64,000 nt of DNA from Sphingobium arseniciresistens. GTDB lineage: Bacteria; Pseudomonadota; Alphaproteobacteria; Sphingomonadales; Sphingomonadaceae. The DNA is taken from contig JARFNK010000021.1 in NCBI GenBank assembly GCA_029167225.1, positions 31,662 through 95,661 on the forward strand. Reading direction: 5' to 3'. The position numbers and the translations under genes are program-made. Position 1 is the first letter of the stretch. Each line of letters starts with the position of its first letter. Positions 1 to 64,000 of the stretch are shown one piece after another. The notes below the pieces were generated by a model that was given only the letters and a program-made list of their open reading frames with translations, did not search any database and was not told the DNA's origin.

Positions 1-1
1 C

Positions 2-571
2 CCCGTCTGGGCGATGCTCGATATGTTCACGGACCTGCCGTGCCTCGAGAATGACGGCTTCGATGTCGCCATGATCACCGAGGTACTGCCGACTTGGCAA
101 TCGGGCACTTTGGGCGCGATTATCCAGCCCGAGGGCATATTGTTCGGCAATCCCGCCGCCGGCCTCGCGTGCATGGGCGACAGCGCCGCTGCCGCAGCCG
201 GGAAGGTCATCGATCCTCTCTTCTGGTGCATGGGTTCGTGGGGGGCGACCTATCCGATCGCCGGCGACATCCATTTCGACGACAGCGTCGAGGCTTGGGC
301 CGGGCTCGCCGCGCGCGGCACCTTCATGATGGGACGCCTGGGCGCGCTTACGATCAGTTCGGCCGACGGCTGTTCGTTCATCCCCCAGCCTATCTGGACC
401 AAATCGCGCTACAAGCTCCAGATCATGGAGCCCGTGAAGGGCGGCAAGTGCGTCAATATCGGGCGCCCTGGCGCGCTATGGTCCTCGGCCAAGCACGCTC
501 CGGGCAAGGACAACGCCCAGTTCATGCTTTTTGAAAAAGTGATCTGCTGCGCCGGGATTGCGGTGCCATGA
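2..571 (+). CDS. traU: Conjugal transfer protein TraU, 5' partial
   Basis: TraU is a periplasmic F-type conjugation protein needed for pilus assembly and DNA transfer. The frame is open from base 2, so the N-terminus lies outside the window. The 189 visible residues are cysteine-rich (CLEND, ACMGD, FWCMGSWG, DGCSF, GKCVN, VICCAG), typical of the disulfide-rich C-terminal half of TraU, and include the family-like stretch WGATYPIAGDI. The stop overlaps the next ATG (ATGA at 568). Position ahead of traN and trbC matches F-type gene order. Family call is confident; the missing start is simply off the edge. Confidence 0.85.
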   Translation, partial: PVWAMLDMFTDLPCLENDGFDVAMITEVLPTWQSGTLGAIIQPEGILFGNPAAGLACMGDSAAAAAGKVIDPLFWCMGSWGATYPIAGDIHFDDSVEAWAGLAARGTFMMGRLGALTISSADGCSFIPQPIWTKSRYKLQIMEPVKGGKCVNIGRPGALWSSAKHAPGKDNAQFMLFEKVICCAGIAVP

Positions 572-909
572 GCAGATCGCTTCCCCAACATCCTGCGCAC
601 GCTGCCGGCCATCTTCGGAGGCCTGCCCGCCAAGGCCTGGAGGGCCTGGGTTGGCTGCGTGGGATGGGAGCGGCGTCGAACAGCCCCCTCGGCGCCGCTC
701 CACCCCCGGTCAGCACGGCCACCGGTCCCTCCACGGCGCGGGAGGGCGCCCCCCAGCCACTCCGCGCCGCGGTGGCCGTGCTGACCATCTTCGACGGGCA
801 GGCCGTCTATCGCGTGACCGCCTCGGATGAGGCCCGCCTGCCGCTTCGCGCGATGCTGCGCTTCCGGCCCGGCTCCCGCACACATGAGCCGAGAGGGACA
901 TGGCCATGA
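568..909 (+). CDS. Hypothetical protein between traU and traN
   Basis: I do not recognise this 113-residue product. It starts on an ATGA overlap with traU, and its own stop (907-909) overlaps the likely traN start in the same ATGA way. This chain of coupled starts and stops is the main argument that it is translated. The N-terminal 70 residues are rich in Gly, Pro and Ala with no clear fold. The C-terminal 40 (AVLTIFDGQAVYRVTASDE onward) look more like folded sequence. There is no signal peptide or membrane segment. It may be a genuine small transfer-operon protein or a fortuitous open frame in GC-rich DNA. Confidence 0.4.
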   Translation: MSRSLPQHPAHAAGHLRRPARQGLEGLGWLRGMGAASNSPLGAAPPPVSTATGPSTAREGAPQPLRAAVAVLTIFDGQAVYRVTASDEARLPLRAMLRFRPGSRTHEPRGTWP

Positions 910-2825
910 GGCGCGTCATTCCCTTCGCCTGCCTCGCGGCGCTGGTTGCCGTACCCGCCGCCGCCCAGACCGCCGAGGAGCGCGCCCGCGCCGCCGCTGC
1001 AGCGTCGCGCGCAAAGACCAGCGACAGCGACACACTGCTCAACAACTATGTGACGCCGGGACTTGCGGGCCAGACGATCGCTACCGTCGACGACAGCAAG
1101 ACCTTCTCGCCGAATATCGCGTGCCAGAAGACGGCGACGATGATGGAGGTGCTGGTGCAGCCCGGGTCGGGCGGCGATCTCTCCACCATCAGCATCGCCC
1201 GCGACACCGATCTCGATGGCGCGATCGACAGCCGGACCAGCCTGCCCGTCGCGGTTTCGGGCATCTGCGCCAACGGCGTCATTTCCTGTCAGCCCGGCAC
1301 CTGGAATCAATGCAATTTCTTCCGCTGGGATGTCGATGGCGCACGCAACCTGAAGCTCACCCAGGTCGATATGCCGCAGCTATCGGGGTGCTACTGCATC
1401 AACAACAGTTGCGGCACGAATCTCGCCTGGGGCAATATGGCCTCGGTCCTTCGCGATCTTGGCGGGGGCATGATCGGGGCGCTCACCACCGCCGATCCGC
1501 GCTATGGCGTCGCGGAAGCGGTGATCGACGGGCCGATGATCCGCTACGTCGGTGCCCAATCGACGGCCTGCACCGCCAATCCGTCGCTGCCGCAGACGGC
1601 CTATCGTGCGACCCCGACCGCCATCGCTGCGGACGCCTATTCGGCCTCGACCGGCAGCCCGGTCTTCCAGGCGCTGGCGGCTTCGCAGGTCGGCGTCGGC
1701 ACCGCGCTGCAATACCGCCATTGCACCATCGAACGGCAGGTCACGGTGCTTAAACCCCGCGCCGAGGATATCATCAGCCGGGTGTCGGGCGGGTATTCGA
1801 CAATCCAGAACGGGTCCTCGTTCGACTTTCTGATGGGCTCTCCTGCGGACAACAGCCTCGGCGGTAATTGCAGTCTCATCGATTTTCGCATGACGCTGCA
1901 TGTGGGCGACGCCAACAGCATCGTCGATGCGAGGCTCAGCCAATATTTCGCGGACGACTGGGGACAGGTTCGCATCGACGGCACGCTGGTCGCGTCGGGA
2001 CCGGAGAACTGGCCCTCGATGGGTGTGCCGCCCGGCAAATGCGAGCAGAAGAAGACCTTCTATCGCTATCCCAATCTCGACCTGAAGCCTTGGCTCACGC
2101 CCGGCGATCATGAGATCTGGCTGCGGGTAGCGGTCGCGGAGGGCGGAGAGGGCTTCGCCCAGGTCCATGTCGACGTAGACGGCAGTTGCCGGACGCTCGA
2201 ACAGGTGGTCGATCGATGCGGGACCATTGCGGCCGATCCGCAGTGCCGGATCGACCGCGAGCTGGTCGATGGCGTGCAGACCTTCATCAACGGGGTCGCG
2301 ACGGGACTGCGGCCGCTGGCGCAGACCCGGATCATGGGCGGTGTCTCCTGCCCCACCGAGTTGACCCGAGACTTCTTTCTCAAGGATCGCACCTATCGCT
2401 GCAAGATCGACGACATCGCGCAGCCCGACACGAGCCGCGGCACCTATATCATCGATCATTCCACCGAAACGATGCTCGCCGACCGGGCCCGGCAAAGCGA
2501 CGGTAGCTTCGTGGAATCGACGCGCGCCTTCAGCCTGCCCGATCGCGGCTCGGTTCCGGCTTGCGAGGCCATCTGCAAGACGCGGGCGCCCAAGACGAAC
2601 AACGATGCCGCGCTCGATGGCGTGGTCGGCAACAAGCAAAACAATCCGACTGGCTACGACACCTTCTACCATGCCTGCGACAGCGACAACCGCTGCCCGG
2701 CCGGGCCGGGCGAAGAGGTCGTTTCCGCCTGCGGCTGCCTCGACGATTTTCCTGAAGCGGTGGTGATGATGCAAACGGTCCGTCTCGCCGGCGCCGACCT
2801 CGTCTGCACGGGGACCGTGCGATGA
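906..2825 (+). CDS. traN: TraN-type mating-pair protein, N-terminal half
   Basis: TraN is an outer-membrane mating-pair stabilisation protein that contacts the recipient cell. This 639-residue protein has a signal peptide (MRRVIPFACLAALVAVPAAA) and many cysteines spread over its length (CNFFRWD, SGCYCINNSCG, GNCSLIDF, ADPQCRI, CDSDNRCPAGPG, SACGCLDDF). I chose ATG 906 over 900. The purine-rich GAGAGGGA before it is better spaced, and 906 gives an ATGA overlap with the previous stop. It ends in an ATGA overlap with a second TraN-like gene carrying the conserved TraN C-terminus, so the classical protein appears divided in two. Calling this half TraN rests on cysteine pattern and position. Confidence 0.65.
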   Translation: MRRVIPFACLAALVAVPAAAQTAEERARAAAAASRAKTSDSDTLLNNYVTPGLAGQTIATVDDSKTFSPNIACQKTATMMEVLVQPGSGGDLSTISIARDTDLDGAIDSRTSLPVAVSGICANGVISCQPGTWNQCNFFRWDVDGARNLKLTQVDMPQLSGCYCINNSCGTNLAWGNMASVLRDLGGGMIGALTTADPRYGVAEAVIDGPMIRYVGAQSTACTANPSLPQTAYRATPTAIAADAYSASTGSPVFQALAASQVGVGTALQYRHCTIERQVTVLKPRAEDIISRVSGGYSTIQNGSSFDFLMGSPADNSLGGNCSLIDFRMTLHVGDANSIVDARLSQYFADDWGQVRIDGTLVASGPENWPSMGVPPGKCEQKKTFYRYPNLDLKPWLTPGDHEIWLRVAVAEGGEGFAQVHVDVDGSCRTLEQVVDRCGTIAADPQCRIDRELVDGVQTFINGVATGLRPLAQTRIMGGVSCPTELTRDFFLKDRTYRCKIDDIAQPDTSRGTYIIDHSTETMLADRARQSDGSFVESTRAFSLPDRGSVPACEAICKTRAPKTNNDAALDGVVGNKQNNPTGYDTFYHACDSDNRCPAGPGEEVVSACGCLDDFPEAVVMMQTVRLAGADLVCTGTVR

Positions 2826-4033
2826 CGCGCCTCTGGTATCTTGGTCCACGCGCGGCTGCGTGCATGGTGGCGCTCGGTATCGGCATTGGCTTGAGCTGGC
2901 ATGGCACCGCGCTGGCGCAACCCCTGCCCCAGCAACAGATCCAGGCTGCCGGGCTCGTCGAACCGCAGCCCGAGCCTGACCCGGCACCCGGCGGCGAAAC
3001 GCCGAGTGATCCCCAAAGCCTGCAATTGTGCGCGGCCGATCTCAACGGCAATGGCGACGCCGCCGATCCAGGCGAGACCGCCTATTGCACGCCGACACCG
3101 TCGGGACAGTTCCTTTGCCCGATCCAGGAAGTGGACTGTGTCGCGGATGCCGCCGGCCAATATAGTTGTCCCCTCGGGCCTCAGCTCGCCTGCATCGCGA
3201 AAACCACCGGCGGTGTTCCGGCCTGCTCGCCCAACCAATGCGCCGACATCAAGACCAATCCGATCGTGGATGAGCCGCCGATCGCCGATCCAGGCACGGA
3301 ACCCGACGGCGGGATGGACGCCGAGGGCAATTGCATGGGCACGATCGAGATCTTCAGCGGACGCGGCATGCGCTGCCGCCCGCCGGGTCTCAGCACCACG
3401 CTCTCCAATTGCTGCAAGGACAAGGGCAAGATCGTGAAGGATGGCATGGGCTCGTCCCTGTCATCGATCAGCACCAAGATCGCCGTCGCCAAAGGCGTGT
3501 TCAACGGGATGAAGGCCGCCTATGCTGCGTTCCAGGCGGGTGCGACCGCGAGCCAGGCGGCCAACGCCGGCCTCAATGCTCTCGTTGTAGGGTTCGATCC
3601 GACCTCGATCGCAGTCAGCCTTGCGATCAACTTCATGATCGACTTCCTGTTCTCGGGCTGTGACCAGCAGGACATGGAAACCGCGATGCTGCGGAGCTCC
3701 GGCTTCTGCCACGAGATCGGCAGCTATTGCACGTCGAGCTTCCTCGGCATCTGCCTCCAGAAGGCGCGAGGCCATTGCTGCTTCAACACCAAGCTCGGCC
3801 GCATCATCCAGGAGCAGGGGCGGCCCCAGCTCAAGTCGTTCAACGGCAATCTCTGGGGGACGGCCAAGAAACCGATGTGCCGCGGCTTCACGCCGGAAGA
3901 GTTTCAGGCGCTGGATTTCTCCAAAATGGATCTTTCCGAATATTACGCGGACATCGAAGCCCGCGCCCAGTCCGACATCCAGATCGACATGAAGGAGCGC
4001 GTCGATGCGTATCTCAACGCCGTCAAGCCGTAG
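2822..4033 (+). CDS. traN: TraN C-terminal domain protein
   Basis: This 403-residue protein carries the diagnostic TraN C-terminal region. A glycine/alanine-rich stretch is followed by CHEIGSYCTSSFLGIC, HCCFNTKLGRIIQEQGRPQL and CRGFTPEEFQALDFSKMDLS, which closely follow the end of F-plasmid TraN. It has its own signal peptide (residues 1 to about 37, ending GTALA) and a Pro/Glu-rich linker. It starts in an ATGA overlap with the upstream cysteine-rich protein and overlaps trbC by 29 nt. F TraN is a single protein of about 600 residues. Here two exported proteins of 639 and 403 residues share the job, presumably linked by disulfides or non-covalent contacts (inference). Confidence 0.8.
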   Translation: MTRLWYLGPRAAACMVALGIGIGLSWHGTALAQPLPQQQIQAAGLVEPQPEPDPAPGGETPSDPQSLQLCAADLNGNGDAADPGETAYCTPTPSGQFLCPIQEVDCVADAAGQYSCPLGPQLACIAKTTGGVPACSPNQCADIKTNPIVDEPPIADPGTEPDGGMDAEGNCMGTIEIFSGRGMRCRPPGLSTTLSNCCKDKGKIVKDGMGSSLSSISTKIAVAKGVFNGMKAAYAAFQAGATASQAANAGLNALVVGFDPTSIAVSLAINFMIDFLFSGCDQQDMETAMLRSSGFCHEIGSYCTSSFLGICLQKARGHCCFNTKLGRIIQEQGRPQLKSFNGNLWGTAKKPMCRGFTPEEFQALDFSKMDLSEYYADIEARAQSDIQIDMKERVDAYLNAVKP

Positions 4034-4862
4034 CGCCGCGGTGCTCCTGGCGGTGAGCATTGCAAGTGCGGCGCTCGCCCAGGACTCCGCCCGCGAGCGT
4101 GCGCAGAAGGAAGGCGACGTCGTGATGGAGCGGCTGAAGGGCGCCGTTTCACGGCAGAAGGCGCAGTCAAGCGAGGTGCCCTCGCCGCATCTGCCCCCCG
4201 CGCCGACTGAGGCGGAGCGCCGGCGCGCCTTCGAGGGGCTTCGCGCCCGGAAGGCGATGCCAGTGATCGACGCCCGCGCGAAAGCCGCGCTGGAAGCGAG
4301 CGAGGCACGGATGGCGGCAGAGCGGGAGGCTCAGGCCAAGCGGCTGCGCCAGGCGTTCGGACTCGAACCTTCCGAGGAGAAGGCGCTGGCCAAGGCAGCA
4401 CCAGCGCCGGCGGCCAAAGCCTGGGTGCCGGTCCTGTTCGTCTCGTCGTCCATGCCGATCCCCGTGCTCAGGACCTATGCCGCGCAACTCGAACGGGTCC
4501 ATGGCGTGCTCGCCTTTCGCGGTATGCTGGGAGGGCTGCACAAGGTCGGACCGATGGCGAAGCTCTCGGCGCAGATCCTGCGGATCGATCCGGGCTGCGA
4601 GGGACCGGCCTGCGCGATGCGCAATGTGCAGCTCATCGTCGATCCGATCGTGTTCCGCCAGCATGGGGTGGGCCGTGTGCCCGCGCTGGCGATGATCCCA
4701 GGCGATCCGACCGAGGCTTATTGCGAGCGGGACGATGAGAGCCCGAGAGCGACGCATGTCGTCTATGGCGACAGCGCGCTTGCCGGTCTCTTCGAGGAAT
4801 ATGCCCGATTGGGCGGACAAGCGGAGGTGCGCGATGCTCAGGCTCTTCTGGGTTCTCGTTGA
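4005..4862 (+). CDS. trbC: Pilin assembly protein TrbC (type F)
   Basis: TrbC is a periplasmic, thioredoxin-like-fold F-type pilus assembly protein acting with TraW. The product has 285 residues: a signal peptide ending ASAALA, then a charged alpha-helical region rich in Ala, Glu and Arg to about residue 130. The TrbC domain follows (VPVLFVSSSMPIPVLRTYA, then IDPIVFRQHGVGRVPALAMI with the letter order VDPIVFRQHGVGRVPA at its core). AAGGAGC lies 5 nt before the ATG at 4005. It overlaps the preceding gene by 29 nt and the following peptidase gene by 29 nt, so translation is coupled on both sides. Confidence 0.88.
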   Translation: MRISTPSSRSAAVLLAVSIASAALAQDSARERAQKEGDVVMERLKGAVSRQKAQSSEVPSPHLPPAPTEAERRRAFEGLRARKAMPVIDARAKAALEASEARMAAEREAQAKRLRQAFGLEPSEEKALAKAAPAPAAKAWVPVLFVSSSMPIPVLRTYAAQLERVHGVLAFRGMLGGLHKVGPMAKLSAQILRIDPGCEGPACAMRNVQLIVDPIVFRQHGVGRVPALAMIPGDPTEAYCERDDESPRATHVVYGDSALAGLFEEYARLGGQAEVRDAQALLGSR

Positions 4863-5439
4863 GGCGCTGCGCGGCCTCTGGCCGCGGCTGTGCCGGTTGC
4901 CGGGCAAGGCGGCGGTCGCGCTGGGCGCGGCGGGCATGGGCGAGCCCGCCCGGCCGGAGCGGCTATGGCGCGCGTTCGCGATCGTGTTGCCGGTCGCGCT
5001 GTTCGCGGCACTGGTGCTGCCGAAGATTACGCTGGTGATGAGCCCTTCGATCGATGCCTGGGCCGTTCGTGAAGCGCCGGGGCCGATCGTCAGGGGCGAC
5101 TATGTGAAGTTCACGCTGCGGCATCCGATCGCAGGGCCGAATCCGGTCAGCGTGACCAAGCACGCGCTGTGTATGCCCGGCGATCATCTCGACCATATCG
5201 AGACCCCATCGGTCTCGGCGCCGCACGCGTGGGATGGGCGCTATTTCTGCAACGGCGAGCTGCTCGGTGTGAGCCTGCCTTACGGGCTGCATGGGCTCCG
5301 GCTCCAGCATCTTCAGTGGAGCGGCATGATCCCGCCGGGGATGGTCTATGTCGGCTCGCATCACCCGCGCGGTTTCGACAGCCGCTATTTCGGGCTGGTT
5401 CCGATCAGCCGCCTCACGCGGATGGAGAAGCTGCTGTGA
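4834..5439 (+). CDS. S26 family signal peptidase of conjugation (TraF/TrhF type)
   Basis: This is a membrane-anchored serine protease like TraF of RP4 and TrhF of IncHI plasmids, which process pilin or another transfer substrate. The 201-residue product has one N-terminal membrane segment (AFAIVLPVALFAALVLP). It then shows the S26 blocks in order: MSPSIDAW with the candidate nucleophile serine, VTKHALCMPGD with the candidate general-base lysine, and VGSHHPRGFDSRYFGLVP. The start at 4834 lies inside the end of trbC with GGAGG 7 nt upstream. The frame is open further upstream, but those residues do not resemble the family. The stop overlaps the next GTG start. Confidence 0.82.
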   Translation: MLRLFWVLVEALRGLWPRLCRLPGKAAVALGAAGMGEPARPERLWRAFAIVLPVALFAALVLPKITLVMSPSIDAWAVREAPGPIVRGDYVKFTLRHPIAGPNPVSVTKHALCMPGDHLDHIETPSVSAPHAWDGRYFCNGELLGVSLPYGLHGLRLQHLQWSGMIPPGMVYVGSHHPRGFDSRYFGLVPISRLTRMEKLL

Positions 5440-6332
5440 AGGGGGCCATTCCATTGGTCGCGGTCGCAGCCGCGGCGGGCCTGCTTTCCTCCGCCGCGGC
5501 GGAGGCCCAGGAGCCGGGCGCCCGGGAACGGCCCAAGCAGGGTTATTGGTGGTATGAGGCTCCCAAGCCGGCCCCGCCCGCTAAAGAAGATCCCGATGCG
5601 CTGGTGAAGCCGGTGATCCCCCCGATGGCGGAGCTGGCGACCTGGACGCCGCCCAAGATCCGCAAGCTGATCGAGCAGCAGCGCGACTATGCGGCGACGG
5701 TCCTGACGGTCGATGCGGTCGCCGATTTCTGGCGGCTTCAGGACTTCGCGCGCCGCAAGGCGCGTGCCTTTGCCGGCGTCACGCAACTGGCGATGTTGAC
5801 GCACCCCGAACTCAACTCGAAGTCCGCCAATCCGATGGTGACGGATGCCCGCTCAGAACTCACCGCCGAGAAGGATGCCATCCGCCGGGCCTATCTGCGC
5901 TCGCACGCGAACGAATTCGCGCTGGTCATGTTCTCGCGCGCATCCTGCGGCTATTGCCGGGTCCAGTGGCCGATCGTCCAGCGTTTCCAGGAGGAAATGG
6001 GCTGGCAGGTGACGCTGATGGATGTCGACCGGCGCCCCGATGTCACACAGCGGTTCGGTGTCGAGATCACGCCGACCACGATGCTGATCCGGCGGGGCAG
6101 CCAGCAGCGCATGATCATTGCCTCGGGCGTCGAGGCCTATCCGAACCTCGCCCAGATGGCTTACCAGGCAGTGCGGCTGCTGCTCGGCGATATCCGGCCC
6201 GAGCAGTTCATGACTGGCCCCGGCGAGGACAACGGCTTCTTCGATGCTTTGTCAAACGGGCCGGTTTCCTCGACCGATCCACGCGCGCTGGGTGGCGATC
6301 TCGTCAATGCGGGCACGGAGCCCCGGCCATGA
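5436..6332 (+). CDS. traF: Conjugal transfer protein TraF, thioredoxin fold
   Basis: TraF of F-type systems is a periplasmic thioredoxin-like pilus assembly protein. The product has 298 residues starting at GTG 5436 (GTGA overlap with the peptidase stop; GGAGAAG upstream) and a signal peptide ending AAAEAQ. An N-terminal helical part contains GYWWYE. The thioredoxin domain has VMFSRASCGYCRVQWP and ITPTTMLIRRG, the latter carrying the cis-proline region. The CGYC pair keeps both cysteines, so redox activity is plausible, unlike F TraF, which lacks the motif. The disulfide-rich TraU and TraN proteins made upstream are natural clients (inference). Confidence 0.85.
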   Translation: MKGAIPLVAVAAAAGLLSSAAAEAQEPGARERPKQGYWWYEAPKPAPPAKEDPDALVKPVIPPMAELATWTPPKIRKLIEQQRDYAATVLTVDAVADFWRLQDFARRKARAFAGVTQLAMLTHPELNSKSANPMVTDARSELTAEKDAIRRAYLRSHANEFALVMFSRASCGYCRVQWPIVQRFQEEMGWQVTLMDVDRRPDVTQRFGVEITPTTMLIRRGSQQRMIIASGVEAYPNLAQMAYQAVRLLLGDIRPEQFMTGPGEDNGFFDALSNGPVSSTDPRALGGDLVNAGTEPRP

Positions 6333-6379
6333 AGGTGGTTATCACCATGCGATGCCCTGTGATCGAGCAGGCTGCCGGA

Positions 6380-6778
6380 TCAGGCGGGGACACGGGCCTT
6401 TTCACCGTTTCCTTGCACAAGCTTAACGGCGTTTTCGTCGAAGCTCACGAAGGTTTCGCCCCCGAGCCATCGCCCTTCATGCGCGATGACCCCATCGGCG
6501 AAGTCGCCCCCGGCGTCGAGAAATGCGAGCCCGGCCTCCACTGCGGCCACGTCAGCTTCGGTATTGCCGGCGGCGATCAAGGTGCGAATGGCTGCAGCGA
6601 TCCGCTCATGGCTTTCCTTATAGCCTTTCAACATCACCCAGACGAACTCGCACAAGGCAGGAAGCGTCAGCGCGACCAAGTCAGCTTCCTCCAACACTCT
6701 CTTTGCGATGGGGGTCTGGATTTTGTCATCTTCGACGAGGGCTCGAAGAATAATATTGGCGTCTGCCGTGATCTTCAC
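6380..6778 (-). CDS. PIN-domain toxin, VapC-like
   Basis: PIN-domain ribonuclease toxin of a type II toxin-antitoxin pair. The 132-residue product shows the acidic tetrad in order: ITADANIILRAL near the N-terminus, ALCEFVWVM, DFADGVIAHEG and FVSFDENAVKL. It starts with GTG inside the stop of the antitoxin gene (GTGA), so the two are co-translated. The pair lies antisense within the conjugation operon, between traF and the thioredoxin-like gene. It may help stabilise the element in its host (inference). Confidence 0.85.
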   Translation of the reverse strand: MKITADANIILRALVEDDKIQTPIAKRVLEEADLVALTLPALCEFVWVMLKGYKESHERIAAAIRTLIAAGNTEADVAAVEAGLAFLDAGGDFADGVIAHEGRWLGGETFVSFDENAVKLVQGNGEKARVPA

Positions 6779-7026
6779 AGTTCGCCGGCCCAGCCCTTCG
6801 CAGTAATCTCATTGATTTCCTCGATCGATAGCGACTTGCGGCCCTCCCGCTTCAGCATGCCGAACGCATCGGAAATTTTGCCAGTAGGCCGAACTGCCCG
6901 AATCCTGACTTCACCGCCCGGCAGCTTGTCGATGCTGATCTTCTCCCCAGGGTGGACGCCAAGATGCCTCAGCAATTCCTTCCGCAGCGTGATCTGCCCC
7001 TTGGAGGTAATGGTGATCGCGTTCAT
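6775..7026 (-). CDS. AbrB/MazE-type antitoxin
   Basis: SpoVT/AbrB-fold DNA-binding antitoxin partnered with the PIN toxin. The 83-residue product opens with the family signature NAITITSKGQITLRKELL, followed by HPGEKISIDKL. The C-terminal half (RKSLSIEEINEITAKGW) is the expected toxin-binding tail. I chose ATG 7026 because the AbrB domain begins there; ATG 7050 would add eight residues. A palindrome at 7054-7069 just upstream is a likely autoregulatory operator. Confidence 0.85.
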   Translation of the reverse strand: MNAITITSKGQITLRKELLRHLGVHPGEKISIDKLPGGEVRIRAVRPTGKISDAFGMLKREGRKSLSIEEINEITAKGWAGEL

Positions 7027-7053
7027 CCGCCGAGTCCTTTCATCGGCCATTGT

Positions 7054-7069
7054 AAGGAAGAACTTCCTT
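7054..7069. promoter_or_regulatory. Inverted repeat, candidate antitoxin operator
   Basis: AAGGAAG-AA-CTTCCTT has two perfect 7-bp arms with a 2-bp centre. It sits 27 bp before the preferred antitoxin start and 20 bp before the divergent thioredoxin-like gene. AbrB-type antitoxins usually repress their own promoter through such palindromes. Here the site could also affect the transfer gene on the other strand. Confidence 0.5.
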
Positions 7070-7089
7070 CCCTTCAAGGAAAGGACGGC

Positions 7090-7677
7090 ATGATGCGCTC
7101 GCTTGCGATTTTGCTCGGTCTTCCCGGAATAGCGATCGTGATCGGCTCGGCGGCCGCCGCGCAGACCGTCACGCGCGAGCAGGCGATGCGCGCCGCGATC
7201 CATCCCGTCAGCGATAGCCAGACAATGCAGGCATGGCTGTCGCGTGTTCCCGTGACCCGAGATTTCCCGGACGATTTCGGGGCAACCCTGGGCGGGCAGG
7301 GCTCAGCCTTCGTGGTCGAGATGACGACGAGTCCAGGCTGCGTTCCCTGCGGCGATCTCTGGCGAAAGCTGACGGATCTTGGACGGCGCTACGGCTGGCA
7401 GGTGCGTACAATCAGCGCGCAGGAGGCGATGATCCGCTCAGGGAGGCTTGGCCTTCCGTGGGTCGGGCATCCGGTCGCCTGGGCCCGACCGATCAATGAC
7501 GCCTCGCGGATCGTCCCGATCGCGATCGGGACAGACCATGCGCCCAATCTGGCGCGCAATCTCTACCTCGCGGCGAAAATGCTGACCGGGGTTCGGCCGG
7601 CGGTGGGCGTGCGGGCCATGTCGAAGTTCACTGGCATCGTTGGCGTTCCCAGTCGCTCCCCGGCAGGGAGACGCTGA
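7090..7677 (+). CDS. Thioredoxin-like conjugal transfer protein (TrbB-like)
   Basis: Exported thioredoxin-like protein of 195 residues, probably filling the role of F TrbB, a periplasmic disulfide isomerase of the transfer apparatus. It has a signal peptide ending SAAAA, then FVVEMTTSPGCVPCGDLW with a CVPC motif and GWQVRTISAQEA. The C-terminal half is less typical. ATG 7090 follows AAGGAAAGGA; ATG 7093 is also possible. Upstream tra genes overlap one another, but this one is separated from traF by the antisense toxin-antitoxin pair. TrbB homology is inferred from the CXXC motif and position between traF and traH. Confidence 0.65.
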   Translation: MMRSLAILLGLPGIAIVIGSAAAAQTVTREQAMRAAIHPVSDSQTMQAWLSRVPVTRDFPDDFGATLGGQGSAFVVEMTTSPGCVPCGDLWRKLTDLGRRYGWQVRTISAQEAMIRSGRLGLPWVGHPVAWARPINDASRIVPIAIGTDHAPNLARNLYLAAKMLTGVRPAVGVRAMSKFTGIVGVPSRSPAGRR

Positions 7678-7704
7678 ATGTCCTCTTCGCCTTCTCCCCT
7701 CGCC

Positions 7705-8874
7705 TCAATCATGAAGCGCGAGAAGTTCACGGCTCGCCTGCGCGAGCGGCACTGCTTCGATGGCGTGTCCCATCGGGAAGCGCTCGACGCCGGGATAGAT
7801 GACGATCCTGCGGGCAGGTTGAAGGTCTTCAACCGCATGGTGGAATCCGCGCTCGACTTTGGGGGCGAGGCTGCGCTTGATTTCGATGGCCCAGAGAGCG
7901 CCATGCGGCAGGGTAAGCACGAGATCGATTTCCGCACCCGCCAGGGTCCTATAGAAGTTCGCGACGGTCCCTTCGGGCGCGGCGGCGATCAAGCTTTCGA
8001 TCGCGAAGCCTTCCCAGCTCGCACCCGCCACGGGGTGCCCCAGCACCGCCTCCTGGTCGCCCAGGTTGAGCAGCGCATGGACGAGGCCGCTGTCGCGGAC
8101 ATAGATGCGGGGCGACTTCGTCAGGCGTTTGGCGGCATTGCTGTGCCAAGGCTCAAGCCTGCGAACCAGCAGCAGATCGACGAGGAGGTCGAGGTAGCTG
8201 GCGACGGTCTTGGAATCCACGCCAAGACTGCGCGCGAATTCCGAGGCGTTGAGCAGCCCGGACTGATGGTGTGCCAGCATCGTCCAAAAGCGTCGCAACG
8301 TCTCCGCTGCAATACGCGGGCCGAACATGGGAATGTCGCGCTCAAGATAGGTGCGGATGAAGTCGCGCCGCCAGCGAAGGCTGATGCGATCGCTTCGCGC
8401 GAGATAGCTGTCGGGAAACCCACCCCGGATCCACAGACCCGGCAAATCCTGCTCCGGCACCTCAAGCGCATCGAGCGGGCCCATTTCGAGATAGCTGATG
8501 CGGCCCGCGAGGCTTTCTCCAGATTGCGCCATGAGGTCGATCGATGCCGATCCGAGCAGCAGGAACCGCCCTGCCCTGAGCCCCTTGCGTCGGCCGCGAT
8601 CGATCAGTCCACGGAGGATCTGGAAGAGGCCGGGCAAGCGATGGACCTCGTCGAGAACGACCAGCTTGTCTTGGTGGCTCGTGAGATACTGCTCGGCGTC
8701 GGCGATCTTCGCACGATCGGCTTCGGATTCCAGGTCGAGATACACAGATGGCCGCGTCGCAGCGATTTCCTGAGCCAGGGTGGTCTTGCCAACCTGTCGC
8801 GGCCCGAGCAGGGCGACAGCAGGCGTCTCGTCAAGCCTTGCGGCCAGTTCCGTCCTGATACGTCGTTTAATCAT
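7705..8874 (-). CDS. AAA+ ATPase with DUF4143 domain
   Basis: Stand-alone ATPase of the ATP-binding/DUF4143 family, 389 residues. The N-terminal AAA domain has a Walker A motif (LLGPRQVGKTT), a Walker B-like LVVLDEVHRLP and LLLGSASIDLM. The C-terminal DUF4143 region contains GASWEGFAIESLI and AEIDLVLTLPHGALWAIEIKRS, a nuclease-like E/D...EIK pattern. The biological role of the family is not settled. ATG 8874 fits the family's usual MIKRR start; a GTG at 8922 would add 16 residues. It is antisense inside the transfer operon, separating the thioredoxin-like gene from traH, and is best read as inserted cargo. Confidence 0.85.
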   Translation of the reverse strand: MIKRRIRTELAARLDETPAVALLGPRQVGKTTLAQEIAATRPSVYLDLESEADRAKIADAEQYLTSHQDKLVVLDEVHRLPGLFQILRGLIDRGRRKGLRAGRFLLLGSASIDLMAQSGESLAGRISYLEMGPLDALEVPEQDLPGLWIRGGFPDSYLARSDRISLRWRRDFIRTYLERDIPMFGPRIAAETLRRFWTMLAHHQSGLLNASEFARSLGVDSKTVASYLDLLVDLLLVRRLEPWHSNAAKRLTKSPRIYVRDSGLVHALLNLGDQEAVLGHPVAGASWEGFAIESLIAAAPEGTVANFYRTLAGAEIDLVLTLPHGALWAIEIKRSLAPKVERGFHHAVEDLQPARRIVIYPGVERFPMGHAIEAVPLAQASRELLALHD

Positions 8875-8882
8875 CCTCGTAT

Positions 8883-8920
8883 ATTCGGATCGCAACTCCG
8901 AATTTACAAGGATAATTATC
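8883..8920. promoter_or_regulatory. Two palindromes upstream of the DUF4143 gene
   Basis: ATTCGGA (8883-8889) and TCCGAAT (8897-8903) form a perfect 7-bp inverted repeat with a 7-bp spacer. GATAATTATC (8911-8920) is a perfect 10-bp palindrome. Both lie in an AT-rich stretch just upstream of the preferred ATPase start, in otherwise GC-rich DNA. This suggests a dedicated promoter/operator for the inserted gene. Confidence 0.4.
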
Positions 8921-8999
8921 ACACCCCGTCATTCTTTCCGTGGCAAGCTCTGCTGGCGGGCGAGCTGTCGCGACCATTTCTGCGAAGAGGATTCCCGCC

Positions 9000-10418
9000 A
9001 TGGTTCGACCCCGCCTGATTACCGCGTTGTGCGCCCTGCTCGCCTGCTGGTGCGCTGCTGCGCCGGCCCACGCCCAGAGCTGGGCGGAAAGCTGGTTCGA
9101 CAATGTGACCTATACCTCGCCTGGCAGTTTCGAGGATCAGACCCGGGGCTACGTCACGGCAGGCGGTATGTCCGGACGGGTCGACGTCCATAACGACTAT
9201 CTGATGTCGATCAGCCTTCCCAAGGTGCGCGCCGGCTGCGGCGGCATCGATATGTTTTTAGGCGGCATGAGTTTCCTCGACCCCGATTATCTCGTCCAGA
9301 AACTGGAGAGCATCCTTCAGGCGGCGCCCGCCGTGGCCTTTCAATATCTCCTCGAAACCTTGGACGAGAAGATGGGGAACATCATCTCGAAGATGGAAGC
9401 CGCCACCAATTTCCTGAACAGTATCCAGGTCAACGACTGCCGACTCGCCAACCGCATGGTCCAGATCGCCAAGGGCGACGACAATATGGGCGGGATCATC
9501 GAGGAGATGACGGGGTACAAGTCGGTCAAGGAGGGCTTTGCCAAGAGCTATCAACAAAGCCGCGAGAAGATCCAGGCGAACAACAACAACCCGACCGAGG
9601 ATCTGAAGGATGTGCTCGCCAACTGCCCGGCGGAAGTCACGGACATCTTCCGTACCGGGTCGCTGCTATCCCACGCTGCCTCGCGCGTCGGCGCCGGCGA
9701 CTGGGCGAGCGTGATGCGCGCCCGCGTGGGCGACGTCTATATGCGCTGGGATCCGGCCGATAAGGTTCCGTTGTTCACCGCCATCCCACAATGCCCCGCG
9801 CAGGACACCGAAAGCTCGCAGGATTTCCTGACCGGGCGCGTCCAGCGTCGATCGCTGAACATCCCGCCATCGGCGGCGGATTGCTCGCAGGATGGCGGCG
9901 GCCGCGGCGCGCTTATCCTTGCGCGTGAGCGCATGGAATCGATCGCCACCAAGATCAGGACGCGCGCCGCGCTCAGCACCGAGGAGCGCCAGTTCGTCGC
10001 CAACGTCCGGACGCTGCCGATCTACCGGATGCTCGAATGGGGCGTGCGGCAGGGCGTGGTCGACTCGGTTATCTCCGATACCGACGAGTTGGTCGCGCTG
10101 ACGCTTGCCTATCAGATGCTCAACGACCTCACCCGCACGATCGATTTCACGGTGAGTAATGCCGAGCGGGGCGCGACCACGGCCGGTGCCGCCGATGGCA
10201 ACAACGCCAATGTCTGCCAGACACGCATCCTCTCCAAGGGCATCGAGCAGCTGCGGGATCTGCGCGACGAGGTGCTGCGCCAGCGTGCGCAGATGCGGCA
10301 GAGCTATATGGCAGCGCTCTCGGCGGCGAACCTGTCGGCGAACTATGCGGGCCTCATCCGCGACCGCGACCGCGATGCTCGCGACGCCGCCGGCGCGGCG
10401 GCCGCGCGCAACCAGTAA
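9000..10418 (+). CDS. traH: Conjugal transfer protein TraH
   Basis: TraH is a periplasmic/outer-membrane-associated F-type protein required for pilus assembly. The 472-residue product has a signal peptide (ALCALLACWCAAAPAHA), then the characteristic opening SWFDNVTYTSPGSFEDQTRGY and SLPKVRAGCGGIDMFLGGMSF, and a C-terminal helical region ending in a run of arginines and alanines. The start at 9000 has AGAGGA about 8 nt upstream; the open frame extends further but without family resemblance. It lies 14 nt before traG. Confidence 0.92.
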   Translation: MVRPRLITALCALLACWCAAAPAHAQSWAESWFDNVTYTSPGSFEDQTRGYVTAGGMSGRVDVHNDYLMSISLPKVRAGCGGIDMFLGGMSFLDPDYLVQKLESILQAAPAVAFQYLLETLDEKMGNIISKMEAATNFLNSIQVNDCRLANRMVQIAKGDDNMGGIIEEMTGYKSVKEGFAKSYQQSREKIQANNNNPTEDLKDVLANCPAEVTDIFRTGSLLSHAASRVGAGDWASVMRARVGDVYMRWDPADKVPLFTAIPQCPAQDTESSQDFLTGRVQRRSLNIPPSAADCSQDGGGRGALILARERMESIATKIRTRAALSTEERQFVANVRTLPIYRMLEWGVRQGVVDSVISDTDELVALTLAYQMLNDLTRTIDFTVSNAERGATTAGAADGNNANVCQTRILSKGIEQLRDLRDEVLRQRAQMRQSYMAALSAANLSANYAGLIRDRDRDARDAAGAAAARNQ

Positions 10419-10432
10419 CGGGAGGCAAGTCC

Positions 10433-13400
10433 ATGCGCCGCATCGCCAAACTGCTTGCCCTCCTCCCCGCGCTGCTCGCCGCTACGCCGGCGCTGGCCGT
10501 CGATACGAGTTTCCACACCTATGACGGTTTCGCCGAGACGGTGGAGGCGTTTCGGCTCGTCTCGATGATCTTCGCTGATCCCCGATATGAGACGCTGGTG
10601 CTGATCGTCGCGACGGTCGGGATCGGCCTTGGGGCGATAGTGGCGAGCGTGCGCGGCTCGGGAATGGGGCTGGTCGCATTCGGGTTCCAAATGCTGTTCG
10701 GCGTCGGGCTGTTCGTGGGGCTGATCGCCACCACGGGCACGGTCCATGTCTATGACCGAGTCCGCAACGCCTATCAGCCAGTCGGCGGCGTCCCCAATCT
10801 GCTTGTGCTGGTGGCGGGTGTGACCAACATGATCGAGCGGGCGCTGGTCGAGACCATCGACGACAATACCATTGACCCCGATGCGAAGATCGAGTTCGGC
10901 GCGGGTGGCCACAGCTTCGATCTCTTCCTCAACGCGGTTTCCCCGCGCGGCCCCATGACCGACACCTTCCTCGACGCGACCATCAAGGACTATGTCCGGC
11001 AATGTTATCCGGTGGCGCGCGTTTCAGCTGCCTATGGGATCGATGACGACAAGCTGTTCCGCACGGCAACGGACCTGCCGGGCGCCTTCGCGGCGATGGC
11101 CGGACCCGCCACTTTCTCGACCGTCTATACCGAGAGCGACAAGGGCGGCACGACGATGAGCTGCACCGATGCCTGGACGCATATCTCGGATCGCCTGTCC
11201 GACCCTGCCTTGTTCGACGGCTATACGCGGCAGATCTGCGCCCGCACCGGCTTCAACGTCGACGACGCGCAACAGATGAACCGATGCCGCCAGCAGTTGG
11301 GCGAGATGGGTCAGATGATGCTCGGTCAGCCGCTGTCCACTCAGGCGCTCCTGACCCACATCTTACTCGGCAATACGGTTGGTGACGTCCTGTTCGAGGA
11401 TTCGCCGGCCAGCGCGGCGCGCGTCATGGCCAACCGGGCAGTGATCTCGAACGGTCTTGCGACCCTGTCGGTCGCCAATGAATGGATGCCAACGATCCGG
11501 GCGACGGTGTTCGGGATCATGCTATTCATGGTGCCTGTCGCGCTGCTGTTCATCCTGACGCCGATCAATCTCCGGGTCGCGAGCTTCGCGCTCGGCCTGT
11601 TCGTGTTCGTAGCTCTCTGGGGCGTTATTGACGCGGGCATCTATCAGCTCACGCTGGGCCGTGCCCATGCCGCGCTCGAGGAATTGCGATCGAACGCGCT
11701 CGCCGCCAATGCGTGGTTGCTAGCACCCTCGGCGGCGATGAAGGCGCTGGCGATCTTCGGCAGCTTCCGCACAGCGGCAGCCGGCCTGGCAGGCGCCTTC
11801 GTGTTCACCGTGTTCCGCTTCAGCGGCAATGTCTTCACCTCTTTCACCTCGGGCGCGCTTGGTGTCGCCGGCCAGGGCACGGCGGCGGCCGCTCCGATGG
11901 CGACGACCGAGGGACAAGCCTCGGCACTCGAAGCCCAGGCCTCCGCGCTCGGCACGCGGGCGCGGGCAGCCGCATCCTCCAGCTTCGGGGATTTCGGCGA
12001 GAGATCGACATTTGGGGCCAACCGAGCGTTCGGCCAGGCAGATCACATCCTGGGCGAGCGTCCAGGCACATCCGGCGGCACCGCTTTCGCTCTCGGCGGC
12101 CTTCAGGGCGCCGAGGAACTGGGAAGGCTCGCCCCCGCCCTCAACGGGCGCGATCTGGCGGATCCACAGGTCGCGCGGGCAGTCCGGGCGAATGCTGCGA
12201 CGACAGCTATTCACCAGTTCGCCGAAAAGGATGCGCTTCGCACGCTCGGCACCACCTATTTCGGGGAAGGTCAGACCGGTGAAAAGGCGTTCGCCGCTTT
12301 CGCGCAGAATCTCGTCCAGTGGCGCGCCTTCGGCGATCAACGGGCTTACGGGATGATGATGCAGGCGGCGACCCGGCACTTCGAGCGTGGCGGCTATTCC
12401 GCTAAGGATGCTGAACTCAAGGCGTCCGGGATCATTGCCGAGGCACAGTCCGATCCCACCTTCGCGAAGCTGATCGCCAATACCTTCGACCAGGAGCGCT
12501 TGCTCGAGAACGATCTCACCGCGGCGCAGACCCAGGTCGGCGCGATGGAAGGCCGACGCGATTATGCCGGCGACAATGTCGCCGGGGTGGAGCGGTCCAA
12601 TGTCGCGACCGAACAGGCTTGGCGTTCTGGCAGTAACCAGGGCCAACGCGAGGCCGCCGCGATGCTTGGCCTCCCCGTGGACGAGACATCCCGCCGCATC
12701 GGTTTCATCAACGCGCTCTCCGGCGAAGCGCGAAGCACCGCGATCACCCAGCTCGCGCGCGCGACCGGGCGGAACGAGGGTCAGGTCGAGCGCGCGCTGG
12801 AGCGCTATAATGCCGCGGTTAGTGTCGGCACGGCTGATGGTGCGACCGCTGAGGCGGCGCGCGAGGGAACCAGCGTCTATGGCCGCACGCTAGAGGCGGC
12901 TGGCTATGATTTCGCGGAACGCTCGGGCAAGCTCGATGCGCAGCGCGAAGTCGGTACCAGCGGCACGCGCGATGCGGCCCGGATCGGCGAGCAGCGGCGG
13001 CAATCGGAGAATTTCGGCTTTGCCGAAGGCGCCGCTGCGGCCGGTGTCTCGACGCGCGAGGCAGCGCGTCTCGACAGCTTCATCCAGGCGCTGAGCCGCA
13101 CGGCCGGCAATCAGGTGGACATGGCCGAAGGCGGCGCGGAAGGCATCGCCGATCGCGCGCGGAACGAGCGTCTGACCCGCATCGTCGACAATGAGCGTCT
13201 GACCCGAATGCAGGGGCTGCTCGCCGAAAACGGCGTTACCCTGACCAAGCGACAGATCGCCATGGACCAGAATGGTGATCTCAGCCTCAACCTGACGCCC
13301 CAGACCGCCGCTGCGATGTATAAGGCTGGTCTCATCAACGAGAGCCAGCTCGGCGCAATCGCCAATGGCGGGCGGGCACGGTTCAGCTTCGCTGATAATG

Positions 13401-14158
13401 ACCTGCTGGTGTCGAGCGGGACCGACTTCAGCCGTTCAGCGCGCAACGATACCAGCACGCGGTTCGAGGCGGGTAAGCAGGCCGGCCCCGATACGATCGA
13501 GCATTTCATGGGCGGTGGTGAGGAAGGCCGTGCCGCGATGGAGAATTGGCTGCGCGGTGGCTTCGAGATGGACCGCAAAGGGAATTGGCGGCTCAAGCCT
13601 CAAGTTGCCGACACGCTCCAGCGCGACGTGCAGGCGATCATGACGCAGACTGGTTGGACCCGATCTATTTCGCGGAGCGCAATGCATCAGGTATCACAAG
13701 GGACGATAGTCGGTGGCCAGATCGAAGGCGGGGCCTCGCGCGGAGGACGCGGTTCTGGAGCGAAGGACGGGAATTCGACGTCTTCGGGGTATAGTGGGCG
13801 AGCTTCTGTGCAGGTCGGCGCAAGCAGTAGCGATACGGGCACAGGCTCGATCGACGCAATGGCAACGATGGACATCGTAAACTATGACGTGCGCGAAGCT
13901 ATCGCCAATGCGGAACGTGCATCCACAAAATCTGCGGCTCCTGAGAAGGCCTTCTCCCTCGAATTGAGCCGACAAATCCTCGGCTCTCAAGGTCTAAGAA
14001 ACCGATATCTAACCCAATCCTCATCTGGCCGAGGCGTAGGAGATTGGTCTGCTCCGCTAACAGGTATAGAGCAGCGCAGCATTCTCGATACGGGCCGCTT
14101 CTCTGATGATTTGGATCATAGCTCTCGAGACGGCGACGCTGAATTTAAGAAAAGATAG
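10433..14158 (+). CDS. traG: Mating-pair stabilisation and exclusion protein TraG
   Basis: TraG is an inner-membrane protein. Its N-terminal region works in pilus assembly. Its periplasmic C-terminal region acts in mating-pair stabilisation and, in F and SXT, recognises the recipient's exclusion protein. The product has 1241 residues: a signal-like N-terminus, membrane segments at about 40-110, a TraG N-domain, further hydrophobic segments at about 355-470, then a long polar, Ala/Arg/Glu-rich soluble region. GGGAGG precedes the ATG. The last 170 codons or so (from about 13660) are visibly less GC-rich than the rest, suggesting a separately evolving tail. It is the last transfer gene in the window. 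Confidence 0.9.
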   Translation: MRRIAKLLALLPALLAATPALAVDTSFHTYDGFAETVEAFRLVSMIFADPRYETLVLIVATVGIGLGAIVASVRGSGMGLVAFGFQMLFGVGLFVGLIATTGTVHVYDRVRNAYQPVGGVPNLLVLVAGVTNMIERALVETIDDNTIDPDAKIEFGAGGHSFDLFLNAVSPRGPMTDTFLDATIKDYVRQCYPVARVSAAYGIDDDKLFRTATDLPGAFAAMAGPATFSTVYTESDKGGTTMSCTDAWTHISDRLSDPALFDGYTRQICARTGFNVDDAQQMNRCRQQLGEMGQMMLGQPLSTQALLTHILLGNTVGDVLFEDSPASAARVMANRAVISNGLATLSVANEWMPTIRATVFGIMLFMVPVALLFILTPINLRVASFALGLFVFVALWGVIDAGIYQLTLGRAHAALEELRSNALAANAWLLAPSAAMKALAIFGSFRTAAAGLAGAFVFTVFRFSGNVFTSFTSGALGVAGQGTAAAAPMATTEGQASALEAQASALGTRARAAASSSFGDFGERSTFGANRAFGQADHILGERPGTSGGTAFALGGLQGAEELGRLAPALNGRDLADPQVARAVRANAATTAIHQFAEKDALRTLGTTYFGEGQTGEKAFAAFAQNLVQWRAFGDQRAYGMMMQAATRHFERGGYSAKDAELKASGIIAEAQSDPTFAKLIANTFDQERLLENDLTAAQTQVGAMEGRRDYAGDNVAGVERSNVATEQAWRSGSNQGQREAAAMLGLPVDETSRRIGFINALSGEARSTAITQLARATGRNEGQVERALERYNAAVSVGTADGATAEAAREGTSVYGRTLEAAGYDFAERSGKLDAQREVGTSGTRDAARIGEQRRQSENFGFAEGAAAAGVSTREAARLDSFIQALSRTAGNQVDMAEGGAEGIADRARNERLTRIVDNERLTRMQGLLAENGVTLTKRQIAMDQNGDLSLNLTPQTAAAMYKAGLINESQLGAIANGGRARFSFADNDLLVSSGTDFSRSARNDTSTRFEAGKQAGPDTIEHFMGGGEEGRAAMENWLRGGFEMDRKGNWRLKPQVADTLQRDVQAIMTQTGWTRSISRSAMHQVSQGTIVGGQIEGGASRGGRGSGAKDGNSTSSGYSGRASVQVGASSSDTGTGSIDAMATMDIVNYDVREAIANAERASTKSAAPEKAFSLELSRQILGSQGLRNRYLTQSSSGRGVGDWSAPLTGIEQRSILDTGRFSDDLDHSSRDGDAEFKKR

Positions 14159-14161
14159 CCA

Positions 14162-14608
14162 TCAGTTGTGACGGTGCCTGACAATATAGGCCGGATTTGC
14201 GGGATTCAGAGGCGAACGGATGTCGGTCGGATCGGACATATACGACATCGGAATAGGGCGATGGAAGCCGATACCGTCGCCACTATAGAGTTCATCAGTA
14301 TGATCACCGTCGGCACTTTCGTCCGTATAGCCGGGGTCCCAAGGGAAAACCACTTGCTGCCGCCAAACCCAAAGTGCACGGATAGCGACGTACCAGAAGA
14401 GCGCGAATGGATGAAAGATCAGCGTGAGAACCAACGCAAAGGTTCCGTCGGGAGGAACGAGGGTCTTGGGAGCGAAAAGGGCGACGAGCCAAGTCGTCAC
14501 CGCCATCAGCCACCAGAGCTTTGCATACCAAGGCTTCCACAGCCAGGCCGAGAGACCGGGCCAGGGTGCTTTGTTTGCGGCATCTTTGGTTTCGATGGTC
14601 TGCTCCAT
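14162..14608 (-). CDS. Small membrane protein convergent with traG
   Basis: Unrecognised 148-residue protein with two clear hydrophobic segments (about 25-47, around LWWLMAVTTWLVALFAP, and about 57-80, around LVLTLIFHPFALFWYVAIRA). Both termini are polar, and the C-terminus has several Asp and His. It ends 3 nt from the traG stop on the opposite strand. Inner-membrane exclusion proteins of about 140-170 residues are encoded beside traG in F (TraS) and SXT (Eex), so size, topology and place make this a candidate. No sequence similarity to those proteins can be claimed here. Confidence 0.6.
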   Translation of the reverse strand: MEQTIETKDAANKAPWPGLSAWLWKPWYAKLWWLMAVTTWLVALFAPKTLVPPDGTFALVLTLIFHPFALFWYVAIRALWVWRQQVVFPWDPGYTDESADGDHTDELYSGDGIGFHRPIPMSYMSDPTDIRSPLNPANPAYIVRHRHN

Positions 14609-14724
14609 CGCGAAATCCTTTCGATAGCCATATAGCAGTTCGGATCGCGATTGTCACGGCGGAATGGCGATCAGCGCTTGTCCTTTTTGTCGCTATTGGC
14701 ATATTGGAGACAGAAAGGACACCG

Positions 14725-15360
14725 ATGGCAACCAACGCTTCTCTCGTTCCGGCGCGTCGGAAAACAGGCGGTCGCAGCACGAGCCTGACGAACGATACGC
14801 TGCGGCGCAAGGCGCTCGAAAAGCTGACGCTCGCCATCGTCAAGGCGGTCGAGTCCGCGAGCGATGATACGCTGGCCGATATCGTGGGCACGTCTGATCT
14901 TCGCCATGCGCTGGCCATCGCGCCGCGCGACATCGCCCCAGAATCGCCCGCCGATCTCGAAGCGATCATGGCAGCGCGCGAGAAGACGGTCCGCTTCCGC
15001 GAGGACATGGCCGCCCGCGCGGGCGGCATGCTCGATCGCGCCGACGTCGCAGCGATGTTTGGGGTCACGCCAGCCGCGATCGACAAGCAACGCCAGCGCC
15101 GGCAAATCCTGGGGGTCCCCTATGGAGCCGAGATGCGCTATCCCGCCGCGCAGTTCGTCGACGGCGAGGTGCTACAGGGTCTCAAGGCTGTGCTGGAGGC
15201 CTTCGATGACATGAATCCTTGGGAGCAGCTGATGATGCTCACCACACCGCTCGAAGGGTTCGGTGCGCAACCCGAGACGATCTTGCAAACGCTGACCAGA
15301 CGGCCGGAGCCGAGGGTGTTGAAGCAGCTTGCAGCGCTCGCGGCGAGCTGGGCAGCCTGA
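14725..15360 (+). CDS. HTH antitoxin of RES toxin system
   Basis: A 211-residue protein with a central helix-turn-helix-like stretch (LDRADVAAMFGVTPAAIDKQRQ) and a C-terminal helical part ending VLKQLAALAASWAA. It sits 6 nt upstream of a RES-domain gene, the usual order for Xre/MbcA-like antitoxins and RES toxins. The C-terminal region is where such antitoxins carry the toxin-neutralising element. ATG 14725 follows GAAAGGA; the frame is open further upstream but lacks such a site. Confidence 0.7.
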   Translation: MATNASLVPARRKTGGRSTSLTNDTLRRKALEKLTLAIVKAVESASDDTLADIVGTSDLRHALAIAPRDIAPESPADLEAIMAAREKTVRFREDMAARAGGMLDRADVAAMFGVTPAAIDKQRQRRQILGVPYGAEMRYPAAQFVDGEVLQGLKAVLEAFDDMNPWEQLMMLTTPLEGFGAQPETILQTLTRRPEPRVLKQLAALAASWAA

Positions 15361-15366
15361 TCATCC

Positions 15367-15927
15367 GTGCCGACCGTTCGACTGAGACGGATCGATGCCG
15401 GCGTTCGCCTTTATCGCATCCACCGTACCGGCCATGACCCGATCTACTTCGGACCAGATGGCGAGACGCCGCTGTCCCGTTATGACTCGCCCGATGGCAG
15501 CTACAAGGTTTTGTATGCCGCCCGGACTCTCGAAACAGCCTTCGGCGAAACCCTCGTTCGCGCGCCCGCGACTCCGCACGTTCTTTCGACGATGGTAGAG
15601 GCGCGGGTGCGCAGCGAACTGGTAACGACAAGGCCGCTCCGACTCTATCCACTCCTCGACGCCGGCGTCTCGGCGCACGGACTGTCCTTCACGGACCTTC
15701 ATGGGATCGACTATGTCCGAAGCTGGGCGGTTTGCGCCGAGATCCACGCCACGACTGCCGCAGATGGCATCCTCTATACCTCCCGGTTCGACAACCGGCG
15801 CTGCGTCGCCCTGTTTGATCGTGCGGCCGCGGCGATCGAAGCCGGCCCGGTGAGCAGGGTCTCAATATCGCCGTCCGAAGCTGCGGCCCTGGCAGGCCAT
15901 TTCGGCAAAATTTATGTCGAGCCTTAG
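15367..15927 (+). CDS. RES-domain toxin
   Basis: RES toxins have an ADP-ribosyltransferase-like fold and act on cellular NAD or by modifying a target protein. The 186-residue product carries the family's early arginine (LYRIHR), the glutamate block (LYAARTLETAFGETLVR) and a downstream serine region (GILYTSRFDNRRCVALFDRA). It starts with GTG 6 nt after its antitoxin gene. Like most RES proteins it has no signal peptide. Confidence 0.85.
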   Translation: MPTVRLRRIDAGVRLYRIHRTGHDPIYFGPDGETPLSRYDSPDGSYKVLYAARTLETAFGETLVRAPATPHVLSTMVEARVRSELVTTRPLRLYPLLDAGVSAHGLSFTDLHGIDYVRSWAVCAEIHATTAADGILYTSRFDNRRCVALFDRAAAAIEAGPVSRVSISPSEAAALAGHFGKIYVEP

Positions 15928-16007
15928 GGCGGGATAACGAGGGTATCGCGAAGCGGGGCACGCCGGAACCGGAAGAGATGAGGAAATCATTCGAAATTGC
16001 TAGTGCG

Positions 16008-16916
16008 CTACACAGCCAAACGCCGATGTTGCATTGGCGTGCATCCCACCGACCGGCGAAATGCGGCGCTGAAAGCCGCTTCGGATTCATAGCCGACAGA
16101 GAACCCGATGCTCGCCACGCTCTCATCGGTGTGCCGCAAGCGATCGGCGGCAAGGCGCATCCGCCATCCGGTGAGGTAGCCAAGCGGCGTCTGCCCGACG
16201 ACATCTCGAAACCGCCCTGCGAAAACAGTCCGGGACATGCCAGCGAACCCGGCCAGTTCGGCGAGTGTCCACCGCCGGGCTGGCTCCCCGTGCATAGCCC
16301 CCAGGACGCGCGCAAGGCGCGGATCGGCCAGCGCCCCCAGCCAACCAGTATGTTTCTCCTTGTCCGAGGCCAGCCAGAGCCGGATTACCTGGAGAAGCAT
16401 GATCTGTGCGAGATGGTCCGCCATCAGTGTGCCGCCGGGCAACCCTTGTTTCAATTCCGTCGCCAATTGTTCCAGCGACCAGCGTAGCACCGCCGCCTGG
16501 TTCGAAGCGTAACGGACATGGACGATGGCCGGCAAGGCGTTGAACAGCAGCTCGGCATGTCTGCCATCGAAGAAAAAGCGGCCACCGATCAGGAGGAAAT
16601 CTCCACCACCATTGCAGGTCGCGACACAATTCAACGCTTGGTCGTAGATTGTCGCGGATTCGATCGCGGGGAGCGTTCTGTCGGTCGTAAAAAGGAATGG
16701 GCGCCCGCGCGTCAGCAGGAAGCAGTCACCCGCCTCAATACGCAACGGCTCGGACTCGCCATCGACCTGCACCCAGCACGCGCCCCGCAAGACAGCGTTG
16801 AACTTGATACCCTCATGGGCTGGAAAGCGGATCGCCCACTCTCCCCCCGCATCGAGGCCCGCGCTGATTATGCTTCGGGACCTCAACAGGGAAAGCACAT
16901 CGGACAACGGGTCCAT
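16008..16916 (-). CDS. AraC-family regulator with cupin sensor domain
   Basis: Transcriptional regulator with an N-terminal cupin (AraC_binding/Cupin_6 type, IRFPAHEGIKFNAVLRG ... EAGDCFLLTRGRPF) and a C-terminal double helix-turn-helix (WTLAELAGFAGMSRTVFAGRF; VASIGFSVGYESEAAFSAAF). I take ATG 16916 (MDPLSDVLSLL), the usual start for this subfamily; the frame reaches 16982. It is divergent from the SDR gene at 17042, which it probably controls. This subfamily commonly sits beside SDR or oxidoreductase genes responding to small lipophilic or electrophilic compounds. Confidence 0.88.
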   Translation of the reverse strand: MDPLSDVLSLLRSRSIISAGLDAGGEWAIRFPAHEGIKFNAVLRGACWVQVDGESEPLRIEAGDCFLLTRGRPFLFTTDRTLPAIESATIYDQALNCVATCNGGGDFLLIGGRFFFDGRHAELLFNALPAIVHVRYASNQAAVLRWSLEQLATELKQGLPGGTLMADHLAQIMLLQVIRLWLASDKEKHTGWLGALADPRLARVLGAMHGEPARRWTLAELAGFAGMSRTVFAGRFRDVVGQTPLGYLTGWRMRLAADRLRHTDESVASIGFSVGYESEAAFSAAFRRSVGCTPMQHRRLAV

Positions 16917-17041
16917 ATCACAACAATCCGAACTAGCGCGATAGATTGGCGAACTCTGGCGCATGGATCGTTCGATTGCCATCGCTAACTCTACCCCAGG
17001 CAGGATCAGCGATCTGGCCTGCCTGTTATTGGAGAACGATC

Positions 17042-17995
17042 ATGACTGATTATCAAAACCCCCTCGGCTCGGGTTTTGATGCCCGATCGACCGCCTCGGA
17101 AGTTCTTGCGGGGCTGGATCTGAAGGGAAAGCGCGCCATTGTCACGGGCGGTCACTCCGGCCTTGGTCTGGAGACGACGAAGGCCCTTGCCGAAGCGGGC
17201 GTTGATGTGCTCGTCGCCGCGCGGAAACCGGACGTGGCGAAGATCGCGACGCGAGACATTCCTGGCGTGGAAATCGACACGCTTGACCTGTCGGACCTTG
17301 CCAGTGTGCATTCCTTCGCTGCCCGTGCGCTGGCATCGGGGCGGCATGTCGACATGCTCATCAATAACGCCGGCATCATGGCCTGTCCCGAAACACGAGT
17401 CGGGCCGGGTTGGGAAGCGCAATTCGCGACCAATCATCTCGGGCATTTCGTGCTGACCAATCTGCTCTGGCCGTTGCTCGACGGAGGCGCCCGGGTCGTC
17501 GCGCTCTCGTCGGCCGCGCATCATCTGTCCGCCATCCGATGGGACGATGTGCAATTCGAGCACGGCTATGACAAGTGGTTTGCCTACGGCCAATCCAAGA
17601 CCGCTGACGCCCTCTTCGCGGTTCATCTCGACCGCCTCGCCCACGATCGCGGCGTTCGGGCATTTTCTGTCAGTCCGGGCAAGATTCTTACGCCGCTGCA
17701 GCGTTACATGACCAGGAGCGAGATGGTGGCGCAAGGCTGGATCGACGAGGCGGGAGTGTCGATCGATCCAACCTTCAAAACGCCGGAACAGGGAGCAGCA
17801 ACGCAGGTCTGGGCGGCAACCTCGCCTCAGCTTGACGGGCTCGGGGGTCTCTACTGCAAGGATTGCGACGTCGCGATACGCGCGGAAGATGCTGATGCGC
17901 CGTTTGTCGGGGTCAAAGCCTATGCAGCCGATGGAAAGGAAGCCGAGAAGCTTTGGCGGCTATCGGTTGAACTCACCAATATCAACGCATTTTGA
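17042..17995 (+). CDS. Short-chain dehydrogenase/reductase
   Basis: NAD(P)-dependent oxidoreductase of 317 residues, close in layout to WW-domain oxidoreductase/retinol-dehydrogenase-like SDRs. It has TGGHSGLG for dinucleotide binding (residues 35-42), NNAG (108-111), a serine at SSAAHH and the catalytic YGQSK (Tyr182, Lys186). GGAGAACG lies just before ATG 17042. It is divergently transcribed from the AraC regulator, with a short shared promoter region. Substrate unknown. Confidence 0.9.
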   Translation: MTDYQNPLGSGFDARSTASEVLAGLDLKGKRAIVTGGHSGLGLETTKALAEAGVDVLVAARKPDVAKIATRDIPGVEIDTLDLSDLASVHSFAARALASGRHVDMLINNAGIMACPETRVGPGWEAQFATNHLGHFVLTNLLWPLLDGGARVVALSSAAHHLSAIRWDDVQFEHGYDKWFAYGQSKTADALFAVHLDRLAHDRGVRAFSVSPGKILTPLQRYMTRSEMVAQGWIDEAGVSIDPTFKTPEQGAATQVWAATSPQLDGLGGLYCKDCDVAIRAEDADAPFVGVKAYAADGKEAEKLWRLSVELTNINAF

Positions 17996-18195
17996 TGATG
18001 CTCCCCGGCTGGCGCGTTTGGTTCGATGGTTCTCCAACTAGCCGAAATGATCATGGAAATCGGTGGACCGCGCGCGGTGCATAGATCAGCACGTCCCCGG
18101 TCATTTCGCGCTCCTACCACGATCGGTGAGAAAACAGATGCCGGCCTCGATCGCTTGTTGAATTGCACCGGCCAATAGGCCATAATATAGTCACG

Positions 18196-18510
18196 ATGAC
18201 CAGTTATGAGGCGGAAATGGCCGCGCGCAAAGCACCCTCGATCAACCCGGATCCTCGCCGCCGCTGGCGGTTGCAGGATGCGAAGGCCCGCTTCAGCGAG
18301 GTGGTGCGCCTGGCCCAGGAGGACGGCCCCCAGAGGGTAACACTCCACGGGCGAGACGCCGTCATCATCGTTTCGGCTGAAGCCTGGGACAGGGACCACC
18401 GGGATCGGACCGGGCGGCGGCTCGTAGAAGCGCTCGCGACCTCACCACTCAGCGACCTCGATCTCGACCGCGCTACCACCGTCGGGCAGGTGCGCGAGGT
18501 GGAGCTTTGA
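18196..18510 (+). CDS. Phd/YefM-type antitoxin
   Basis: DNA-binding antitoxin of 104 residues with the Phd/YefM core WRLQDAKARFSEVVRLA...GPQRVTLHGRDAVIIVSAEAW, and a disordered C-terminus expected to bind the toxin. ATG 18196 is preceded by an AT-rich TAATATAG box and a GGCCAATAGGCC sequence (18170-18181) that could be promoter and operator. It overlaps the PIN toxin start (TTGA). Confidence 0.88.
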   Translation: MTSYEAEMAARKAPSINPDPRRRWRLQDAKARFSEVVRLAQEDGPQRVTLHGRDAVIIVSAEAWDRDHRDRTGRRLVEALATSPLSDLDLDRATTVGQVREVEL

Positions 18511-19040
18511 ACGGTTTCCTGCTCGATACCAACGTGGTTTCCGATCTTCGCAAGCCCCGCCCCGATCCCGGCGTTGTCGCTTTCGTCAGCAGCCAGCAGG
18601 AAAGCGACCTGTTCCTGTCCGATGTCGTGTTCGCGGAAATCCGCTTTGGGATCGAGCAACTCGACGATGTCGAGCGCCGGACCTCGATCACCACATGGCT
18701 CGATCATAATTTGCGTCCGCTGTTTGTCGGGCGGACGTTGAGCATAACCGAAGATACCCTGCTCAGATGGCGGCTGAAAATCGAGGGCGGCCGCAAGAAG
18801 GGCCACACGTTCGGGCAGCCGGATCTGTTCGTCGCCGTGCTAGCCGAGGAAAGCGACATGGTCGCGGTGACGCGCGACGTCACGCATTTCGTCGCGGCGG
18901 GCGTCGCAACCTTGAACCCCTGGGAGGGACGTTTTCACGCAGCTTCCGGCTTGGACCATGTGGTCGATGATCTGAAAGCCCCTGACCTGCTCGACCGGCT
19001 TACCGTCCTTAACCGAACGAGGCGGCGGAGATCGAAGTAA
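18507..19040 (+). CDS. PIN-domain toxin, VapC/FitB-like
   Basis: PIN ribonuclease toxin. The acidic residues appear at FLLDTNVVSDL, VFAEIRFGI, GQPDLFVAVLA and VTRDVTHF. It starts with TTG overlapping the antitoxin stop by 4 nt. The PIN domain normally ends near NPWEG, but this protein continues for about 37 residues to 177, ending NRTRRRRSK, which is unusual. Only one base separates its stop from the ATG of an MNT-HEPN gene, so three genes appear to form one operon. Confidence 0.86.
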   Translation: MNGFLLDTNVVSDLRKPRPDPGVVAFVSSQQESDLFLSDVVFAEIRFGIEQLDDVERRTSITTWLDHNLRPLFVGRTLSITEDTLLRWRLKIEGGRKKGHTFGQPDLFVAVLAEESDMVAVTRDVTHFVAAGVATLNPWEGRFHAASGLDHVVDDLKAPDLLDRLTVLNRTRRRRSK

Positions 19041-19041
19041 C

Positions 19042-19956
19042 ATGCGCACCGAACTCGACCATCTCCCAGCGGCAAAGCAGCGCGAGCTGGACCGCGTCAT
19101 CCAAATCCTGTTCGAGGAGTTCGAGGACGCCCATGGCAAGCCGAACGGCCAGCGCAAGCTGGGCCGCATTCTCAAGGTGATCCTCTACGGTTCCTACGCG
19201 CGTGGCGGTTGGGTCGATGAACCGCATACGGCGAAGGGATATCAATCCGATTTCGATCTGCTGGTGATCGTCAACCAGAAGGAACTGACGGACCGGGTGG
19301 ATTATTGGGAGCGAGCCGAGGAACGGCTCACCCGCGAACGCGCGATCACGAGGTCGCTCAAGACGCCCGTCAACTTCATCGTCCACAGCCTCCAGGAGGT
19401 GAATGACGGGCTGGCGCATGGCCGATATTTCTTCATGGATGTCGCCCGCGACGGCATCGCGCTCTATCAGGCGGACGAAGAGGACCTGCTCGCCCCCAAG
19501 CCCAAGACGCCGCAGGAGGCGTTCGACATGGCGCAGGAATATTATGACTACTGGTTCTCGCTGGCGGTCGATTCCCAAAAGGTATTCCATTTCTGCCTTT
19601 CACAGAAATCCTACCGTCACGCCGCGTTCAATTTACATCAAGCGTGCGAGCAACTCTATCACTGTGTCTTGCTCGTCAGAACCTTCTACACGCCCCACGT
19701 TCACAATCTGAACTTTCTGCGGACGCAGGCCGAGCGGCTTTCGATCCGGCTGGTCTCGGCCTGGCCACGCGAGAGCAAGAAGGACCGCGCCCGGTTCGAG
19801 AAGCTCAAGGACGCCTATGTGAAGGCTCGCTATTCCAAGCATTACCGCATCACCGAGCAGGAGCTTCGGTGGCTCGGAGAGCGCGTCGAGGAACTGGGCA
19901 CGATCGTCAACGACATCTGCACCGCGAGACTGGCCGAGTTGAAGGCGACGCTCTGA
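19042..19956 (+). CDS. Fused nucleotidyltransferase-HEPN protein
   Basis: Single 304-residue protein joining the two halves of a minimal-nucleotidyltransferase/HEPN toxin-antitoxin pair. The N-terminal MNT domain has GSYARGG (Gly50-Ser51) and SDFDLLVIV (Asp70, Asp72), a GS...DXD signature. The C-terminal half from about 165 is helical HEPN, with HQACEQLYHCVLLV and ARYSKHYRI holding the Arg and His of the HEPN motif. In split systems the MNT enzyme modifies and silences the HEPN RNase. Fusion suggests self-regulation or a different role. It follows vapC by one base. Confidence 0.83.
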   Translation: MRTELDHLPAAKQRELDRVIQILFEEFEDAHGKPNGQRKLGRILKVILYGSYARGGWVDEPHTAKGYQSDFDLLVIVNQKELTDRVDYWERAEERLTRERAITRSLKTPVNFIVHSLQEVNDGLAHGRYFFMDVARDGIALYQADEEDLLAPKPKTPQEAFDMAQEYYDYWFSLAVDSQKVFHFCLSQKSYRHAAFNLHQACEQLYHCVLLVRTFYTPHVHNLNFLRTQAERLSIRLVSAWPRESKKDRARFEKLKDAYVKARYSKHYRITEQELRWLGERVEELGTIVNDICTARLAELKATL

Positions 19957-20216
19957 ACCGGTCGCATTTTCGATCTGTCGCCGCGGGGCATCACATCCTC
20001 CATCAATGCTATGGGACGCCAGAGCTGGTCGATCGGCTCACCAAAGCGCCACAGCGCGATGGCCGCCGATCGTCGCAGCTGTGACACGGCCGGCCGCCAG
20101 CATTTCGAGTCCCAACGATTAATCCCTACTCAATTAGTAGATATTCTATGCGGGCAATCGCGGGTGAATTCGATATGTGAGATGAGGCCGCTGGCGACTC
20201 TGGAAGATCCTTTGCG

Positions 20217-20765
20217 ATGCGGCGCTTCAGGACGTACGCAATGGACTTTGTCGCAATCGATTTCGAGGCAAGCTGCCTTCCCCGACACGGCAGATCCTTT
20301 CCAATCGAGGTCGCTATCAGCGGACCGGAAGGGACCAGAAGCTGGCTGATCCGGCCGCATGCAAGCTGGCGCGACTGGGACTGGACGGAGGAGGCAACGC
20401 GGCGGCACTGCATCAGCGCGGACGAACTGGACCGCAAGGGCGTCTCACCACGCCAGGTCGTGCAAGAGATCACCAAGGCAGTTTGCGGCCGCAGATTATT
20501 CGCTGACAGCACCATCGATGCGATCTGGTGGGCGACACTGCACGCGGACGCCGGGATCGATCCATTGGCCCCGATCGAGCACGCGAGTCTGCTTGTCGAT
20601 GCACTTGGCGCCGGCAGCGGCGAGATCGCGGCAGCAAAGAAGGTCGCCGACTGTCGCTGCCCGGGCCGTCATCGCGCGGGGCCGGATGCTGCCTGGCTGT
20701 GGCAGCTACTCTCCGAACTGGAACGGATCGTCCTCGCCCGCAGCGAGCTACGGCGGGCAGCGTGA
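20217..20765 (+). CDS. DEDDh-family 3'-5' exonuclease-like protein
   Basis: Small DnaQ/RNase T-like nuclease candidate of 182 residues. FVAIDFEAS carries the first Asp and Glu and DSTIDAIWWATL a middle Asp. HRAGPDAAWLW has the His-x5-Asp spacing typical of DEDDh enzymes. ATG 20217 has GGAAG about 10 nt upstream; ATG 20241, right at the domain start, is the alternative. It follows the toxin-antitoxin cluster after 260 bp in which I see no gene. A role in defence or DNA/RNA repair is possible but unproven. Confidence 0.7.
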   Translation: MRRFRTYAMDFVAIDFEASCLPRHGRSFPIEVAISGPEGTRSWLIRPHASWRDWDWTEEATRRHCISADELDRKGVSPRQVVQEITKAVCGRRLFADSTIDAIWWATLHADAGIDPLAPIEHASLLVDALGAGSGEIAAAKKVADCRCPGRHRAGPDAAWLWQLLSELERIVLARSELRRAA

Positions 20766-20805
20766 TGCAGCACGATTTCCTCACATTCTCACGGAGCGGC
20801 AAGAC

Positions 20806-21666
20806 ATGAGCATCAATGCCCTCGCCAATTCCCCATCGCGCACTGCGGCAGGTTCGAAAAGCGTGACAGCCGTTCTGCAATTTACCGAGCACACGGGAGA
20901 AAAGCCCTATGCCTATGCCGGACCGCCACCCGAGGGCGTTCCCGAGCGGCGCGGTGAATATCGCGACCATGATGTCCGTATCGAGAACGCCCGCCCCTTC
21001 GCCGACCGCCTCAGCCTTGAGGTCGAAGGTATCGCGGTGGTTCGGTCGCCCAGTGGAGTCGGCGATCTGTTCGACGAAGCGCAGACGCTTGCCCTCGGCC
21101 ACCCTGAAACCGCGGCGCTCGTCATGCAGGTAACCGGCGCCGCGCGAGTCGTGGTGTTCGACCATACCCGGCGGCGTGCCAGCCAGGACGCCTCCGACGA
21201 CAGGACACTGGATCTGCCGCGGCCACCCGCCTCGCGCGTCCATGTCGACCAGACGCTGTGGTCCGGACCCAAGCGCGTGCGTGAGATCATGGGCGGACAG
21301 GCCGACGCGCTGCTTGCCGGCCGCGCGGCGATTATCAATGTCTGGCGGCCGATCGGCTATCCCGCGCGCGACTGGCCGCTCGTGCTCGGCGACGCGCGTA
21401 GCTTCGCACCGGAGGACCTGATCGCCACCGACCTGATCTTCCCGCATCGCCGCGGCGAGACCTATGGCATCGCCTACAATCCCGCGCAGCGCTGGCTCTA
21501 TGTTCCCGACCTCACGCCCGAGGAGGCGATCCTCATCAAATGCTGGGATTCGGACGGCTCCGTCGCGCAGTTCGCGCCGCATAGCGGCTTTGCCGATCCG
21601 ACCACGCCGCCCGGCACGCCGCCGCGCCAGAGCATCGAGTTCCGTACCATCGCCTTTTTCGACTGA
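20806..21666 (+). CDS. CmcJ/NvfI-family oxidoreductase
   Basis: A 286-residue protein of the CmcJ/NvfI/GsfB type. These proteins are related to enzymes of cephamycin and fungal meroterpenoid pathways, and in bacteria are generally of unknown function. Family-like blocks are FDHTRRRAS, VHVDQTLWSGPKRVREIMG, AIINVWRPIGYPARDWPL and EDLIATDLIFPHRRGETYG. It begins an operon with a glutathione S-transferase and an SDR (10 nt, then 4-nt overlap). Together they suggest oxidation or conjugation of a small organic compound. Confidence 0.8.
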   Translation: MSINALANSPSRTAAGSKSVTAVLQFTEHTGEKPYAYAGPPPEGVPERRGEYRDHDVRIENARPFADRLSLEVEGIAVVRSPSGVGDLFDEAQTLALGHPETAALVMQVTGAARVVVFDHTRRRASQDASDDRTLDLPRPPASRVHVDQTLWSGPKRVREIMGGQADALLAGRAAIINVWRPIGYPARDWPLVLGDARSFAPEDLIATDLIFPHRRGETYGIAYNPAQRWLYVPDLTPEEAILIKCWDSDGSVAQFAPHSGFADPTTPPGTPPRQSIEFRTIAFFD

Positions 21667-21676
21667 AAGGACCGCC

Positions 21677-22417
21677 GTGATCGATCTTCATTATTGGCCG
21701 ACTCCGAACGGCAAGAAGGTGACGATCCTGCTTGAGGAGCTCGCCATTCCTTACCGCATCGTTCCGGTGAACATCGGTCGCGGCGACCAGTTCAGCGACG
21801 ACTTCCTCGCGATCAGCCCCAACAACCGCATGCCGGCGATTGTCGATACCGAGCCCAAAGGCGGCGGCGCGCCGATAAGCGTCTTCGAATCGGGCGCTAT
21901 CCTTTTCTACCTCGCTGAGAAGGTCGGCCGCTTCTGGCCGCAGGACGACATCAGCGCGAAATATGAGGTGACCCAATGGGTGATCTGGCAGATGGCCAAC
22001 CAGGGCCCCAAGTTCGGCGAGCGCGGCCATTTCTCTCGCGTGCCCGAAACTGCCGGCGATCTCTCCTACGCCCGGCGCCGTTTCGATGACGAGGTGCATC
22101 GCCTCTACGGCGTGCTCAACAACCGCCTGTACGACCGGCGCTATCTGGCTGCCGACGACTACACTATCGCCGACATCGCCGCCTACCCCTGGACGGTGTC
22201 CTGGCAGCAGCAGGGCATCGATCTCGACGAGTTCCGCTACGTCCGGCGTTGGTTCGACGAAGTGTCGACGCGACCGGCGGTCCAGCGCGGGCTTGCGGTC
22301 GACGCGGGACCGGCCGAGGACCCGGCAAGCTTGCCGCCCGATGAACAGGAACGGCGGCGAAAGATCCTCTACAATCAGCGCGCGAGACCCGCGCCCACGA
22401 CGGAGGTTCCGGCATGA
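21677..22417 (+). CDS. Glutathione S-transferase, Nu/YghU-like
   Basis: GST of 246 residues. The N-terminal thioredoxin-like domain (YWPTPNGKKVTILLEELAI, RMPAIVD, VFESGAILFYLAEK) binds glutathione; the C-terminal domain is all-helical (DDYTIADIAAYPW). TPNGKK resembles the Nu-class/Ure2-like GSTs that reduce disulfides or peroxides. The start is GTG 21677 after GAAAGGA. The stop overlaps the SDR start by 4 nt (ATGA). Confidence 0.88.
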   Translation: MIDLHYWPTPNGKKVTILLEELAIPYRIVPVNIGRGDQFSDDFLAISPNNRMPAIVDTEPKGGGAPISVFESGAILFYLAEKVGRFWPQDDISAKYEVTQWVIWQMANQGPKFGERGHFSRVPETAGDLSYARRRFDDEVHRLYGVLNNRLYDRRYLAADDYTIADIAAYPWTVSWQQQGIDLDEFRYVRRWFDEVSTRPAVQRGLAVDAGPAEDPASLPPDEQERRRKILYNQRARPAPTTEVPA

Positions 22418-23115
22418 GCGCCCTGCCCTATCGCACGGCGCTTGTCGTCGGCACCGGACCTGGGATCAGCGCATCGCTGGTCCGTGCTCTCAGCGCGGCC
22501 GGGCTCAAGGTCGCCGCAGCCGCGCGTGACGTGGGCAAGCTCGAATCCCTCGCCCAGGAGACCGGCGCCGCCCTGTTTACGGCCGATGCCACCGATCCGG
22601 CAGCGGTGGCCCGCCTCTTCGAGGAAGTGGAAGCGCGGGTCGGTGTGCCGGAGATCGTGGTCTATAATCCGTCGGGCCGGATTCGCGGGCCGATCGTCGA
22701 CCTCGATCCCGACGAGGTGCGCCGGGCGATCGAGGTGTCGGCGTTCGGCGGCTTCCTCGTCGTCCAGCAGGCGGCGAAGCGGCTCGAACCGCTCGGCCGG
22801 GGCGCGATCCTCCTCACCGGCGCCACCGCCAGCGTCAAGGGGTTCGCGGGTTCATCCACCTTCGCGATCGGCAAATTCGGCCTTCGCGGTCTCGCCCAGA
22901 GCGCCGCGCGCGAACTGGCGCCCAAGGGCATCCATGTCGCGCATTTTGTGATCGACGGCGCCGTCCGGAGCGCCGTCCGCCCCGATCCGCGCGACCGTCC
23001 CGACAGCACGCTCGATCCGGACGCCATCGCGCAGAGCTATCTCGCGGTGCTCGCCCAACCCCGCAGCGCCTGGACCTGGGAGATCGAACTTAGGCCTTGG
23101 GTGGAACCTTTCTGA
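22414..23115 (+). CDS. SDR-family protein lacking the catalytic tyrosine
   Basis: Rossmann-fold SDR protein of 233 residues translated from an ATGA overlap with the GST gene. The dinucleotide loop is VGTGPGIS rather than the usual TGxxxGxG. The NNAG position reads NPSG, and the active-site YxxxK is replaced by FAIGK (Phe150, Lys154), although the serine at GATAS is kept. An SDR subfamily with Phe at this place exists, so this is probably not decay. The reaction is uncertain; it may be non-catalytic or use a different acid. Confidence 0.83.
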   Translation: MSALPYRTALVVGTGPGISASLVRALSAAGLKVAAAARDVGKLESLAQETGAALFTADATDPAAVARLFEEVEARVGVPEIVVYNPSGRIRGPIVDLDPDEVRRAIEVSAFGGFLVVQQAAKRLEPLGRGAILLTGATASVKGFAGSSTFAIGKFGLRGLAQSAARELAPKGIHVAHFVIDGAVRSAVRPDPRDRPDSTLDPDAIAQSYLAVLAQPRSAWTWEIELRPWVEPF

Positions 23116-23276
23116 GATGGGCGAGCGGCGAGCGTTCGCGGTGCTGACCGATGTCTCGGCCTGCTGCCTGCGCCAAGGTGCCGACGGTTCGTTGCGGCTC
23201 CGGCCGATGCATGTGCTGGTCCCGATCGAGGATCCCGACGTTGCATCGGGCAGGGCCCTGCGGGCATCGGCCGAAC

Positions 23277-25595
23277 TTAGCGCGCCGCAGCCGCCGAAGA
23301 AGCCTCCTGCATTTGCCGCAGCTCCCGCCAGCGCCGATATTGCTCGGCCTTGGCAGGATCGGGATCTTCATAGCCTTGCAGCCAGAACCGGAACCAGTCC
23401 ACCGAACCGCCCTGCGACGCCATCCTAACCGTAGGATTGGTTAATAGATGCTCGTCCGTATTGAGCAATATCAGATCGACCGGCTTATTCTGGAAGCGCA
23501 ACAAGGCATAAGGTTCCCACATGAACATCAGGCTTAGCTTCCCTTCGCCGACCACTTGAACCGCAGCGCTAATTCTGTCCGTATTGAATGTGGGCGAGTT
23601 CTTCAGCCAAGTCTGGAGACCGACACCGAAGGGCTTCGCGCCGATCATTGCGTCCGCTTCGGCGGAAATGCCACTGTCGTTCAACAGGCCCGCCGACATG
23701 ATGTATTGCCAGTAGCCTTCGTTCACGCCGTCTGTGATTGACGCCGCTTTGAAGCGCACTGAACTCTTTGTGAGAGCTTCCATCACGTAATAACAGGTGC
23801 GACTAAAGCCGATAATGCCGATCTCTTCGGGGTCTATCATACCCTTTGCTGCGAGGGCCTTGACTGCGGACTCATATGCGTCGACCTGACAGGCTGCTTC
23901 CCTCGGCGTCACAGTCTCAGCGTCACGACAGCGAGTTTCCAGAACTATGATCCCACTCGCCGCTAGGACTTGAGCAGCATAACCTGTGGTGTAGCCGCCG
24001 CTCGGCCGGAACAATTCCGAGGAGAAGCCGTGTGTCTGGATAACCAGCGGATAGCGTTTCCCAGGACGATAATCTTGAGGCAGAAAGAGACCGCCGCTCT
24101 GCTGTCGACCTGCACTGTCGGTCCACTCAAAGACCTGAGGCTTACTGAAGGTTATATCTGCAATTTCCGGGTTTGGGTCCCAAACGACGCGCGATACCCC
24201 GTTCGCCGTGTTGGTCACGAGCAGGCGTGGTGGCTGAATGGCGGATTGATCCACGCTGACGCTAAAGCTGGCCATCGTATCACGGCGAGGTTCAGTCGCT
24301 GTCATTGCCCACGCGCCTCCGGCTTTTGAAACGTAGTGACGGTTTCTTACCTCGGCGGTCCGAATATCTTTCGCAGTGATTGTAATAGACGATCCAGCAG
24401 AATCGTCGAACTTGATGGCAGAGATAAATTCGGCTCCCGGAACCATCGAGCCTCCTTTACTATAGGTCTTCGCTAGTGGCTCGACGCACCGAGTTGCGCG
24501 AGAAGAGATCAAGAAAACCCCAATGCAGGGCGGTGCCGCGCTCGTTCCTAAATCGGCGTTGGGTTGGAATACGCCAGGTAGCAGGACCGCACTACCATCG
24601 GCCGACCACATTGGCGACGCATCAGGCCACCATCCGGCAGATCGGCCGGTGGGCGTGTTAAGTGGAAACAATGTTCCATTCGTCCGCGTGTCGATCAGCG
24701 CATATCTGGACGTCAGCGAGTGACCGAATAGCGAGTCGACATTTTGGCGTCCCGCTGGGATCGGATTGGATCGCGCGCTGGTAGGCGATGGGTATCGCTC
24801 GCGCCAATCATCGGGAACGACAGATAGCGGCAGCGCCGTCAAAATCCATCGTCCATCAGGAGACATCGCCAAGGCACGGACGCCTTCGTCGAAGACGACC
24901 AATGGCTTCCCGGAAGCCGGGTCTAAGACCGCCCGCGCCGTTCCGTTGGTGGCAGCCCAAATCGTATTTCGGTCGATGCTATGGTCAAGGGATTCAGGGA
25001 TGACAACATCCGTGAGTGAACGCCCGGTCAGCACTTCCGAGGGCTGATCGGATGCGCCTCGTCCACCATCCCGAACCGCTCTGACCGCGTAGGCGAAGTG
25101 AGCGCGATCGGCGACCGTGAAGCCGGTAACATCCTGACCGTCGTCCGAAAGTGACGACAGCGTTTTGTTGGCTACATCGGCCAGCATGAGCCGCTTCACA
25201 CCGGCCGTCGTCTTCTGCAAGAAGACGATGGCTTGAGAATTAGCGGTCCATTTTATACCGTCAATGCTCGGCCCCGCTTTCGACGTCGCAAGTTTAATCG
25301 TCCACAGGGAGGATGGTGATAAGCGATTCGCGCTTGCTCCACTCACCAACGCCCGCAACGCATCCGCGGAATAGATACGCAGTTCACTTTCGATCCTGCT
25401 TTCTTTCAACAGTCCGCGCCTCACGTTGACCGCGAGCAGCTTTCCGTCCGGCGAATACGAGATTGCCGCGTTATCCAACCAGAAGTCAGCAAACTGAACT
25501 TCATCCCTGAGAGTATAAGGGCGCTTTGCGCTGGCCGGCAGCGAGAGGCCACCAATCAGCAATACAGAAGAAATAGCAAGCAGCCGCGTTCTCAT
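23277..25595 (-). CDS. Lasso-peptide isopeptidase, AtxE2-like (S9 family)
   Basis: Prolyl-oligopeptidase-fold serine hydrolase resembling AtxE2 of Asticcacaulis, which hydrolyses the isopeptide bond of lasso peptides. The product has 772 residues from ATG 25595 (GAGG 7 nt upstream): a signal peptide ending LPASA, a beta-propeller N-half, and a hydrolase C-half. The triad candidates are Ser598 (IGFSRTCYYVMEAL), Glu694 (LMFMWEPYALL) and His716 (NTDEHLLTNP). A catalytic Glu instead of Asp is a feature of AtxE2. It lies downstream of a TonB receptor and FecIR genes, as in lasso clusters, but no precursor, B or C gene is present. The gene is AT-richer than its neighbours, suggesting transfer. Confidence 0.85.
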   Translation of the reverse strand: MRTRLLAISSVLLIGGLSLPASAKRPYTLRDEVQFADFWLDNAAISYSPDGKLLAVNVRRGLLKESRIESELRIYSADALRALVSGASANRLSPSSLWTIKLATSKAGPSIDGIKWTANSQAIVFLQKTTAGVKRLMLADVANKTLSSLSDDGQDVTGFTVADRAHFAYAVRAVRDGGRGASDQPSEVLTGRSLTDVVIPESLDHSIDRNTIWAATNGTARAVLDPASGKPLVVFDEGVRALAMSPDGRWILTALPLSVVPDDWRERYPSPTSARSNPIPAGRQNVDSLFGHSLTSRYALIDTRTNGTLFPLNTPTGRSAGWWPDASPMWSADGSAVLLPGVFQPNADLGTSAAPPCIGVFLISSRATRCVEPLAKTYSKGGSMVPGAEFISAIKFDDSAGSSITITAKDIRTAEVRNRHYVSKAGGAWAMTATEPRRDTMASFSVSVDQSAIQPPRLLVTNTANGVSRVVWDPNPEIADITFSKPQVFEWTDSAGRQQSGGLFLPQDYRPGKRYPLVIQTHGFSSELFRPSGGYTTGYAAQVLAASGIIVLETRCRDAETVTPREAACQVDAYESAVKALAAKGMIDPEEIGIIGFSRTCYYVMEALTKSSVRFKAASITDGVNEGYWQYIMSAGLLNDSGISAEADAMIGAKPFGVGLQTWLKNSPTFNTDRISAAVQVVGEGKLSLMFMWEPYALLRFQNKPVDLILLNTDEHLLTNPTVRMASQGGSVDWFRFWLQGYEDPDPAKAEQYRRWRELRQMQEASSAAAAR

Positions 25596-25639
25596 GGATC
25601 GCCTCGTCAAGATGATAAATCTGTTGAAATTCAAAACGT

Positions 25640-25678
25640 ATCATCGGGGCTGGAAAATAATTCCGCGCCCCCGATGAT
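25640..25678 (-). terminator. Stem-loop between TonB receptor and isopeptidase genes
   Basis: ATCATCGGGG (25640-25649) and CCCCGATGAT (25669-25678) form a perfect 10-bp stem with a 19-nt loop that contains a smaller GGAA/TTCC hairpin. It sits in the gap between two minus-strand genes. The following tract (ACGTTTTG) is only weakly T-rich, so it may be a partial terminator or mRNA-stabilising hairpin that lowers isopeptidase expression relative to the receptor. Confidence 0.5.
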
Positions 25679-25689
25679 AGTGGATTACG

Positions 25690-28290
25690 CTACCAGCGTT
25701 TCGCTATGCTGAAGCTCACCAGTCTTCCAATGGCGGAATAATTGGTAGAATCGTAGTTGACGTAGAATGCCTGCGAGTTCTTGAGATAGGGTGGCCGTTG
25801 ATTGAGGAGATTTTCAACCGAAAGCGACAGGTCGATGTTGCTGAAGATACCGTGGCCGCTCTTGAGGCTGTAAACCGCAGCGAGATCGACCGTGGTCATC
25901 GAATCGCCTTTGACCGGCGGCGTTAGCGTCGGGTCCGTGACGCCTCCGAGATAGTTGAGGAAGGCCGAGAGGACCAACCCGCCACGGTCCCAAGACAGGC
26001 TGGACCGGGACCGAAAATGAGGCGGGTCGAAGGTCGTGCCGGCGAGAGTCACCGGCGCCGATGTCGGCGTAGTTCGCTGGCTGCTTGAGATATAGCTGGC
26101 CTGCTCTCCCAGGGTGATATGGCCGTCGCCCACGTCGATGCGGTAGCTCAGATTGCCATCGACGCCCTCGACGCTTTGCGAGGAAACATTCAGATAGAGA
26201 CCATTGATAATCGCAGCGACGTTCGCCGGATCGTATGGCTTCCCTGTTATGTTCATGATGCCGGCCGGCGCCATGTCGATGAAGCTGTTTTGTAGATCGA
26301 CGGAAGGGTTGCGAAGGATCAGATTCGCCAGGCTGGGATTGTTGTAAAGATCGCCCAATAGTCGGGCTTGTATGACGCGATTGGTGTATTTCACGTTGAA
26401 ATAGCTGACCTCGACGCGCAGGCCGGGAACGCTTCTCGGATGAATGCTCAACGTGGCGGTCCAGGTGGTCGCGCGCTCTGGCTTCAGATTCTTGTTACCG
26501 CCGAGCGCATAAAGGACCGTCGCGCTACTCGGAAAGCCGGTGCCGTATTGGGCAGCGGGATAAAGATAGACTGTCGTGGTCGAGAACTCTTGCGCCAAGG
26601 TCGGCGCCTTGAAGGATTTTCCCCAAGACCCCTTAAAATCGAAGTCCTCGGTCGGCGAGTAGATCGCACCGATCTTCGGGGTCGCGATGCCGCCGATGTC
26701 GTTATAATCTTCGTATCGGACCGCACCCGTGAACGACAGGCTGCGAACGAAGGGGATATTCTGATCGCTCCCGATGACCGGAAGATAGAGTTCGCCGAAG
26801 CCGTAATAGCTGTGCCGTTTGCCGAAAGTCCGAATCTGCCTCGTGATATTGTTCTGATCGAAGCTGTTCTCGCGATAGCCCCCGCCGAGCGCCACGCGCG
26901 ACTGCCCGCCTGGTAGCTGAAATAACGGTCCTTCCGCGTTCAGCTCGACGGATTTGACCGAATTGCAATAGCAGGTGACGCCTCCGGCGAGAAAGGCACC
27001 CGTCGCGATTGCGTATGCCTTGGTATCGCTGTCCGTGTCGTCGCGTCCGTAAAGGCCGCTGATGGAGAGGCTCCAGCTTTGTGGGAGATGAAATTCGATC
27101 TTCGGCGCTACGGTATAGCTCTCCGACGATAGAGAGGTCCGGCCGATTGCCGTCGTCGAAGTGACCGAATTTGATAGGCGTTTGCTGTAAAGACCGTCGA
27201 TCGAGAATGTCGCAAAGGAACCGATGTCCTGATGCCCGCTCACGACAAGCGCGTGGGTCTTGTTCGATCCGAGCAGCGTGTAGGGTTGTCGAAGATAGTC
27301 CGTATAGTCTCGCTGATCCGCATAGATCGGGGTCGAGCGGGAGAAGTTGTAAGTGGCGATAAACCCGCCATCGGACCACCGTTTGCCAGCAACGATGCCG
27401 TATTGCTGCTGAAAGTCGCCCCCATCGGTCGCTTGACCAAGACGTGCGGATGTCGCCACCCCGTCATAGTCCGGTTTCAGAATAACATTGGCGACACCGC
27501 CGACTGCATCAGAGCCGTAGATCGCCGAGGCGCCATCCGCGACGATTTCAATTCTGTCCAGCGCGTCGATCGGGATCGTTGAGATGTCGATCGCTTGAGT
27601 AAAGGCATCGTAGGCCAACCGCTTTCCGTTGAGAAGGGTGAGCGTCGCGTCGGGGCCGAGACCGCGAAGGTTGAGAGCAGAACCACCAGTGAGATTCTGA
27701 TCGCTCACGCTGCCCTGCGTGCCGCTGGCTACTCCCGGATTTTGTCCGCCGGAGAAGTTTTGGGGGATGCTGCGGATGACTTGGCCGAGGTTGGTCTGCC
27801 CTGCTTCGCGAATGCTTCGCTGGCTCAGTTCGATTACCGGCGATGTCGGCGGCGATCCCTTAATCCGGGAACCTGTGACGACGATGTCGGAGTTGTCGCT
27901 GCGACTCTTTTCAGCATCGGTTAAGTCGGCATCTTCGATAGGGACCACTGTGTAGGTCTGCGCCCCCGTGGCCTGTGCGTGAAGTCCTGTGCCCTTGAGA
28001 AGGTGCCGTAATCCCTCCTCAATCGAGAAATTGCCTTTCACGGCGTGCGTGCGCTTCCCGGAGGCGTCACGGGCCGAAATGAGGAGCTGAATATCGGCCT
28101 GCCGCGCAAAGGACGCGACGCCGGATGCCGCATCCTGCGCCTGAACGTCGAAAGTCTTGGTCTGTGCATAGGCCGGCGAGGCGACTGCCAGCGTGACAAC
28201 CGCTACCGACGCCATGAGTCCGTGACGAGCGAAATCCCGATATCCAACCACAATCGTCCCCCTTGCGAGATCGGCATCAAATGCCTTCAA
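25690..28290 (-). CDS. TonB-dependent receptor with STN signalling domain
   Basis: Outer-membrane receptor of 866 residues. Order: signal peptide (ending SPAYA), STN domain (KTFDVQAQDAASGVASFA ... GLRHLLKGTGLHA) that contacts FecR, TonB box/plug (SDNSDIVVTGSRI; DRIEIVADGASAIYGSDAVG), then a 22-strand-type barrel ending in a C-terminal tryptophan (SIAKRW). The STN domain marks it as a FecA-like transducer: ligand binding should signal through FecR to the sigma factor. Its neighbour is a lasso-peptide isopeptidase, so a lasso peptide is the likely ligand (inference from established lasso clusters). Confidence 0.92.
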   Translation of the reverse strand: MKAFDADLARGTIVVGYRDFARHGLMASVAVVTLAVASPAYAQTKTFDVQAQDAASGVASFARQADIQLLISARDASGKRTHAVKGNFSIEEGLRHLLKGTGLHAQATGAQTYTVVPIEDADLTDAEKSRSDNSDIVVTGSRIKGSPPTSPVIELSQRSIREAGQTNLGQVIRSIPQNFSGGQNPGVASGTQGSVSDQNLTGGSALNLRGLGPDATLTLLNGKRLAYDAFTQAIDISTIPIDALDRIEIVADGASAIYGSDAVGGVANVILKPDYDGVATSARLGQATDGGDFQQQYGIVAGKRWSDGGFIATYNFSRSTPIYADQRDYTDYLRQPYTLLGSNKTHALVVSGHQDIGSFATFSIDGLYSKRLSNSVTSTTAIGRTSLSSESYTVAPKIEFHLPQSWSLSISGLYGRDDTDSDTKAYAIATGAFLAGGVTCYCNSVKSVELNAEGPLFQLPGGQSRVALGGGYRENSFDQNNITRQIRTFGKRHSYYGFGELYLPVIGSDQNIPFVRSLSFTGAVRYEDYNDIGGIATPKIGAIYSPTEDFDFKGSWGKSFKAPTLAQEFSTTTVYLYPAAQYGTGFPSSATVLYALGGNKNLKPERATTWTATLSIHPRSVPGLRVEVSYFNVKYTNRVIQARLLGDLYNNPSLANLILRNPSVDLQNSFIDMAPAGIMNITGKPYDPANVAAIINGLYLNVSSQSVEGVDGNLSYRIDVGDGHITLGEQASYISSSQRTTPTSAPVTLAGTTFDPPHFRSRSSLSWDRGGLVLSAFLNYLGGVTDPTLTPPVKGDSMTTVDLAAVYSLKSGHGIFSNIDLSLSVENLLNQRPPYLKNSQAFYVNYDSTNYSAIGRLVSFSIAKRW

Positions 28291-28338
28291 TTCGCAAGAG
28301 TCCCGGCAACGACGCTTCCTTAGCGGACGCGGAAAAAA

Positions 28339-29310
28339 TCAGGATGATGGTTGGCCGATTACTATGTTGCCGTTCTCCGAAGTCTCCACTGGCGCTCCGA
28401 GGCTCCGGTTGACGGCCGTCGCAAATCCGCCGGGATCATCCGTGCGGAATATCCCGTAGAAGCGTTCGCCGGCCAGGCGGGGGTCAATGATCGTCAGCTT
28501 CTGCTGGTTGTAGCGATTGAACTCGGCTGCTGCTTGAGCAAGCGTCTCTCCAGCCAGGTCAATCTTGCCGCCCCGCCATGCGAGCGCGCGATCGACCTCG
28601 GACGGCTTCGCCTCATTGTGCGTGACGGCTGCATTATCTGCGACGAATGCTCGCTCGCCAGCGCCGAGACGGATTTTGGCGCCTTCGGCACCATCCGCCC
28701 AGGCTTCAACGATACCCTCGGTCACGAGGACATCGGCGCCATCATCGCGGCGGCGCACCGAGAAGGCGGTTCCCACCGCTTCAACCCGGATGCGTCCAGC
28801 TTCTACGATGAACGGCCGGGCACGGTCCTTCGCGACCTGAAACCAGACCTCGCCCTGGTCGATGCGGACGTGCCGCACGCTCTTTTCAAGTCGGACCCGG
28901 ACATCGCTGGCGGTGTTGATCGTCGCGCTGGAGCCGTCTGCCAGCGGCACCCGGCGGATTTCCCCAACCGTCGTGCGAAATTCGGTGCCCGCACCCCACC
29001 AATAGACGCCGAACGCGAGCGAAGCGGCCAGCGCCGATCCGGTTCCGGCTGCTACGCCGAGGACGCGACGTCGGGTCAGCAGCCCGGGCGGAGCCGGCTC
29101 CTCTTCGTCGGCCGCGGAGTGGTCGTCGCCAAGACGATCGAGCATCGCCCAAGCCGCTTCGGCCTGAAGAAGCGCGCCCTGCCGACGGGGATCGGCCGAT
29201 ACCCAGGTATCCAGTTCGGCCTTGAGCTGGGGCGTTCGTCCTTCGCGGTCGATACGCATCAGCCAGAAGACGGCCTCCTGTTCGATTTCGGCAGCGGTCT
29301 GGCGCGTCAT
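28339..29310 (-). CDS. fecR: FecR-family anti-sigma/signal transducer
   Basis: Inner-membrane regulator of 323 residues. A cytoplasmic DUF4880-type helical domain (EQEAVFWLMRIDREG ... WVSADPRRQGALLQAEAAW) precedes a membrane segment (VLGVAAGTGSALAASLAFGV). The periplasmic FecR domain follows (EIRRVPLADGSSATINTAS), and an STN-like C-terminus (GETLAQAAAEFNRYNQQKL) can receive the receptor's STN domain. It starts in an ATGA overlap with the sigma gene. It would hold or activate the sigma factor according to receptor occupancy. Confidence 0.92.
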   Translation of the reverse strand: MTRQTAAEIEQEAVFWLMRIDREGRTPQLKAELDTWVSADPRRQGALLQAEAAWAMLDRLGDDHSAADEEEPAPPGLLTRRRVLGVAAGTGSALAASLAFGVYWWGAGTEFRTTVGEIRRVPLADGSSATINTASDVRVRLEKSVRHVRIDQGEVWFQVAKDRARPFIVEAGRIRVEAVGTAFSVRRRDDGADVLVTEGIVEAWADGAEGAKIRLGAGERAFVADNAAVTHNEAKPSEVDRALAWRGGKIDLAGETLAQAAAEFNRYNQQKLTIIDPRLAGERFYGIFRTDDPGGFATAVNRSLGAPVETSENGNIVIGQPSS

Positions 29311-29882
29311 GCTGCACCTCCCTGCGGCCAGCCGCTTTCCAGCGCCGTGACGCTCGCCTGTTCGGATTCACGGAGGGCTGCGAGGACAAGGCGCACGCCC
29401 TTGGCCGCGTCGTTCTCCACCGTCGATTCCGTAACGCCGAGGCGACGCGCGATTTCCTTCTGCGAGATGCCCTCGATCTTCCGCATCTCGAAGATGAGTC
29501 GGCAACGCTCCGGCAGGCCCGCAACGATCTGACGAACGCGGTCGACCTCTATGCGTCCGCCGACCTGCCGCTCCGGCGAAGGGGTTTCATCGAAGGGAGC
29601 CAGTGCCTCGATGTCGGCAACCGCGTCGATACGGACGATACGCTGCCGCCGCATCTGCGCGGTCAGAAGATTACGCGCGATCGAGAAGAAATAGGCGTCA
29701 GGACGATCGACCGCCGCCACGTCATCCAGCGACGCGAGGCGGCAATAGGTTTCCTGAATCACGTCGTCTATGTCTTCCTGCTGCATTTTCGACCGGCTCA
29801 GCCAGGCACGCACCTTCCCTTCGTGGGGCATGACACGATCGGCCACCCACGCCACGATCCTCCGGCGGCGTTGCTCTTCCAT
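29307..29882 (-). CDS. fecI: FecI-like ECF sigma factor
   Basis: RNA polymerase sigma factor of 191 residues. Region 2 is around DDVIQETYCRLASL and PDAYFFSIARNLL; region 4 is around LPERCRLIFEMRKIEGISQKEIARRLGVTESTVENDA. It is the first gene of the sigma-FecR-receptor-isopeptidase set and overlaps fecR by 4 nt. It presumably directs transcription of the receptor and isopeptidase genes once the ligand is sensed. Confidence 0.92.
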   Translation of the reverse strand: MEEQRRRRIVAWVADRVMPHEGKVRAWLSRSKMQQEDIDDVIQETYCRLASLDDVAAVDRPDAYFFSIARNLLTAQMRRQRIVRIDAVADIEALAPFDETPSPERQVGGRIEVDRVRQIVAGLPERCRLIFEMRKIEGISQKEIARRLGVTESTVENDAAKGVRLVLAALRESEQASVTALESGWPQGGAA

Positions 29883-29990
29883 CCATCAATCCGTTCGAGA
29901 GGAAGGCCCTCTACCTCCCCTTAGACGCCCGGCGCGGCAACCTCCTTAAAACGGTTTCATTTTTATTTCAGGGCGCGGCGCCGGTCGTTG

Positions 29991-30386
29991 CTACTCCTCC
30001 ACGGGTTCGGCTACCTTGCGCCGACGCCCGCGCGGTTTCGGTGTCGGCGGCACCGGCGGGGCGGCCCGCTTGCGCCCGAGGCCGATCTTGTGCGCCAGAT
30101 CCCGGCGCTGTTCGGCATAGGCGGGTGCGACCAGCGGATAGTCGGAAGGGAGCTGCCATTTCGCCCGATATTCGTCCGGCGTCATGTCGTGATCGGTTTT
30201 CAGATGCCGTTTCAGCATCTTCAGTTTCTTGCCGTCCTCCAGGCAGACGATGTGGTCGCGTTTGATCGAGCTGCGAACTGTCACCGCCGGCTGCTGTGCC
30301 GTCTCCGTCGGCTGGATCGGCGCACCGAGTCCGGCCAGCGCCGAATGCACATTGGCGATGAGCTGCGGCAGGTCGCCCACCGCCAC
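29991..30386 (-). CDS. MucR/Ros-family regulator, N-terminally truncated
   Basis: Zinc-finger-type regulator with the MucR core (IKRDHIVCLEDGKKLKMLKRH, MTPDEYRAKWQLP, YPLVAPAYAEQRRDLAHKIG). It can be read from GTG 30386 as 131 residues. The similarity to the second MucR at 44799-45272 continues upstream of that GTG for about eight codons (AAHVGSNS matching SAHVANNS) and then stops abruptly near 30411, where a DUF2285 remnant begins on the other strand. So about 26 N-terminal residues have been lost by recombination. The DNA-binding region is intact; whether a stable protein is made is open. Confidence 0.7.
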   Translation of the reverse strand: MAVGDLPQLIANVHSALAGLGAPIQPTETAQQPAVTVRSSIKRDHIVCLEDGKKLKMLKRHLKTDHDMTPDEYRAKWQLPSDYPLVAPAYAEQRRDLAHKIGLGRKRAAPPVPPTPKPRGRRRKVAEPVEE

Positions 30387-30403
30387 GGAATTGCTACCGA
30401 CAT

Positions 30404-30737
30404 GCGCTGCGCGGCCTCGACTGCTTCGCCTCGCTCCTCGACGACGAAGGCGAACATATCCTGTTCTCCGATGGGCTGCGCTCGATCCGACTCGATATGC
30501 TGGCGGGCAGCCTCGCCGCTGGCCCGGCCGCGCTATGCTGGCACATCGACGGCATCGCCGGCGCCGGCCCGCAGATATTGGCGCTGCGCCAGTTCGTCGC
30601 GCTGGCGCGCAGCGGCGGCTTCGCCCGCTCGCTGCACCCGCCCGAACGCCGCGCCCGGCGCTGGGTCCAGATGCTCCGTGTCCATGACGCGCTGGCGGTC
30701 GGCGCGACCCATCGCGAGATTGCCGGGGCGCTGTGTT
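30404..30737 (+). pseudogene. DUF2285-domain gene remnant
   Basis: An open frame without a start at its left end encodes a recognisable DUF2285 core: LRGLDCFASLLDDEGEHILF, SDGLRSIRLDMLAGSL, then ALRQFVALARSGGFARSLHP and RRARRWVQMLRVHDALAVGA, ending at THREIAGAL. The last part of the domain, which normally contains a further helix pair, is missing. The left end collides with the 5'-truncated MucR gene and the right end with the XRE gene on the other strand. DUF2285 genes are common in conjugative elements of sphingomonads and rhizobia, so this is probably a scar of an older element. Confidence 0.65.
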
Positions 30738-30952
30738 GCGGTCAGCGGGTGCAGCATTTCCCCCGGCGCGATGCCGAGGGCTTCGGCCAGGCTGTCGAGC
30801 TTGTCGATCGACAGCCTATATTTCCCATGCTCGATGTCGCTGATGTAGCTGCGATCGACTCCGGCAATCACGGCCAGCTCCACCTGACCGAGACCACGCG
30901 CATCGCGAAGGGCTTTCAAATTACGCGCCACGATTTTCCGCAAAGGAGTCAT
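30533..30952 (-). CDS. XRE-family regulator with antisense-derived tail
   Basis: Residues 1-70 from ATG 30952 form a normal Cro/CI helix-turn-helix protein (VELAVIAGVDRSYISDIEHGKYRLS; KLDSLAEALGIAPGEML). Such proteins usually stop about there. Here the frame continues for about 69 more residues through the antisense strand of the DUF2285 remnant, so the tail is junk sequence created by the junction at about 30740. It lies upstream of nothing obvious on its own strand and just downstream of the ParDE pair. It may have been the regulator of a lost neighbour. Confidence 0.7.
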   Translation of the reverse strand: MTPLRKIVARNLKALRDARGLGQVELAVIAGVDRSYISDIEHGKYRLSIDKLDSLAEALGIAPGEMLHPLTATQRPGNLAMGRADRQRVMDTEHLDPAPGAAFGRVQRAGEAAAARQRDELAQRQYLRAGAGDAVDVPA

Positions 30953-31041
30953 TCGCGCGACTGTGGTCGCCAATCGAATTACTCGTGTAGGAAATAGTCC
31001 ACACGGCTATTCGCCCTTTCGGGCGTCGGGATCGCTGCTCC

Positions 31042-31371
31042 CTACTGGTCGTCCGAAACATGCAGCCATTCGGGAATGTCGCGGCGCGCGTCGAGGACGC
31101 GCCACACGTCGATATGGTCGGCGCGCTCGACATAGAAAACCAGATAGGGGAACCGGCCCAGCGAGCGATGGCGCAGGCCCGGCAGGTCGAGTTCATGCGC
31201 GTAGCGCGGCGATCCCGTGCCCGGATGCTCGCCGATCCAGCGATAGGCCGCCTCCAGCGCCTCGACGAAGCCGAGCGCGATGTCCGCGCCGGCCTCGCGC
31301 GCATAATGGTCGATTGCGTCCTCGACGTCGCGATGAGCCTGCGCGCGCGGAACGACCGCCTTCGCGGTCAT
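31042..31371 (-). CDS. ParE/RelE-family toxin
   Basis: Type II toxin of 109 residues in the ParE/RelE fold. The pattern HRDVEDAIDHYAREAGADIALGF with GTGSPRYAHELDLPGLRHRSLGRFPYLVFYV and VWRVLDARRDIPEWL is typical of ParE, which poisons gyrase. It overlaps the ParD antitoxin stop by 4 nt (ATGA). A short CGCCC-TTTC-GGGCG stem-loop lies 17-30 nt beyond its stop, at 31012-31025. Confidence 0.85.
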   Translation of the reverse strand: MTAKAVVPRAQAHRDVEDAIDHYAREAGADIALGFVEALEAAYRWIGEHPGTGSPRYAHELDLPGLRHRSLGRFPYLVFYVERADHIDVWRVLDARRDIPEWLHVSDDQ

Positions 31372-31601
31372 TGCGTGCGGCTGGTCCGCTCGCGCAATGC
31401 GTCGAAATAGGCGGCGTCGGCCGGGACGCCGGGCGCGGACTCCGCGCCGTCGAGCAACAGGCGGCGAAGCCGCTGGCGGTCCTGATCCTTACGGATCAGC
31501 TCACGCACATATTCGCTGCTGGTGCCGTAGCCACGCCCGGCAACCTGTTCGTCGACGAAGCTCTTGAGCGTGTCCGGCAGCGAGATGTTCATCGTGCTCA
31601 T
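31368..31601 (-). CDS. ParD-family antitoxin
   Basis: Ribbon-helix-helix antitoxin of 77 residues. The N-terminus MNISLPDTLKSFVDEQV is the DNA-binding ribbon-helix, and YGTSSEYVRELIRKDQDRQR and the acidic tail bind the toxin. I give ATG 31601 (MSTMNISL); ATG 31592 is equally possible. Direct repeats at 31619-31636 just upstream are probable operator half-sites. Confidence 0.87.
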   Translation of the reverse strand: MSTMNISLPDTLKSFVDEQVAGRGYGTSSEYVRELIRKDQDRQRLRRLLLDGAESAPGVPADAAYFDALRERTSRTQ

Positions 31602-31618
31602 GGTGCCCAAGATAGATG

Positions 31619-31636
31619 TTTGGCAAAATTTGGCAA
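31619..31636. promoter_or_regulatory. Direct repeats TTTGGCAA, candidate parDE operator
   Basis: TTTGGCAA occurs at 31619-31626 and 31629-31636, exactly 10 bp apart, one helical turn. They lie 18-35 bp upstream of the ParD start. Ribbon-helix-helix antitoxins bind such phased short repeats cooperatively. Confidence 0.5.
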
Positions 31637-31656
31637 GATTGACGATCGCGCCACCG

Positions 31657-31953
31657 TCAGGCGATCGGGCCGAGATCGTCGGGGAACAGCGCCGGCTGGC
31701 AATAGCGCGCTCCCGCTTCCTCGCTGCGGATGTCGAAGCAGCGCAGCCGCTCGGCGATATGGCGGGCGAGGTTCGTGGTCGCGGCATGGCGCTGGCGGCG
31801 GTCGGGATCGGTCAGCCCGTCCAGCAAGGCCGGGGCTGCGCCGAAGAGCGTCACTTCGAGGTGCAGCGCAAGATCGTTCGCGGTGCAGCCACGATAATTC
31901 TGGACGCAGAATCGATTCTCATTGTCTTGGTTCGGCTCATCATGAGGACGGTC
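31657..31953 (-). pseudogene. Truncated gene fragment of unknown family
   Basis: An open frame of about 99 codons with no ATG reads like real protein (LALHLEVTLFGAAPALLDG, ATTNLARHIAERLRCFDIR, ending LFPDDLGPIA). It is preceded by an in-frame stop at about 31954; the only start codon inside is GTG 31854. It therefore looks like a gene that lost its N-terminus. In another frame of the same strand, 31943-31870 reads MRIDSASRIIVAAPRTI after a few residues, like the first residues of SRPBCC/AHSA1 proteins. Two remnants may thus abut here. The rest of the 31602-32259 gap holds regulatory-looking repeats only. Confidence 0.35.
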
Positions 31954-32088
31954 CTATCCCTAACTCGCGCCACGACGCCACTTTTCTTGCCGATCGATCT
32001 CCCTGACAGGAAATCCGTCCGCCCTGCCCCACCTCTCGTCCTTCGATCAGGCCAGCAAGACGACCGTTAGCGCTGCAACGAATGACTC

Positions 32089-32136
32089 TTGACACCCCCA
32101 ATTAGATGATGTGTCACGTATTTGCATGATGTATCA
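32089..32136 (+). promoter_or_regulatory. Promoter-like box with tandem operator repeats
   Basis: TTGACA at 32089-32094 is a perfect -35 hexamer. It is followed by two copies of ATGATGTRTCA, at 32106-32116 and 32126-32136, exactly 20 bp apart. The second copy is part of the near-palindrome ATGAT-GT-ATCAT. The pair would overlap a -10 region and lies about 125 bp upstream of the FAD oxidoreductase gene. This suggests a repressor binding two phased sites; no regulator gene is adjacent on this side. Confidence 0.45.
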
Positions 32137-32259
32137 TCGGTTTCTAAAGGTCGGATTCGAGTAATTTTCAGCAAATATCAATGGGTTCGATACCGACCAG
32201 CGAGTCGAGCCCTCCATCGATGACGCTCATGGAGACGTATCTATTTTTGGAGCAGCGGC

Positions 32260-33831
32260 ATGTCTGAAAATTTCGATGTGGTGGTGATCGGGTCCGGCCA
32301 TAACGGGCTGGTCACGGCAGGCTATCTCGCCAAGGCCGGCAAGTCGGTCCTGGTGCTGGAAGGCAAGTCATTTTTTGGCGGTGGTGTCGCCACCAAGGAA
32401 GTCACCCTCCCCGGGTTCAAGCACGATCTGCACTCGTCCGCTCATCTGGGCATTCTCATCAACCCGCTCATCGCCAACGACGAGTTGCAGCTGAAGAGCA
32501 AATATGGCTTGGAATATATCCGCCCCAGCGCGGCTTATTCCACTACCTTTACCGACGGCAGCAGCCTGATCGGCTATAACGATCTGGACCGCACCATCGA
32601 CAATATCGCCGCCAACGCCTCCAGGAAGGATGCCGACGCCTACTACAAGCTGTACAAGGACAGCGTCGATTTCGTACCGCTGGCGATCCAGGGCATGTTC
32701 GTGCCGCCGCCGCCCTACGGCGCTTTCATCGCCCTGCTCGATCAGAGCGCGATGGGCCGCAATGCCCTGCACGAACTGCAGCGCAGCCCGCTCGACATCC
32801 TCAACGAGCGTTTCGAGAGCGACAAGCTCAAGATCCACATGTCGCGCCTGCTGACTGAGCATTTCGTCGATCCGGAAGCCAAGGGCGAGGGCGGGTCGCT
32901 GTTCATGTATCCCGCCTTCATCGAGCAGTACGGCCTGCAAACGCCGCGCGGCGGCAGCGGCGGCCTGGTCGATGCGCTGATCCGTCAGCTCGAAGACCAT
33001 GGCGCGGTGCTGCGCGCCAATTCGACCGTGGTGAAGGTGCTGACCGTCAATGGCAAGGCGGTGGGCGTGCGCCTGGCCGATGGCAGCGAGATCCTCGCCA
33101 AGGAGGCCGTGGTCGGCCAGATTCATCCGTTCAACCTGCCCAAGCTGGTCGATGGCATCGAAGAACAGACCCAGTACGAAATCTCGCGCGCCGAAACCGC
33201 CACGTTCTGCTGCGTCACCGCGCACTATGCGCTGGACAAGGCGCCGACCTATGTCCACCCGGACATCAACGACTCCTGGCTCAACGGCCTGTGCCCGACC
33301 TCGCTGGCCGACTACAAGAAATTGCTGTTCGACGTGCGCAACGGCTACATTCCGAAGATCCCGTCGCTGGGCACCATCTCCACGCACAAGGTCGATCCGA
33401 CCCGCGCGCCGGAAGGCAAGTCCGCCTTCCTCGTCTGGCGCATCATGCCGTTCAAGCTCGCCGATGGTTCATCCTGGGCCGACCACAAGGCCGAGGTCGA
33501 GGAAGAAACCCTCGATCTGGTCGATTCCTTCCTCCCGGGCCTGAAGGCCAGCGTCATCGGCAAGGCGTTCGACACGCCGGACGACATCGCCGCCTATTCA
33601 CCCACCTTCCAGCATGGCGACGTGTCCGGCCTGGCGTCGCCGATGATGCAAAGCCAGGGCCACCGCCCGACGCCGTCGCTGTCGCAATACACGGTGCCCG
33701 GCGTGGAGAACCTGTACCTGTCCGGTGTGTTCATGCACCCGACCGCGGGCGGCGTCTGCGGTGGGGGCCGTGTCACCGCCGTGAAGCTGTTCGGTGACAA
33801 GGGTTGGGATTTCGACGAGGTGACGCAGTGA
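32260..33831 (+). CDS. Phytoene-desaturase-like FAD oxidoreductase
   Basis: FAD-dependent oxidoreductase of 523 residues in the phytoene dehydrogenase/CrtO-like superfamily. The dinucleotide site is VVIGSGHNGLVTAGYLAKAG with an acidic end (VLVLEGK). The C-terminal FAD block is YLSGVFMHPTAGGVCGGGR. Substrates of the wider family range from carotenoids to all-trans-retinol and other hydrophobic polyenes. The next genes encode a 91-residue protein, an alcohol dehydrogenase and an aldehyde dehydrogenase, so it probably acts in breakdown of a hydrophobic or aromatic alcohol rather than in pigment synthesis (inference). It ends in a GTGA overlap. Confidence 0.82.
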   Translation: MSENFDVVVIGSGHNGLVTAGYLAKAGKSVLVLEGKSFFGGGVATKEVTLPGFKHDLHSSAHLGILINPLIANDELQLKSKYGLEYIRPSAAYSTTFTDGSSLIGYNDLDRTIDNIAANASRKDADAYYKLYKDSVDFVPLAIQGMFVPPPPYGAFIALLDQSAMGRNALHELQRSPLDILNERFESDKLKIHMSRLLTEHFVDPEAKGEGGSLFMYPAFIEQYGLQTPRGGSGGLVDALIRQLEDHGAVLRANSTVVKVLTVNGKAVGVRLADGSEILAKEAVVGQIHPFNLPKLVDGIEEQTQYEISRAETATFCCVTAHYALDKAPTYVHPDINDSWLNGLCPTSLADYKKLLFDVRNGYIPKIPSLGTISTHKVDPTRAPEGKSAFLVWRIMPFKLADGSSWADHKAEVEEETLDLVDSFLPGLKASVIGKAFDTPDDIAAYSPTFQHGDVSGLASPMMQSQGHRPTPSLSQYTVPGVENLYLSGVFMHPTAGGVCGGGRVTAVKLFGDKGWDFDEVTQ

Positions 33832-34103
33832 CCAGTTCCGTCACCGACGGCGGTGCAAAGGCCGCCAAGAACAGCGTGAAGCTTTTCACGCTCGACAAGA
33901 CGATCCTCATGGACGTCGCCTCCGTTGCTCCCCACGAACAAGGCATCGTCATCGAAGGAAAGATCATGGGCACCATGCCCATGAAGGTCGTTCTCAGGCC
34001 GGAAGAACTACGCGCCGCCCTCAAGTTTGTGACGCCCGGGTTGATCTGGACTCTCGTCAAGATGCTGTTCCGGCGTCCCGTCCAGGCACCGAAGAAAAAA
34101 TAA
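33828..34103 (+). CDS. Conserved-looking small protein, function unknown
   Basis: A 91-residue product starting with GTG inside the stop of the FAD oxidoreductase gene. It has no signal peptide. KSVKLFTL-like beta strands (NSVKLFTLDKTILMDVAS, IVIEGKIMGTMPMKVVLRP) are followed by a helical, hydrophobic ALKFVTPGLIWTLVKMLFRR and a basic end, suggesting a small beta-alpha protein that may touch the membrane. Tight coupling suggests it works with the oxidoreductase. I do not recognise a family. Confidence 0.65.
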   Translation: MTSSVTDGGAKAAKNSVKLFTLDKTILMDVASVAPHEQGIVIEGKIMGTMPMKVVLRPEELRAALKFVTPGLIWTLVKMLFRRPVQAPKKK

Positions 34104-34118
34104 CGTCGGAGAATTATC

Positions 34119-35210
34119 GTGAAAGCAGCAGTTATCAATGCGACCGGCAGCCGTTTCGATATCGAGAATATTGAGATCGACGCGCCGGTCGGCCGGGAAG
34201 TGCTCGTGGAGGTCAAGGCTTCCGGGCTATGCCACACCGACCTCCACATGGCCCAGAATGACTTTGGCATCCCGCTGCCGGCGGTGTTCGGCCATGAGTT
34301 GGCCGGCGTGGTGGTTGGTATCGGCCCGGACGTGCGGGAATTCGCCGTGGGCGACCATGTCGTGGCGTCGCTGATCCAATATTGCGGACATTGCGGTTCC
34401 TGCCTTGCTGGCCGCACCTACCAGTGCGAGCATCCCAGCGAGACGCTGCGCGACCCGGCCCTGGGCCAGCGCCTGACTCGCAACGGCCAGCCGGTGACGC
34501 CGGCGTTCGGCACCTCAGCCTTCGCAGAACGCGCGCTGGTCCACGAAAACCAGTTGGCCAAGGTGCCCGAGCAGCTTCCCTTCCCGCAGGCGTGCCTGCT
34601 CGGCTGCGGCACTGTGACCGGCGCCGGCGCGGCGATCAACACCGCTGCGGTGCGGCCCGGAGATACGGTGGCGGTAATCGGCGTCGGCGGCGTCGGCCTG
34701 AACGTGATTTCCGGCGCCAAGCTGGCCGGCGCCACCCGTATCATCGCCGTCGATGTGCAGGCATCCAAGCTGGAGCTGGCCAAGACTTTCGGCGCGACGG
34801 ACGTGGTGGATTCCTCGCAAGTCGATCCGGTGGTCGCGGTGCTCGAATTGACCGGCGGCGGCGTCAATCACGCCTTCGAGGTGGTGGGCCTGAAGCAAAC
34901 GTCCGAGCAGGCCGTGCGCATGACCCGGGTCGGCGGCGGCGCCTATCTGATCGGGGTCCACAAGCCCGGCTCGAAGATCGAACTGGCGGTGACGGAAGAG
35001 GTTCTCGCAACCCAGCGCCGGGTGCAGGGCGTGAACATGGGATCGAGCAACATCAAGCACGACATCCCGATGTACGCCGCGCTTTATCTCGAAGGCAGGC
35101 TGAACCTGGACGACCTCGTGTCGCGAGAGATCAACATCTCGGAAATCAACGAAGCCTATGACGCGCTCAAGGGCGGCGCGATCGCGCGCAGCGTCATCAC
35201 ATCATTCTGA
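34119..35210 (+). CDS. Zinc-dependent alcohol dehydrogenase
   Basis: Medium-chain alcohol dehydrogenase of 363 residues resembling the NDMA-dependent/aryl-alcohol group. Catalytic zinc ligands are in GLCHTDLHM and FGHELAG with CGTVTG later. Structural zinc cysteines are in YCGHCGSCLAGRTYQC. The NAD-binding site is AVIGVGGVGLNVISGAKLAG. The start is GTG 34119 (CGGAG upstream), 15 nt after the small protein. It likely oxidises an alcohol to the aldehyde used by the following dehydrogenase. Confidence 0.9.
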   Translation: MKAAVINATGSRFDIENIEIDAPVGREVLVEVKASGLCHTDLHMAQNDFGIPLPAVFGHELAGVVVGIGPDVREFAVGDHVVASLIQYCGHCGSCLAGRTYQCEHPSETLRDPALGQRLTRNGQPVTPAFGTSAFAERALVHENQLAKVPEQLPFPQACLLGCGTVTGAGAAINTAAVRPGDTVAVIGVGGVGLNVISGAKLAGATRIIAVDVQASKLELAKTFGATDVVDSSQVDPVVAVLELTGGGVNHAFEVVGLKQTSEQAVRMTRVGGGAYLIGVHKPGSKIELAVTEEVLATQRRVQGVNMGSSNIKHDIPMYAALYLEGRLNLDDLVSREINISEINEAYDALKGGAIARSVITSF

Positions 35211-35214
35211 CGGC

Positions 35215-35240
35215 TGGGGCACGCACAGGCGTGTTCCCCA
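35215..35240. other. Stem-loop between ADH and ALDH genes
   Basis: TGGGGCACGC and GCGTGTTCCCCA can pair around an ACAG loop with one bulge. It lies between the alcohol and aldehyde dehydrogenase genes. There is no T-run, so an intrinsic terminator is unlikely; an mRNA processing or stability element is possible. Confidence 0.3.
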
Positions 35241-35273
35241 AGCGTCGCGATCGTGGCGCGAAAGGACAGAGCA

Positions 35274-36722
35274 ATGACCGATTCCAAAACCGATTCTCCT
35301 GCAGCCGGAAACGGCCTCGAGGAAATGAAACGCCTCCTCGACCGTCAGAGACAGTCCTATCTGGCCGACGGTTATCCGAGCCTCGCCCTGCGCCATGATC
35401 GCCTCGACCGGCTCGCTTCGCTGCTGACGGCGCATAGCGAGGACTTCGCGGACGCCATTTCGCAGGACTTCGGCAGCCACAGCCGCGAGGCCAGTCTGCT
35501 ATACGATGTGGCGGCGCTGCTCTCCTCCATCAAGCACACCAAAGCGCATCTGGCCGACTGGCTAAAGCCGGAAGTCTATGATGCCCCCTTCCCCGGCACA
35601 GAAGCGCGCGTGGAGTTTCAACCCAAAGGCGTGATCGGGGTGGTCAGCCCGTGGAACTTTCCGGTCCAACTCGCCCTCGGTCCCGTGATCGGCGTCCTCG
35701 CCGCTGGCAACCGCTCGATACTGAAGCCTTCGGAGCTGACGCCAATCACCTCCGAACTGATGCAGCGCCTGGTGGCCGAAAGCTTCGACGAAACGGAATT
35801 GGCGGTGGTCACGGGCGGACCCGAGATCGGCGCTGCCTTCACGGCGCTTCCTTTCGACCATCTGGTTTTCACCGGCGGCACCGCCGTTGCCCATCATGTA
35901 GCGCGCGCCGCCGCCGAGAATCTGACCCCGCTCACGCTAGAGCTGGGCGGGAAGTCGCCGGTGATCATCGGCACCTCGGCCAATTTCGAGCAGGCGGCTG
36001 GCCGGATCATGGCGGCAAAAACGCTCAATGCCGGCCAGATATGCCTCGCACCCGACTATGTGTTCGTCGAACGCGGACTGGAGGAAGACTTTGTCGAGGC
36101 CGCCCGGGCGGCGGTCGCGACGATGTTTCCCACGCTGAAGGAGAATCCCGACTACACGTCAATCGTCAACGAGCGCCATTATAACCGGATCAAAGGCCTG
36201 CTCGACGACGCGGCCAGCAACGGTGCGACCCTTGTCGAGATCAACCCGGCACAGGAGGATTTCACACAGCAATCGGCGCATCGCATACCGCCGACCCTTG
36301 TCCTCAACACGACCCGCGACATGCGGATAAGGCATGAGGAAATCTTCGGCCCCGCCCTCCCGGTTCTCTCCTACGGATCGGTCGAGGAGGCGATCGCCCA
36401 GATCAATGCCGATCCCCGGCCGCTCGCGCTCTATTATTTCGGGCAGGATGTGAACGAAGAACGCCGTATTCTCGACGCTACGACATCGGGCGGCGTGACA
36501 ATCAACGACTGCATCAGCCATGTCGCGGTCGACGATGTGCCGTTCGGCGGGATCGGCGATTCCGGCATGGGCGCCTATCACGGGCGCTGGGGCTTCCTGA
36601 GCTTCAGCCACCCGAAGGCGATCTTCCGGCAAACGGATGCCCCTGAGGGAGACGCCCTGTTACGCCCGCCTTATGGTGAGCCGGTCAAGCAGCTTCTCGC
36701 TCAAGTGCTTGCGAGGCCCTGA
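35274..36722 (+). CDS. Aldehyde dehydrogenase, coniferyl-aldehyde type
   Basis: NAD(P)-dependent aldehyde dehydrogenase of 482 residues, closest in pattern to coniferyl aldehyde dehydrogenases. It has VGVVSPWNFPVQL-like IGVVSPWNFPVQLALG, the cofactor block VFTGGT, the catalytic Glu in LELGGKSP and the catalytic Cys in NAGQICLAPDYVFV. The family also shows FGGIGDSGMGAYHG near the end. ATG 35274 follows GAAAGGACAGAG. It completes an alcohol-to-acid sequence with the upstream ADH. The MarR/efflux operon downstream may export or sense the acid or aldehyde. Confidence 0.9.
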   Translation: MTDSKTDSPAAGNGLEEMKRLLDRQRQSYLADGYPSLALRHDRLDRLASLLTAHSEDFADAISQDFGSHSREASLLYDVAALLSSIKHTKAHLADWLKPEVYDAPFPGTEARVEFQPKGVIGVVSPWNFPVQLALGPVIGVLAAGNRSILKPSELTPITSELMQRLVAESFDETELAVVTGGPEIGAAFTALPFDHLVFTGGTAVAHHVARAAAENLTPLTLELGGKSPVIIGTSANFEQAAGRIMAAKTLNAGQICLAPDYVFVERGLEEDFVEAARAAVATMFPTLKENPDYTSIVNERHYNRIKGLLDDAASNGATLVEINPAQEDFTQQSAHRIPPTLVLNTTRDMRIRHEEIFGPALPVLSYGSVEEAIAQINADPRPLALYYFGQDVNEERRILDATTSGGVTINDCISHVAVDDVPFGGIGDSGMGAYHGRWGFLSFSHPKAIFRQTDAPEGDALLRPPYGEPVKQLLAQVLARP

Positions 36723-36909
36723 GCAACGGACAATCCACGAGTTGCTCACTGTAAAAAGGAGGCGGCGAAGCCCGGCTGCTCCAGAAAGCAGATCGGCAGT
36801 GGTTTATGGAGGCAAATGGACACGATCGTCGAAGCGGCCTCGGCCTGTGGGCAGCCATTTCGAACTGGAAACCTGGACAGAGCTATTCTCTTCGGAAGAT
36901 TTTGTGGAA

Positions 36910-37398
36910 ATGGGAACGAATAAGCAAGGGACATCTGAGGCACATCGTCGAGCAGAGTTCGGCCGCGCGCTTCTGGCGACCGGGCAGGCGTGGCGTCGTA
37001 TCCTGGGCCAACACCTGGCACGGGAAGGGCTTTCGGACGCGATGGCACTCGCAGTCCTTGAAATCGAGCATGTCGGCGATGGAGTTTTACGGCAGGGTGA
37101 GCTGGCCAATCGGCTCGGGCTGGACGGCTCAGCTGTCGTCCGTGTCCTCGACCGTCTCGAAAGGGATGGCTTGCTGCGTCGCGTTGAAGATCCTCTCGAC
37201 CGCAGAGCCAAGCGCCTCGAACTGACAGATGAAGGCCATCGTGTTGGCCTTAAGACCCAGCGGATCGCCGAGGACTTGCGCGAGCGGCTGTTGAAGTCGC
37301 TGGAGCAGGACGACTTCGAGGCCGCTTATCGCGTGCTGTGCCATCTTGCGTCGGTGCTGGATCAACTGGAGAGCGGCCGAGGCATGCGTGAAGACTAA
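36910..37398 (+). CDS. MarR-family regulator
   Basis: Winged-helix repressor of 162 residues: GELANRLGLDGSAVVRVLDRLERDGLLRRVEDPLDRR is split here only by its recognition helix and wing (VVRVLDRLERDGLL; DPLDRRAKRLELTDEG). ATG 36910 has GTGGAA upstream. It is the first gene of a five-gene Aae-like efflux operon and overlaps the FUSC gene by 11 nt. It probably represses the operon until an aromatic acid or similar ligand binds. Confidence 0.9.
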   Translation: MGTNKQGTSEAHRRAEFGRALLATGQAWRRILGQHLAREGLSDAMALAVLEIEHVGDGVLRQGELANRLGLDGSAVVRVLDRLERDGLLRRVEDPLDRRAKRLELTDEGHRVGLKTQRIAEDLRERLLKSLEQDDFEAAYRVLCHLASVLDQLESGRGMRED

Positions 37399-39439
37399 AA
37401 GTGTCATCACGGTGCCCAATGTTGTTTTCTCATTGAAGACCTTCGGCGCTGCGATGCTTGCTTATTGGATCGCGCTCCGCTTCGACCTGGAACGACCTTA
37501 TTGGGCAGTCGGTACCGTCTATCTCGTCGCGCATCCGCTTACGGGCGCGATTACGTCAAAAGCCGTATATCGACTGGCCGGCACCGCCATCGGCGCCGTG
37601 ATGACGGTCCTGCTTGTTCCCAACCTCGTTAATTCTCCAGAACTGCTGACCCTCGCTTTCGCCCTATGGATGGGGTTGTGCCTCTATGTCAGCCTGCTCG
37701 ACCGCAGCCCGCGAAGCTATGTCTTCATGCTTGCCGGCTATACGGTGGTGCTCGCCGGCCTTCCGCTCGTCGATACGCCGGCTGCGAGCTTCGACGTGGC
37801 GGTCGCGCGAGTGGAAGAGATCGCGCTCGGCATCACCTGCTCGGCGCTGGTGAGCCGAATCTTTCTACCAAGTCATGCCGGTCCCGTTCTGGCCGTTCGC
37901 GTCGATGCGTGGCTCGCCAATGCAGCCCGGCTGGCTGACGACGCGCTGGCCGGACAGGCAGCCGATGATCGCTCTCGGCGGGTCCGCCAATCTCTGGCCA
38001 GCGACATTGTCGATCTGCGCAACCTGACCACGCATGTCGCCTACGACACGTCCTCCTATGCCGAGGTGACACGCGACCTTCGGGTGCTGCTGCAGCAAAT
38101 GACCCGACTCCTGCCCTTGCTTTCCACGATAGAGGATCATGTCGCGGCGCTTTCCCAGGCTGGTCCTTATCCCGACCGGACGGGCCGGTGGCTGACCGGT
38201 TGGCGTTCATGGATCCGGCAGACGAGCGAAGCGGAGGGCGAGGCGACGCCCCCTCCCCCGCCAGCCGCTGTCGCAGCGGCGGAGAAGGGAACGGCGTCGT
38301 CCTGGCCCGATATGCTCGCTGCCAATCTTGCGTTGCGTCTCGACGACTTCGCCGCGGTGTGGGAAACCTGTCTCGCCCTGAGGCGGGATCTGGGCAACGA
38401 TACGAAGCCGACTCCCGCTTTCAAACGGCCTTCCGTGCCGCATACGGCAACCAGCCTCCACATCGATCACGGCATGGCCCTGTTATCGGCCCTGGCCGTG
38501 GTGGTGGCAACCCTTGGCGCGGCCATGTTCTGGATCGCGTCCGCCTGGCCGAATGGGGCCACCGCTGCCCAGCTTGCCGGTGTCTTTTGCTGCATTATGG
38601 CGACCTTGGACGATCCCGTGCCCGCGCTCCGCACGTTTCTGCTGGCCCTGCTCGGTGCCGTTGCGGCGGCTTTCGTCTATGAGTTCGCGCTGATGCCGGT
38701 CCTCGACGGATTTGCCGAACTTGCGCTTGCGCTGGGGCTATTTCTCATTCCGGCCGGCGTGCTGATGGCCAGCCCTTCCCATCTGCTTATCGGCCTGGCC
38801 TTGTGCGTCGACCTGCCGTTCATGCTCGCCCTGCAGAGCCAGCCGAGTTTCGATCTGGAGGCCTTTCTGAACGCCAATATTGCCACCGTCACCGGCGTGC
38901 TCTTCGCGATGGTGACGTTGGCGCTCGTTCGTTCCATCGGTGCCGAGGCGAGCGCAAGGAGGCTCCTGCGAGCGGGTTGGACCGATATCGTCGCGCTTAC
39001 CCGCTCAGCCTCGTCCCCGAAAATATCCGCCCTCACCCACCGTATGACGGATAGGCTCGGCCTGCTCGCACCGCGCCTTGCCGTCCTCCCCCCCAATTCG
39101 GACGTCCTCGCCCACGACCTGCTCAAGGACCTGCGCGTCGGACTGAATATCGCGGAGATCCAGCGCAACGACGCGGAGGACCCCGGACGGCTCCTGCACG
39201 GCAGTCTCGATCCGCTGCTGAGCGCGGTAGCCGATTATTATGGTTCCAGATTATCCGGTGACCGGCCTGTCGAAGGAGAGGTTCTCGCGAGGGTCGACGA
39301 CTGCCTGAACGAGCTTCGGCGCGGTGAAGGTGCCACCGTGGCCCGAGTGCAGTCTTCGCTGGTCGGGCTTCGTCTTGGCTTGACTCCGATGGCCCCCGCG
39401 CGAGCAGGGCCCATATCATCGAAAGAGCCCGGCGAATGA
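37388..39439 (+). CDS. FUSC-family inner-membrane exporter (AaeB-like)
   Basis: Large membrane protein of 683 residues from GTG 37388, with two blocks of hydrophobic helices (about 10-165 and about 360-540), each followed by a soluble region. This is the layout of AaeB/FUSC aromatic acid exporters. The first block contains RPYWAVGTVYLVAHPLTGAI and the second ALSALAVVVATLGAAMFWIA. It works with the following DUF1656 protein and HlyD adaptor to pump hydroxylated aromatic acids or similar compounds. Confidence 0.9.
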   Translation: MKTKSVITVPNVVFSLKTFGAAMLAYWIALRFDLERPYWAVGTVYLVAHPLTGAITSKAVYRLAGTAIGAVMTVLLVPNLVNSPELLTLAFALWMGLCLYVSLLDRSPRSYVFMLAGYTVVLAGLPLVDTPAASFDVAVARVEEIALGITCSALVSRIFLPSHAGPVLAVRVDAWLANAARLADDALAGQAADDRSRRVRQSLASDIVDLRNLTTHVAYDTSSYAEVTRDLRVLLQQMTRLLPLLSTIEDHVAALSQAGPYPDRTGRWLTGWRSWIRQTSEAEGEATPPPPPAAVAAAEKGTASSWPDMLAANLALRLDDFAAVWETCLALRRDLGNDTKPTPAFKRPSVPHTATSLHIDHGMALLSALAVVVATLGAAMFWIASAWPNGATAAQLAGVFCCIMATLDDPVPALRTFLLALLGAVAAAFVYEFALMPVLDGFAELALALGLFLIPAGVLMASPSHLLIGLALCVDLPFMLALQSQPSFDLEAFLNANIATVTGVLFAMVTLALVRSIGAEASARRLLRAGWTDIVALTRSASSPKISALTHRMTDRLGLLAPRLAVLPPNSDVLAHDLLKDLRVGLNIAEIQRNDAEDPGRLLHGSLDPLLSAVADYYGSRLSGDRPVEGEVLARVDDCLNELRRGEGATVARVQSSLVGLRLGLTPMAPARAGPISSKEPGE

Positions 39440-39645
39440 CGCCCGTCATCGAAATCTATGGCGTGGTCATTCCGACCCTCGGCGTCCTGGCACTCGCCGC
39501 CCTCGCTCTTTACGCTCTTCTCCGCAGGCTGCTCCTGCGGACAGGCTTCTACCGCCATATCTGGCATCGGCCGCTTTTCGATCTCGCCCTTTATGTCTCC
39601 ATTCTGGGCGTCGTCGTCCTTCTTCTCGTGGAACATCCCCTATGA
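39436..39645 (+). CDS. DUF1656 small membrane protein (AaeX-like)
   Basis: A 69-residue protein with two hydrophobic segments (VVIPTLGVLALAALALYALL and FDLALYVSILGVVVLLLV) and the basic turn between them. DUF1656 proteins accompany FUSC pumps and HlyD adaptors; their exact role is unclear. It is coupled by 4-nt overlaps at both ends. Confidence 0.9.
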   Translation: MTPVIEIYGVVIPTLGVLALAALALYALLRRLLLRTGFYRHIWHRPLFDLALYVSILGVVVLLLVEHPL

Positions 39646-40640
39646 ACTGGCTGCGCGCCTCGGCAGGACGCCTTTTGCTGACTTTGTCCATGGTCTTCTG
39701 CGCCGCGATCCTCGGCTGGATCATGTGGGACTATTATATGGAAGCTCCCTGGACGCGCGATGGCTCGGTGGCCGCCGACGTCGTGCAGGTCAGCGCGGAT
39801 GTTTCCGGTCTCGTGACGGATGTCCGCGTCCACGACAACCAATTCGTCCATTCCGGCGATATTCTCTTCCTGGTCGACCAGGAGCGCTATGCCGCGCAGC
39901 TCGCCCAGGCCGACGCAGCCATCGCCAACGCCCGCGCCGCAATCGCTAATGCGCAAGCCACGCTCGACAATGCCCGGCGTCAAAAGCGGCGCTATCTCTC
40001 GCTCGGCGATCTCGTCAGCCAGGAGGTTCGCGATCAGCATGTGACGACGGTCGAGCAAGCGGCCGCGGCGCTCCAGCAAGCCCAAGCCAATCTCGGCCAG
40101 GCCCAGGCGAACCGCGAAATCGCCGCGATCAACCTGCGTCGTTCGGCAGTGCGCGCGCAGGTCAATGGTTATGTCACCGGGTTCTCGCTGCGCCCGGGTG
40201 ACTATGTAGGCGCTGGCAGCGCGCGCTTCGCCCTGCTCGATACCGACAGCTATTATGTCGTCGGCTATTTCGAGGAGAACAAGCTCCATCGCTTCAGGCT
40301 CGGTGACAAGGTTCGGGTCAATCTGCTGGGCGATCGCCGACCGCTCTGGGGTCATGTCCAGAGCCTCGCCGCCGGCATCACCGATCGCCAGCAGAATCAG
40401 TCGGGTGTGCTGCTCCCCAACATCACGCCGACCTTCAACTGGGTTCGGCTTGCCCAGCGGGTACCCGTGCGCGTCGCGATCGATCGCATCCCGCCAGGAC
40501 TGCGCCTCGTGGCCGGGCGAACGGCGACGGTCACGATCCTGCCCGGCACGCCGGACGCAGGCCCTCGCCGGACCGTGGCGTCCGCGCCGGCGCCGACAGC
40601 TACCGCGGCCGACCACCTCCATGACGAGACTCCGCGCTAA
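39642..40640 (+). CDS. HlyD-family periplasmic adaptor (AaeA-like)
   Basis: Membrane-fusion protein of 332 residues. An N-terminal membrane anchor (LLLTLSMVFCAAILGWIMWDY) precedes the lipoyl half-motif around APWTRDGSVAADVVQVSADV, an alpha-hairpin rich in Ala and Gln (residues about 90-165), and the second half GYVTGFSLRPGDYVGAG. It bridges the FUSC pump and the outer-membrane channel encoded next. Confidence 0.92.
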   Translation: MNWLRASAGRLLLTLSMVFCAAILGWIMWDYYMEAPWTRDGSVAADVVQVSADVSGLVTDVRVHDNQFVHSGDILFLVDQERYAAQLAQADAAIANARAAIANAQATLDNARRQKRRYLSLGDLVSQEVRDQHVTTVEQAAAALQQAQANLGQAQANREIAAINLRRSAVRAQVNGYVTGFSLRPGDYVGAGSARFALLDTDSYYVVGYFEENKLHRFRLGDKVRVNLLGDRRPLWGHVQSLAAGITDRQQNQSGVLLPNITPTFNWVRLAQRVPVRVAIDRIPPGLRLVAGRTATVTILPGTPDAGPRRTVASAPAPTATAADHLHDETPR

Positions 40641-42100
40641 TGCGTCGCATCCTGCCGTATCTGCTGCTCGCGCTCATCAGCGGCTGCACGGTCGGTCCGG
40701 AGTATCGGAAACCGGCGACACTGGCAGACACCACCTCTCCGCCGCCGCTGCTCCGGGACGGAAGCGAAGCCGACATCTCCACACCGCTTCCGGCGCGCTG
40801 GTGGCAGCTCTACGAGGATCCCCTGCTGGACGGGCTCGAGGAGAAGGCGCTCGCCCGCAATACCGACCTGCGCGTCGCGCTTGCCAGTCTCGAACAGGCG
40901 CAGGCGACACTACGGGGAATCGAGCGCGAGCGCACCCCCCAGACATCGCTCACGGTCGATCCCAGTTATGGCCAGGCGTCAGGCGACGCCAGTGGCTCGC
41001 CGGTCGCGCTCAACTCGACTGCCGTCTATGACGCGCTGGGCAGTGTCTCATACGACCTCGATCTGTTCGGTCGGCTGCGCCGCTCGATCGAAGCGGGTCA
41101 GGCTGATGTCGGCGCCGCGCAGGCCGCGCTTGATCTCGCGCGCGTCAACGTCGCGGCGGCTACTGCCGCCGCCTATTCCTCGGCCTGCTCCGCGGGCATG
41201 CAGATCGCCGTCACCCAACGGTCGGTGGCCATCGCGCAGCAGACCCTCGACGTCACCCAGAAGCGCTTCCACGCCGGCGTGGCGGGGATCAACGATGTGG
41301 TGCGCGCGCGCACCCTGCTGCGTCAGACCAACGCCACGCTCCCGAATCTCGAGGCCAGGCAGCGCACTGCCCTGTTCACATTGGCGACGCTTACGGGCGA
41401 CCAGCCGCAGGATTTCCCGACCGCCGTCGCCGCCTGCTCGCATCCGCCGGTGCTGCGCCAGTCTATCCCGATCGGCGACGGAGCCGCCCTGCTGGCGCGC
41501 CGTCCTGATATCCGCCGGGCGGAACGCCAGCTCGCCTCGTCTGTCGCCGGAATCGGCATTTCATCCGCGGCGCTTTATCCGTCCATCACCATCGGTGGGA
41601 GCTTGGGCACTACGGCCACGCGTCTCACGGACATCGCTCGCGACCGCGCTTTCCATTGGAATGTCGGGCCGCTCATCACTTGGAATTTCCCCAATCGGAG
41701 CAGCGCGCGTGCCGAGATCGCCAGCGCGAACGCTGCGGCGCGCGGCGCCCTTGCCCAGTTCGACGGCACGGTGCTGACGGCTTTGCGCGAGACGGATACG
41801 GCCCTGACCAACCTTGCCCGTCAACTCGACACGGAACGCGAACTGGCGGCGGCGAGGGACGATGCGGCAGCCGCCAATGCGAATATCCAGCGGCTCTATG
41901 CCGGCGGGGTGGCGGACTTTCTGGACAGGCTCGATGCCGAGCGCACGCTGATCCAGGCCGAAAATGCCCTGGCGGCGGCAACGGTGCAGGTTTCTCAGGA
42001 CCAGATCACACTTTTCCTGGCTCTCGGCGGCGGCTGGCAGGCAGCTCCACCCGTCTATACCGCGCCGCTTCAGCCAGTGGCACGCGGCCGTCGCCGATAA
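40640..42100 (+). CDS. NodT-type outer-membrane efflux lipoprotein
   Basis: TolC-like outer-membrane factor of 486 residues. The lipoprotein signal ends LISGCTVGPEYRKP, with lipidation at the cysteine and the family's typical VGPxYxxP. Two repeats of the coiled-coil OEP domain follow, including GSVSYDLDLFGR and LLARRPDIRRAERQLAS. It shares its first base with the HlyD stop and closes the efflux operon. Confidence 0.92.
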   Translation: MRRILPYLLLALISGCTVGPEYRKPATLADTTSPPPLLRDGSEADISTPLPARWWQLYEDPLLDGLEEKALARNTDLRVALASLEQAQATLRGIERERTPQTSLTVDPSYGQASGDASGSPVALNSTAVYDALGSVSYDLDLFGRLRRSIEAGQADVGAAQAALDLARVNVAAATAAAYSSACSAGMQIAVTQRSVAIAQQTLDVTQKRFHAGVAGINDVVRARTLLRQTNATLPNLEARQRTALFTLATLTGDQPQDFPTAVAACSHPPVLRQSIPIGDGAALLARRPDIRRAERQLASSVAGIGISSAALYPSITIGGSLGTTATRLTDIARDRAFHWNVGPLITWNFPNRSSARAEIASANAAARGALAQFDGTVLTALRETDTALTNLARQLDTERELAAARDDAAAANANIQRLYAGGVADFLDRLDAERTLIQAENALAAATVQVSQDQITLFLALGGGWQAAPPVYTAPLQPVARGRRR

Positions 42101-42114
42101 ACACCTGGCCGCAG

Positions 42115-42522
42115 TCAAGTGGTCGGGGGCCGCGCGAAGAGCCATTCCAGTGCTGCCGCCTCGTCGGAAAATGTCGCGAGATTGTCGATGCGCGCTTGTC
42201 GCTTGATTTGGAGCCCGACAAGCGCTGAACTGCAAAGCACGGAGACTCGATCTACCGGTTTGTAGATGTTTGCCGTTGCCTCTGCGATCACCTTCGCGAC
42301 AGCACTCGTCTGAACCATCGCCTGAGTGAGATCGAGCAGTACATTAGCACCGCCGGAGCTGAGCCTTATTCTCTTGAGCAGGGTGTCAAGCTCGCGATAG
42401 TGGTCGCGAGCCTGCGATTCCGTCCACATCCCCGAGCGGGTAACGCGGACGAACGCTCCATCAACCGTGACGGACGAGGTGCCAAGCAGATCAACCGGCA
42501 AAGACATGCGCTTATCTCGCAC
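42115..42522 (-). CDS. SpoIIAA/STAS-like protein
   Basis: A 135-residue protein with a likely SpoIIAA-like fold: an N-terminal strand pair (SVTVDGAFVRVTRSGMW), a helix, then ANVLLDLTQAMVQTSAVAKVIAE and RVSVLCSSALVGLQIKRQAR with FSDEAAALEWL at the end. Such proteins often follow stress or light-response genes; no function is known here. The internal ATG at 42507 (MSLPVDLLG) may be the real start. It converges on the efflux operon. The 197 bp upstream hold nothing I recognise. Confidence 0.6.
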   Translation of the reverse strand: MRDKRMSLPVDLLGTSSVTVDGAFVRVTRSGMWTESQARDHYRELDTLLKRIRLSSGGANVLLDLTQAMVQTSAVAKVIAEATANIYKPVDRVSVLCSSALVGLQIKRQARIDNLATFSDEAAALEWLFARPPTT

Positions 42523-42719
42523 GAATTGGTTTCCCGACTATGCATACGGTACAGATCCAGGATCCGAGCGTGATTTTTTTGGTGAGGTACGGATTGACGC
42601 ACCGATCCAGTGTTGCACTGGTTCCTGAACTCCTGCCTTCTGGCGCTTTCCAAGCTAAGCGCGATTGCATCTTGAGAGGGCTGCGCGCTGCAGACTCGGG
42701 TCATTGTCATCGGCGTCGC

Positions 42720-43571
42720 TCAGGCTCCGGTGGGGACCAGTCCGAAACTGTCCCTTTGCTGGCGGAAATCCATATAGGCCTGTTCGATTTCGGCGTCGGA
42801 ATTCATGACAAAAGGACCGCGCGCCGCTACGGGCTCCCGGAGCGGCTTGCCCGCGAAAAGAATGGCCCGCAGACTTTCTTCCTTCGTTTCGAACCGGACC
42901 TCGCTTTCATCCTGCTCATGCTGAAGCCAGGCGACCTGCCCCGTGCGAACGGGGCTGGCGTCGGCGCCGAGGAAGCCCGCGCCTTCAAGGATCACCACAA
43001 AACAGTTATAGTCCGCCGGCAATTCCTGCTCGAAGGTCGCATGCGGCGCGAGGCGAACCTCGACCATCGTGACCTCTGCATGATTGCGAGTTGGCGCCAC
43101 GACATTGCCGGACGTCCCGGAAAACACGATCGCTTCCCCGCCCGGGAGGGAACGTCGCGGTGCATGCGCGCCTCGCAGTTCCTGATAACTGGCGTCAACA
43201 AGCTTGGAAGCGCGGGGGAGATTGACCCACAGCTGCAAGGTGTGAACGGGGCGGTCGTCGATCGGAATCTCGTTATGAATGAGCCCTCTCCCGGCCGTCA
43301 GCCAAAGGGCTTCGCCGGAGGCGATCGTGCCCTTGTTGCCGTGATTGTCATAGTGGGAGTTCAAGCCGTCCACCATGTAGGTGACCGTCTCGATTCCCCG
43401 ATGCGGGTGGTTCTGAAAGGCGCCCTGGGAATACCAATCCTCCATCAGCACGAGGAAAGGATCAATCTCATCCCATTGCCCAGGCGCGACGAGCTGCCGG
43501 TTTCGATGCAATGCCGATCCTTCTGGAAGCATTTTAGGCGTATCGACACGCTTGATGTTACGCGATTTCAT
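42720..43571 (-). CDS. Pirin-family protein
   Basis: Bicupin protein of 283 residues. Pirins can act as quercetinases or redox-sensing co-regulators. It shows the N-terminal metal-binding set FQNHPHRGIETVTYMVDG with DNHGNKG and LTAGRGLIHNEIP (His, His, His, Glu), and a second, metal-less cupin. ATG 43571 begins the family's conserved region; the frame extends to 43637. It lies next to an NADPH-dependent FMN reductase gene on the same strand, a common association with redox stress. Confidence 0.92.
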   Translation of the reverse strand: MKSRNIKRVDTPKMLPEGSALHRNRQLVAPGQWDEIDPFLVLMEDWYSQGAFQNHPHRGIETVTYMVDGLNSHYDNHGNKGTIASGEALWLTAGRGLIHNEIPIDDRPVHTLQLWVNLPRASKLVDASYQELRGAHAPRRSLPGGEAIVFSGTSGNVVAPTRNHAEVTMVEVRLAPHATFEQELPADYNCFVVILEGAGFLGADASPVRTGQVAWLQHEQDESEVRFETKEESLRAILFAGKPLREPVAARGPFVMNSDAEIEQAYMDFRQQRDSFGLVPTGA

Positions 43572-43658
43572 CAACTTCGTCCCTCTGGCGGCGCCGACCG
43601 ACGCTGCTTGCTGTGTTGAGCATACTTCGGCGGGCATGGCTCGACGGAAGCCTTTGCC

Positions 43659-44240
43659 TCAGCCAGCCTTGGCGTGCTTGCTTTCGCGATAGCCCTTGAG
43701 CGCGCCGGCCCAGCCGAGCAACTCGTCAAGCACGGTCATCAGCGTGTTCGCCTGAATGTCTCGCGGCGCGAAAGTGGAATAGTTCTTGAAATCGTCGAAC
43801 AGGGACAAGGCGACCTGAGACCGCACATCAGCGATATGCAGTTCGCCGACGATGCCACGCAGATGCTCGACAGCACGGACGCCGCCGGCACCGCCATAGC
43901 TGACAAATCCAGCCGCCTTGTCGTGCCATTCGTAGAACAGATAATCGAGAGCATTCTTGAGCGCCCCCGAGGTCGAATGATTATATTCCGGGGTCACGAA
44001 AACAAACGCATCGAGCGGCGCGATCGCTGCGGACCACGCTTTGCTATGCGCTTTGGTGAAGGGCTGCCCCATCGAGGGTGGAACCGGCTCGTCGAACACA
44101 GGCAGATCGAAGCTGGCGATGTCCACAAGCTGATATTCGGCGTCGCCGCGCTTGGTCGCCAAATCAAGAACCCAGCGTGCGACAGCTTCACCGTTCCGGC
44201 CGGGCCGGGTACTCCCAACGACGATTCCGATCTTGAGCAT
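43659..44240 (-). CDS. NADPH-dependent FMN reductase
   Basis: Flavodoxin-fold reductase of 193 residues (azoreductase/chromate reductase-like). It has VVGSTRPGRNGEAVARW for FMN phosphate, DAFVFVTPEYNHSTSGALKNALD and VSYGGAGGVRAVEHLR. ATG 44240 starts at the fold; the frame reaches 44318 without a ribosome site. It is divergent from an HxlR-type regulator, which probably controls it. Confidence 0.9.
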   Translation of the reverse strand: MLKIGIVVGSTRPGRNGEAVARWVLDLATKRGDAEYQLVDIASFDLPVFDEPVPPSMGQPFTKAHSKAWSAAIAPLDAFVFVTPEYNHSTSGALKNALDYLFYEWHDKAAGFVSYGGAGGVRAVEHLRGIVGELHIADVRSQVALSLFDDFKNYSTFAPRDIQANTLMTVLDELLGWAGALKGYRESKHAKAG

Positions 44241-44320
44241 GACAAGCGACTCCACCTGGTTACAGACAAGAAGTTGCACTACATTCGTTAGTCCCTTGGA
44301 CGGTGCAAGGAGGCACATTC

Positions 44321-44734
44321 TTGAAAGCAGCTAACAGCGATGTAAGCTCGTCGCTTCAACAGACGGCCGAGAAATGCGCGATCACCAAGGACGTGCTGCG
44401 ACGAATCGGCGACAAATGGAGCGTGCTCATCATCATGGCCCTATCCGAAGGCTCGCTTCGTTTTTCGGAACTGGCGCGCCAGATACCGGACATCTCACAA
44501 AGAATGCTGACGCTTACGTTGCGCGCTTTGGAGCGTGACGGTCTCGTGGTTCGCACGGTCACCCCCATCGTTCCCGCTCGCGTGGACTATGCGTTGAGCG
44601 CGCTCGGCCAATCCTTGCAAGAACCTGTCGTGGCACTTGGACGCTGGGCGTTCACGCATCAGGACGAGGTCAAGATGGCCCGAGAGGCGTTCGATGCGTT
44701 GCGACCGGATACGGAGACGGCGATCGAAACCTGA
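44321..44734 (+). CDS. HxlR-family regulator
   Basis: Winged-helix regulator of 137 residues with the HxlR core: EKCAITKDVLRRIGDKWSVLII, LRFSELARQIPDISQRMLTLTL, RALERDGLVVRTV, then VDYALSALGQSL. The start is TTG 44321: a strong AAGGAGG at 44308-44314 is spaced 6 nt before it, whereas the in-frame GTG at 44303 lies upstream of that site. It is divergent from the FMN reductase gene across 80 bp. Confidence 0.88.
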   Translation: MKAANSDVSSSLQQTAEKCAITKDVLRRIGDKWSVLIIMALSEGSLRFSELARQIPDISQRMLTLTLRALERDGLVVRTVTPIVPARVDYALSALGQSLQEPVVALGRWAFTHQDEVKMAREAFDALRPDTETAIET

Positions 44735-44798
44735 CCAGCAGATAGAAATGGCCGAGGGCACCGATCTCGTGGTTCGAAGTGGTCGATGAGATTGCCGA

Positions 44799-45272
44799 TC
44801 AGTTCGTCGCCTTCGGTTTGCGCTTGCGGTGTTCCGGCGCTTCCGGTGCCGGTTCAGGCGGCGCTATGCGCGGTTTTCTCCCGAGGCCGATCTTCTTGGC
44901 GAGGTTCCGCCGTTGTTCGGCATAAGCAGGCGCAACCATTGGGTAGTCCGCCGGCAGTTTCCACTTCGCGCGATAGTCATCGGGCGTCATCTGATAGCGC
45001 GTCATAAGATGACGCTTCAACATCTTCAGCTTCTTCCCGTCCTCAAGGCAGACAAGGTGGTCGCGCTTGATCGACGCCTTGATGGATACCGCAGGCGGAT
45101 GATCTTGCGGTTCGAGCGCGGACCCTGTGCCGAGCGACACGAGCGAACCATGCACGCTGGCTATGAGGAGGGGCAAGTCGCCTACGGCAACGCTATTGTT
45201 GGCGACATGGGCAGAAACGATATCGGCGGTCAGAGATAGCAGATCCGGGCTGCCGTCGGCGGTATCTGGCAT
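44799..45272 (-). CDS. MucR/Ros-family transcriptional regulator
   Basis: Full-length MucR of 157 residues: LLSLTADIVSAHVANNSVAVGDLP at the N-terminus (here split as LTADIVSAHVANNS), the zinc-finger-like DHLVCLEDGKKLKMLKRHL and MTPDDYRAKWKLPADYPMVA, and a basic Pro-rich tail. MucR proteins bind AT-rich DNA and silence horizontally acquired and surface-polysaccharide genes in alphaproteobacteria. It is a paralogue of the truncated copy at 29991-30386. Confidence 0.92.
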   Translation of the reverse strand: MPDTADGSPDLLSLTADIVSAHVANNSVAVGDLPLLIASVHGSLVSLGTGSALEPQDHPPAVSIKASIKRDHLVCLEDGKKLKMLKRHLMTRYQMTPDDYRAKWKLPADYPMVAPAYAEQRRNLAKKIGLGRKPRIAPPEPAPEAPEHRKRKPKATN

Positions 45273-45329
45273 AAGCTTCCTTTGTCTGTTTCTGCGCTAC
45301 AGTTCCTACGCGCGCTGGTACGACCCACG

Positions 45330-45821
45330 CTATATCGAAGCACGGGTAGTTGGAAACGCGGAAATGCTCGACGTTTCCCGGCGCCACTGCATGGGAGTGG
45401 TCCCTGCCCGCTTTGCGAACGTCTTCGTGAAGTGGCTCTGGTCGGCAAAGCCGCAGTCGAGTGCGATTTCGGCCAACGGCATATTCGTGCGCGCAAGCAG
45501 CTCCTTTGCGTAGGCGATACGCTGGTCGAGAAACCAGTTATAGGGTGACACGCCAACCGTGTTCCTGAAGGCACGAACGAAGTGGCTTGCCGACAGCCGG
45601 CAGGCGGCCGCGATTTCCTTGATCATGATCGTGTCGGAAAGCCGGGACCGCATAATCTGTTGGGCCAGGCGGACCTGCCAAGGAGCGAGGTGCGGCCTCG
45701 GAATCGCCACATGTTTCCATCCGCACCCGGCACCAGGGGCCGGGATTGCCGATCCTTCGGCGCAGGAAACCAACCCATGGGAGCCAGGATAGCTGGCCGC
45801 TTTTGCACGCAGTGTCGCCAT
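45330..45821 (-). CDS. AraC-family regulator, short form
   Basis: The C-terminal 110 residues are a standard AraC DNA-binding domain (MIKEIAAACRLSASHFVRAF and MPLAEIALDCGFADQSHFTKTF with KRAGTTPMQWRR). ATG 45821 gives 163 residues with no sensor domain. The frame is open to 46076 but the added residues look like non-coding sequence. Short AraC proteins without a ligand domain occur in sphingomonads, so this need not be a fragment. Confidence 0.78.
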   Translation of the reverse strand: MATLRAKAASYPGSHGLVSCAEGSAIPAPGAGCGWKHVAIPRPHLAPWQVRLAQQIMRSRLSDTIMIKEIAAACRLSASHFVRAFRNTVGVSPYNWFLDQRIAYAKELLARTNMPLAEIALDCGFADQSHFTKTFAKRAGTTPMQWRRETSSISAFPTTRASI

Positions 45822-46180
45822 AGCGTTCCCCACGGGAAACCGGGCGACTACAGACACCAATTGTCTGGGGCCAACGCCGAAGCCTGCACGCTCCGGACCC
45901 GACGCCCAAACAGGACGCAGGAACGGAATCCAACGGGCAAGCCCTATTACTCCCGTTAGGCTATGACACTTCGGAAGGCGCAAAGGCGCCCCACTAGCGA
46001 GAGATTTTTTAGGAGTTTTCGCGAGTGGCCGGGTGGTCCCATTTTCAGCGGTCGCGGAAGTCGCATCCTCCCGCACTCGTTACCAGATGCCTGGTCTGCT
46101 TGGTTGCGATGGCAAAGCGATCGGTAAAGGAGCGGCAAGAGGTCGATGGGATTGACGCAGCGCCATGCTATGCGAATCTC
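45822..46180. other. Intergenic region between divergent AraC and LysR genes
   Basis: This 359-bp stretch separates divergent regulator genes. The minus-strand frame of the AraC gene remains open over most of it, but the implied residues lack any recognisable domain. I see no gene or strong repeat. It presumably contains both promoters. Confidence 0.5.
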
Positions 46181-47086
46181 ATGCTCGTTCGACATCTCTC
46201 TTATTTCGTCGCGCTCGCCCGCGAGCGGCATTTCGCCCGGGCCGCGGAAGTGTGCCACATTACGCAACCTACGCTATCGGCGGCAATCCGCAAACTTGAG
46301 GAAGACCTGGGCGTCCCACTGGTGGTGCGTGGTCACCGCTTCACCGGACTGACAGCGGAAGGTGAAAAGCTGCTGGCATGGTCAAGGCAGATCCTGGCCG
46401 ACTACCAAAGCCTGATCGAGGACCTGTCCGGTGCTCGCAAGGGGATAGTAGGCGAACTGCGGCTCGGCGTCATTCCAGCCGCAATGCCTGTCGTCGCATT
46501 TGTCACCGAGCGCTTCTGCAAGGCCAATCCATTGGCCACGGTTACCATCAGATCGATTACGTCACGTGCGATTGCTGAGAGCCTTGATGCGTTCGAGTTG
46601 GATGGCGGCCTTACCTACCTCGACAACGAACCGATCAATCACGTGCAGCGCGTCCCCCTGTATCGCGAGCGATACAAGCTCGCGGTGTCGCGTGACCATA
46701 AGTTCGCCGCCCGCAAGGCGGTGAGGTGGCTAGAGGCGGCAGGCGAACGGCTTTGCCTGCTAAGCCAGGATATGCAGAACCGCCGGATCATCGACCGGCT
46801 GACCAGTTCGATCGGCCTGACCGTTCATCCCGCGATCGTCAGCAATTCCTTCCTCGCCGTCTGCGCCCATCTGCGCCATGGAGGCTGGGCCAGTATCGTC
46901 CCACACAGTTTTTTCCATGTGTTCGGGCAGCAACCTGATCTGGTAGCGATCGACCTTGTCGAGCCGGCGCACAGCGAAGCGGTCGGACTGGTGATTTCGG
47001 CTCGTGAGCCGCGATCTCCCATGGCTTCGGCCTTGCTCGCCGCCACACTCGAAGCGGATATCGAGGGGGGCCTCGCTTCCCTCTGA
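46181..47086 (+). CDS. LysR-family regulator
   Basis: LysR-type regulator of 301 residues. The N-terminal HTH is RHLSYFVALARERHFARAAE and ITQPTLSAAIRKLEEDLGVPL; the effector-binding domain starts at GELRLGVIPAAMP. ATG 46181 begins the conserved helix. This pattern resembles regulators that neighbour formate dehydrogenase or one-carbon genes. Here the formate dehydrogenase gene lies downstream on the same strand, separated by the IS256-type insertion, so control of fdh is plausible but not shown. Confidence 0.9.
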   Translation: MLVRHLSYFVALARERHFARAAEVCHITQPTLSAAIRKLEEDLGVPLVVRGHRFTGLTAEGEKLLAWSRQILADYQSLIEDLSGARKGIVGELRLGVIPAAMPVVAFVTERFCKANPLATVTIRSITSRAIAESLDAFELDGGLTYLDNEPINHVQRVPLYRERYKLAVSRDHKFAARKAVRWLEAAGERLCLLSQDMQNRRIIDRLTSSIGLTVHPAIVSNSFLAVCAHLRHGGWASIVPHSFFHVFGQQPDLVAIDLVEPAHSEAVGLVISAREPRSPMASALLAATLEADIEGGLASL

Positions 47087-47189
47087 GAGATTTGATAGAT
47101 AACGCCTATCGACCCTTCAAAGACATTGATTGGATTGTCAGCGGGCGCAGGACCATGGTCCGCCTTGTCCGGCGGGAAGCCACTATAGG

Positions 47190-47197
47190 GTGCCTTG
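47190..47197. repeat. Target-site duplication, left copy
   Basis: GTGCCTTG immediately left of the insertion sequence; the identical 8 bp follow its right end at 48620-48627. An 8-bp duplication is normal for IS256-family insertion. Confidence 0.85.
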
Positions 47198-48619
47198 GTT
47201 AGCGTCCGCGCTCGTGGTGTAATTTCCGGTGTAGGCGATGGTGTATTCCGGGGTGGGGCATGCCCCACCCCGGAATGCGGCGTCGCTGGTGGCCACCGGG
47301 TTCATCGTTATGGTGGAGTTTGCACACTTCAACCGTGACGAAGAGGAGTTCCCGATGACCGAGGACAGATTACTGATCGAAGAGCTGGCTGCAAAGGGCG
47401 GCCAACCGGATTTTTTGCGCACCATCGCCGAGAACGTGCTGCAGCTGATCATGGAGGCCGACGTTGATGGCCTGATCGGCGCGGGTCGCCACGAACGCAG
47501 CAGCGAGCGCGCGACCTGGCGCAACGGCTATCGCGACCGTTCGCTGGATACCCGGGTAGGCACGCTGAACCTGAAAATCCCCAAGCTGCGTGCTGGGTCC
47601 TATTTTCCGGGCTTCCTTGAGCCCCGCAAGATGGTCGAGAAAGCGCTGGTTGCGGTGATCCAGGAAGCGTGGATCGGCGGGGTCAGCACCCGGCGGGTCG
47701 ATGAACTCGTCCAGGCCATGGGCATGACCGGCATCTCCAAGTCCACCGTCTCCAAGCTTTGCAAGGACATTGACGAGCGCGTCCATGCCTTTCTGAAACG
47801 CCCGCTCACCGGCGAATGGCCGTATCTCTGGCTCGATGCCACCTATCTCAAGGTACGCGAAGGCGGGCGGATCATCAGCGTTGCCGCAATAATCGCCATG
47901 GCCGTCAACACCGAGGGCCGGCGCGAGATCGTCGGCCTGCATATCGGCCCCTCGGAAGCGGAGGTCTTCTGGTCCGACTTCCTGAAGGACCTTGTTCGGC
48001 GCGGTCTTACCGGCGTGAAGCTGGTCATCTCCGATGCTCACGAGGGCCTCAAGGGCGCGATCACCCGCGTCATGGGCGCCACCTGGCAGCGCTGCCGGGT
48101 GCACTTCATGCGCAATGCCCTGTCCTATGTGCCCAAGGGCCAGAACACTGTCGTCGCCGCCGCGATCCGCCAGGTCTTCCTGCAGCCCGATCAGAAAAGC
48201 GCAACGCAGGTCTGGCGACAGGTCGCCGACCAGTTGCGCACCCGTTGGCCCAAGCTCGGCGCCTGCATGGACGAGGCCGAAACCGACGTGCTCGCCTACA
48301 CCGGCTTCCCCACCCAGCACCGCACGAAGTTACACTCAACCAATCCGCTCGAGCGGCTCAACAAGGAGGTCAAGCGCCGCGCCGACGTCGTCGGAATCTT
48401 CCCGAACGAAGACAGCATCATCCGCCTCGTCGGGGCTGTGCTGATGGAGCAGAACGACGAGTGGCAGCTCCAGCACCGATACATGCAGATCGAAGGCATG
48501 GCCGAACTCAACCAACCCATGATCGAGGAGGAAAATCAGCCCCTACACATCACCGCCAAAGCCGCCTGACGATGGCCCACGGCCACAGCCGAAATTACAC
48601 CACCTTGACGGACGCGACC
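47198..48619 (+). mobile_element. IS256-family insertion sequence, complete
   Basis: A 1422-bp element with one transposase gene. Left end GTTAGCGTCCGCGCTCGTGG and the reverse complement of the right end GGTCGCGTCCGTCAAGGTGG align without gaps. They share GCGTCCG and then GTGGTGTAATTTC, giving imperfect terminal inverted repeats of about 30 bp. Flanking 8-bp direct repeats (GTGCCTTG) confirm the boundaries and show that it moved here as a unit. It lies between a LysR gene and fdh and interrupts no obvious gene. Confidence 0.88.
47355..48569 (+). CDS. IS256-family transposase
   Basis: Mutator-type DDE transposase of 404 residues. The catalytic residues sit in WLDATYLKVREGG (Asp), VISDAHEGLKGAI (Asp) and NPLERLNKEVKRR (Glu). 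Family features include RWRNGYR-like TWRNGYRDRSLDTRVGTLNL and CRVHFMRNAL. ATG 47355 has GAGGAG upstream. The gene is intact and the element may be active. Confidence 0.95.
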   Translation: MTEDRLLIEELAAKGGQPDFLRTIAENVLQLIMEADVDGLIGAGRHERSSERATWRNGYRDRSLDTRVGTLNLKIPKLRAGSYFPGFLEPRKMVEKALVAVIQEAWIGGVSTRRVDELVQAMGMTGISKSTVSKLCKDIDERVHAFLKRPLTGEWPYLWLDATYLKVREGGRIISVAAIIAMAVNTEGRREIVGLHIGPSEAEVFWSDFLKDLVRRGLTGVKLVISDAHEGLKGAITRVMGATWQRCRVHFMRNALSYVPKGQNTVVAAAIRQVFLQPDQKSATQVWRQVADQLRTRWPKLGACMDEAETDVLAYTGFPTQHRTKLHSTNPLERLNKEVKRRADVVGIFPNEDSIIRLVGAVLMEQNDEWQLQHRYMQIEGMAELNQPMIEEENQPLHITAKAA

Positions 48620-48627
48620 GTGCCTTG
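48620..48627. repeat. Target-site duplication, right copy
   Basis: GTGCCTTG, identical to 47190-47197 on the other side of the insertion sequence. Confidence 0.85.
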
Positions 48628-48688
48628 CGACCGATCGGACGAGGATGTGCTGGCCATGAAGGCTCTTCGATACCCGTCGCGGTGATTT

Positions 48689-48703
48689 CCGAAAAGCGTT
48701 CGG
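48689..48703. promoter_or_regulatory. Inverted repeat upstream of fdh
   Basis: CCGAA-AAGCG-TTCGG: 5-bp arms around a 5-bp spacer, 38-52 bp before the fdh start. It could be an operator in the short leader left between the insertion sequence and fdh. Confidence 0.3.
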
Positions 48704-48740
48704 CGCGCGCTATCCTTTCTTTATGACGAAAGGACATGAA

Positions 48741-49949
48741 ATGGCGAAGATCGTATGCGTGCTCTACGATGATCCGATCGACGGTTACCCTACCAGCTAC
48801 GCTCGGGACGACCTGCCGAAGATCGAGAAGTATCCCGATGGCCAGACGCTTCCCACGCCCAAGGCGATCGACTTCACGCCGGGTACCTTGCTCGGCAGCG
48901 TCTCGGGCGAGCTGGGCCTGAGGAAATATCTCGAATCCAACGGCCATACGCTCGTCGTGACATCCAGCAAGGATGGCCCGGACTCGGTCCTGGAGCGCGA
49001 ACTGGCGGACGCTGAAGTCGTGATCTCCCAGCCCTTCTGGCCCGCCTATTTGACGGCCGAGCGCATCGCCAAGGCGCCCAAGCTCAAGTTGGCGCTCACC
49101 GCTGGCATCGGCTCCGACCATGTCGACCTGCAGGCCGCGATCGACCATGGCGTCACCGTTGCCGAGGTCACCTTCTGCAATTCGATCAGCGTCGCCGAGC
49201 ATGTCGTGATGATGATCCTCGGTCTCGTGCGCAACTATATCCCGTCGCACGACTGGGTGGTGAAGGGTGGCTGGAACATCGCCGACTGCGTGGCGCGCTC
49301 CTACGACGTGGAAGGCATGCATGTCGGCACCGTCGCCGCCGGGCGCATCGGCCTGGCGGTGCTGAAGCGCCTCAAGCCCTTCGACATGCATCTCCACTAT
49401 ACCGATCGGCACCGCCTGCCGGAAGCGGTGGAGAAGGAACTGGGCCTGACCTGGCACGACACGCGCGAAGAGATGTACGGCGTCTGCGACGTGGTGACGC
49501 TCAACGTGCCGCTCCATCCCGAGACGGAGCATATGATCAACGACGAGACGCTGAAGCGCTTCAAGCGCGGCGCCTATCTGGTCAACACCGCGCGCGGGAA
49601 GTTGTGCGACCGTGACGCCATCGTCCGCGCGCTGGAGAGCGGGCAGCTTGCGGGCTATGCGGGCGACGTCTGGTTTCCGCAGCCCGCGCCCAAGGATCAC
49701 CCGTGGCGGACGATGCCGCACGAGGGTATGACCCCGCATATTTCCGGCACCTCGCTTTCGGCGCAAGCGCGCTATGCTGCGGGCACGCGCGAAATCCTTG
49801 AATGTTTCTTCGAGGGCCGGCCCATCCGAGACGAATATCTGATCGTCGACGGCGGCAAGCTGGCCGGCACGGGCGCGCATTCCTACAGCGCCGGCAACGC
49901 GACCAGCGGTTCCGAGGAAGCAGCGAAGTTCTCCGCGCCCGCTGCCTGA
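48741..49949 (+). CDS. fdh: NAD-dependent formate dehydrogenase
   Basis: Cofactor-free D-2-hydroxyacid-dehydrogenase-type enzyme of 402 residues oxidising formate to CO2 with NAD+, as in Pseudomonas sp. 101. Visible motifs are ISQPFWPAYLTAERI, ALTAGIGSDHVDL, EVTFCNSISVAEHVVMMIL, the NAD site VGTVAAGRIGLAVL, LVNTARGKLCDRDAI and the catalytic His in MTPHISGTSLSAQARY. ATG 48741 has AAAGGA upstream; an in-frame ATG at 48723 is also possible. It would finish the formaldehyde oxidation begun by the adhC and fghA products encoded at 58-62 kb. Confidence 0.95.
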   Translation: MAKIVCVLYDDPIDGYPTSYARDDLPKIEKYPDGQTLPTPKAIDFTPGTLLGSVSGELGLRKYLESNGHTLVVTSSKDGPDSVLERELADAEVVISQPFWPAYLTAERIAKAPKLKLALTAGIGSDHVDLQAAIDHGVTVAEVTFCNSISVAEHVVMMILGLVRNYIPSHDWVVKGGWNIADCVARSYDVEGMHVGTVAAGRIGLAVLKRLKPFDMHLHYTDRHRLPEAVEKELGLTWHDTREEMYGVCDVVTLNVPLHPETEHMINDETLKRFKRGAYLVNTARGKLCDRDAIVRALESGQLAGYAGDVWFPQPAPKDHPWRTMPHEGMTPHISGTSLSAQARYAAGTREILECFFEGRPIRDEYLIVDGGKLAGTGAHSYSAGNATSGSEEAAKFSAPAA

Positions 49950-50011
49950 CCCGATCGACCGGGCGGTGGATTACGCTCCGCCCGGTCGTCCCATCACTAC
50001 AAGCTGCCGCC

Positions 50012-50584
50012 TCAGTTTTTCGGTCGGTGCAAGGCAACCCGGAGATGCTGTTCGGCGCGTGTCAGTTCCTTTTGGACGGTGCGTTTGTGCAAGCCGAATT
50101 CCAGCGCGATCTCGGCTTGACTTTTTTCGTCACGCCATCTGGCCAGAAATATCTCACGACGTTGGTCGGGCAGCCTGTGAAGCGCCTCGAGGGCTCGCTG
50201 CATCTCGTCGGTGGCAGTCGCAGCGCGTTCCGGGTCCGGTGCGCTATCCGGGAATGAATGAAGTTGAAGGTCGTCTTCAGAGGATTCCCGCCCCTCGCCC
50301 CGCTGGCGATTCTTGGCAAGATTGATCGCCATCCTGAACAGATAAGCGCGAGGATATTGAAGATCGCCGACGGATGGTCCCTTGCGCAATTTGATATAGG
50401 TATCGTGTAGGGCCTCTGCTGCTGCCTCGCTGGATTTCAAATAGACTGTTAGTTTCTGATGCAGCAGTCCATAATCTGCTTCGAATGCGTCCAGCAATCG
50501 CTGCAAAGCGCCTGTAGGCACCGCGGCATCATGTTCAGGGGGACGCTTCAGATCCTTGGGTTTGCGACCGGCCCCATTCGTCAT
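50012..50584 (-). CDS. Orphan ECF sigma factor
   Basis: Sigma-70 family protein of 190 residues. Region 2 (EAAAEALHDTYIKLRKG; YPRAYLFRMAINLAKNRQR) and region 4 (LPDQRREIFLARWRDEKSQAEIALEFGLHKRTVQKE) are clear and FecI-like. ATG 50584 starts 29 bp after the quinone oxidoreductase stop on the same strand. No FecR or other anti-sigma gene follows; the next gene is the convergent fdh. Its regulator, if any, must be elsewhere. Confidence 0.85.
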   Translation of the reverse strand: MTNGAGRKPKDLKRPPEHDAAVPTGALQRLLDAFEADYGLLHQKLTVYLKSSEAAAEALHDTYIKLRKGPSVGDLQYPRAYLFRMAINLAKNRQRGEGRESSEDDLQLHSFPDSAPDPERAATATDEMQRALEALHRLPDQRREIFLARWRDEKSQAEIALEFGLHKRTVQKELTRAEQHLRVALHRPKN

Positions 50585-50612
50585 TCGGCCGCCCGAATGA
50601 TGAGCACCGTCC

Positions 50613-51644
50613 TCACGTCGAGACCTGCAGGGCGATCTTCCCAAAATGGCCCGAACCTGCCTGGAAGCGAAATGCATCGGAAATGGCATCCAGGCCGAAC
50701 GAACGATCCAACATGGGATGGATACCCGTCGCTTCGATCGCGCGGATCATATCCTGCTGGTGGCGCCGGCTCCCCACGACCAGCCCCTGGAGCCGCTGCT
50801 GTCGTGCCATCAGCGCTGCCGTCGGCACGGGGCCGGCCACGCCCGTCAGCACGCCGATGAGTGCGATATGCCCTCCGATCCTTGCAGCTCCGATCGATTG
50901 CGTGAGCGTGCCCTGACCGCCCACTTCCACGACATGATCGACGCCGCGTCCGCCGGCGAGCCGGCGAACCGTCTCACCCCAATTCGCGTCTGCCCGGTAG
51001 TTGACCAGGCGATCCGCCCCCAGTGCTTTCGCACGTTCGAGCTTCTCGTCCGAGGAAGACGTGACGATGACGCTCGCCCCCATCGCCTTGGCGAACTGAA
51101 GCGCGAAAATGGAAACGCCGCCTGTGCCCAGCACCAGCACGCTGTCGCCCGCTTTCAGCCCGCCATTGACGACGAGCGCGCGCCACGCCGTCAGGCCGGC
51201 CGTGGTGAGCGTTGCAGCCTCGGTGTGCGTGTACCCACGAGGCGCGTGCGTGAACCCGGATGCCGGGGCCACGACGACCTCGCGCGCATAGCCGTCGATC
51301 CCGTCGCCCGGCGTCGTCGAGAAATCGGCAAGTACCGGCTCGCCGTCGAGCCAGTGCGGAAAGAAGGTCGATACGACCTGATCCCCGATCGCGAACTCCT
51401 CCACGCCTTCTCCTACGGCTTCGATGACGCCAGCACCGTCCGACATCGGAATCCGGCCTTCGGCTGCTCCCATCACCCCGGAGACGACGCCCAGATCATG
51501 ATAGTTGAGCGAACTGGCATGGATCCTGACGCGGATTTCCCCCGGCCCGGGCTGGCCAGGGTCGGGCAAATCCACCACGGTCAATCCATCAAGTCCTTTG
51601 CCGCCGTAGGCGCGGACCGCCTTGATCGTCTGTTCCTTGGTCAA
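50613..51644 (-). CDS. Zinc-type quinone oxidoreductase/alcohol dehydrogenase
   Basis: Medium-chain reductase of 343 residues, NADPH:quinone-oxidoreductase-like and lacking the zinc-ligand pattern. It has SSLNYHDLGVVSG, VLVLGTGGVSIFALQFAKAMG for the dinucleotide, VVEVGGQGTLTQS, and GHFGKIAL at the end. I favour TTG 51644 because it overlaps the upstream stop by 4 nt (TTGA); the longer frame to 51683 would overlap by 43 nt. It is the third gene of an operon with an NmrA-like reductase and a methionine aminopeptidase. Confidence 0.85.
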   Translation of the reverse strand: MTKEQTIKAVRAYGGKGLDGLTVVDLPDPGQPGPGEIRVRIHASSLNYHDLGVVSGVMGAAEGRIPMSDGAGVIEAVGEGVEEFAIGDQVVSTFFPHWLDGEPVLADFSTTPGDGIDGYAREVVVAPASGFTHAPRGYTHTEAATLTTAGLTAWRALVVNGGLKAGDSVLVLGTGGVSIFALQFAKAMGASVIVTSSSDEKLERAKALGADRLVNYRADANWGETVRRLAGGRGVDHVVEVGGQGTLTQSIGAARIGGHIALIGVLTGVAGPVPTAALMARQQRLQGLVVGSRRHQQDMIRAIEATGIHPMLDRSFGLDAISDAFRFQAGSGHFGKIALQVST

Positions 51645-52459
51645 ACCCGTCGCTCCGATGATCCCAGCGTGAAAATTTCGCATCCGGTCTCGGTGATGCC
51701 GATCGAATGCTCGAATTGCGCCGACAGGCTGCGATCGCGCGTCACCGAGGTCCAGCCATCGTCGAGGATTTTTACCGCCGCCTTGCCGCCGTTGAGCATG
51801 GGCTCGATCGTGAAGAACATGCCGGGCCGTAGCTCGGCACCCGTAGCCGGCCGGCCATGGTGCAGAATGTTGGGAGCGTCGTGGAAGACACGGCCAAGAC
51901 CATGGCCGCAGAAGTCCTGCACGATGCCGTAGCGATAGGGCGCCACGAAACGCTCTATGGCATGCCCGATGTCGCCGACGCGGTTGCCGGGCCTTGCCTG
52001 CTCGATGCCCCGCATCATCGCTTCATAGGTCACCTCGACCAGACGCCGCGCCTTGAGCGGAACCTGTCCGACGAGGAAGGTGCGGCTTGTGTCGCCGTGC
52101 CAGCCGTCAAGAATCGGCGTCACGTCGATGTTGACGATGGCGCCGTCCTTTAGCGTTCGTTCCGACGGAATACCGTGACACACCACATGGTTGATCGAGA
52201 TGCAGCAGCTGTGCGTGAAGCCGTGATAGCCGAGCGAAGCGGGAATGGCTCCCGCTTCGACCGTCATCTGATGAACCAGTCCGTCGAGTTCGTCGGTACG
52301 CACGCCAGGAACGACGGAAGAAGCGAGGCGATCAAGGATATCGGCCGCGAGACGACCGGCTCGCCGCATACCGGCGAAACCCTCAGGGCCATGCAGCTTG
52401 ATCGCCTCGGTACGCTCCGCGGGCGCCGTGGCGGCGTCGATGAAGTCTCCTCCCCGCAT
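51641..52459 (-). CDS. map: Type I methionine aminopeptidase
   Basis: Metallopeptidase removing N-terminal methionine, 272 residues. The metal ligands appear in order: INHVVCHGIP (His), IVNIDVTPILDGWHGDTSRTF (two Asp), CGHGLGRVFHDAP (His), FFTIEPMLNGG (Glu) and QFEHSIGITETG (Glu). The start overlaps the NmrA-like gene's stop (ATG 52459; an in-frame GTG lies one codon before). It probably is a second, accessory copy, since cells keep a housekeeping map elsewhere. Its place between two redox genes is unusual. Confidence 0.92.
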   Translation of the reverse strand: MRGGDFIDAATAPAERTEAIKLHGPEGFAGMRRAGRLAADILDRLASSVVPGVRTDELDGLVHQMTVEAGAIPASLGYHGFTHSCCISINHVVCHGIPSERTLKDGAIVNIDVTPILDGWHGDTSRTFLVGQVPLKARRLVEVTYEAMMRGIEQARPGNRVGDIGHAIERFVAPYRYGIVQDFCGHGLGRVFHDAPNILHHGRPATGAELRPGMFFTIEPMLNGGKAAVKILDDGWTSVTRDRSLSAQFEHSIGITETGCEIFTLGSSERRV

Positions 52460-53313
52460 CACCCCTGCAACGCCTCCTGGACGGAAACCGCGATCGGCGT
52501 GGTCGGGCGTCCAATGAGCCGTCCCAGTGTACCGCTGTCGTCGAACAGGGCCCCCTTCCCCGCCTTCGCGCTGCTATCAGCCAATATATGTGCGAGTGGC
52601 CCAGGAATGCCGAAGCCCTCGAGCGCCGCCGCATAATCGGCTTCAGGGAGATCCTGGTAGACGACAGGCTTGCCGCTTGCCGCAGCGATGGCGGCGGCGA
52701 GTTCGGCCTGGGTGAAGCCGCTGTCGCCCGCCAACTCATAGGTGTTCGTCTCGGGCGGTTCCTGCGCGAGGATTATCGCTGCGGCTTCCGCATAGTCTTT
52801 GCGCGACGCGGCCGCGACGCGAGCCTCGCCGACGCTGCCGATCAGCACGCCGTGCTCGACCACGCCATCGAGGCCGATCGTGTAGTTCTCATTGTACCAG
52901 CCATTGCGCAGCAGGGCATAGGAGATGCCGCTCTCTTGCAGGGCAGTCTCGGTACCCCGATGCTCGACCGCGAGATCGAGCGGATTGGCGTCGGCATGAA
53001 GGATGCTGGTGTAGGCGATGAAACCGACGCCTGCGGCCTTCGCCGCGTCGATGACAGCCCGGTGCTGGGTTTCGCGTTGACCAACCTCGCTCGAGGAGAT
53101 CAGAAGCAGGCGATCGACATCGCCCAGCGCGGCGGCGAGGCTGTCGGGTACAGAATAGTCAAAGGCGCGGACCGTAACGCCACGCTCCGCCAGATCCGCC
53201 AGCTTGGCTGGGTCGCGGGCGAGGGCGAGAATGTTCCGGGGATCGGTACGGGATAGCAAGGCGTCGATGACAAGGCGGCCGAGGTGCCCCGAGGCTCCGG
53301 TTACTGCGAACAT
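52459..53313 (-). CDS. NmrA-like NAD(P)H:quinone oxidoreductase (QOR2/YtfG-like)
   Basis: Atypical SDR of 284 residues. FAVTGASGHLGRLVIDALL binds NAD(P); LLLISSSEVGQRETQHRAVIDAAKAAGV and FIAYTSILHADANPL are typical of QOR2. ATG 53313 marks the fold start; the frame extends to 53343. It is divergent from an HxlR regulator at 53395, the same arrangement as ytfG/qorR-type pairs. It heads the operon with map and a second quinone oxidoreductase. Confidence 0.9.
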   Translation of the reverse strand: MFAVTGASGHLGRLVIDALLSRTDPRNILALARDPAKLADLAERGVTVRAFDYSVPDSLAAALGDVDRLLLISSSEVGQRETQHRAVIDAAKAAGVGFIAYTSILHADANPLDLAVEHRGTETALQESGISYALLRNGWYNENYTIGLDGVVEHGVLIGSVGEARVAAASRKDYAEAAAIILAQEPPETNTYELAGDSGFTQAELAAAIAAASGKPVVYQDLPEADYAAALEGFGIPGPLAHILADSSAKAGKGALFDDSGTLGRLIGRPTTPIAVSVQEALQG

Positions 53314-53356
53314 GATTGTCTCCTGGGTTATTGCCTCGACCAAGTTAAGCCCCTAG

Positions 53357-53392
53357 CTTACGAATGCTAAGTACGAACAAAATGGTAAGTAT
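53357..53392. promoter_or_regulatory. TAAGTAY repeats, candidate HxlR operator
   Basis: TAAGTAC (53368-53374) and TAAGTAT (53386-53392) are direct repeats 18 bp apart. CTTAC at 53357-53361 is the inverse of GTAAG at 53385-53389. All lie in the divergent region between the QOR2-like gene and the HxlR regulator gene. Confidence 0.45.
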
Positions 53393-53394
53393 GG

Positions 53395-53799
53395 ATGCTT
53401 CGGGAAACTTCTCTCTTGCTGACCGATCGGATGGAACGCGGCGATGTGCTCGAACCGCGCTGTCCCTCGCGCACGATCCTCAAACACATCACCAGCAGCT
53501 GGGGCGTTCTGGTCCTGATCGGGCTGCGCTCCGGGACATTGCGTTTCAGCGAGTTGCGCCGGAAGATCGGTGGCGTCAGCGAACGGATGCTCGCCCAGAC
53601 CCTGCAGCAGCTCGAAGCGGACCGTCTGCTCGTGCGGCGCAGCTTTCCCGTGGTGCCGCCACATGTCGAATACACGCTGACGGACCTCGGACAGGAGGCC
53701 GCCGCTCATATCGCGGCCCTCACCGACTGGATCGAGGAGCGTCTTCCCTCGTTCACAGGAAATAGCCCCCACCATCTGCCAGAATTGTCTGACCCGTGA
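53395..53799 (+). CDS. HxlR-family regulator (QorR-like)
   Basis: Winged-helix regulator of 134 residues: CPSRTILKHITSSWGVLVLIGL, LRFSELRRKIGGVSERMLAQTL and LEADRLLVRRSFPVVPPHVEY. ATG 53395 is used; ATG 53431 (MERGDVLEPRCPS) is where many homologues begin. It is divergent from the QOR2-like reductase gene and probably represses it until a quinone or electrophile is sensed. Its 3' end overlaps the convergent SDR gene by 47 nt. Confidence 0.88.
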   Translation: MLRETSLLLTDRMERGDVLEPRCPSRTILKHITSSWGVLVLIGLRSGTLRFSELRRKIGGVSERMLAQTLQQLEADRLLVRRSFPVVPPHVEYTLTDLGQEAAAHIAALTDWIEERLPSFTGNSPHHLPELSDP

Positions 53800-54499
53800 T
53801 AAGCTCGCTCTCATCGCCGGCGAGAAAGGCGATCAGCGCCGCGAGATGCCTTGGCTCCCCCCGCTTTTTGATCGCCTGATTTTGCATCACGGCATCGACG
53901 GCCTGCTCGGGATGATGTTCGAGCACACCTGGTGTCGCGATCATGCCGGGTGCCACCGCATTGACCGTGATGTTTTCCGGGCCCAGCTCCCTGGCGAGGA
54001 CGCGCGTCATGCCAATCACTGCGCCCTTGCTGGCGACGTAGGCGAGCTGGCCGGCATTCGCGAGAAAATAGGTCCGGGACGCAACATTGATGACGCGCCC
54101 CGCCCCGCTCTTGCGCAAAAGCGGATGGAAAGTCTTGGTAACGAGGAAGTAGCCGATATAATTTACCGCGATATAGCCTTCGAGATCTTCGCGGCTATGC
54201 TCGTTCCAGGGTTTGCCGGCCGAAAGGATTCCAGCGTTATTGACGAGTATGTCGAGCTTTCCGTGGCGCTCGGAGATGGTCTGCGCCACCTCCGAAAGCT
54301 TTGCTTCGTCCGTGACGTCGGATAGGTGGGAATAGGCTGTACCCCCGGAGGCGGCGATAGCGGCAAAGGTGGCGGAAGAATCTTGACGGTCCAGCAGTTC
54401 CACGATCGCGCCTTCCTGCGCGAGCTTGACCGCGATGCCCTGGCCCATACCGGATGCCGCGCCGGTAACGAGAGCAATTTTGCCTTGAAGAGATCCCAT
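53753..54499 (-). CDS. Classical short-chain dehydrogenase (FabG-like)
   Basis: SDR of 248 residues with all classical motifs: TGAASGMG (12-19), NNAG (87-90), Ser141, YVASK (Tyr154, Lys158) and the C-terminal TGQTILADGG. It probably oxidises a secondary alcohol or a hydroxyacyl compound. It lies 80 bp beyond the enoyl-CoA hydratase gene on the same strand and may act on the hydrated product, as a 3-hydroxyacyl dehydrogenase would (inference). Confidence 0.9.
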   Translation of the reverse strand: MGSLQGKIALVTGAASGMGQGIAVKLAQEGAIVELLDRQDSSATFAAIAASGGTAYSHLSDVTDEAKLSEVAQTISERHGKLDILVNNAGILSAGKPWNEHSREDLEGYIAVNYIGYFLVTKTFHPLLRKSGAGRVINVASRTYFLANAGQLAYVASKGAVIGMTRVLARELGPENITVNAVAPGMIATPGVLEHHPEQAVDAVMQNQAIKKRGEPRHLAALIAFLAGDESELITGQTILADGGGYFL

Positions 54500-54579
54500 C
54501 GATATCCACCCTGCTCAAGCCTGTGACAATCAATGCATAGCGTCGTGAGCGCTCAAAAATTATTCAGTATTTCTTGACG

Positions 54580-55362
54580 CTATACGATGGTCTTGAAGTC
54601 CGGTCTGCGCCGCGCCGCAAAGGCGGCCATGCCCTCTGCGAAATCCGCACCAGCCACAGCCTCAGCCAATATCCCGGGATAACCAGCCTCTGCCGGACCC
54701 AAGCCAGCGCCTATCGCCGCAACGGCTTTCTTCGTGGCGCGGATAGTCCAAGGCGAGCAGCTAGTGACGATGCCCGCGAACTCTGCAATCCCGGTTTCAA
54801 GATCGGCTTCGACGATATCGACGAGCCCGTAAGTCAGCGCCAGCGCTGCGGGGATCGATCGGCCGCTGAACATCAGCGCCTTGGTGCGGCTCGGGCCGAT
54901 CGCCGACACGACGCGCCGCACATCACCATAGGGGTAGGCGATGCCGAGCTTCGCCGGGGTGATCGCATAGCTGCTGGTTGCCGAAGCGACCCGGAAGTCG
55001 CAAGCGAGCGCGAGAGCCACGGACGCGCCGACGCACAAGCCGTCGATGGCCGCGATGACCGGCACGTCGACTGCCTCGACAGCACGCATAGCCGCTTCCA
55101 TCCGGTCGAAATAGGCAAGCGCGGTGTCGCGCGTGGCGAAGACCTCTTCGAACTCCTTGATGTCAGCACCCGCACCGAAGTTGCCGCCCCGCCCGCGCAG
55201 GATGATCGCCCGGGACTTGCTGGCAGCATCTGCCATGATCGAGGGAAGCGCCGCCCACGCCGCGTGTCCCAGCGCATTGCGTCGCGCGGGACCATCGAGC
55301 CAAACCGTCGCCAAGGGTCCAGCAACCTCGCATCGAACAGTTGTCGGAGCATCCGTCTCCAT
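54580..55362 (-). CDS. Enoyl-CoA hydratase/isomerase family protein
   Basis: Crotonase-fold protein of 260 residues. The oxyanion-hole blocks are RGRGGNFGAGADIKEF and AAIDGLCVGASVALALACD. The usual catalytic glutamates are not both obvious: the segment reads YAITPAKLGIAYPYGD, so it may be a dehydratase, isomerase or thioester hydrolase variant. ATG 55362 lies 14 bp after the thiolase stop; the frame is open upstream into the thiolase gene. Confidence 0.85.
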   Translation of the reverse strand: METDAPTTVRCEVAGPLATVWLDGPARRNALGHAAWAALPSIMADAASKSRAIILRGRGGNFGAGADIKEFEEVFATRDTALAYFDRMEAAMRAVEAVDVPVIAAIDGLCVGASVALALACDFRVASATSSYAITPAKLGIAYPYGDVRRVVSAIGPSRTKALMFSGRSIPAALALTYGLVDIVEADLETGIAEFAGIVTSCSPWTIRATKKAVAAIGAGLGPAEAGYPGILAEAVAGADFAEGMAAFAARRRPDFKTIV

Positions 55363-55376
55363 AAGCGGAAGTCCCC

Positions 55377-56549
55377 TTAACGCTCCACGCACATGGCGAT
55401 GCCCATGCCGCCGCCGATGCAGAGCGTGGCAAGGCCCTTCTTCGCGTCGCGCTTTTCCATCTCGTAGAGCAACGTGGTAAGGATGCGCGCGCCCGACGCG
55501 CCGATCGGATGGCCGATCGCGATCGCGCCGCCGTTGACGTTCACCTTCTCCGGCGGAAAACCCAACTCGCGACAGACTGAAAGCGCCTGCGAAGCGAAAG
55601 CCTCGTTCGCCTCGATCAGGTCGACATCGTTCACCGACCAACCCGCCTTCTCGAGCGCCTGTTTCACCGCCGGCACCGGACCGATTCCCATGATGGAGGG
55701 ATCGACGCCAGCCGAAGCCCAGCTCACTACCGTGGCGAGCGTCTTCAATGCGCGTTTCGCCGCCTCGTCGGCCGACATCAGCACCAGCGCAGCGGCGCCG
55801 TCGTTAAGTCCCGAGGCGTTGCCAGCCGTCACCGTCCCCTCTTTCTTGAAGGCGGGCTTGAGCTTCTCCATCGCCTCCAGCGTGGCGCCGTCACGAATAT
55901 ATTCGTCGTTTTCGACCACCACGTCACCCTTGCGGCTCTTCACAGTGACGGGAACGATCTCGTCCCTGAAACGCCCGGTCGCGCGAGCCTTCTCGGCTTT
56001 GTTCTGGCTGGCCACCGAGAACTCGTCCTGCTCCTCGCGGCTGATCTGGTACTTTTCCGCCAGATTCTCGGCGGTGATCCCCATGTGATAGTCGTTGAAG
56101 GCGTCCCACAGACCATCCACAATCATGGTGTCGACCAGGCTGACATTTCCCATCTTGGCGCCGCCACGCAGATTCTGCGCGTGGGGCGCAAGCGACATAC
56201 TCTCCTGTCCGCCAGCGACCACGATCCTGGCATCGCCATTCGCGATCGCTTGAGCACCGAGCGCTACCGCGCGTAGCCCCGAACCGCACACCTGGTTGAC
56301 GCCCCAGGCCGGCACCTCCTTGGGAATGCCAGCCGCGATCGCGGCTTGCCTGGCCGGGTTCTGGCCTTGCGCGGCGCCAAGAACCTGGCCCAGAATGACC
56401 TCCGCCACCTCCTCGCCGTTGACACCGGCCTGATCGAGCGCCGCGCGGATTGCGGTCTGCCCCAGTTCATGAGCGGGTATCGAGCCGAAGGCGCCAAGAA
56501 AGCTCCCCACCGGCGTACGTTTGGCTGAAGCTATGACGACTTTGGTCAT
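55377..56549 (-). CDS. Acetyl-CoA acetyltransferase (thiolase)
   Basis: Thiolase of 390 residues that cleaves acetoacetyl-CoA to two acetyl-CoA or runs in reverse. Active-site Cys88 is in [14 protein letters not shown], the histidine in [16 protein letters not shown] and the second cysteine in [11 protein letters not shown]. Full length, with family-typical [11 protein letters not shown]. In this operon, after a CoA-transferase, degradation of acetoacetate is the likely direction. Confidence 0.95.
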
Positions 56550-56592
56550 GGGAAACCTCTTTCTGAATCAAATTGGATGTAGCGCAGCCCGC

Positions 56593-57831
56593 TCAAGCTG
56601 GAGACGCAGCATAGATATCCTTGAGCGCAGGAATGGACGAGAGACGTTCCGGATCGACGATGGCGCCACCGATCACCAATTGTCGTCCCTGGACATAATC
56701 CTTGGTCGCGTTCACGCAATCGAGCGCGACAACCTTTCCTGCTTTCAGGTAGATGATCGAAAAGGAACGCCCCGCCGGGTCGCCGCGCAGGACTTCCTTA
56801 TCATGCCCGATGGACAGGCCGACCGTCTGAAGGCGAAGATCATATTGGTTCGACCAGAACCATGGGACGGTATGATAAGGCTGAGGATCGCCCGCGATGA
56901 ACCTGGCGACGGTGGTTGCCATGTCGTTCGCATTCTGGACGGATTCGAGCCGAAGAGGCTGCCCGTCGGCGAAGGGGTTTGCATGAAGGGCACAATCCCC
57001 GATCGCGAAGATGTCGGGGAGCGAGGTGCGGCAATGCTCGTCGACGGCGACGCCATTGCCTCCCTCGGCCCCCACCGAAAGGAGCGGCTCGACCGACGGG
57101 ACGATGCCGATGCCGACGATGACCATCTCGCATGGAACGATCTCGTCATCGGCAAGGCGGACGCCGACAGCGCGACCGTCCCTTTCCTCTATGCACTGGA
57201 CGACGGCATTAAGGCGTATATCGACCCCATGAGCGCGGTGCTCGGCCTCGTAAAAGCGGGAAAGCGCCACGCCGGCCACCCGCGCCAATACCCGATTCTG
57301 GGCTTCGAGGATGGTGACCTTCTTGCCGAGCTTGGTCAGGACCGCGGCGGCTTCGAGTCCGATATAGCCACCGCCGACCACGACGACGCGCTGGGTTGTG
57401 GCAAGTTCGTCCATCATCCGATCGACGTCGGCGCGGCTGCGCACCGAATGAACACCGGCGAGATCATGGCCCGAACAGGTCAGCCGCCGCGCATGACCGC
57501 CCGCTGCCCAGATCAAGCGGCCATAACTGATCGTTTCGCCCGCTGCCGTGCCGATCGTCCTGGCCTGCGGATCGACCGTCACGACGCGCTGACCGGTCAG
57601 GAACGCGATGTTGCGCTCTTCCCAGAAGGAAACGGGCCGGATCAGGATACGCTCGAAGCTCTTTTCCTGTGCAAGATAGTCCTTGCTGAGCGGTGGGCGC
57701 TCATAAGGCAGTTCCGCTTCCTCGCCGACAATCCCGATCGACCCGGCAAACTTCGCCTGGCGCAGCGCTATCGCCGCCTGGGCGCCGCCGTGACCGGCAC
57801 CGACGATCAATATGTCGAACTGCCTGTCCAT
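56593..57831 (-). CDS. Ferredoxin reductase of a Rieske/P450-type oxygenase system
   Basis: FAD-dependent NADH:ferredoxin reductase of 412 residues. FAD site ILIVGAGHGGAQAAIALRQ, NAD site VVVVGGGYIGLEAAAVL, and the second FAD block SLPDIFAIGDCALHAN. The ending, with FWSNQYDLRLQTVGL and VVALDCVNATKDYVQGRQL, closely recalls DdmB-type reductases of dicamba O-demethylase systems. ATG 57831 has GAGGAAGG upstream. It directly follows its ferredoxin gene. Confidence 0.9.
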   Translation of the reverse strand: MDRQFDILIVGAGHGGAQAAIALRQAKFAGSIGIVGEEAELPYERPPLSKDYLAQEKSFERILIRPVSFWEERNIAFLTGQRVVTVDPQARTIGTAAGETISYGRLIWAAGGHARRLTCSGHDLAGVHSVRSRADVDRMMDELATTQRVVVVGGGYIGLEAAAVLTKLGKKVTILEAQNRVLARVAGVALSRFYEAEHRAHGVDIRLNAVVQCIEERDGRAVGVRLADDEIVPCEMVIVGIGIVPSVEPLLSVGAEGGNGVAVDEHCRTSLPDIFAIGDCALHANPFADGQPLRLESVQNANDMATTVARFIAGDPQPYHTVPWFWSNQYDLRLQTVGLSIGHDKEVLRGDPAGRSFSIIYLKAGKVVALDCVNATKDYVQGRQLVIGGAIVDPERLSSIPALKDIYAASPA

Positions 57832-57872
57832 CAATGCACCTTCCTCGTTATCGGTTGCCCTGCCATGTTGGA

Positions 57873-58190
57873 TCAATCCTCGGGCGCGATCGTGACCTTG
57901 AGGCCATCGAGCGCGTCGGTGAACGGTATCTGGCAGGATAGCCGGGAAGCCGTGCGCCGATGCGACGAGCCGTCCAGCAGGTCGAACTCATCCTCGGTCG
58001 GACCGCCGACCACGCTCGCAAACGCATCGTCGACATAGACGTGGCATGTCGCGCAGGAACAGCAGCCGCCGCACAGAGCCAGCAACTCGTCGATGCCGGC
58101 ATCGCGGATGATCTCCATGACGCTGAGACCGGGCGTTGCCGGAACAGGGCGTTCGCTCCCCTCCCGATCGGTTACGAATATCTGGGTCAT
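57873..58190 (-). CDS. 2Fe-2S ferredoxin, adrenodoxin/DdmC type
   Basis: Plant/vertebrate-type 2Fe-2S ferredoxin of 105 residues. Cluster ligands lie in [15 protein letters not shown] and the distal [26 protein letters not shown] resembles the ferredoxins that feed dicamba and chloroacetanilide Rieske oxygenases, and the length matches. AAGGATAATT precedes the ATG. Electrons would flow from NADH through the reductase encoded next to an oxygenase not present in this window. Confidence 0.92.
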
Positions 58191-58206
58191 AATTATCCTT
58201 TGCCCT

Positions 58207-59049
58207 TCAGCCGAGTCGCGCGGCGTGCCAGCGCAGATGGTCGGACATGAAGGTCGAAATGAAATAATAGCTATGATCGTAGCCCGGCCTGATGCCGAGG
58301 CTGAGATCGATGCCCGCGCTGCGGCAGGCATCCTGCAACAACTGCGGTCGAAGCTGCTCCTCGAGAAACTGGTCGGCCTCGCCCTGATCGACCAGGAGAG
58401 CATCGATCCGTGCCCCGTCCTCGATCAAGGCAACGGCATCGTGCTTGCGCCATGCGGCCGGGTTGTCGCCGAGATAGCCCGCCAGCGCCTTCTTGCCCCA
58501 GGGAACCTGGGACGGCGCCACGATCGGCGAGAAGGCCGATACCGCACGAAAACGCTCCGGGTGGGTCAGACCAATGGTCAGCGCGCCATGCCCGCCCATC
58601 GAGTGCCCCATGATCGACTGGCGCTCCATGTCCGCAGGGAAATTCTCCGCGACGAGAGCCGGCAATTCCTCGGTCACATAAGTCCACATGCGATAATTCT
58701 TGTCGAACGGCGCTTGCGTCGCATCGACATAGAAGCCCGCGCCCAGGCCGAAATCATAGGCGCCCTGCGGGTCGTCGGGAATGCCTTCGCCCCGCGGCGA
58801 CGTGTCGGGCGCGACGAAGATCAGGCCGAGTTCGGCGCATACGCGCCGAAACTCGCCCTTTTCCGTCACATTGGCATGGGTACAGGTCAACCCCGACAGA
58901 TACCAGACCACCGGCAGCCTCGCTCCTTCCCCATGGGGAGGGACGTAGACCGAGAAGGTCATGTCGGTGCCGGTCGAGGTGGAGGAATGCTTGTACACAC
59001 CCTCCACGCCGCCAAAGGAGTGGTTGGCACTGACCTGTTCCACGCTCAT
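58207..59049 (-). CDS. fghA: S-formylglutathione hydrolase
   Basis: Serine hydrolase (esterase D family) of 280 residues giving formate and glutathione from S-formylglutathione. It has [19 protein letters not shown], the nucleophile Ser150 in [11 protein letters not shown], an Asp near DQGEADQFL and the histidine in [10 protein letters not shown]. It follows the VOC gene by 3 nt and precedes the ferredoxin gene by 16 nt. It performs the second step of the glutathione formaldehyde route. Confidence 0.95.
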
Positions 59050-59052
59050 TGC

Positions 59053-59454
59053 TCAGTTGCCGTCGGTGAAGGTGTAGGAGCAGACCTTGTTGCCGGCCGG
59101 ATCGCGCAGGTAGGCGGCATAGGCGCCGGGGAGATGCCCGCGCGGACCGGGCTCGCCTTCGTCGCTGCCGCCATTGGCCAGACCCGCGGCATGGAAGGCA
59201 TCGACCTCATCGGTGGTCGCCGCGGCGAAACCGATGGTAACGCCGTTGCTCGAAGGCGCCTCGCCGTTGCCGGGCTTGGCGATGATGAAGGCCGGCTTGT
59301 CGCGACCATAGAGAACCCAGCCATTGCCAAACGGCCCGAGATTCTTGATGCCCAGCGCGCCGAGCGCCGCATCATAGAACTTCACCGAGGCATCGGTGTC
59401 CGCGGCGCCAAGGAAGACGTGCGAAAAGACGCCGTCGCCAGAAATCACTGCCAT
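59053..59454 (-). CDS. VOC-superfamily (glyoxalase-like) protein
   Basis: A 133-residue vicinal-oxygen-chelate protein: FSHVFLGAADTDASVKFYDAALGALG begins the first beta-alpha-beta-beta-beta unit (FSHVFLGAAD only is shown as core), and PGAYAAYLRDPAGNKVCSYTF ends the second. The His and terminal metal-ligand pattern is partial (HVFLG kept, final Glu position reads KVCS). Homologues are often encoded beside formaldehyde genes. A role with a glutathione adduct is likely but not proven. Confidence 0.85.
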   Translation of the reverse strand: MAVISGDGVFSHVFLGAADTDASVKFYDAALGALGIKNLGPFGNGWVLYGRDKPAFIIAKPGNGEAPSSNGVTIGFAAATTDEVDAFHAAGLANGGSDEGEPGPRGHLPGAYAAYLRDPAGNKVCSYTFTDGN

Positions 59455-59581
59455 GATAATTCTCCTCTATGGATATCGAGCCGGAATGGCGCGATTGGGT
59501 GGGTAGTTTTCTCCTGAGAGTGTCAGGTCGAAATTCTCCGTCGGTCTCCTGAAGAGCTGGCATCTTGCCGAGACTTGATAC

Positions 59582-59593
59582 TCTCCATGGAGA
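59582..59593. promoter_or_regulatory. 12-bp palindrome upstream of the VOC-fghA genes
   Basis: TCTCCATGGAGA is a perfect palindrome in the 157-bp gap between scoB and the VOC gene. The same gap holds several further TCTCC/CTCC motifs (about 59462, 59508, 59534, 59544 and 59596). A promoter with a repeated regulator site is possible. Confidence 0.35.
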
Positions 59594-59611
59594 ATCTCCG
59601 AGCTTGAGTGG

Positions 59612-60253
59612 CTATAATCTTGTCACGAAATGAGCGGCGGTCCTGGCCACCACGTCGCCCGCCAGAATACCGGGCGCCAGTTCGATCAGCTCGAACGATG
59701 ATGCATGGTCGGGACGTCTGAACACCGCGAGATCGGTGATGATCATGTCGACGACGTTCCTGCCGGTGAGCGGCAACGTGCAGTCGATCAGGAACTTGGG
59801 ATCGCCGTTCCGCGCGTTATGCTCCATCACTACGATGATCTTCTTGACGCCGGCGACGAGATCCATCGCGCCGCCCATACCCTTCACCATCTTGCCCGGG
59901 ATCATCCAGTTGGCGATGTCGCCTGCCTGGCTCACTTCCATCGCTCCGAGCACCGCCACATCGATATGGCCGCCGCGGATCATCGCGAAGCTGTCGGCCG
60001 AGCTGAAATAGCTGGTCTGCGGCAGTTCCGAAACGGTCTGCTTGCCGGCATTGATGAGATCGGGATCCTCGTCGCCGTCATAGGGAAAAGGCCCGATGCC
60101 GAGCATCCCGTTCTCCGACTGGAGCGTCACCTCGACGCCGGTGGGGATATGGTTGGCGACAAGTGTCGGGATACCGATGCCGAGATTGACGTAGAAGCCG
60201 TCTTCAAGCTCTTTTGCGGCACGCGCCGCCATCTCGTCACGCGTCCAGGACAT
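59612..60253 (-). CDS. scoB: 3-oxoacid CoA-transferase subunit B
   Basis: Beta subunit (213 residues) of a succinyl-CoA:acetoacetate or 3-oxoadipate CoA-transferase. The active-site glutamate is in [15 protein letters not shown]; other blocks are [36 protein letters not shown] and [17 protein letters not shown] 60253 shares one base with the subunit A stop. With the thiolase it would convert acetoacetate to acetyl-CoA. Confidence 0.93.
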
Positions 60254-60960
60254 CAGGCGGCCTCCCTCTGCCGGACGGTTCGGAACTCGATCTGCTTGTC
60301 GTAGGGCGACCCCTGAATGAGCCGATGCACATAGATGCCGGGCAGGTGGATCGCGTCGCCATCCAGGCTGCCGACGGGCACGATTTCCTCCACCTCCGCG
60401 ACGCAGACGTTGCCGCACGTCGCAGCAGGATGGTTGAAGTTGCGGGCCGTTTTCCGAAACACGAGATTGCCGGCCTCGTCGGCTTTCCAGCCCTTGATGA
60501 TCGCGAGATCGGCACGGATACCGCGTTCGAGGACATATTCCTCGCCGTCGAAGAGCCTGGTCTCCTTTCCCTCGGCGACCAGCGTGCCGACACCCGTCTT
60601 CGTGTAGAAGCCTGGAATGCCGGCACCTCCCGCACGCATCCGCTCGGCAAGCGTGCCCTGTGGATTGAACTCCACCTCCAGTTCGCCCGAGAGATATTGC
60701 CGTTCGAACTCCTTGTTCTCACCCACATAGGAGGAGATCATTTTCTTCACCTGACGGGTGCGCAGCAGCTTGCCGATGCCCTGGTTGTCGATCCCGGCAT
60801 TATTGGAAACGAAGGTGAGTCCCTTCACGCCCGAAGCCTGGATCGCATCAAGAAGTCGTTCGGGCAGGCCGCACAGCCCGAAGCCGCCGCTGGCGATCAA
60901 CATGCCGTCGGAAAGAAGGCCTTCCAGCGCGGAAGTCGCGTCCGTAAAGATCTTGTTCAA
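60253..60960 (-). CDS. scoA: 3-oxoacid CoA-transferase subunit A
   Basis: Alpha subunit of 235 residues: [57 protein letters not shown] and [18 protein letters not shown]. It starts with TTG at 60960, with ACGAGG six bases upstream; an ATG two codons earlier is in another frame and stops at once. Coupled to subunit B. Confidence 0.92.
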
Positions 60961-60988
60961 CTCATCCTCGTTGCTGGCCGATCGCTGC

Positions 60989-61147
60989 TCATGGTCGTTC
61001 CCAAGGCGCGGGTTGGTGTTCGAGCGGAATTTGCTCGGAGCGCCGACTGTCCTCGACAGGCGGCGTTCCGAACATTTCGAGCATCAGGTTTCCGTAGCGG
61101 GTCAACAGACTCGCCAACAGCGAACCCAATGCGCGAAGCATGATCAT
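60989..61147 (-). CDS. Possible 52-residue protein between adhC and scoA
   Basis: Small open frame starting 11 bp after the adhC stop and ending 28 bp before scoA. The N-terminal half is hydrophobic and amphipathic ([19 protein letters not shown]); the C-terminal half is Pro- and Glu-rich and polar. Spacing in the operon fits a gene, but I know no family and the frame may be chance. Confidence 0.35.
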
Positions 61148-61157
61148 GGACGGTCGA

Positions 61158-62270
61158 TCAGAAGACGACGACCGAGCGGATGCTCTCGCCGCTGTGCATG
61201 AGATCGAAGCCCTTGTTGATCTCCTCCAGGGTAAGGACATGGGTGATCATGGGGTCGATCTGGATCTTGTTCTCCATATACCAGTCGACGATCTTCGGCA
61301 CATCGGTGCGGCCCTTGGCGCCGCCGAATGCGGTGCCGCGCCAGTTACGCCCGGTGACGAGTTGGAACGGGCGCGTGCTGATCTCCTTGCCCGCCTCGGC
61401 CACGCCGATGATGATCGAGGTGCCCCAGCCGCGATGACAGGCCTCCAGCGCCGTGCGCATCACCTCGGTGTTGCCGGTCGCGTCGAAGCTGTAGTCGGCG
61501 CCGCCGTCGGTCAGTTCCAGCACCTTCGCCACCGTCTCCTCGCGCGACAGGCCCCTGGAGTTGAGGAAGTCGGTCATGCCGAACTTGCGGCCCCACTCCT
61601 CGCGGTCCGGGTTGATGTCGACGCCGATGATCTTGCCCGCACCCGCAAGCTTCGCCCCCTGGATGACGTTGAGGCCGATGCCGCCCAGACCGAACACGAC
61701 GACGTTCTCGCCGACCTGCACCTTCGCCGTGTTAACCACCGCGCCGACGCCCGTGGTGACCCCGCAGCCGATATAGCAGCTCGTCTTGAACGGCGCGTCC
61801 TCGCGGATCTTCGCCACCGCGATCTCGGGCAGCACCGTGAAGTTCGAGAAGGTCGAGCAGCCCATGTAATGGAAGATCGGCTGGCCCTTATAGCTGAAGC
61901 GGCTCGTGCCGTCGGGCATCAGGCCCTTGCCCTGCGTGGCGCGGATCGCGGTGCACAGGTTGGTCTTTCCCGACAGGCAGCTTTTGCATTGGCGGCATTC
62001 GGGGGTGTAGAGCGGGATGACATGGTCGCCCGGCTTTACCGAGGTCACCCCCGCGCCCACCTCGCGCACGATGCCCGCGCCCTCATGGCCCAGGATCGAC
62101 GGGAAGATGCCCTCGCTGTCGAAGCCGTCGAGCGTATAGGCGTCGGTATGGCAGATGCCGGTCGCCATGATCTCGACAAGAACCTCGCCCGCCTTCGGCC
62201 CTTCCAGGTCCACCTCGACGATTTCCAGCGGTTTCTTGGCTTCAAATGCTACTGCGGCGCGCGTCTTCAT
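61158..62270 (-). CDS. adhC: S-(hydroxymethyl)glutathione dehydrogenase, class III ADH
   Basis: Glutathione-dependent formaldehyde dehydrogenase of 370 residues, also an S-nitrosoglutathione reductase. Catalytic zinc region [20 protein letters not shown] and GHEGAGIV; structural zinc cysteines in [20 protein letters not shown] site [35 protein letters not shown] and the arginine-containing glutathione pocket are class III features. It gives S-formylglutathione for fghA. Full length, ATG start. Confidence 0.96.
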
Positions 62271-62339
62271 GAATGCTTTTCCTACCTTGTTGCGATCTCG
62301 ACCTCGCTGCCCGCGAAATCCTGTGATGATTTGCCGGCG

Positions 62340-63086
62340 CTATGCAGCGCCGGATGCGATGACGACATGCGGGTCGAACTGTAGCGGCCGCGTCGATATC
62401 GCGCCCCGCCGGATCTCCCGTGGATCATGAACCTTGTTCGCTTGTGCGAGTTGTGCCCGCAGATGGTCACGCCATTGGGCGAGGTAGCGGACGCGCTGCT
62501 CCTGATCGACGCGCGGCGACGCATAGGCGATAAAGTCGTCGAGAATGTTCAGGCCCGTATATTTGAGCGCGCAATGCTGGAACGGCCAGAGCACCTGCCT
62601 GATGGTGCCGTAAGTCCCTCCTTCGCTGAACCGCTCGATGGTCCCGCCGGTGGGCACGCACACCAGCGCGCTGCGTCCTTTGAACAGACCTCGATCGTAG
62701 CGAGCCCCATCCACATAGCCGAAGCCATACGACATGACCCGCTCGAACCAGCCCTTGACGATGGCTGGCGGCCCGCCCCACCAGAGAGGAAAGAGGAAGA
62801 CGATCACGTCCGCCTTGGCGACGCGCGCCTGCTCGCGACGGATCTCGTCGCTATAGCCATCCCGCTCCTCGGCCAGCGACTGCTCCCCCTGAACGCTGAA
62901 ATAGTCCTCGTCCGCGACGGTGCTGAAATCGTGACGGTCGAGCACGGGATTGAACCGCTCGCCATAGAGGTCCGACACCTCGAAGCTGTGGCCATCCTCG
63001 GTCAGCACCGCCTTCGCTTCTTCGAGCAATGCCGCTGTGAAGGATTTGGGCTCGGGATGAGCGTAAACGAACAATATGTGCATCAT
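62340..63086 (-). CDS. NAD(P)H dehydrogenase (quinone), NQO1-like
   Basis: Flavodoxin-like quinone reductase of 248 residues with FVYAHPEPKSFTAALLEEA, VIVFLFPLWWGGPPAIVKGWFERV, and KGRSALVCVPTGGT. Two-electron reduction of a quinone or similar substrate is expected. It starts in an ATGA overlap with the enoyl-CoA hydratase gene, so it belongs to the catabolic operon, perhaps handling a quinonoid intermediate of aromatic degradation (inference). Confidence 0.9.
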   Translation of the reverse strand: MMHILFVYAHPEPKSFTAALLEEAKAVLTEDGHSFEVSDLYGERFNPVLDRHDFSTVADEDYFSVQGEQSLAEERDGYSDEIRREQARVAKADVIVFLFPLWWGGPPAIVKGWFERVMSYGFGYVDGARYDRGLFKGRSALVCVPTGGTIERFSEGGTYGTIRQVLWPFQHCALKYTGLNILDDFIAYASPRVDQEQRVRYLAQWRDHLRAQLAQANKVHDPREIRRGAISTRPLQFDPHVVIASGAA

Positions 63087-63895
63087 GCTGTCTCCTGTAT
63101 CTGGCCAAGACGGAAGACAGCCGGACGCTTCTCAAGAAAGGCAGTGATCCCTTCCCGACCTTCCGGCTCCCCTGCTGCCTGGGAAATCGTCTCTGCCTCG
63201 CGAGCGAGCTGGTCCTCGAACGACAATTCGAACCCGCTGGCGAGAAGCTTGCGAACCGCGCCGAATGCGTGCGCCGGGCCATCGGCCAGCTTGCGCGCGG
63301 CCTCGCGAGCTTCGGAAAGCAGATCGTCGGCTGGCACCACCTTGGTGATGAGACCGATCTCGACCGCTTCGCCGCTCGGCACCCGGCGGTTTGTCAGCGC
63401 CAGTTCCTGGGTCTTCCGCAGGCCGACAAGCCTTGGCAGGATCGCCGAGGTGCCAGCGTCAGGCGTCAGGCCGATCGCGGTATAGGCCATCGAGAAATGT
63501 GCGCCCTCGGCCGCGATGGCGATGTCGCCCAGCACCGCCAGCCCAAGCCCCGCGCCGGCGGCAGGTCCATTGATCGCGGTCACGAGCGGCTTTTCCATCC
63601 GGACCAGAAGCGCCACCGCCTTGTGCAGATGGCGCGTCACCTCTTCGAGAAGGCGGGGAACCTCCTCGCCCGCTTCCCTGAAGGCGCCGATGTCTCCGCC
63701 AACCGAAAAGAAGCGCCCAGTGCCGGTCAACAGCACGCACCGCACGCTGGCGTCTTCGGCAACGGCGTTGGCGATCGCCGACAATTGCTCGACAAAGGCA
63801 AGGCTCATCGCATTGCCGGCATCGGGCCGGTTGAGAGTGATGGTGGCGATGCCGTTCTCGTGTTCGAGATGGACGAGTTGGTCAGAAGGCGACAT
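63083..63895 (-). CDS. Enoyl-CoA hydratase/isomerase
   Basis: Crotonase-family protein of 270 residues. VRCVLLTGTGRFFSVGGDIGAF and VTAINGPAAGAGLGLAVLGD form the oxyanion hole; the active-site segment reads YTAIGLTPDAGTSAILPRLVG, as in PaaG/PaaB-like isomerases and hydratases where Asp or Glu varies. ATG 63895 overlaps the previous gene's end by 14 nt. Confidence 0.92.
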   Translation of the reverse strand: MSPSDQLVHLEHENGIATITLNRPDAGNAMSLAFVEQLSAIANAVAEDASVRCVLLTGTGRFFSVGGDIGAFREAGEEVPRLLEEVTRHLHKAVALLVRMEKPLVTAINGPAAGAGLGLAVLGDIAIAAEGAHFSMAYTAIGLTPDAGTSAILPRLVGLRKTQELALTNRRVPSGEAVEIGLITKVVPADDLLSEAREAARKLADGPAHAFGAVRKLLASGFELSFEDQLAREAETISQAAGEPEGREGITAFLEKRPAVFRLGQIQETA

Positions 63896-64000
63896 TGTCG
63901 CCGCCTTTGGTCTGGAGCATGGCGCGGGCCTCGGCGGGGGTGGCGATATCGAGGCTGAGTTCCTCGAGGATGCGGCGGATCTTGGCGACCTGCTCGGCAT
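63882..64000 (-). CDS. BKACE-family beta-keto acid cleavage enzyme, C-terminus only
   Basis: Only the last 38 residues are in the window. They end in RRILEELSLDIATPAEARAM and a short LQTKGGDNVAF tail, the typical end of 3-keto-5-aminohexanoate cleavage (BKACE) proteins. These zinc enzymes combine a beta-keto acid with acetyl-CoA to give acetoacetate and a new acyl-CoA. With the CoA-transferase and thiolase genes downstream this makes chemical sense. The rest of the gene is beyond base 64000, so the call is provisional. Confidence 0.6.
   Translation of the reverse strand, partial: AEQVAKIRRILEELSLDIATPAEARAMLQTKGGDNVAF

Follow-up and report, generated by a model that had tools for sequence, protein, structure and literature searches.

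A stand-alone receptor and hydrolase module in Sphingobium arseniciresistens with a predicted lasso isopeptidase of a second family

Here we describe a four-gene module in a 64-kb window of the Sphingobium arseniciresistens genome (C35:31662-95661, the whole stretch of DNA that was analysed). With modest confidence, we read it as a mobile and stand-alone unit (FecI, FecR, TonB receptor, isopeptidase) for sensing, importing and linearising lasso peptides not encoded beside it. A more specific version is offered tentatively: that this is a conjugation-linked 'lasso piracy' module directed at the lasso peptides of others, whose enzyme represents a second isopeptidase family with the catalytic acid moved from the Glu610 position of AtxE2 to Asp622.

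A module that only senses, takes up and cleaves lasso peptides uncouples using them from making them and provides a genetic handle on their role. Such a module may let a cell exploit or disarm lasso peptides of other cells. Recognising the second family would open up new enzymes and help to mark lasso clusters in Acidobacteria, and the moved catalytic acid constitutes a clear structural prediction. The review PMC9266682 calls it enigmatic what lasso clusters with an isopeptidase do in biology, and the portions of the open-access lasso-peptide literature covered here were found to describe neither a stand-alone module nor a second isopeptidase family.

The module and its genomic setting

The module consists of four genuine, intact genes and a hairpin, all on the minus strand:

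29307..29882, minus strand: ECF sigma factor (FecI-like), 191 aa; Sigma70_r2 and Sigma70_r4_2, sigma70-ECF 85 bits
28339..29310, minus strand: FecR-type regulator, 323 aa; PF04773 73.2 bits, PF16220 (DUF4880) 26.4 bits
25690..28290, minus strand: STN-bearing TonB-dependent receptor, ORF of 866 aa; Pfam STN 42.9 bits, Plug and barrel
25639..25679, minus strand: stable hairpin in the receptor-hydrolase intergenic gap, from folding of 25600-25700
23277..25595, minus strand: S9-fold hydrolase assigned to the second lasso isopeptidase family, 772 aa; Ser598, His716 and putative acid Asp622

All four ORFs are open and the hydrolase keeps its catalytic Ser and His. The first-pass annotation had listed the same minus-strand genes (ECF sigma factor, FecR, STN receptor, AtxE2-like hydrolase), and both the coordinates and the Pfam/NCBIfam matches agree with it. 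The hydrolase ORF as listed starts with TTG and reaches 25634 (785 aa). Judged by eye, the likelier starts are ATG 25595 for the hydrolase (772 aa), to which the residue numbers Ser598 and His716 refer, and GTG 28251 for the receptor (853 aa). Gaps of 56, 48 and 0 bp had been reported; the 48 bp is correct, while the other two become 55 bp and a 4-bp overlap of the sigma and FecR genes. Even with the likelier starts, which widen the gaps to 94 and 87 bp, the usual precursor of at least 40 residues does not fit, as had been claimed. The stretch 25600-25700 folds at -34 kcal/mol (z -3.83), and none of 200 shuffled sequences was equally stable.

Whole-genome searches returned no match to PF13471 (B2), PF00733 (cyclase) or NF033522 (benenodin-type precursor) within the 64-kb window, in line with the earlier statement that these genes are missing there. 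The genome as a whole is a different matter: it holds six precursor matches (NF033522) and five B2 genes, and every B2 gene has with it an isopeptidase, a cyclase and a precursor of benenodin type. One of these five complete clusters lies on the module's own contig, about 37 kb off. Thus the strain is not devoid of lasso biosynthesis, the proposition that no complete cluster exists elsewhere in the genome is false, and the first-pass idea of a module that would take up and open lasso peptides encoded elsewhere holds up in a weaker form. All five clusters come with a receptor and an isopeptidase of their own, which leaves room for a separate role of the module and makes another strain the most likely source of its peptide.

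The same clusters raise the alternative that the module is a helper in trans, importing and opening the genome's own lasso peptide or peptides, most plausibly that of the cluster about 37 kb away. The Novosphingobium naphthalenivorans genome has stretches of both loci at 100% identity, and a benenodin/astexin-3 chimera is reported to be opened by BenE and AtxE2 alike (PMC9266682), so isopeptidase specificity is not absolute and this counts against our reading. We nevertheless regard a helper role as unlikely, since all five clusters are already equipped with receptor and isopeptidase. The same review states that natural isopeptidases accept only the lasso peptide that their cluster encodes: AtxE1 and AtxE2 have no cross-activity, and SpI-IsoP, offered 24 lasso peptides, cut just its own.

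F-type conjugation genes occur on the module's contig, the element carrying the module looks like a plasmid, and we infer that the module is mobile. Among 72,556 plasmid records, 32 match the hydrolase, all below 60% identity (best 31% among the 15 of 32 matches listed), and 24.5 kb of the window is matched in 9 plasmid records, each over at most 3%. The isopeptidase gene had also been called AT-rich. Its GC content (0.568) is indeed below that of the window (0.627), but composition does not single it out, since the receptor gene (0.579) is similar, and so are five of the six other isopeptidase genes in the genome (0.545-0.592), with C1 as the exception (0.697); on these grounds we rejected low GC content as evidence for a foreign origin.

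A second family of lasso isopeptidases

The hydrolase lies outside the standard AtxE2/SpI-IsoP enzymes by score and by tree. Its best NCBIfam match is NF033523 (lasso_peptidase), at 175 bits against a curated cut-off of 400; in the genome search with NF033523 its best stretch reached 139 bits. It shares 25-35% identity over 292-317 residues with the genome's six other isopeptidases. A single clade of the window hydrolase and 7 canonical rows is rejected in a 28-row tree (AU p 9.9e-73, the clade having been named after an earlier tree was known). The hydrolase groups instead with hydrolases of lasso clusters, in a 13-row set that includes 6 BGC rows (support 99) and, in the 28-row tree, in a 7-row set (support 98/96); the hydrolase and receptor trees carry long-branch warnings. 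An origin within the genus was rejected, as 94 genus genomes contain no close orthologue (best 36%, partial length), and none was found among 397 family genomes (best 32% near full length, partial matches at most 36%). The nearest relative, at 42%, is from Oleiagrimonas.

The predicted fold is nonetheless closest to that of lasso isopeptidases. The best PDB match is AtxE2 (E 5.4e-27), and an AF2 model (pLDDT 90.7, pTM 0.91) places SpI-IsoP and AtxE2 chains in all of Foldseek rows 1-8, above other S9 peptidases; a structural comparison with AtxE2 had been suggested by the first-pass annotation. A profile search likewise puts the hydrolase nearest to the solved lasso isopeptidases, with an S9-type propeller plus an alpha/beta hydrolase; the alignment behind model and profile has 66 rows, 2 of them canonical isopeptidases. 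Its sequence places the hydrolase in a second family of lasso isopeptidases, which has members in Acidobacteria and Proteobacteria, and isopeptide-bond hydrolysis is the predicted activity.

We take the AtxE2 triad to be Ser527/His638/Glu610; S527A is named in the title of PDB 5txe. Ser598 and His716 of the hydrolase align with Ser527 and His638, and among 77 sampled family members these columns hold Ser in 77/77 and His in 77/77. Genus sequences that were skipped or read on the wrong strand in the alignment with AtxE2 play no part here. The Glu610 column holds Ser688 in the hydrolase and is acidic in 8/77, and position 622, after strand 6 and Asp in the hydrolase, is acidic in 73/77. Ser598, Glu694 and His716 had been put forward as catalytic candidates. 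The Ser and His occupy AtxE2 positions, but Glu694, in the helix after strand 7, lies six residues beyond the Glu610 column and is acidic in 64/77 members against 73/77 at 622, so we rejected it as the Glu610 counterpart; it may serve as an alternative catalytic acid. Asp622 probably replaces the AtxE2 catalytic Glu, the acid having moved from after strand 7 to after strand 6. Members without an acid at 622 are acidic in the Glu610 column in 2/4 cases, compared with 6/73 of the others (Fisher p 0.051), which is no more than suggestive. The active site is not as such incompatible with that of AtxE2, Ser and His being kept, but the acid is probably relocated.

Family fractions apply to the 77-row sample only, because it goes back to the top 80 among 99 candidates (80 candidates, 78 loci) and leaves out hydrolase ORFs shorter than 560 aa or at or below 150 bits; loci L117, L150, L156 and L169 have no row, and L114, L153 and L165 have two each. 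In this sample a cyclase or B2 match lies within 9 kb of 41/77 members, 21/77 are stand-alone and 15/77 are undecided; the BGC/none label requires at least 10 changes on the family tree. Receptor and FecR matches are nearby in 16 of the 21 stand-alone members. A Pfam check of neighbour candidates at six loci confirmed PF13471 in 6/6 and PF00733 in 4/4; PqqD (B1) is present at locus L113, and L154 has two precursor-like peptides. Nine family members scanned with NF033523 scored 125-175 bits (cut-off 400), so that model will not name the second family. The metanodin cluster, traced to Steroidobacteraceae by its authors (PMC12670498), may hold a second-family member.

Receptor, stand-alone loci and proposed role

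The receptor is, from sequence comparison, of the sphingomonad lasso type. In its own genome it matches lasso-module receptors on contigs C12 (717 bits), C76 (697), C35 (633), C40 (613) and C32 (606), and the one on C1 with a match split into segments of 177 and 161 bits; after these six, the next receptor reaches only 90 bits. In the tree it sits among canonical lasso receptors. For these comparisons and the tree the protein was taken to begin at 28248, which leaves it a single residue shorter than from the GTG start.

FecIRA-type signalling involves an ECF sigma factor, FecR and an STN receptor, and the module carries this set side by side, as judged by Pfam and gene order. We infer signalling of this type, a lasso substrate, a foreign source of the peptide, and a benefit as food, cargo, signal or protection. 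An extracellular lasso peptide would bind the receptor, the STN domain would pass the signal by way of FecR to the sigma factor, and the latter would turn on receptor and hydrolase. Once the threaded peptide is inside, the hydrolase would linearise it, using Ser598 and His716 and, as the acid, probably Asp622. The predicted fold, the occurrence of the family in lasso clusters, the lasso-type receptor and the recurrence of stand-alone forms support a lasso module; of the genomes with stand-alone loci, 6/20 have no B2 over cut-off. Counted against it are the distance of the hydrolase from tested enzymes, the loss of the AtxE2 Glu, an Oleiagrimonas relative whose surrounding 22 kb match neither receptor nor B2 nor cyclase, and the other 14/20 genomes with stand-alone loci, which have a B2 over cut-off elsewhere.

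Canonical-type stand-alone modules also exist in the genus, one of them on contig C76 of the same genome. Among 101 genus isopeptidases over cut-off, 14 have no B2 within 10 kb, and these were re-inspected with local cyclase/B2 profiles. L188, L191 and L196 have a cyclase match and are cut by a contig end, so the zero-B2 count of genome G056 is unsafe given L196; at L197 both cyclase and B2 lie about 10 kb off. L190 combines a full isopeptidase module with an adjacent cyclase-like fragment of 55 aa, and L199 has a shortened isopeptidase match. Neither cyclase nor B2 was found at the remaining 8/14 (L187, L189, L192, L193, L194, L195, L198, L033), with just about 1.7 and 2.2 kb of sequence past the gene at L192 and L033.

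L190 and L199 suggest that loss occurs in the genus, and the module could be what is left of a lasso cluster after loss of A, B and C, now drifting or kept by chance. This is rather improbable: the ORFs are open with catalytic Ser and His kept, genome-wide searches at the thresholds used found no B2 or cyclase fragment near the module, and the nearest relative is also stand-alone. It is likewise quite improbable that the module handles another substrate (for instance a siderophore, or a different lariat or macrocyclic peptide) with a borrowed lasso-type receptor, as the lost AtxE2 Glu, the missed NF033523 cut-off, a weak PF00756 esterase match (27 bits, cut-off 22) and a relative in genome G038 (L070) adjoining a PHP-type gene (named by eye), with lasso genes unmatched, might suggest, since lasso-cluster members carry the same altered active site, the receptor clusters with lasso receptors, and lasso isopeptidases are the nearest solved folds.

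Comparison with known systems

Like AtxE2/SpI-IsoP (NF033523; PDB 5txc, 5txe, 5jrk, 5jrl), the module hydrolase has a predicted propeller plus alpha/beta hydrolase fold, the Ser and His, a C-terminal DWFRFWL...QY.RWR..R region, and sigma, FecR and TonB receptor genes as operon partners. Unlike them, it scores 175 of 400 bits, falls in a separate clade, has the elbow G-F-S-R-T in place of G-L-S-D-G, and was found with no adjacent A, B2 or C. With the lasso-cluster hydrolases of the second family it shares its clade, the type of elbow, the W-[ED] motif and the acid after strand 6; it differs from them in having no adjacent B2 or cyclase and in its sphingomonad lasso-type receptor. Siderophore piracy is the use of compounds made by others. 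FecIRA systems and siderophore piracy resemble the module in the ECF sigma factor, FecR and STN receptor, with the use of a foreign product as an analogy; unlike them, the module carries a lasso isopeptidase-type hydrolase.

The module and the lasso clusters of its genome

The four minus-strand genes that the first-pass annotation placed at 23277-29882 are present and correctly named as an ECF sigma factor, a FecR protein, an STN-bearing TonB receptor and an S9-type hydrolase. By eye, the hydrolase most likely starts at the ATG at 25595 (772 amino acids), so the annotation's numbering of Ser598, Glu694 and His716 is right. Its claim that lasso biosynthesis genes are missing from the 64 kb also holds: whole-genome searches for B2 (PF13471), the cyclase (PF00733) and the benenodin-type precursor (NF033522) returned zero matches inside the window. 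A strong hairpin (25639-25679, minus strand; folding z -3.83 over a 101-nt stretch) lies between the receptor stop codon and the hydrolase gene and might act in transcript processing or attenuation.

That annotation took the module for a scavenging system, and had named beforehand a complete lasso cluster elsewhere in the genome as refuting it. Such clusters exist, though each has its own receptor and isopeptidase: the assembly (6.6 Mb, 120 contigs, estimated contamination 6%), in which the window spans 31662-95661 of contig C35, has five B2 genes, each adjoined by a cyclase match, and six precursor matches over the NF033522 cut-off are spread over all five clusters, one of which is on C35 too, some 37 kb away from the module. 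Besides the window hydrolase, the genome has six nearly full-length matches to NF033523, the profile of canonical (AtxE2/SpI-IsoP-type) isopeptidases; five exceed the cut-off and the sixth, on contig C12, reaches 391 bits. One of the six belongs to a canonical-type module on a 12 kb contig that has no B2 or cyclase match and ends 2.2 kb past the module:

L033 (contig C76), 3550-9977: sigma-FecR-receptor-isopeptidase module, isopeptidase 712 bits

A second family of hydrolases

Apart from the window itself, no close orthologue of the hydrolase was found in 94 genus genomes or 397 family genomes; its closest relatives are from Oleiagrimonas citrea (42%) and Acidobacteria (36-42%). The family sample comprises 77 hydrolases, drawn from the 78 top-ranking loci of the scan. 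Judged from gene content, this second family is lasso-associated, because 41 of the 77 have a B2 or cyclase match within 9 kb (21 lack one although their flanks are long enough, and count as stand-alone; for 15 the contig edge is too close), a PqqD-type B1 occurs at locus L113, and locus L154 encodes two short peptides in which position -2 is Thr and the core has Gly1...Glu7 or Asp9, as in lasso precursors. Since local B2 and cyclase profiles scored low in Acidobacteria, ten candidates from six loci were rechecked with Pfam, which confirmed PF13471 in 6/6 and PF00733 in 4/4. Seven canonical enzymes form one side of a branch versus the second family, and a constraint uniting the window enzyme with these seven was rejected (AU p 9.9e-73; 28-row tree, group chosen after an earlier tree had been seen). 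Nine second-family members scanned with NF033523 scored 125-175 bits against a cut-off of 400.

The AlphaFold2 model of the hydrolase (pLDDT 90.7, pTM 0.91; input alignment of 66 rows, two of them canonical) retrieved SpI-IsoP and AtxE2 as the first eight Foldseek rows against the PDB. Ser598 and His716 are each kept in 77/77 members. In contrast to AtxE2, whose catalytic acid is Glu610, the same column is acidic in just 8/77. Position 622, the first residue past strand 617-621, is acidic in 73/77 (D 59, E 14) but in only one of eight canonical rows compared (seven plus AtxE2). Position 694, in the helix following strand 678-684 and behind a Trp kept in 74/77, is acidic in 64/77. Because some alpha/beta hydrolases place the acid after strand 6, Asp622 is the favoured candidate for the catalytic acid.

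Mobility, assembly and recurrence

Two other features of the window are:

2-14155, plus strand: conjugation genes of F type (Pfam families TraU, TrbC, TraH, TraG_N)
19042-19956, plus strand: HEPN protein (PF05168 29.6 bits, above cut-off; PF18765 23.8 bits, below cut-off)

Given the conjugation genes (Pfam matches in 4/5 proteins scanned within the first 14 kb), the contig, which bears the stand-alone module as well as a complete lasso cluster, probably represents a conjugative plasmid or element. With 100% identity, 22,316 bp around the module recur on one contig (L109) from Novosphingobium naphthalenivorans NBRC 102051, and 8,530 bp of the C35 lasso cluster recur in the same genome. The remaining three B2 matches of NBRC 102051 score differently from those of the window's genome, which suggests two different strains with one element in common. 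VirD4/TraG-like coupling-protein genes, named by eye, lie near two other stand-alone modules (L068, 11475-13517; L070, 2-928), which suggests that these too are carried on mobile DNA.

The HEPN protein probably also has a nucleotidyltransferase domain. Paralogues adjoin lasso clusters, for example:

L031, 16288-17226
L035, 9859-11735
L069, 407-1348
L071, 3481-4476

At least 31 relatives among the 150 genus matches listed lie within 7 kb of an isopeptidase, at 28 of 111 isopeptidase loci, against about one expected if the matches were spread uniformly over 5 Mb genomes; a further ten among the matches listed lie at 27.8-31.0 kb. The gene is possibly cluster-linked or a common mobile element.

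The receptor's top matches in its own genome are the six other receptors of lasso modules, at 717 to 606 bits (that of contig C1 in two pieces); the next match falls to 90 bits. It falls among canonical sphingomonad lasso receptors in a 44-row tree (support 96 for an 11-row set, 100 for a 12-row set), unlike the hydrolase, which groups with Oleiagrimonas and Acidobacteria; the module may thus have been assembled from two sources. Such mixing is not peculiar to the window, because receptors of several other second-family loci also fall among the canonical ones (four in the 11-row set, five in the 12-row set).

Receptor and FecR matches lie close by in 16 of the 21 stand-alone second-family loci. 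Labelling the hydrolase tree by presence of a biosynthetic cluster requires at least ten changes, so stand-alone modules arose repeatedly. The 21 loci occur in 20 genomes of unstated completeness, 14 with B2 over cut-off and six without (Oleiagrimonas citrea, Rudaea cellulosilytica, Rudaea sp. 3F27F6, Sphingobium sp. C100, a gammaproteobacterial MAG and Frateuria sp. Soil773, the last with a match below cut-off only). Among canonical genus isopeptidases, 14/101 have no B2 within 10 kb; on inspection, eight of these had no B2 or cyclase match, one had a cyclase-like fragment and one was a shortened isopeptidase. At L190, a 55-aa cyclase-like fragment (10892-11059) adjoins the canonical isopeptidase module of G051, a genome without B2 matches; here biosynthesis was possibly lost and the uptake and cleavage genes retained.

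Function and relation to known systems

Most likely, an external lasso peptide would be sensed in FecIRA-like fashion, imported in a TonB-dependent manner and linearised by the hydrolase; the benefit may be food, cargo, signal or protection. Rival readings are that the module acts on another substrate or is a remnant. A third, that it helps in trans with one of the genome's own lasso peptides, is countered by the five clusters each already having their own receptor and isopeptidase.

According to one review, natural isopeptidases accept only the threaded peptide of their own cluster, a benenodin/astexin-3 chimera is opened by two isopeptidases, and the role of isopeptidase clusters is called enigmatic, with concentration control or cargo release as ideas (PMC9266682). 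Other papers place the isopeptidase gene beside lasso clusters, chiefly in alphaproteobacteria (2026 review, PMC13352647), and connect a lasso cluster of Sphingomonas with the use of phenanthrene (2024, PMC11006600). The metanodin paper describes a related cluster from gammaproteobacteria that contains an isopeptidase gene (PMC12670498), so individual second-family members may already be annotated as isopeptidases. In the portions of the open-access literature searched, no description was found of the stand-alone arrangement or of a second family of isopeptidases whose catalytic acid has probably moved. The component parts are of known kinds, of which this arrangement and this family are variants.
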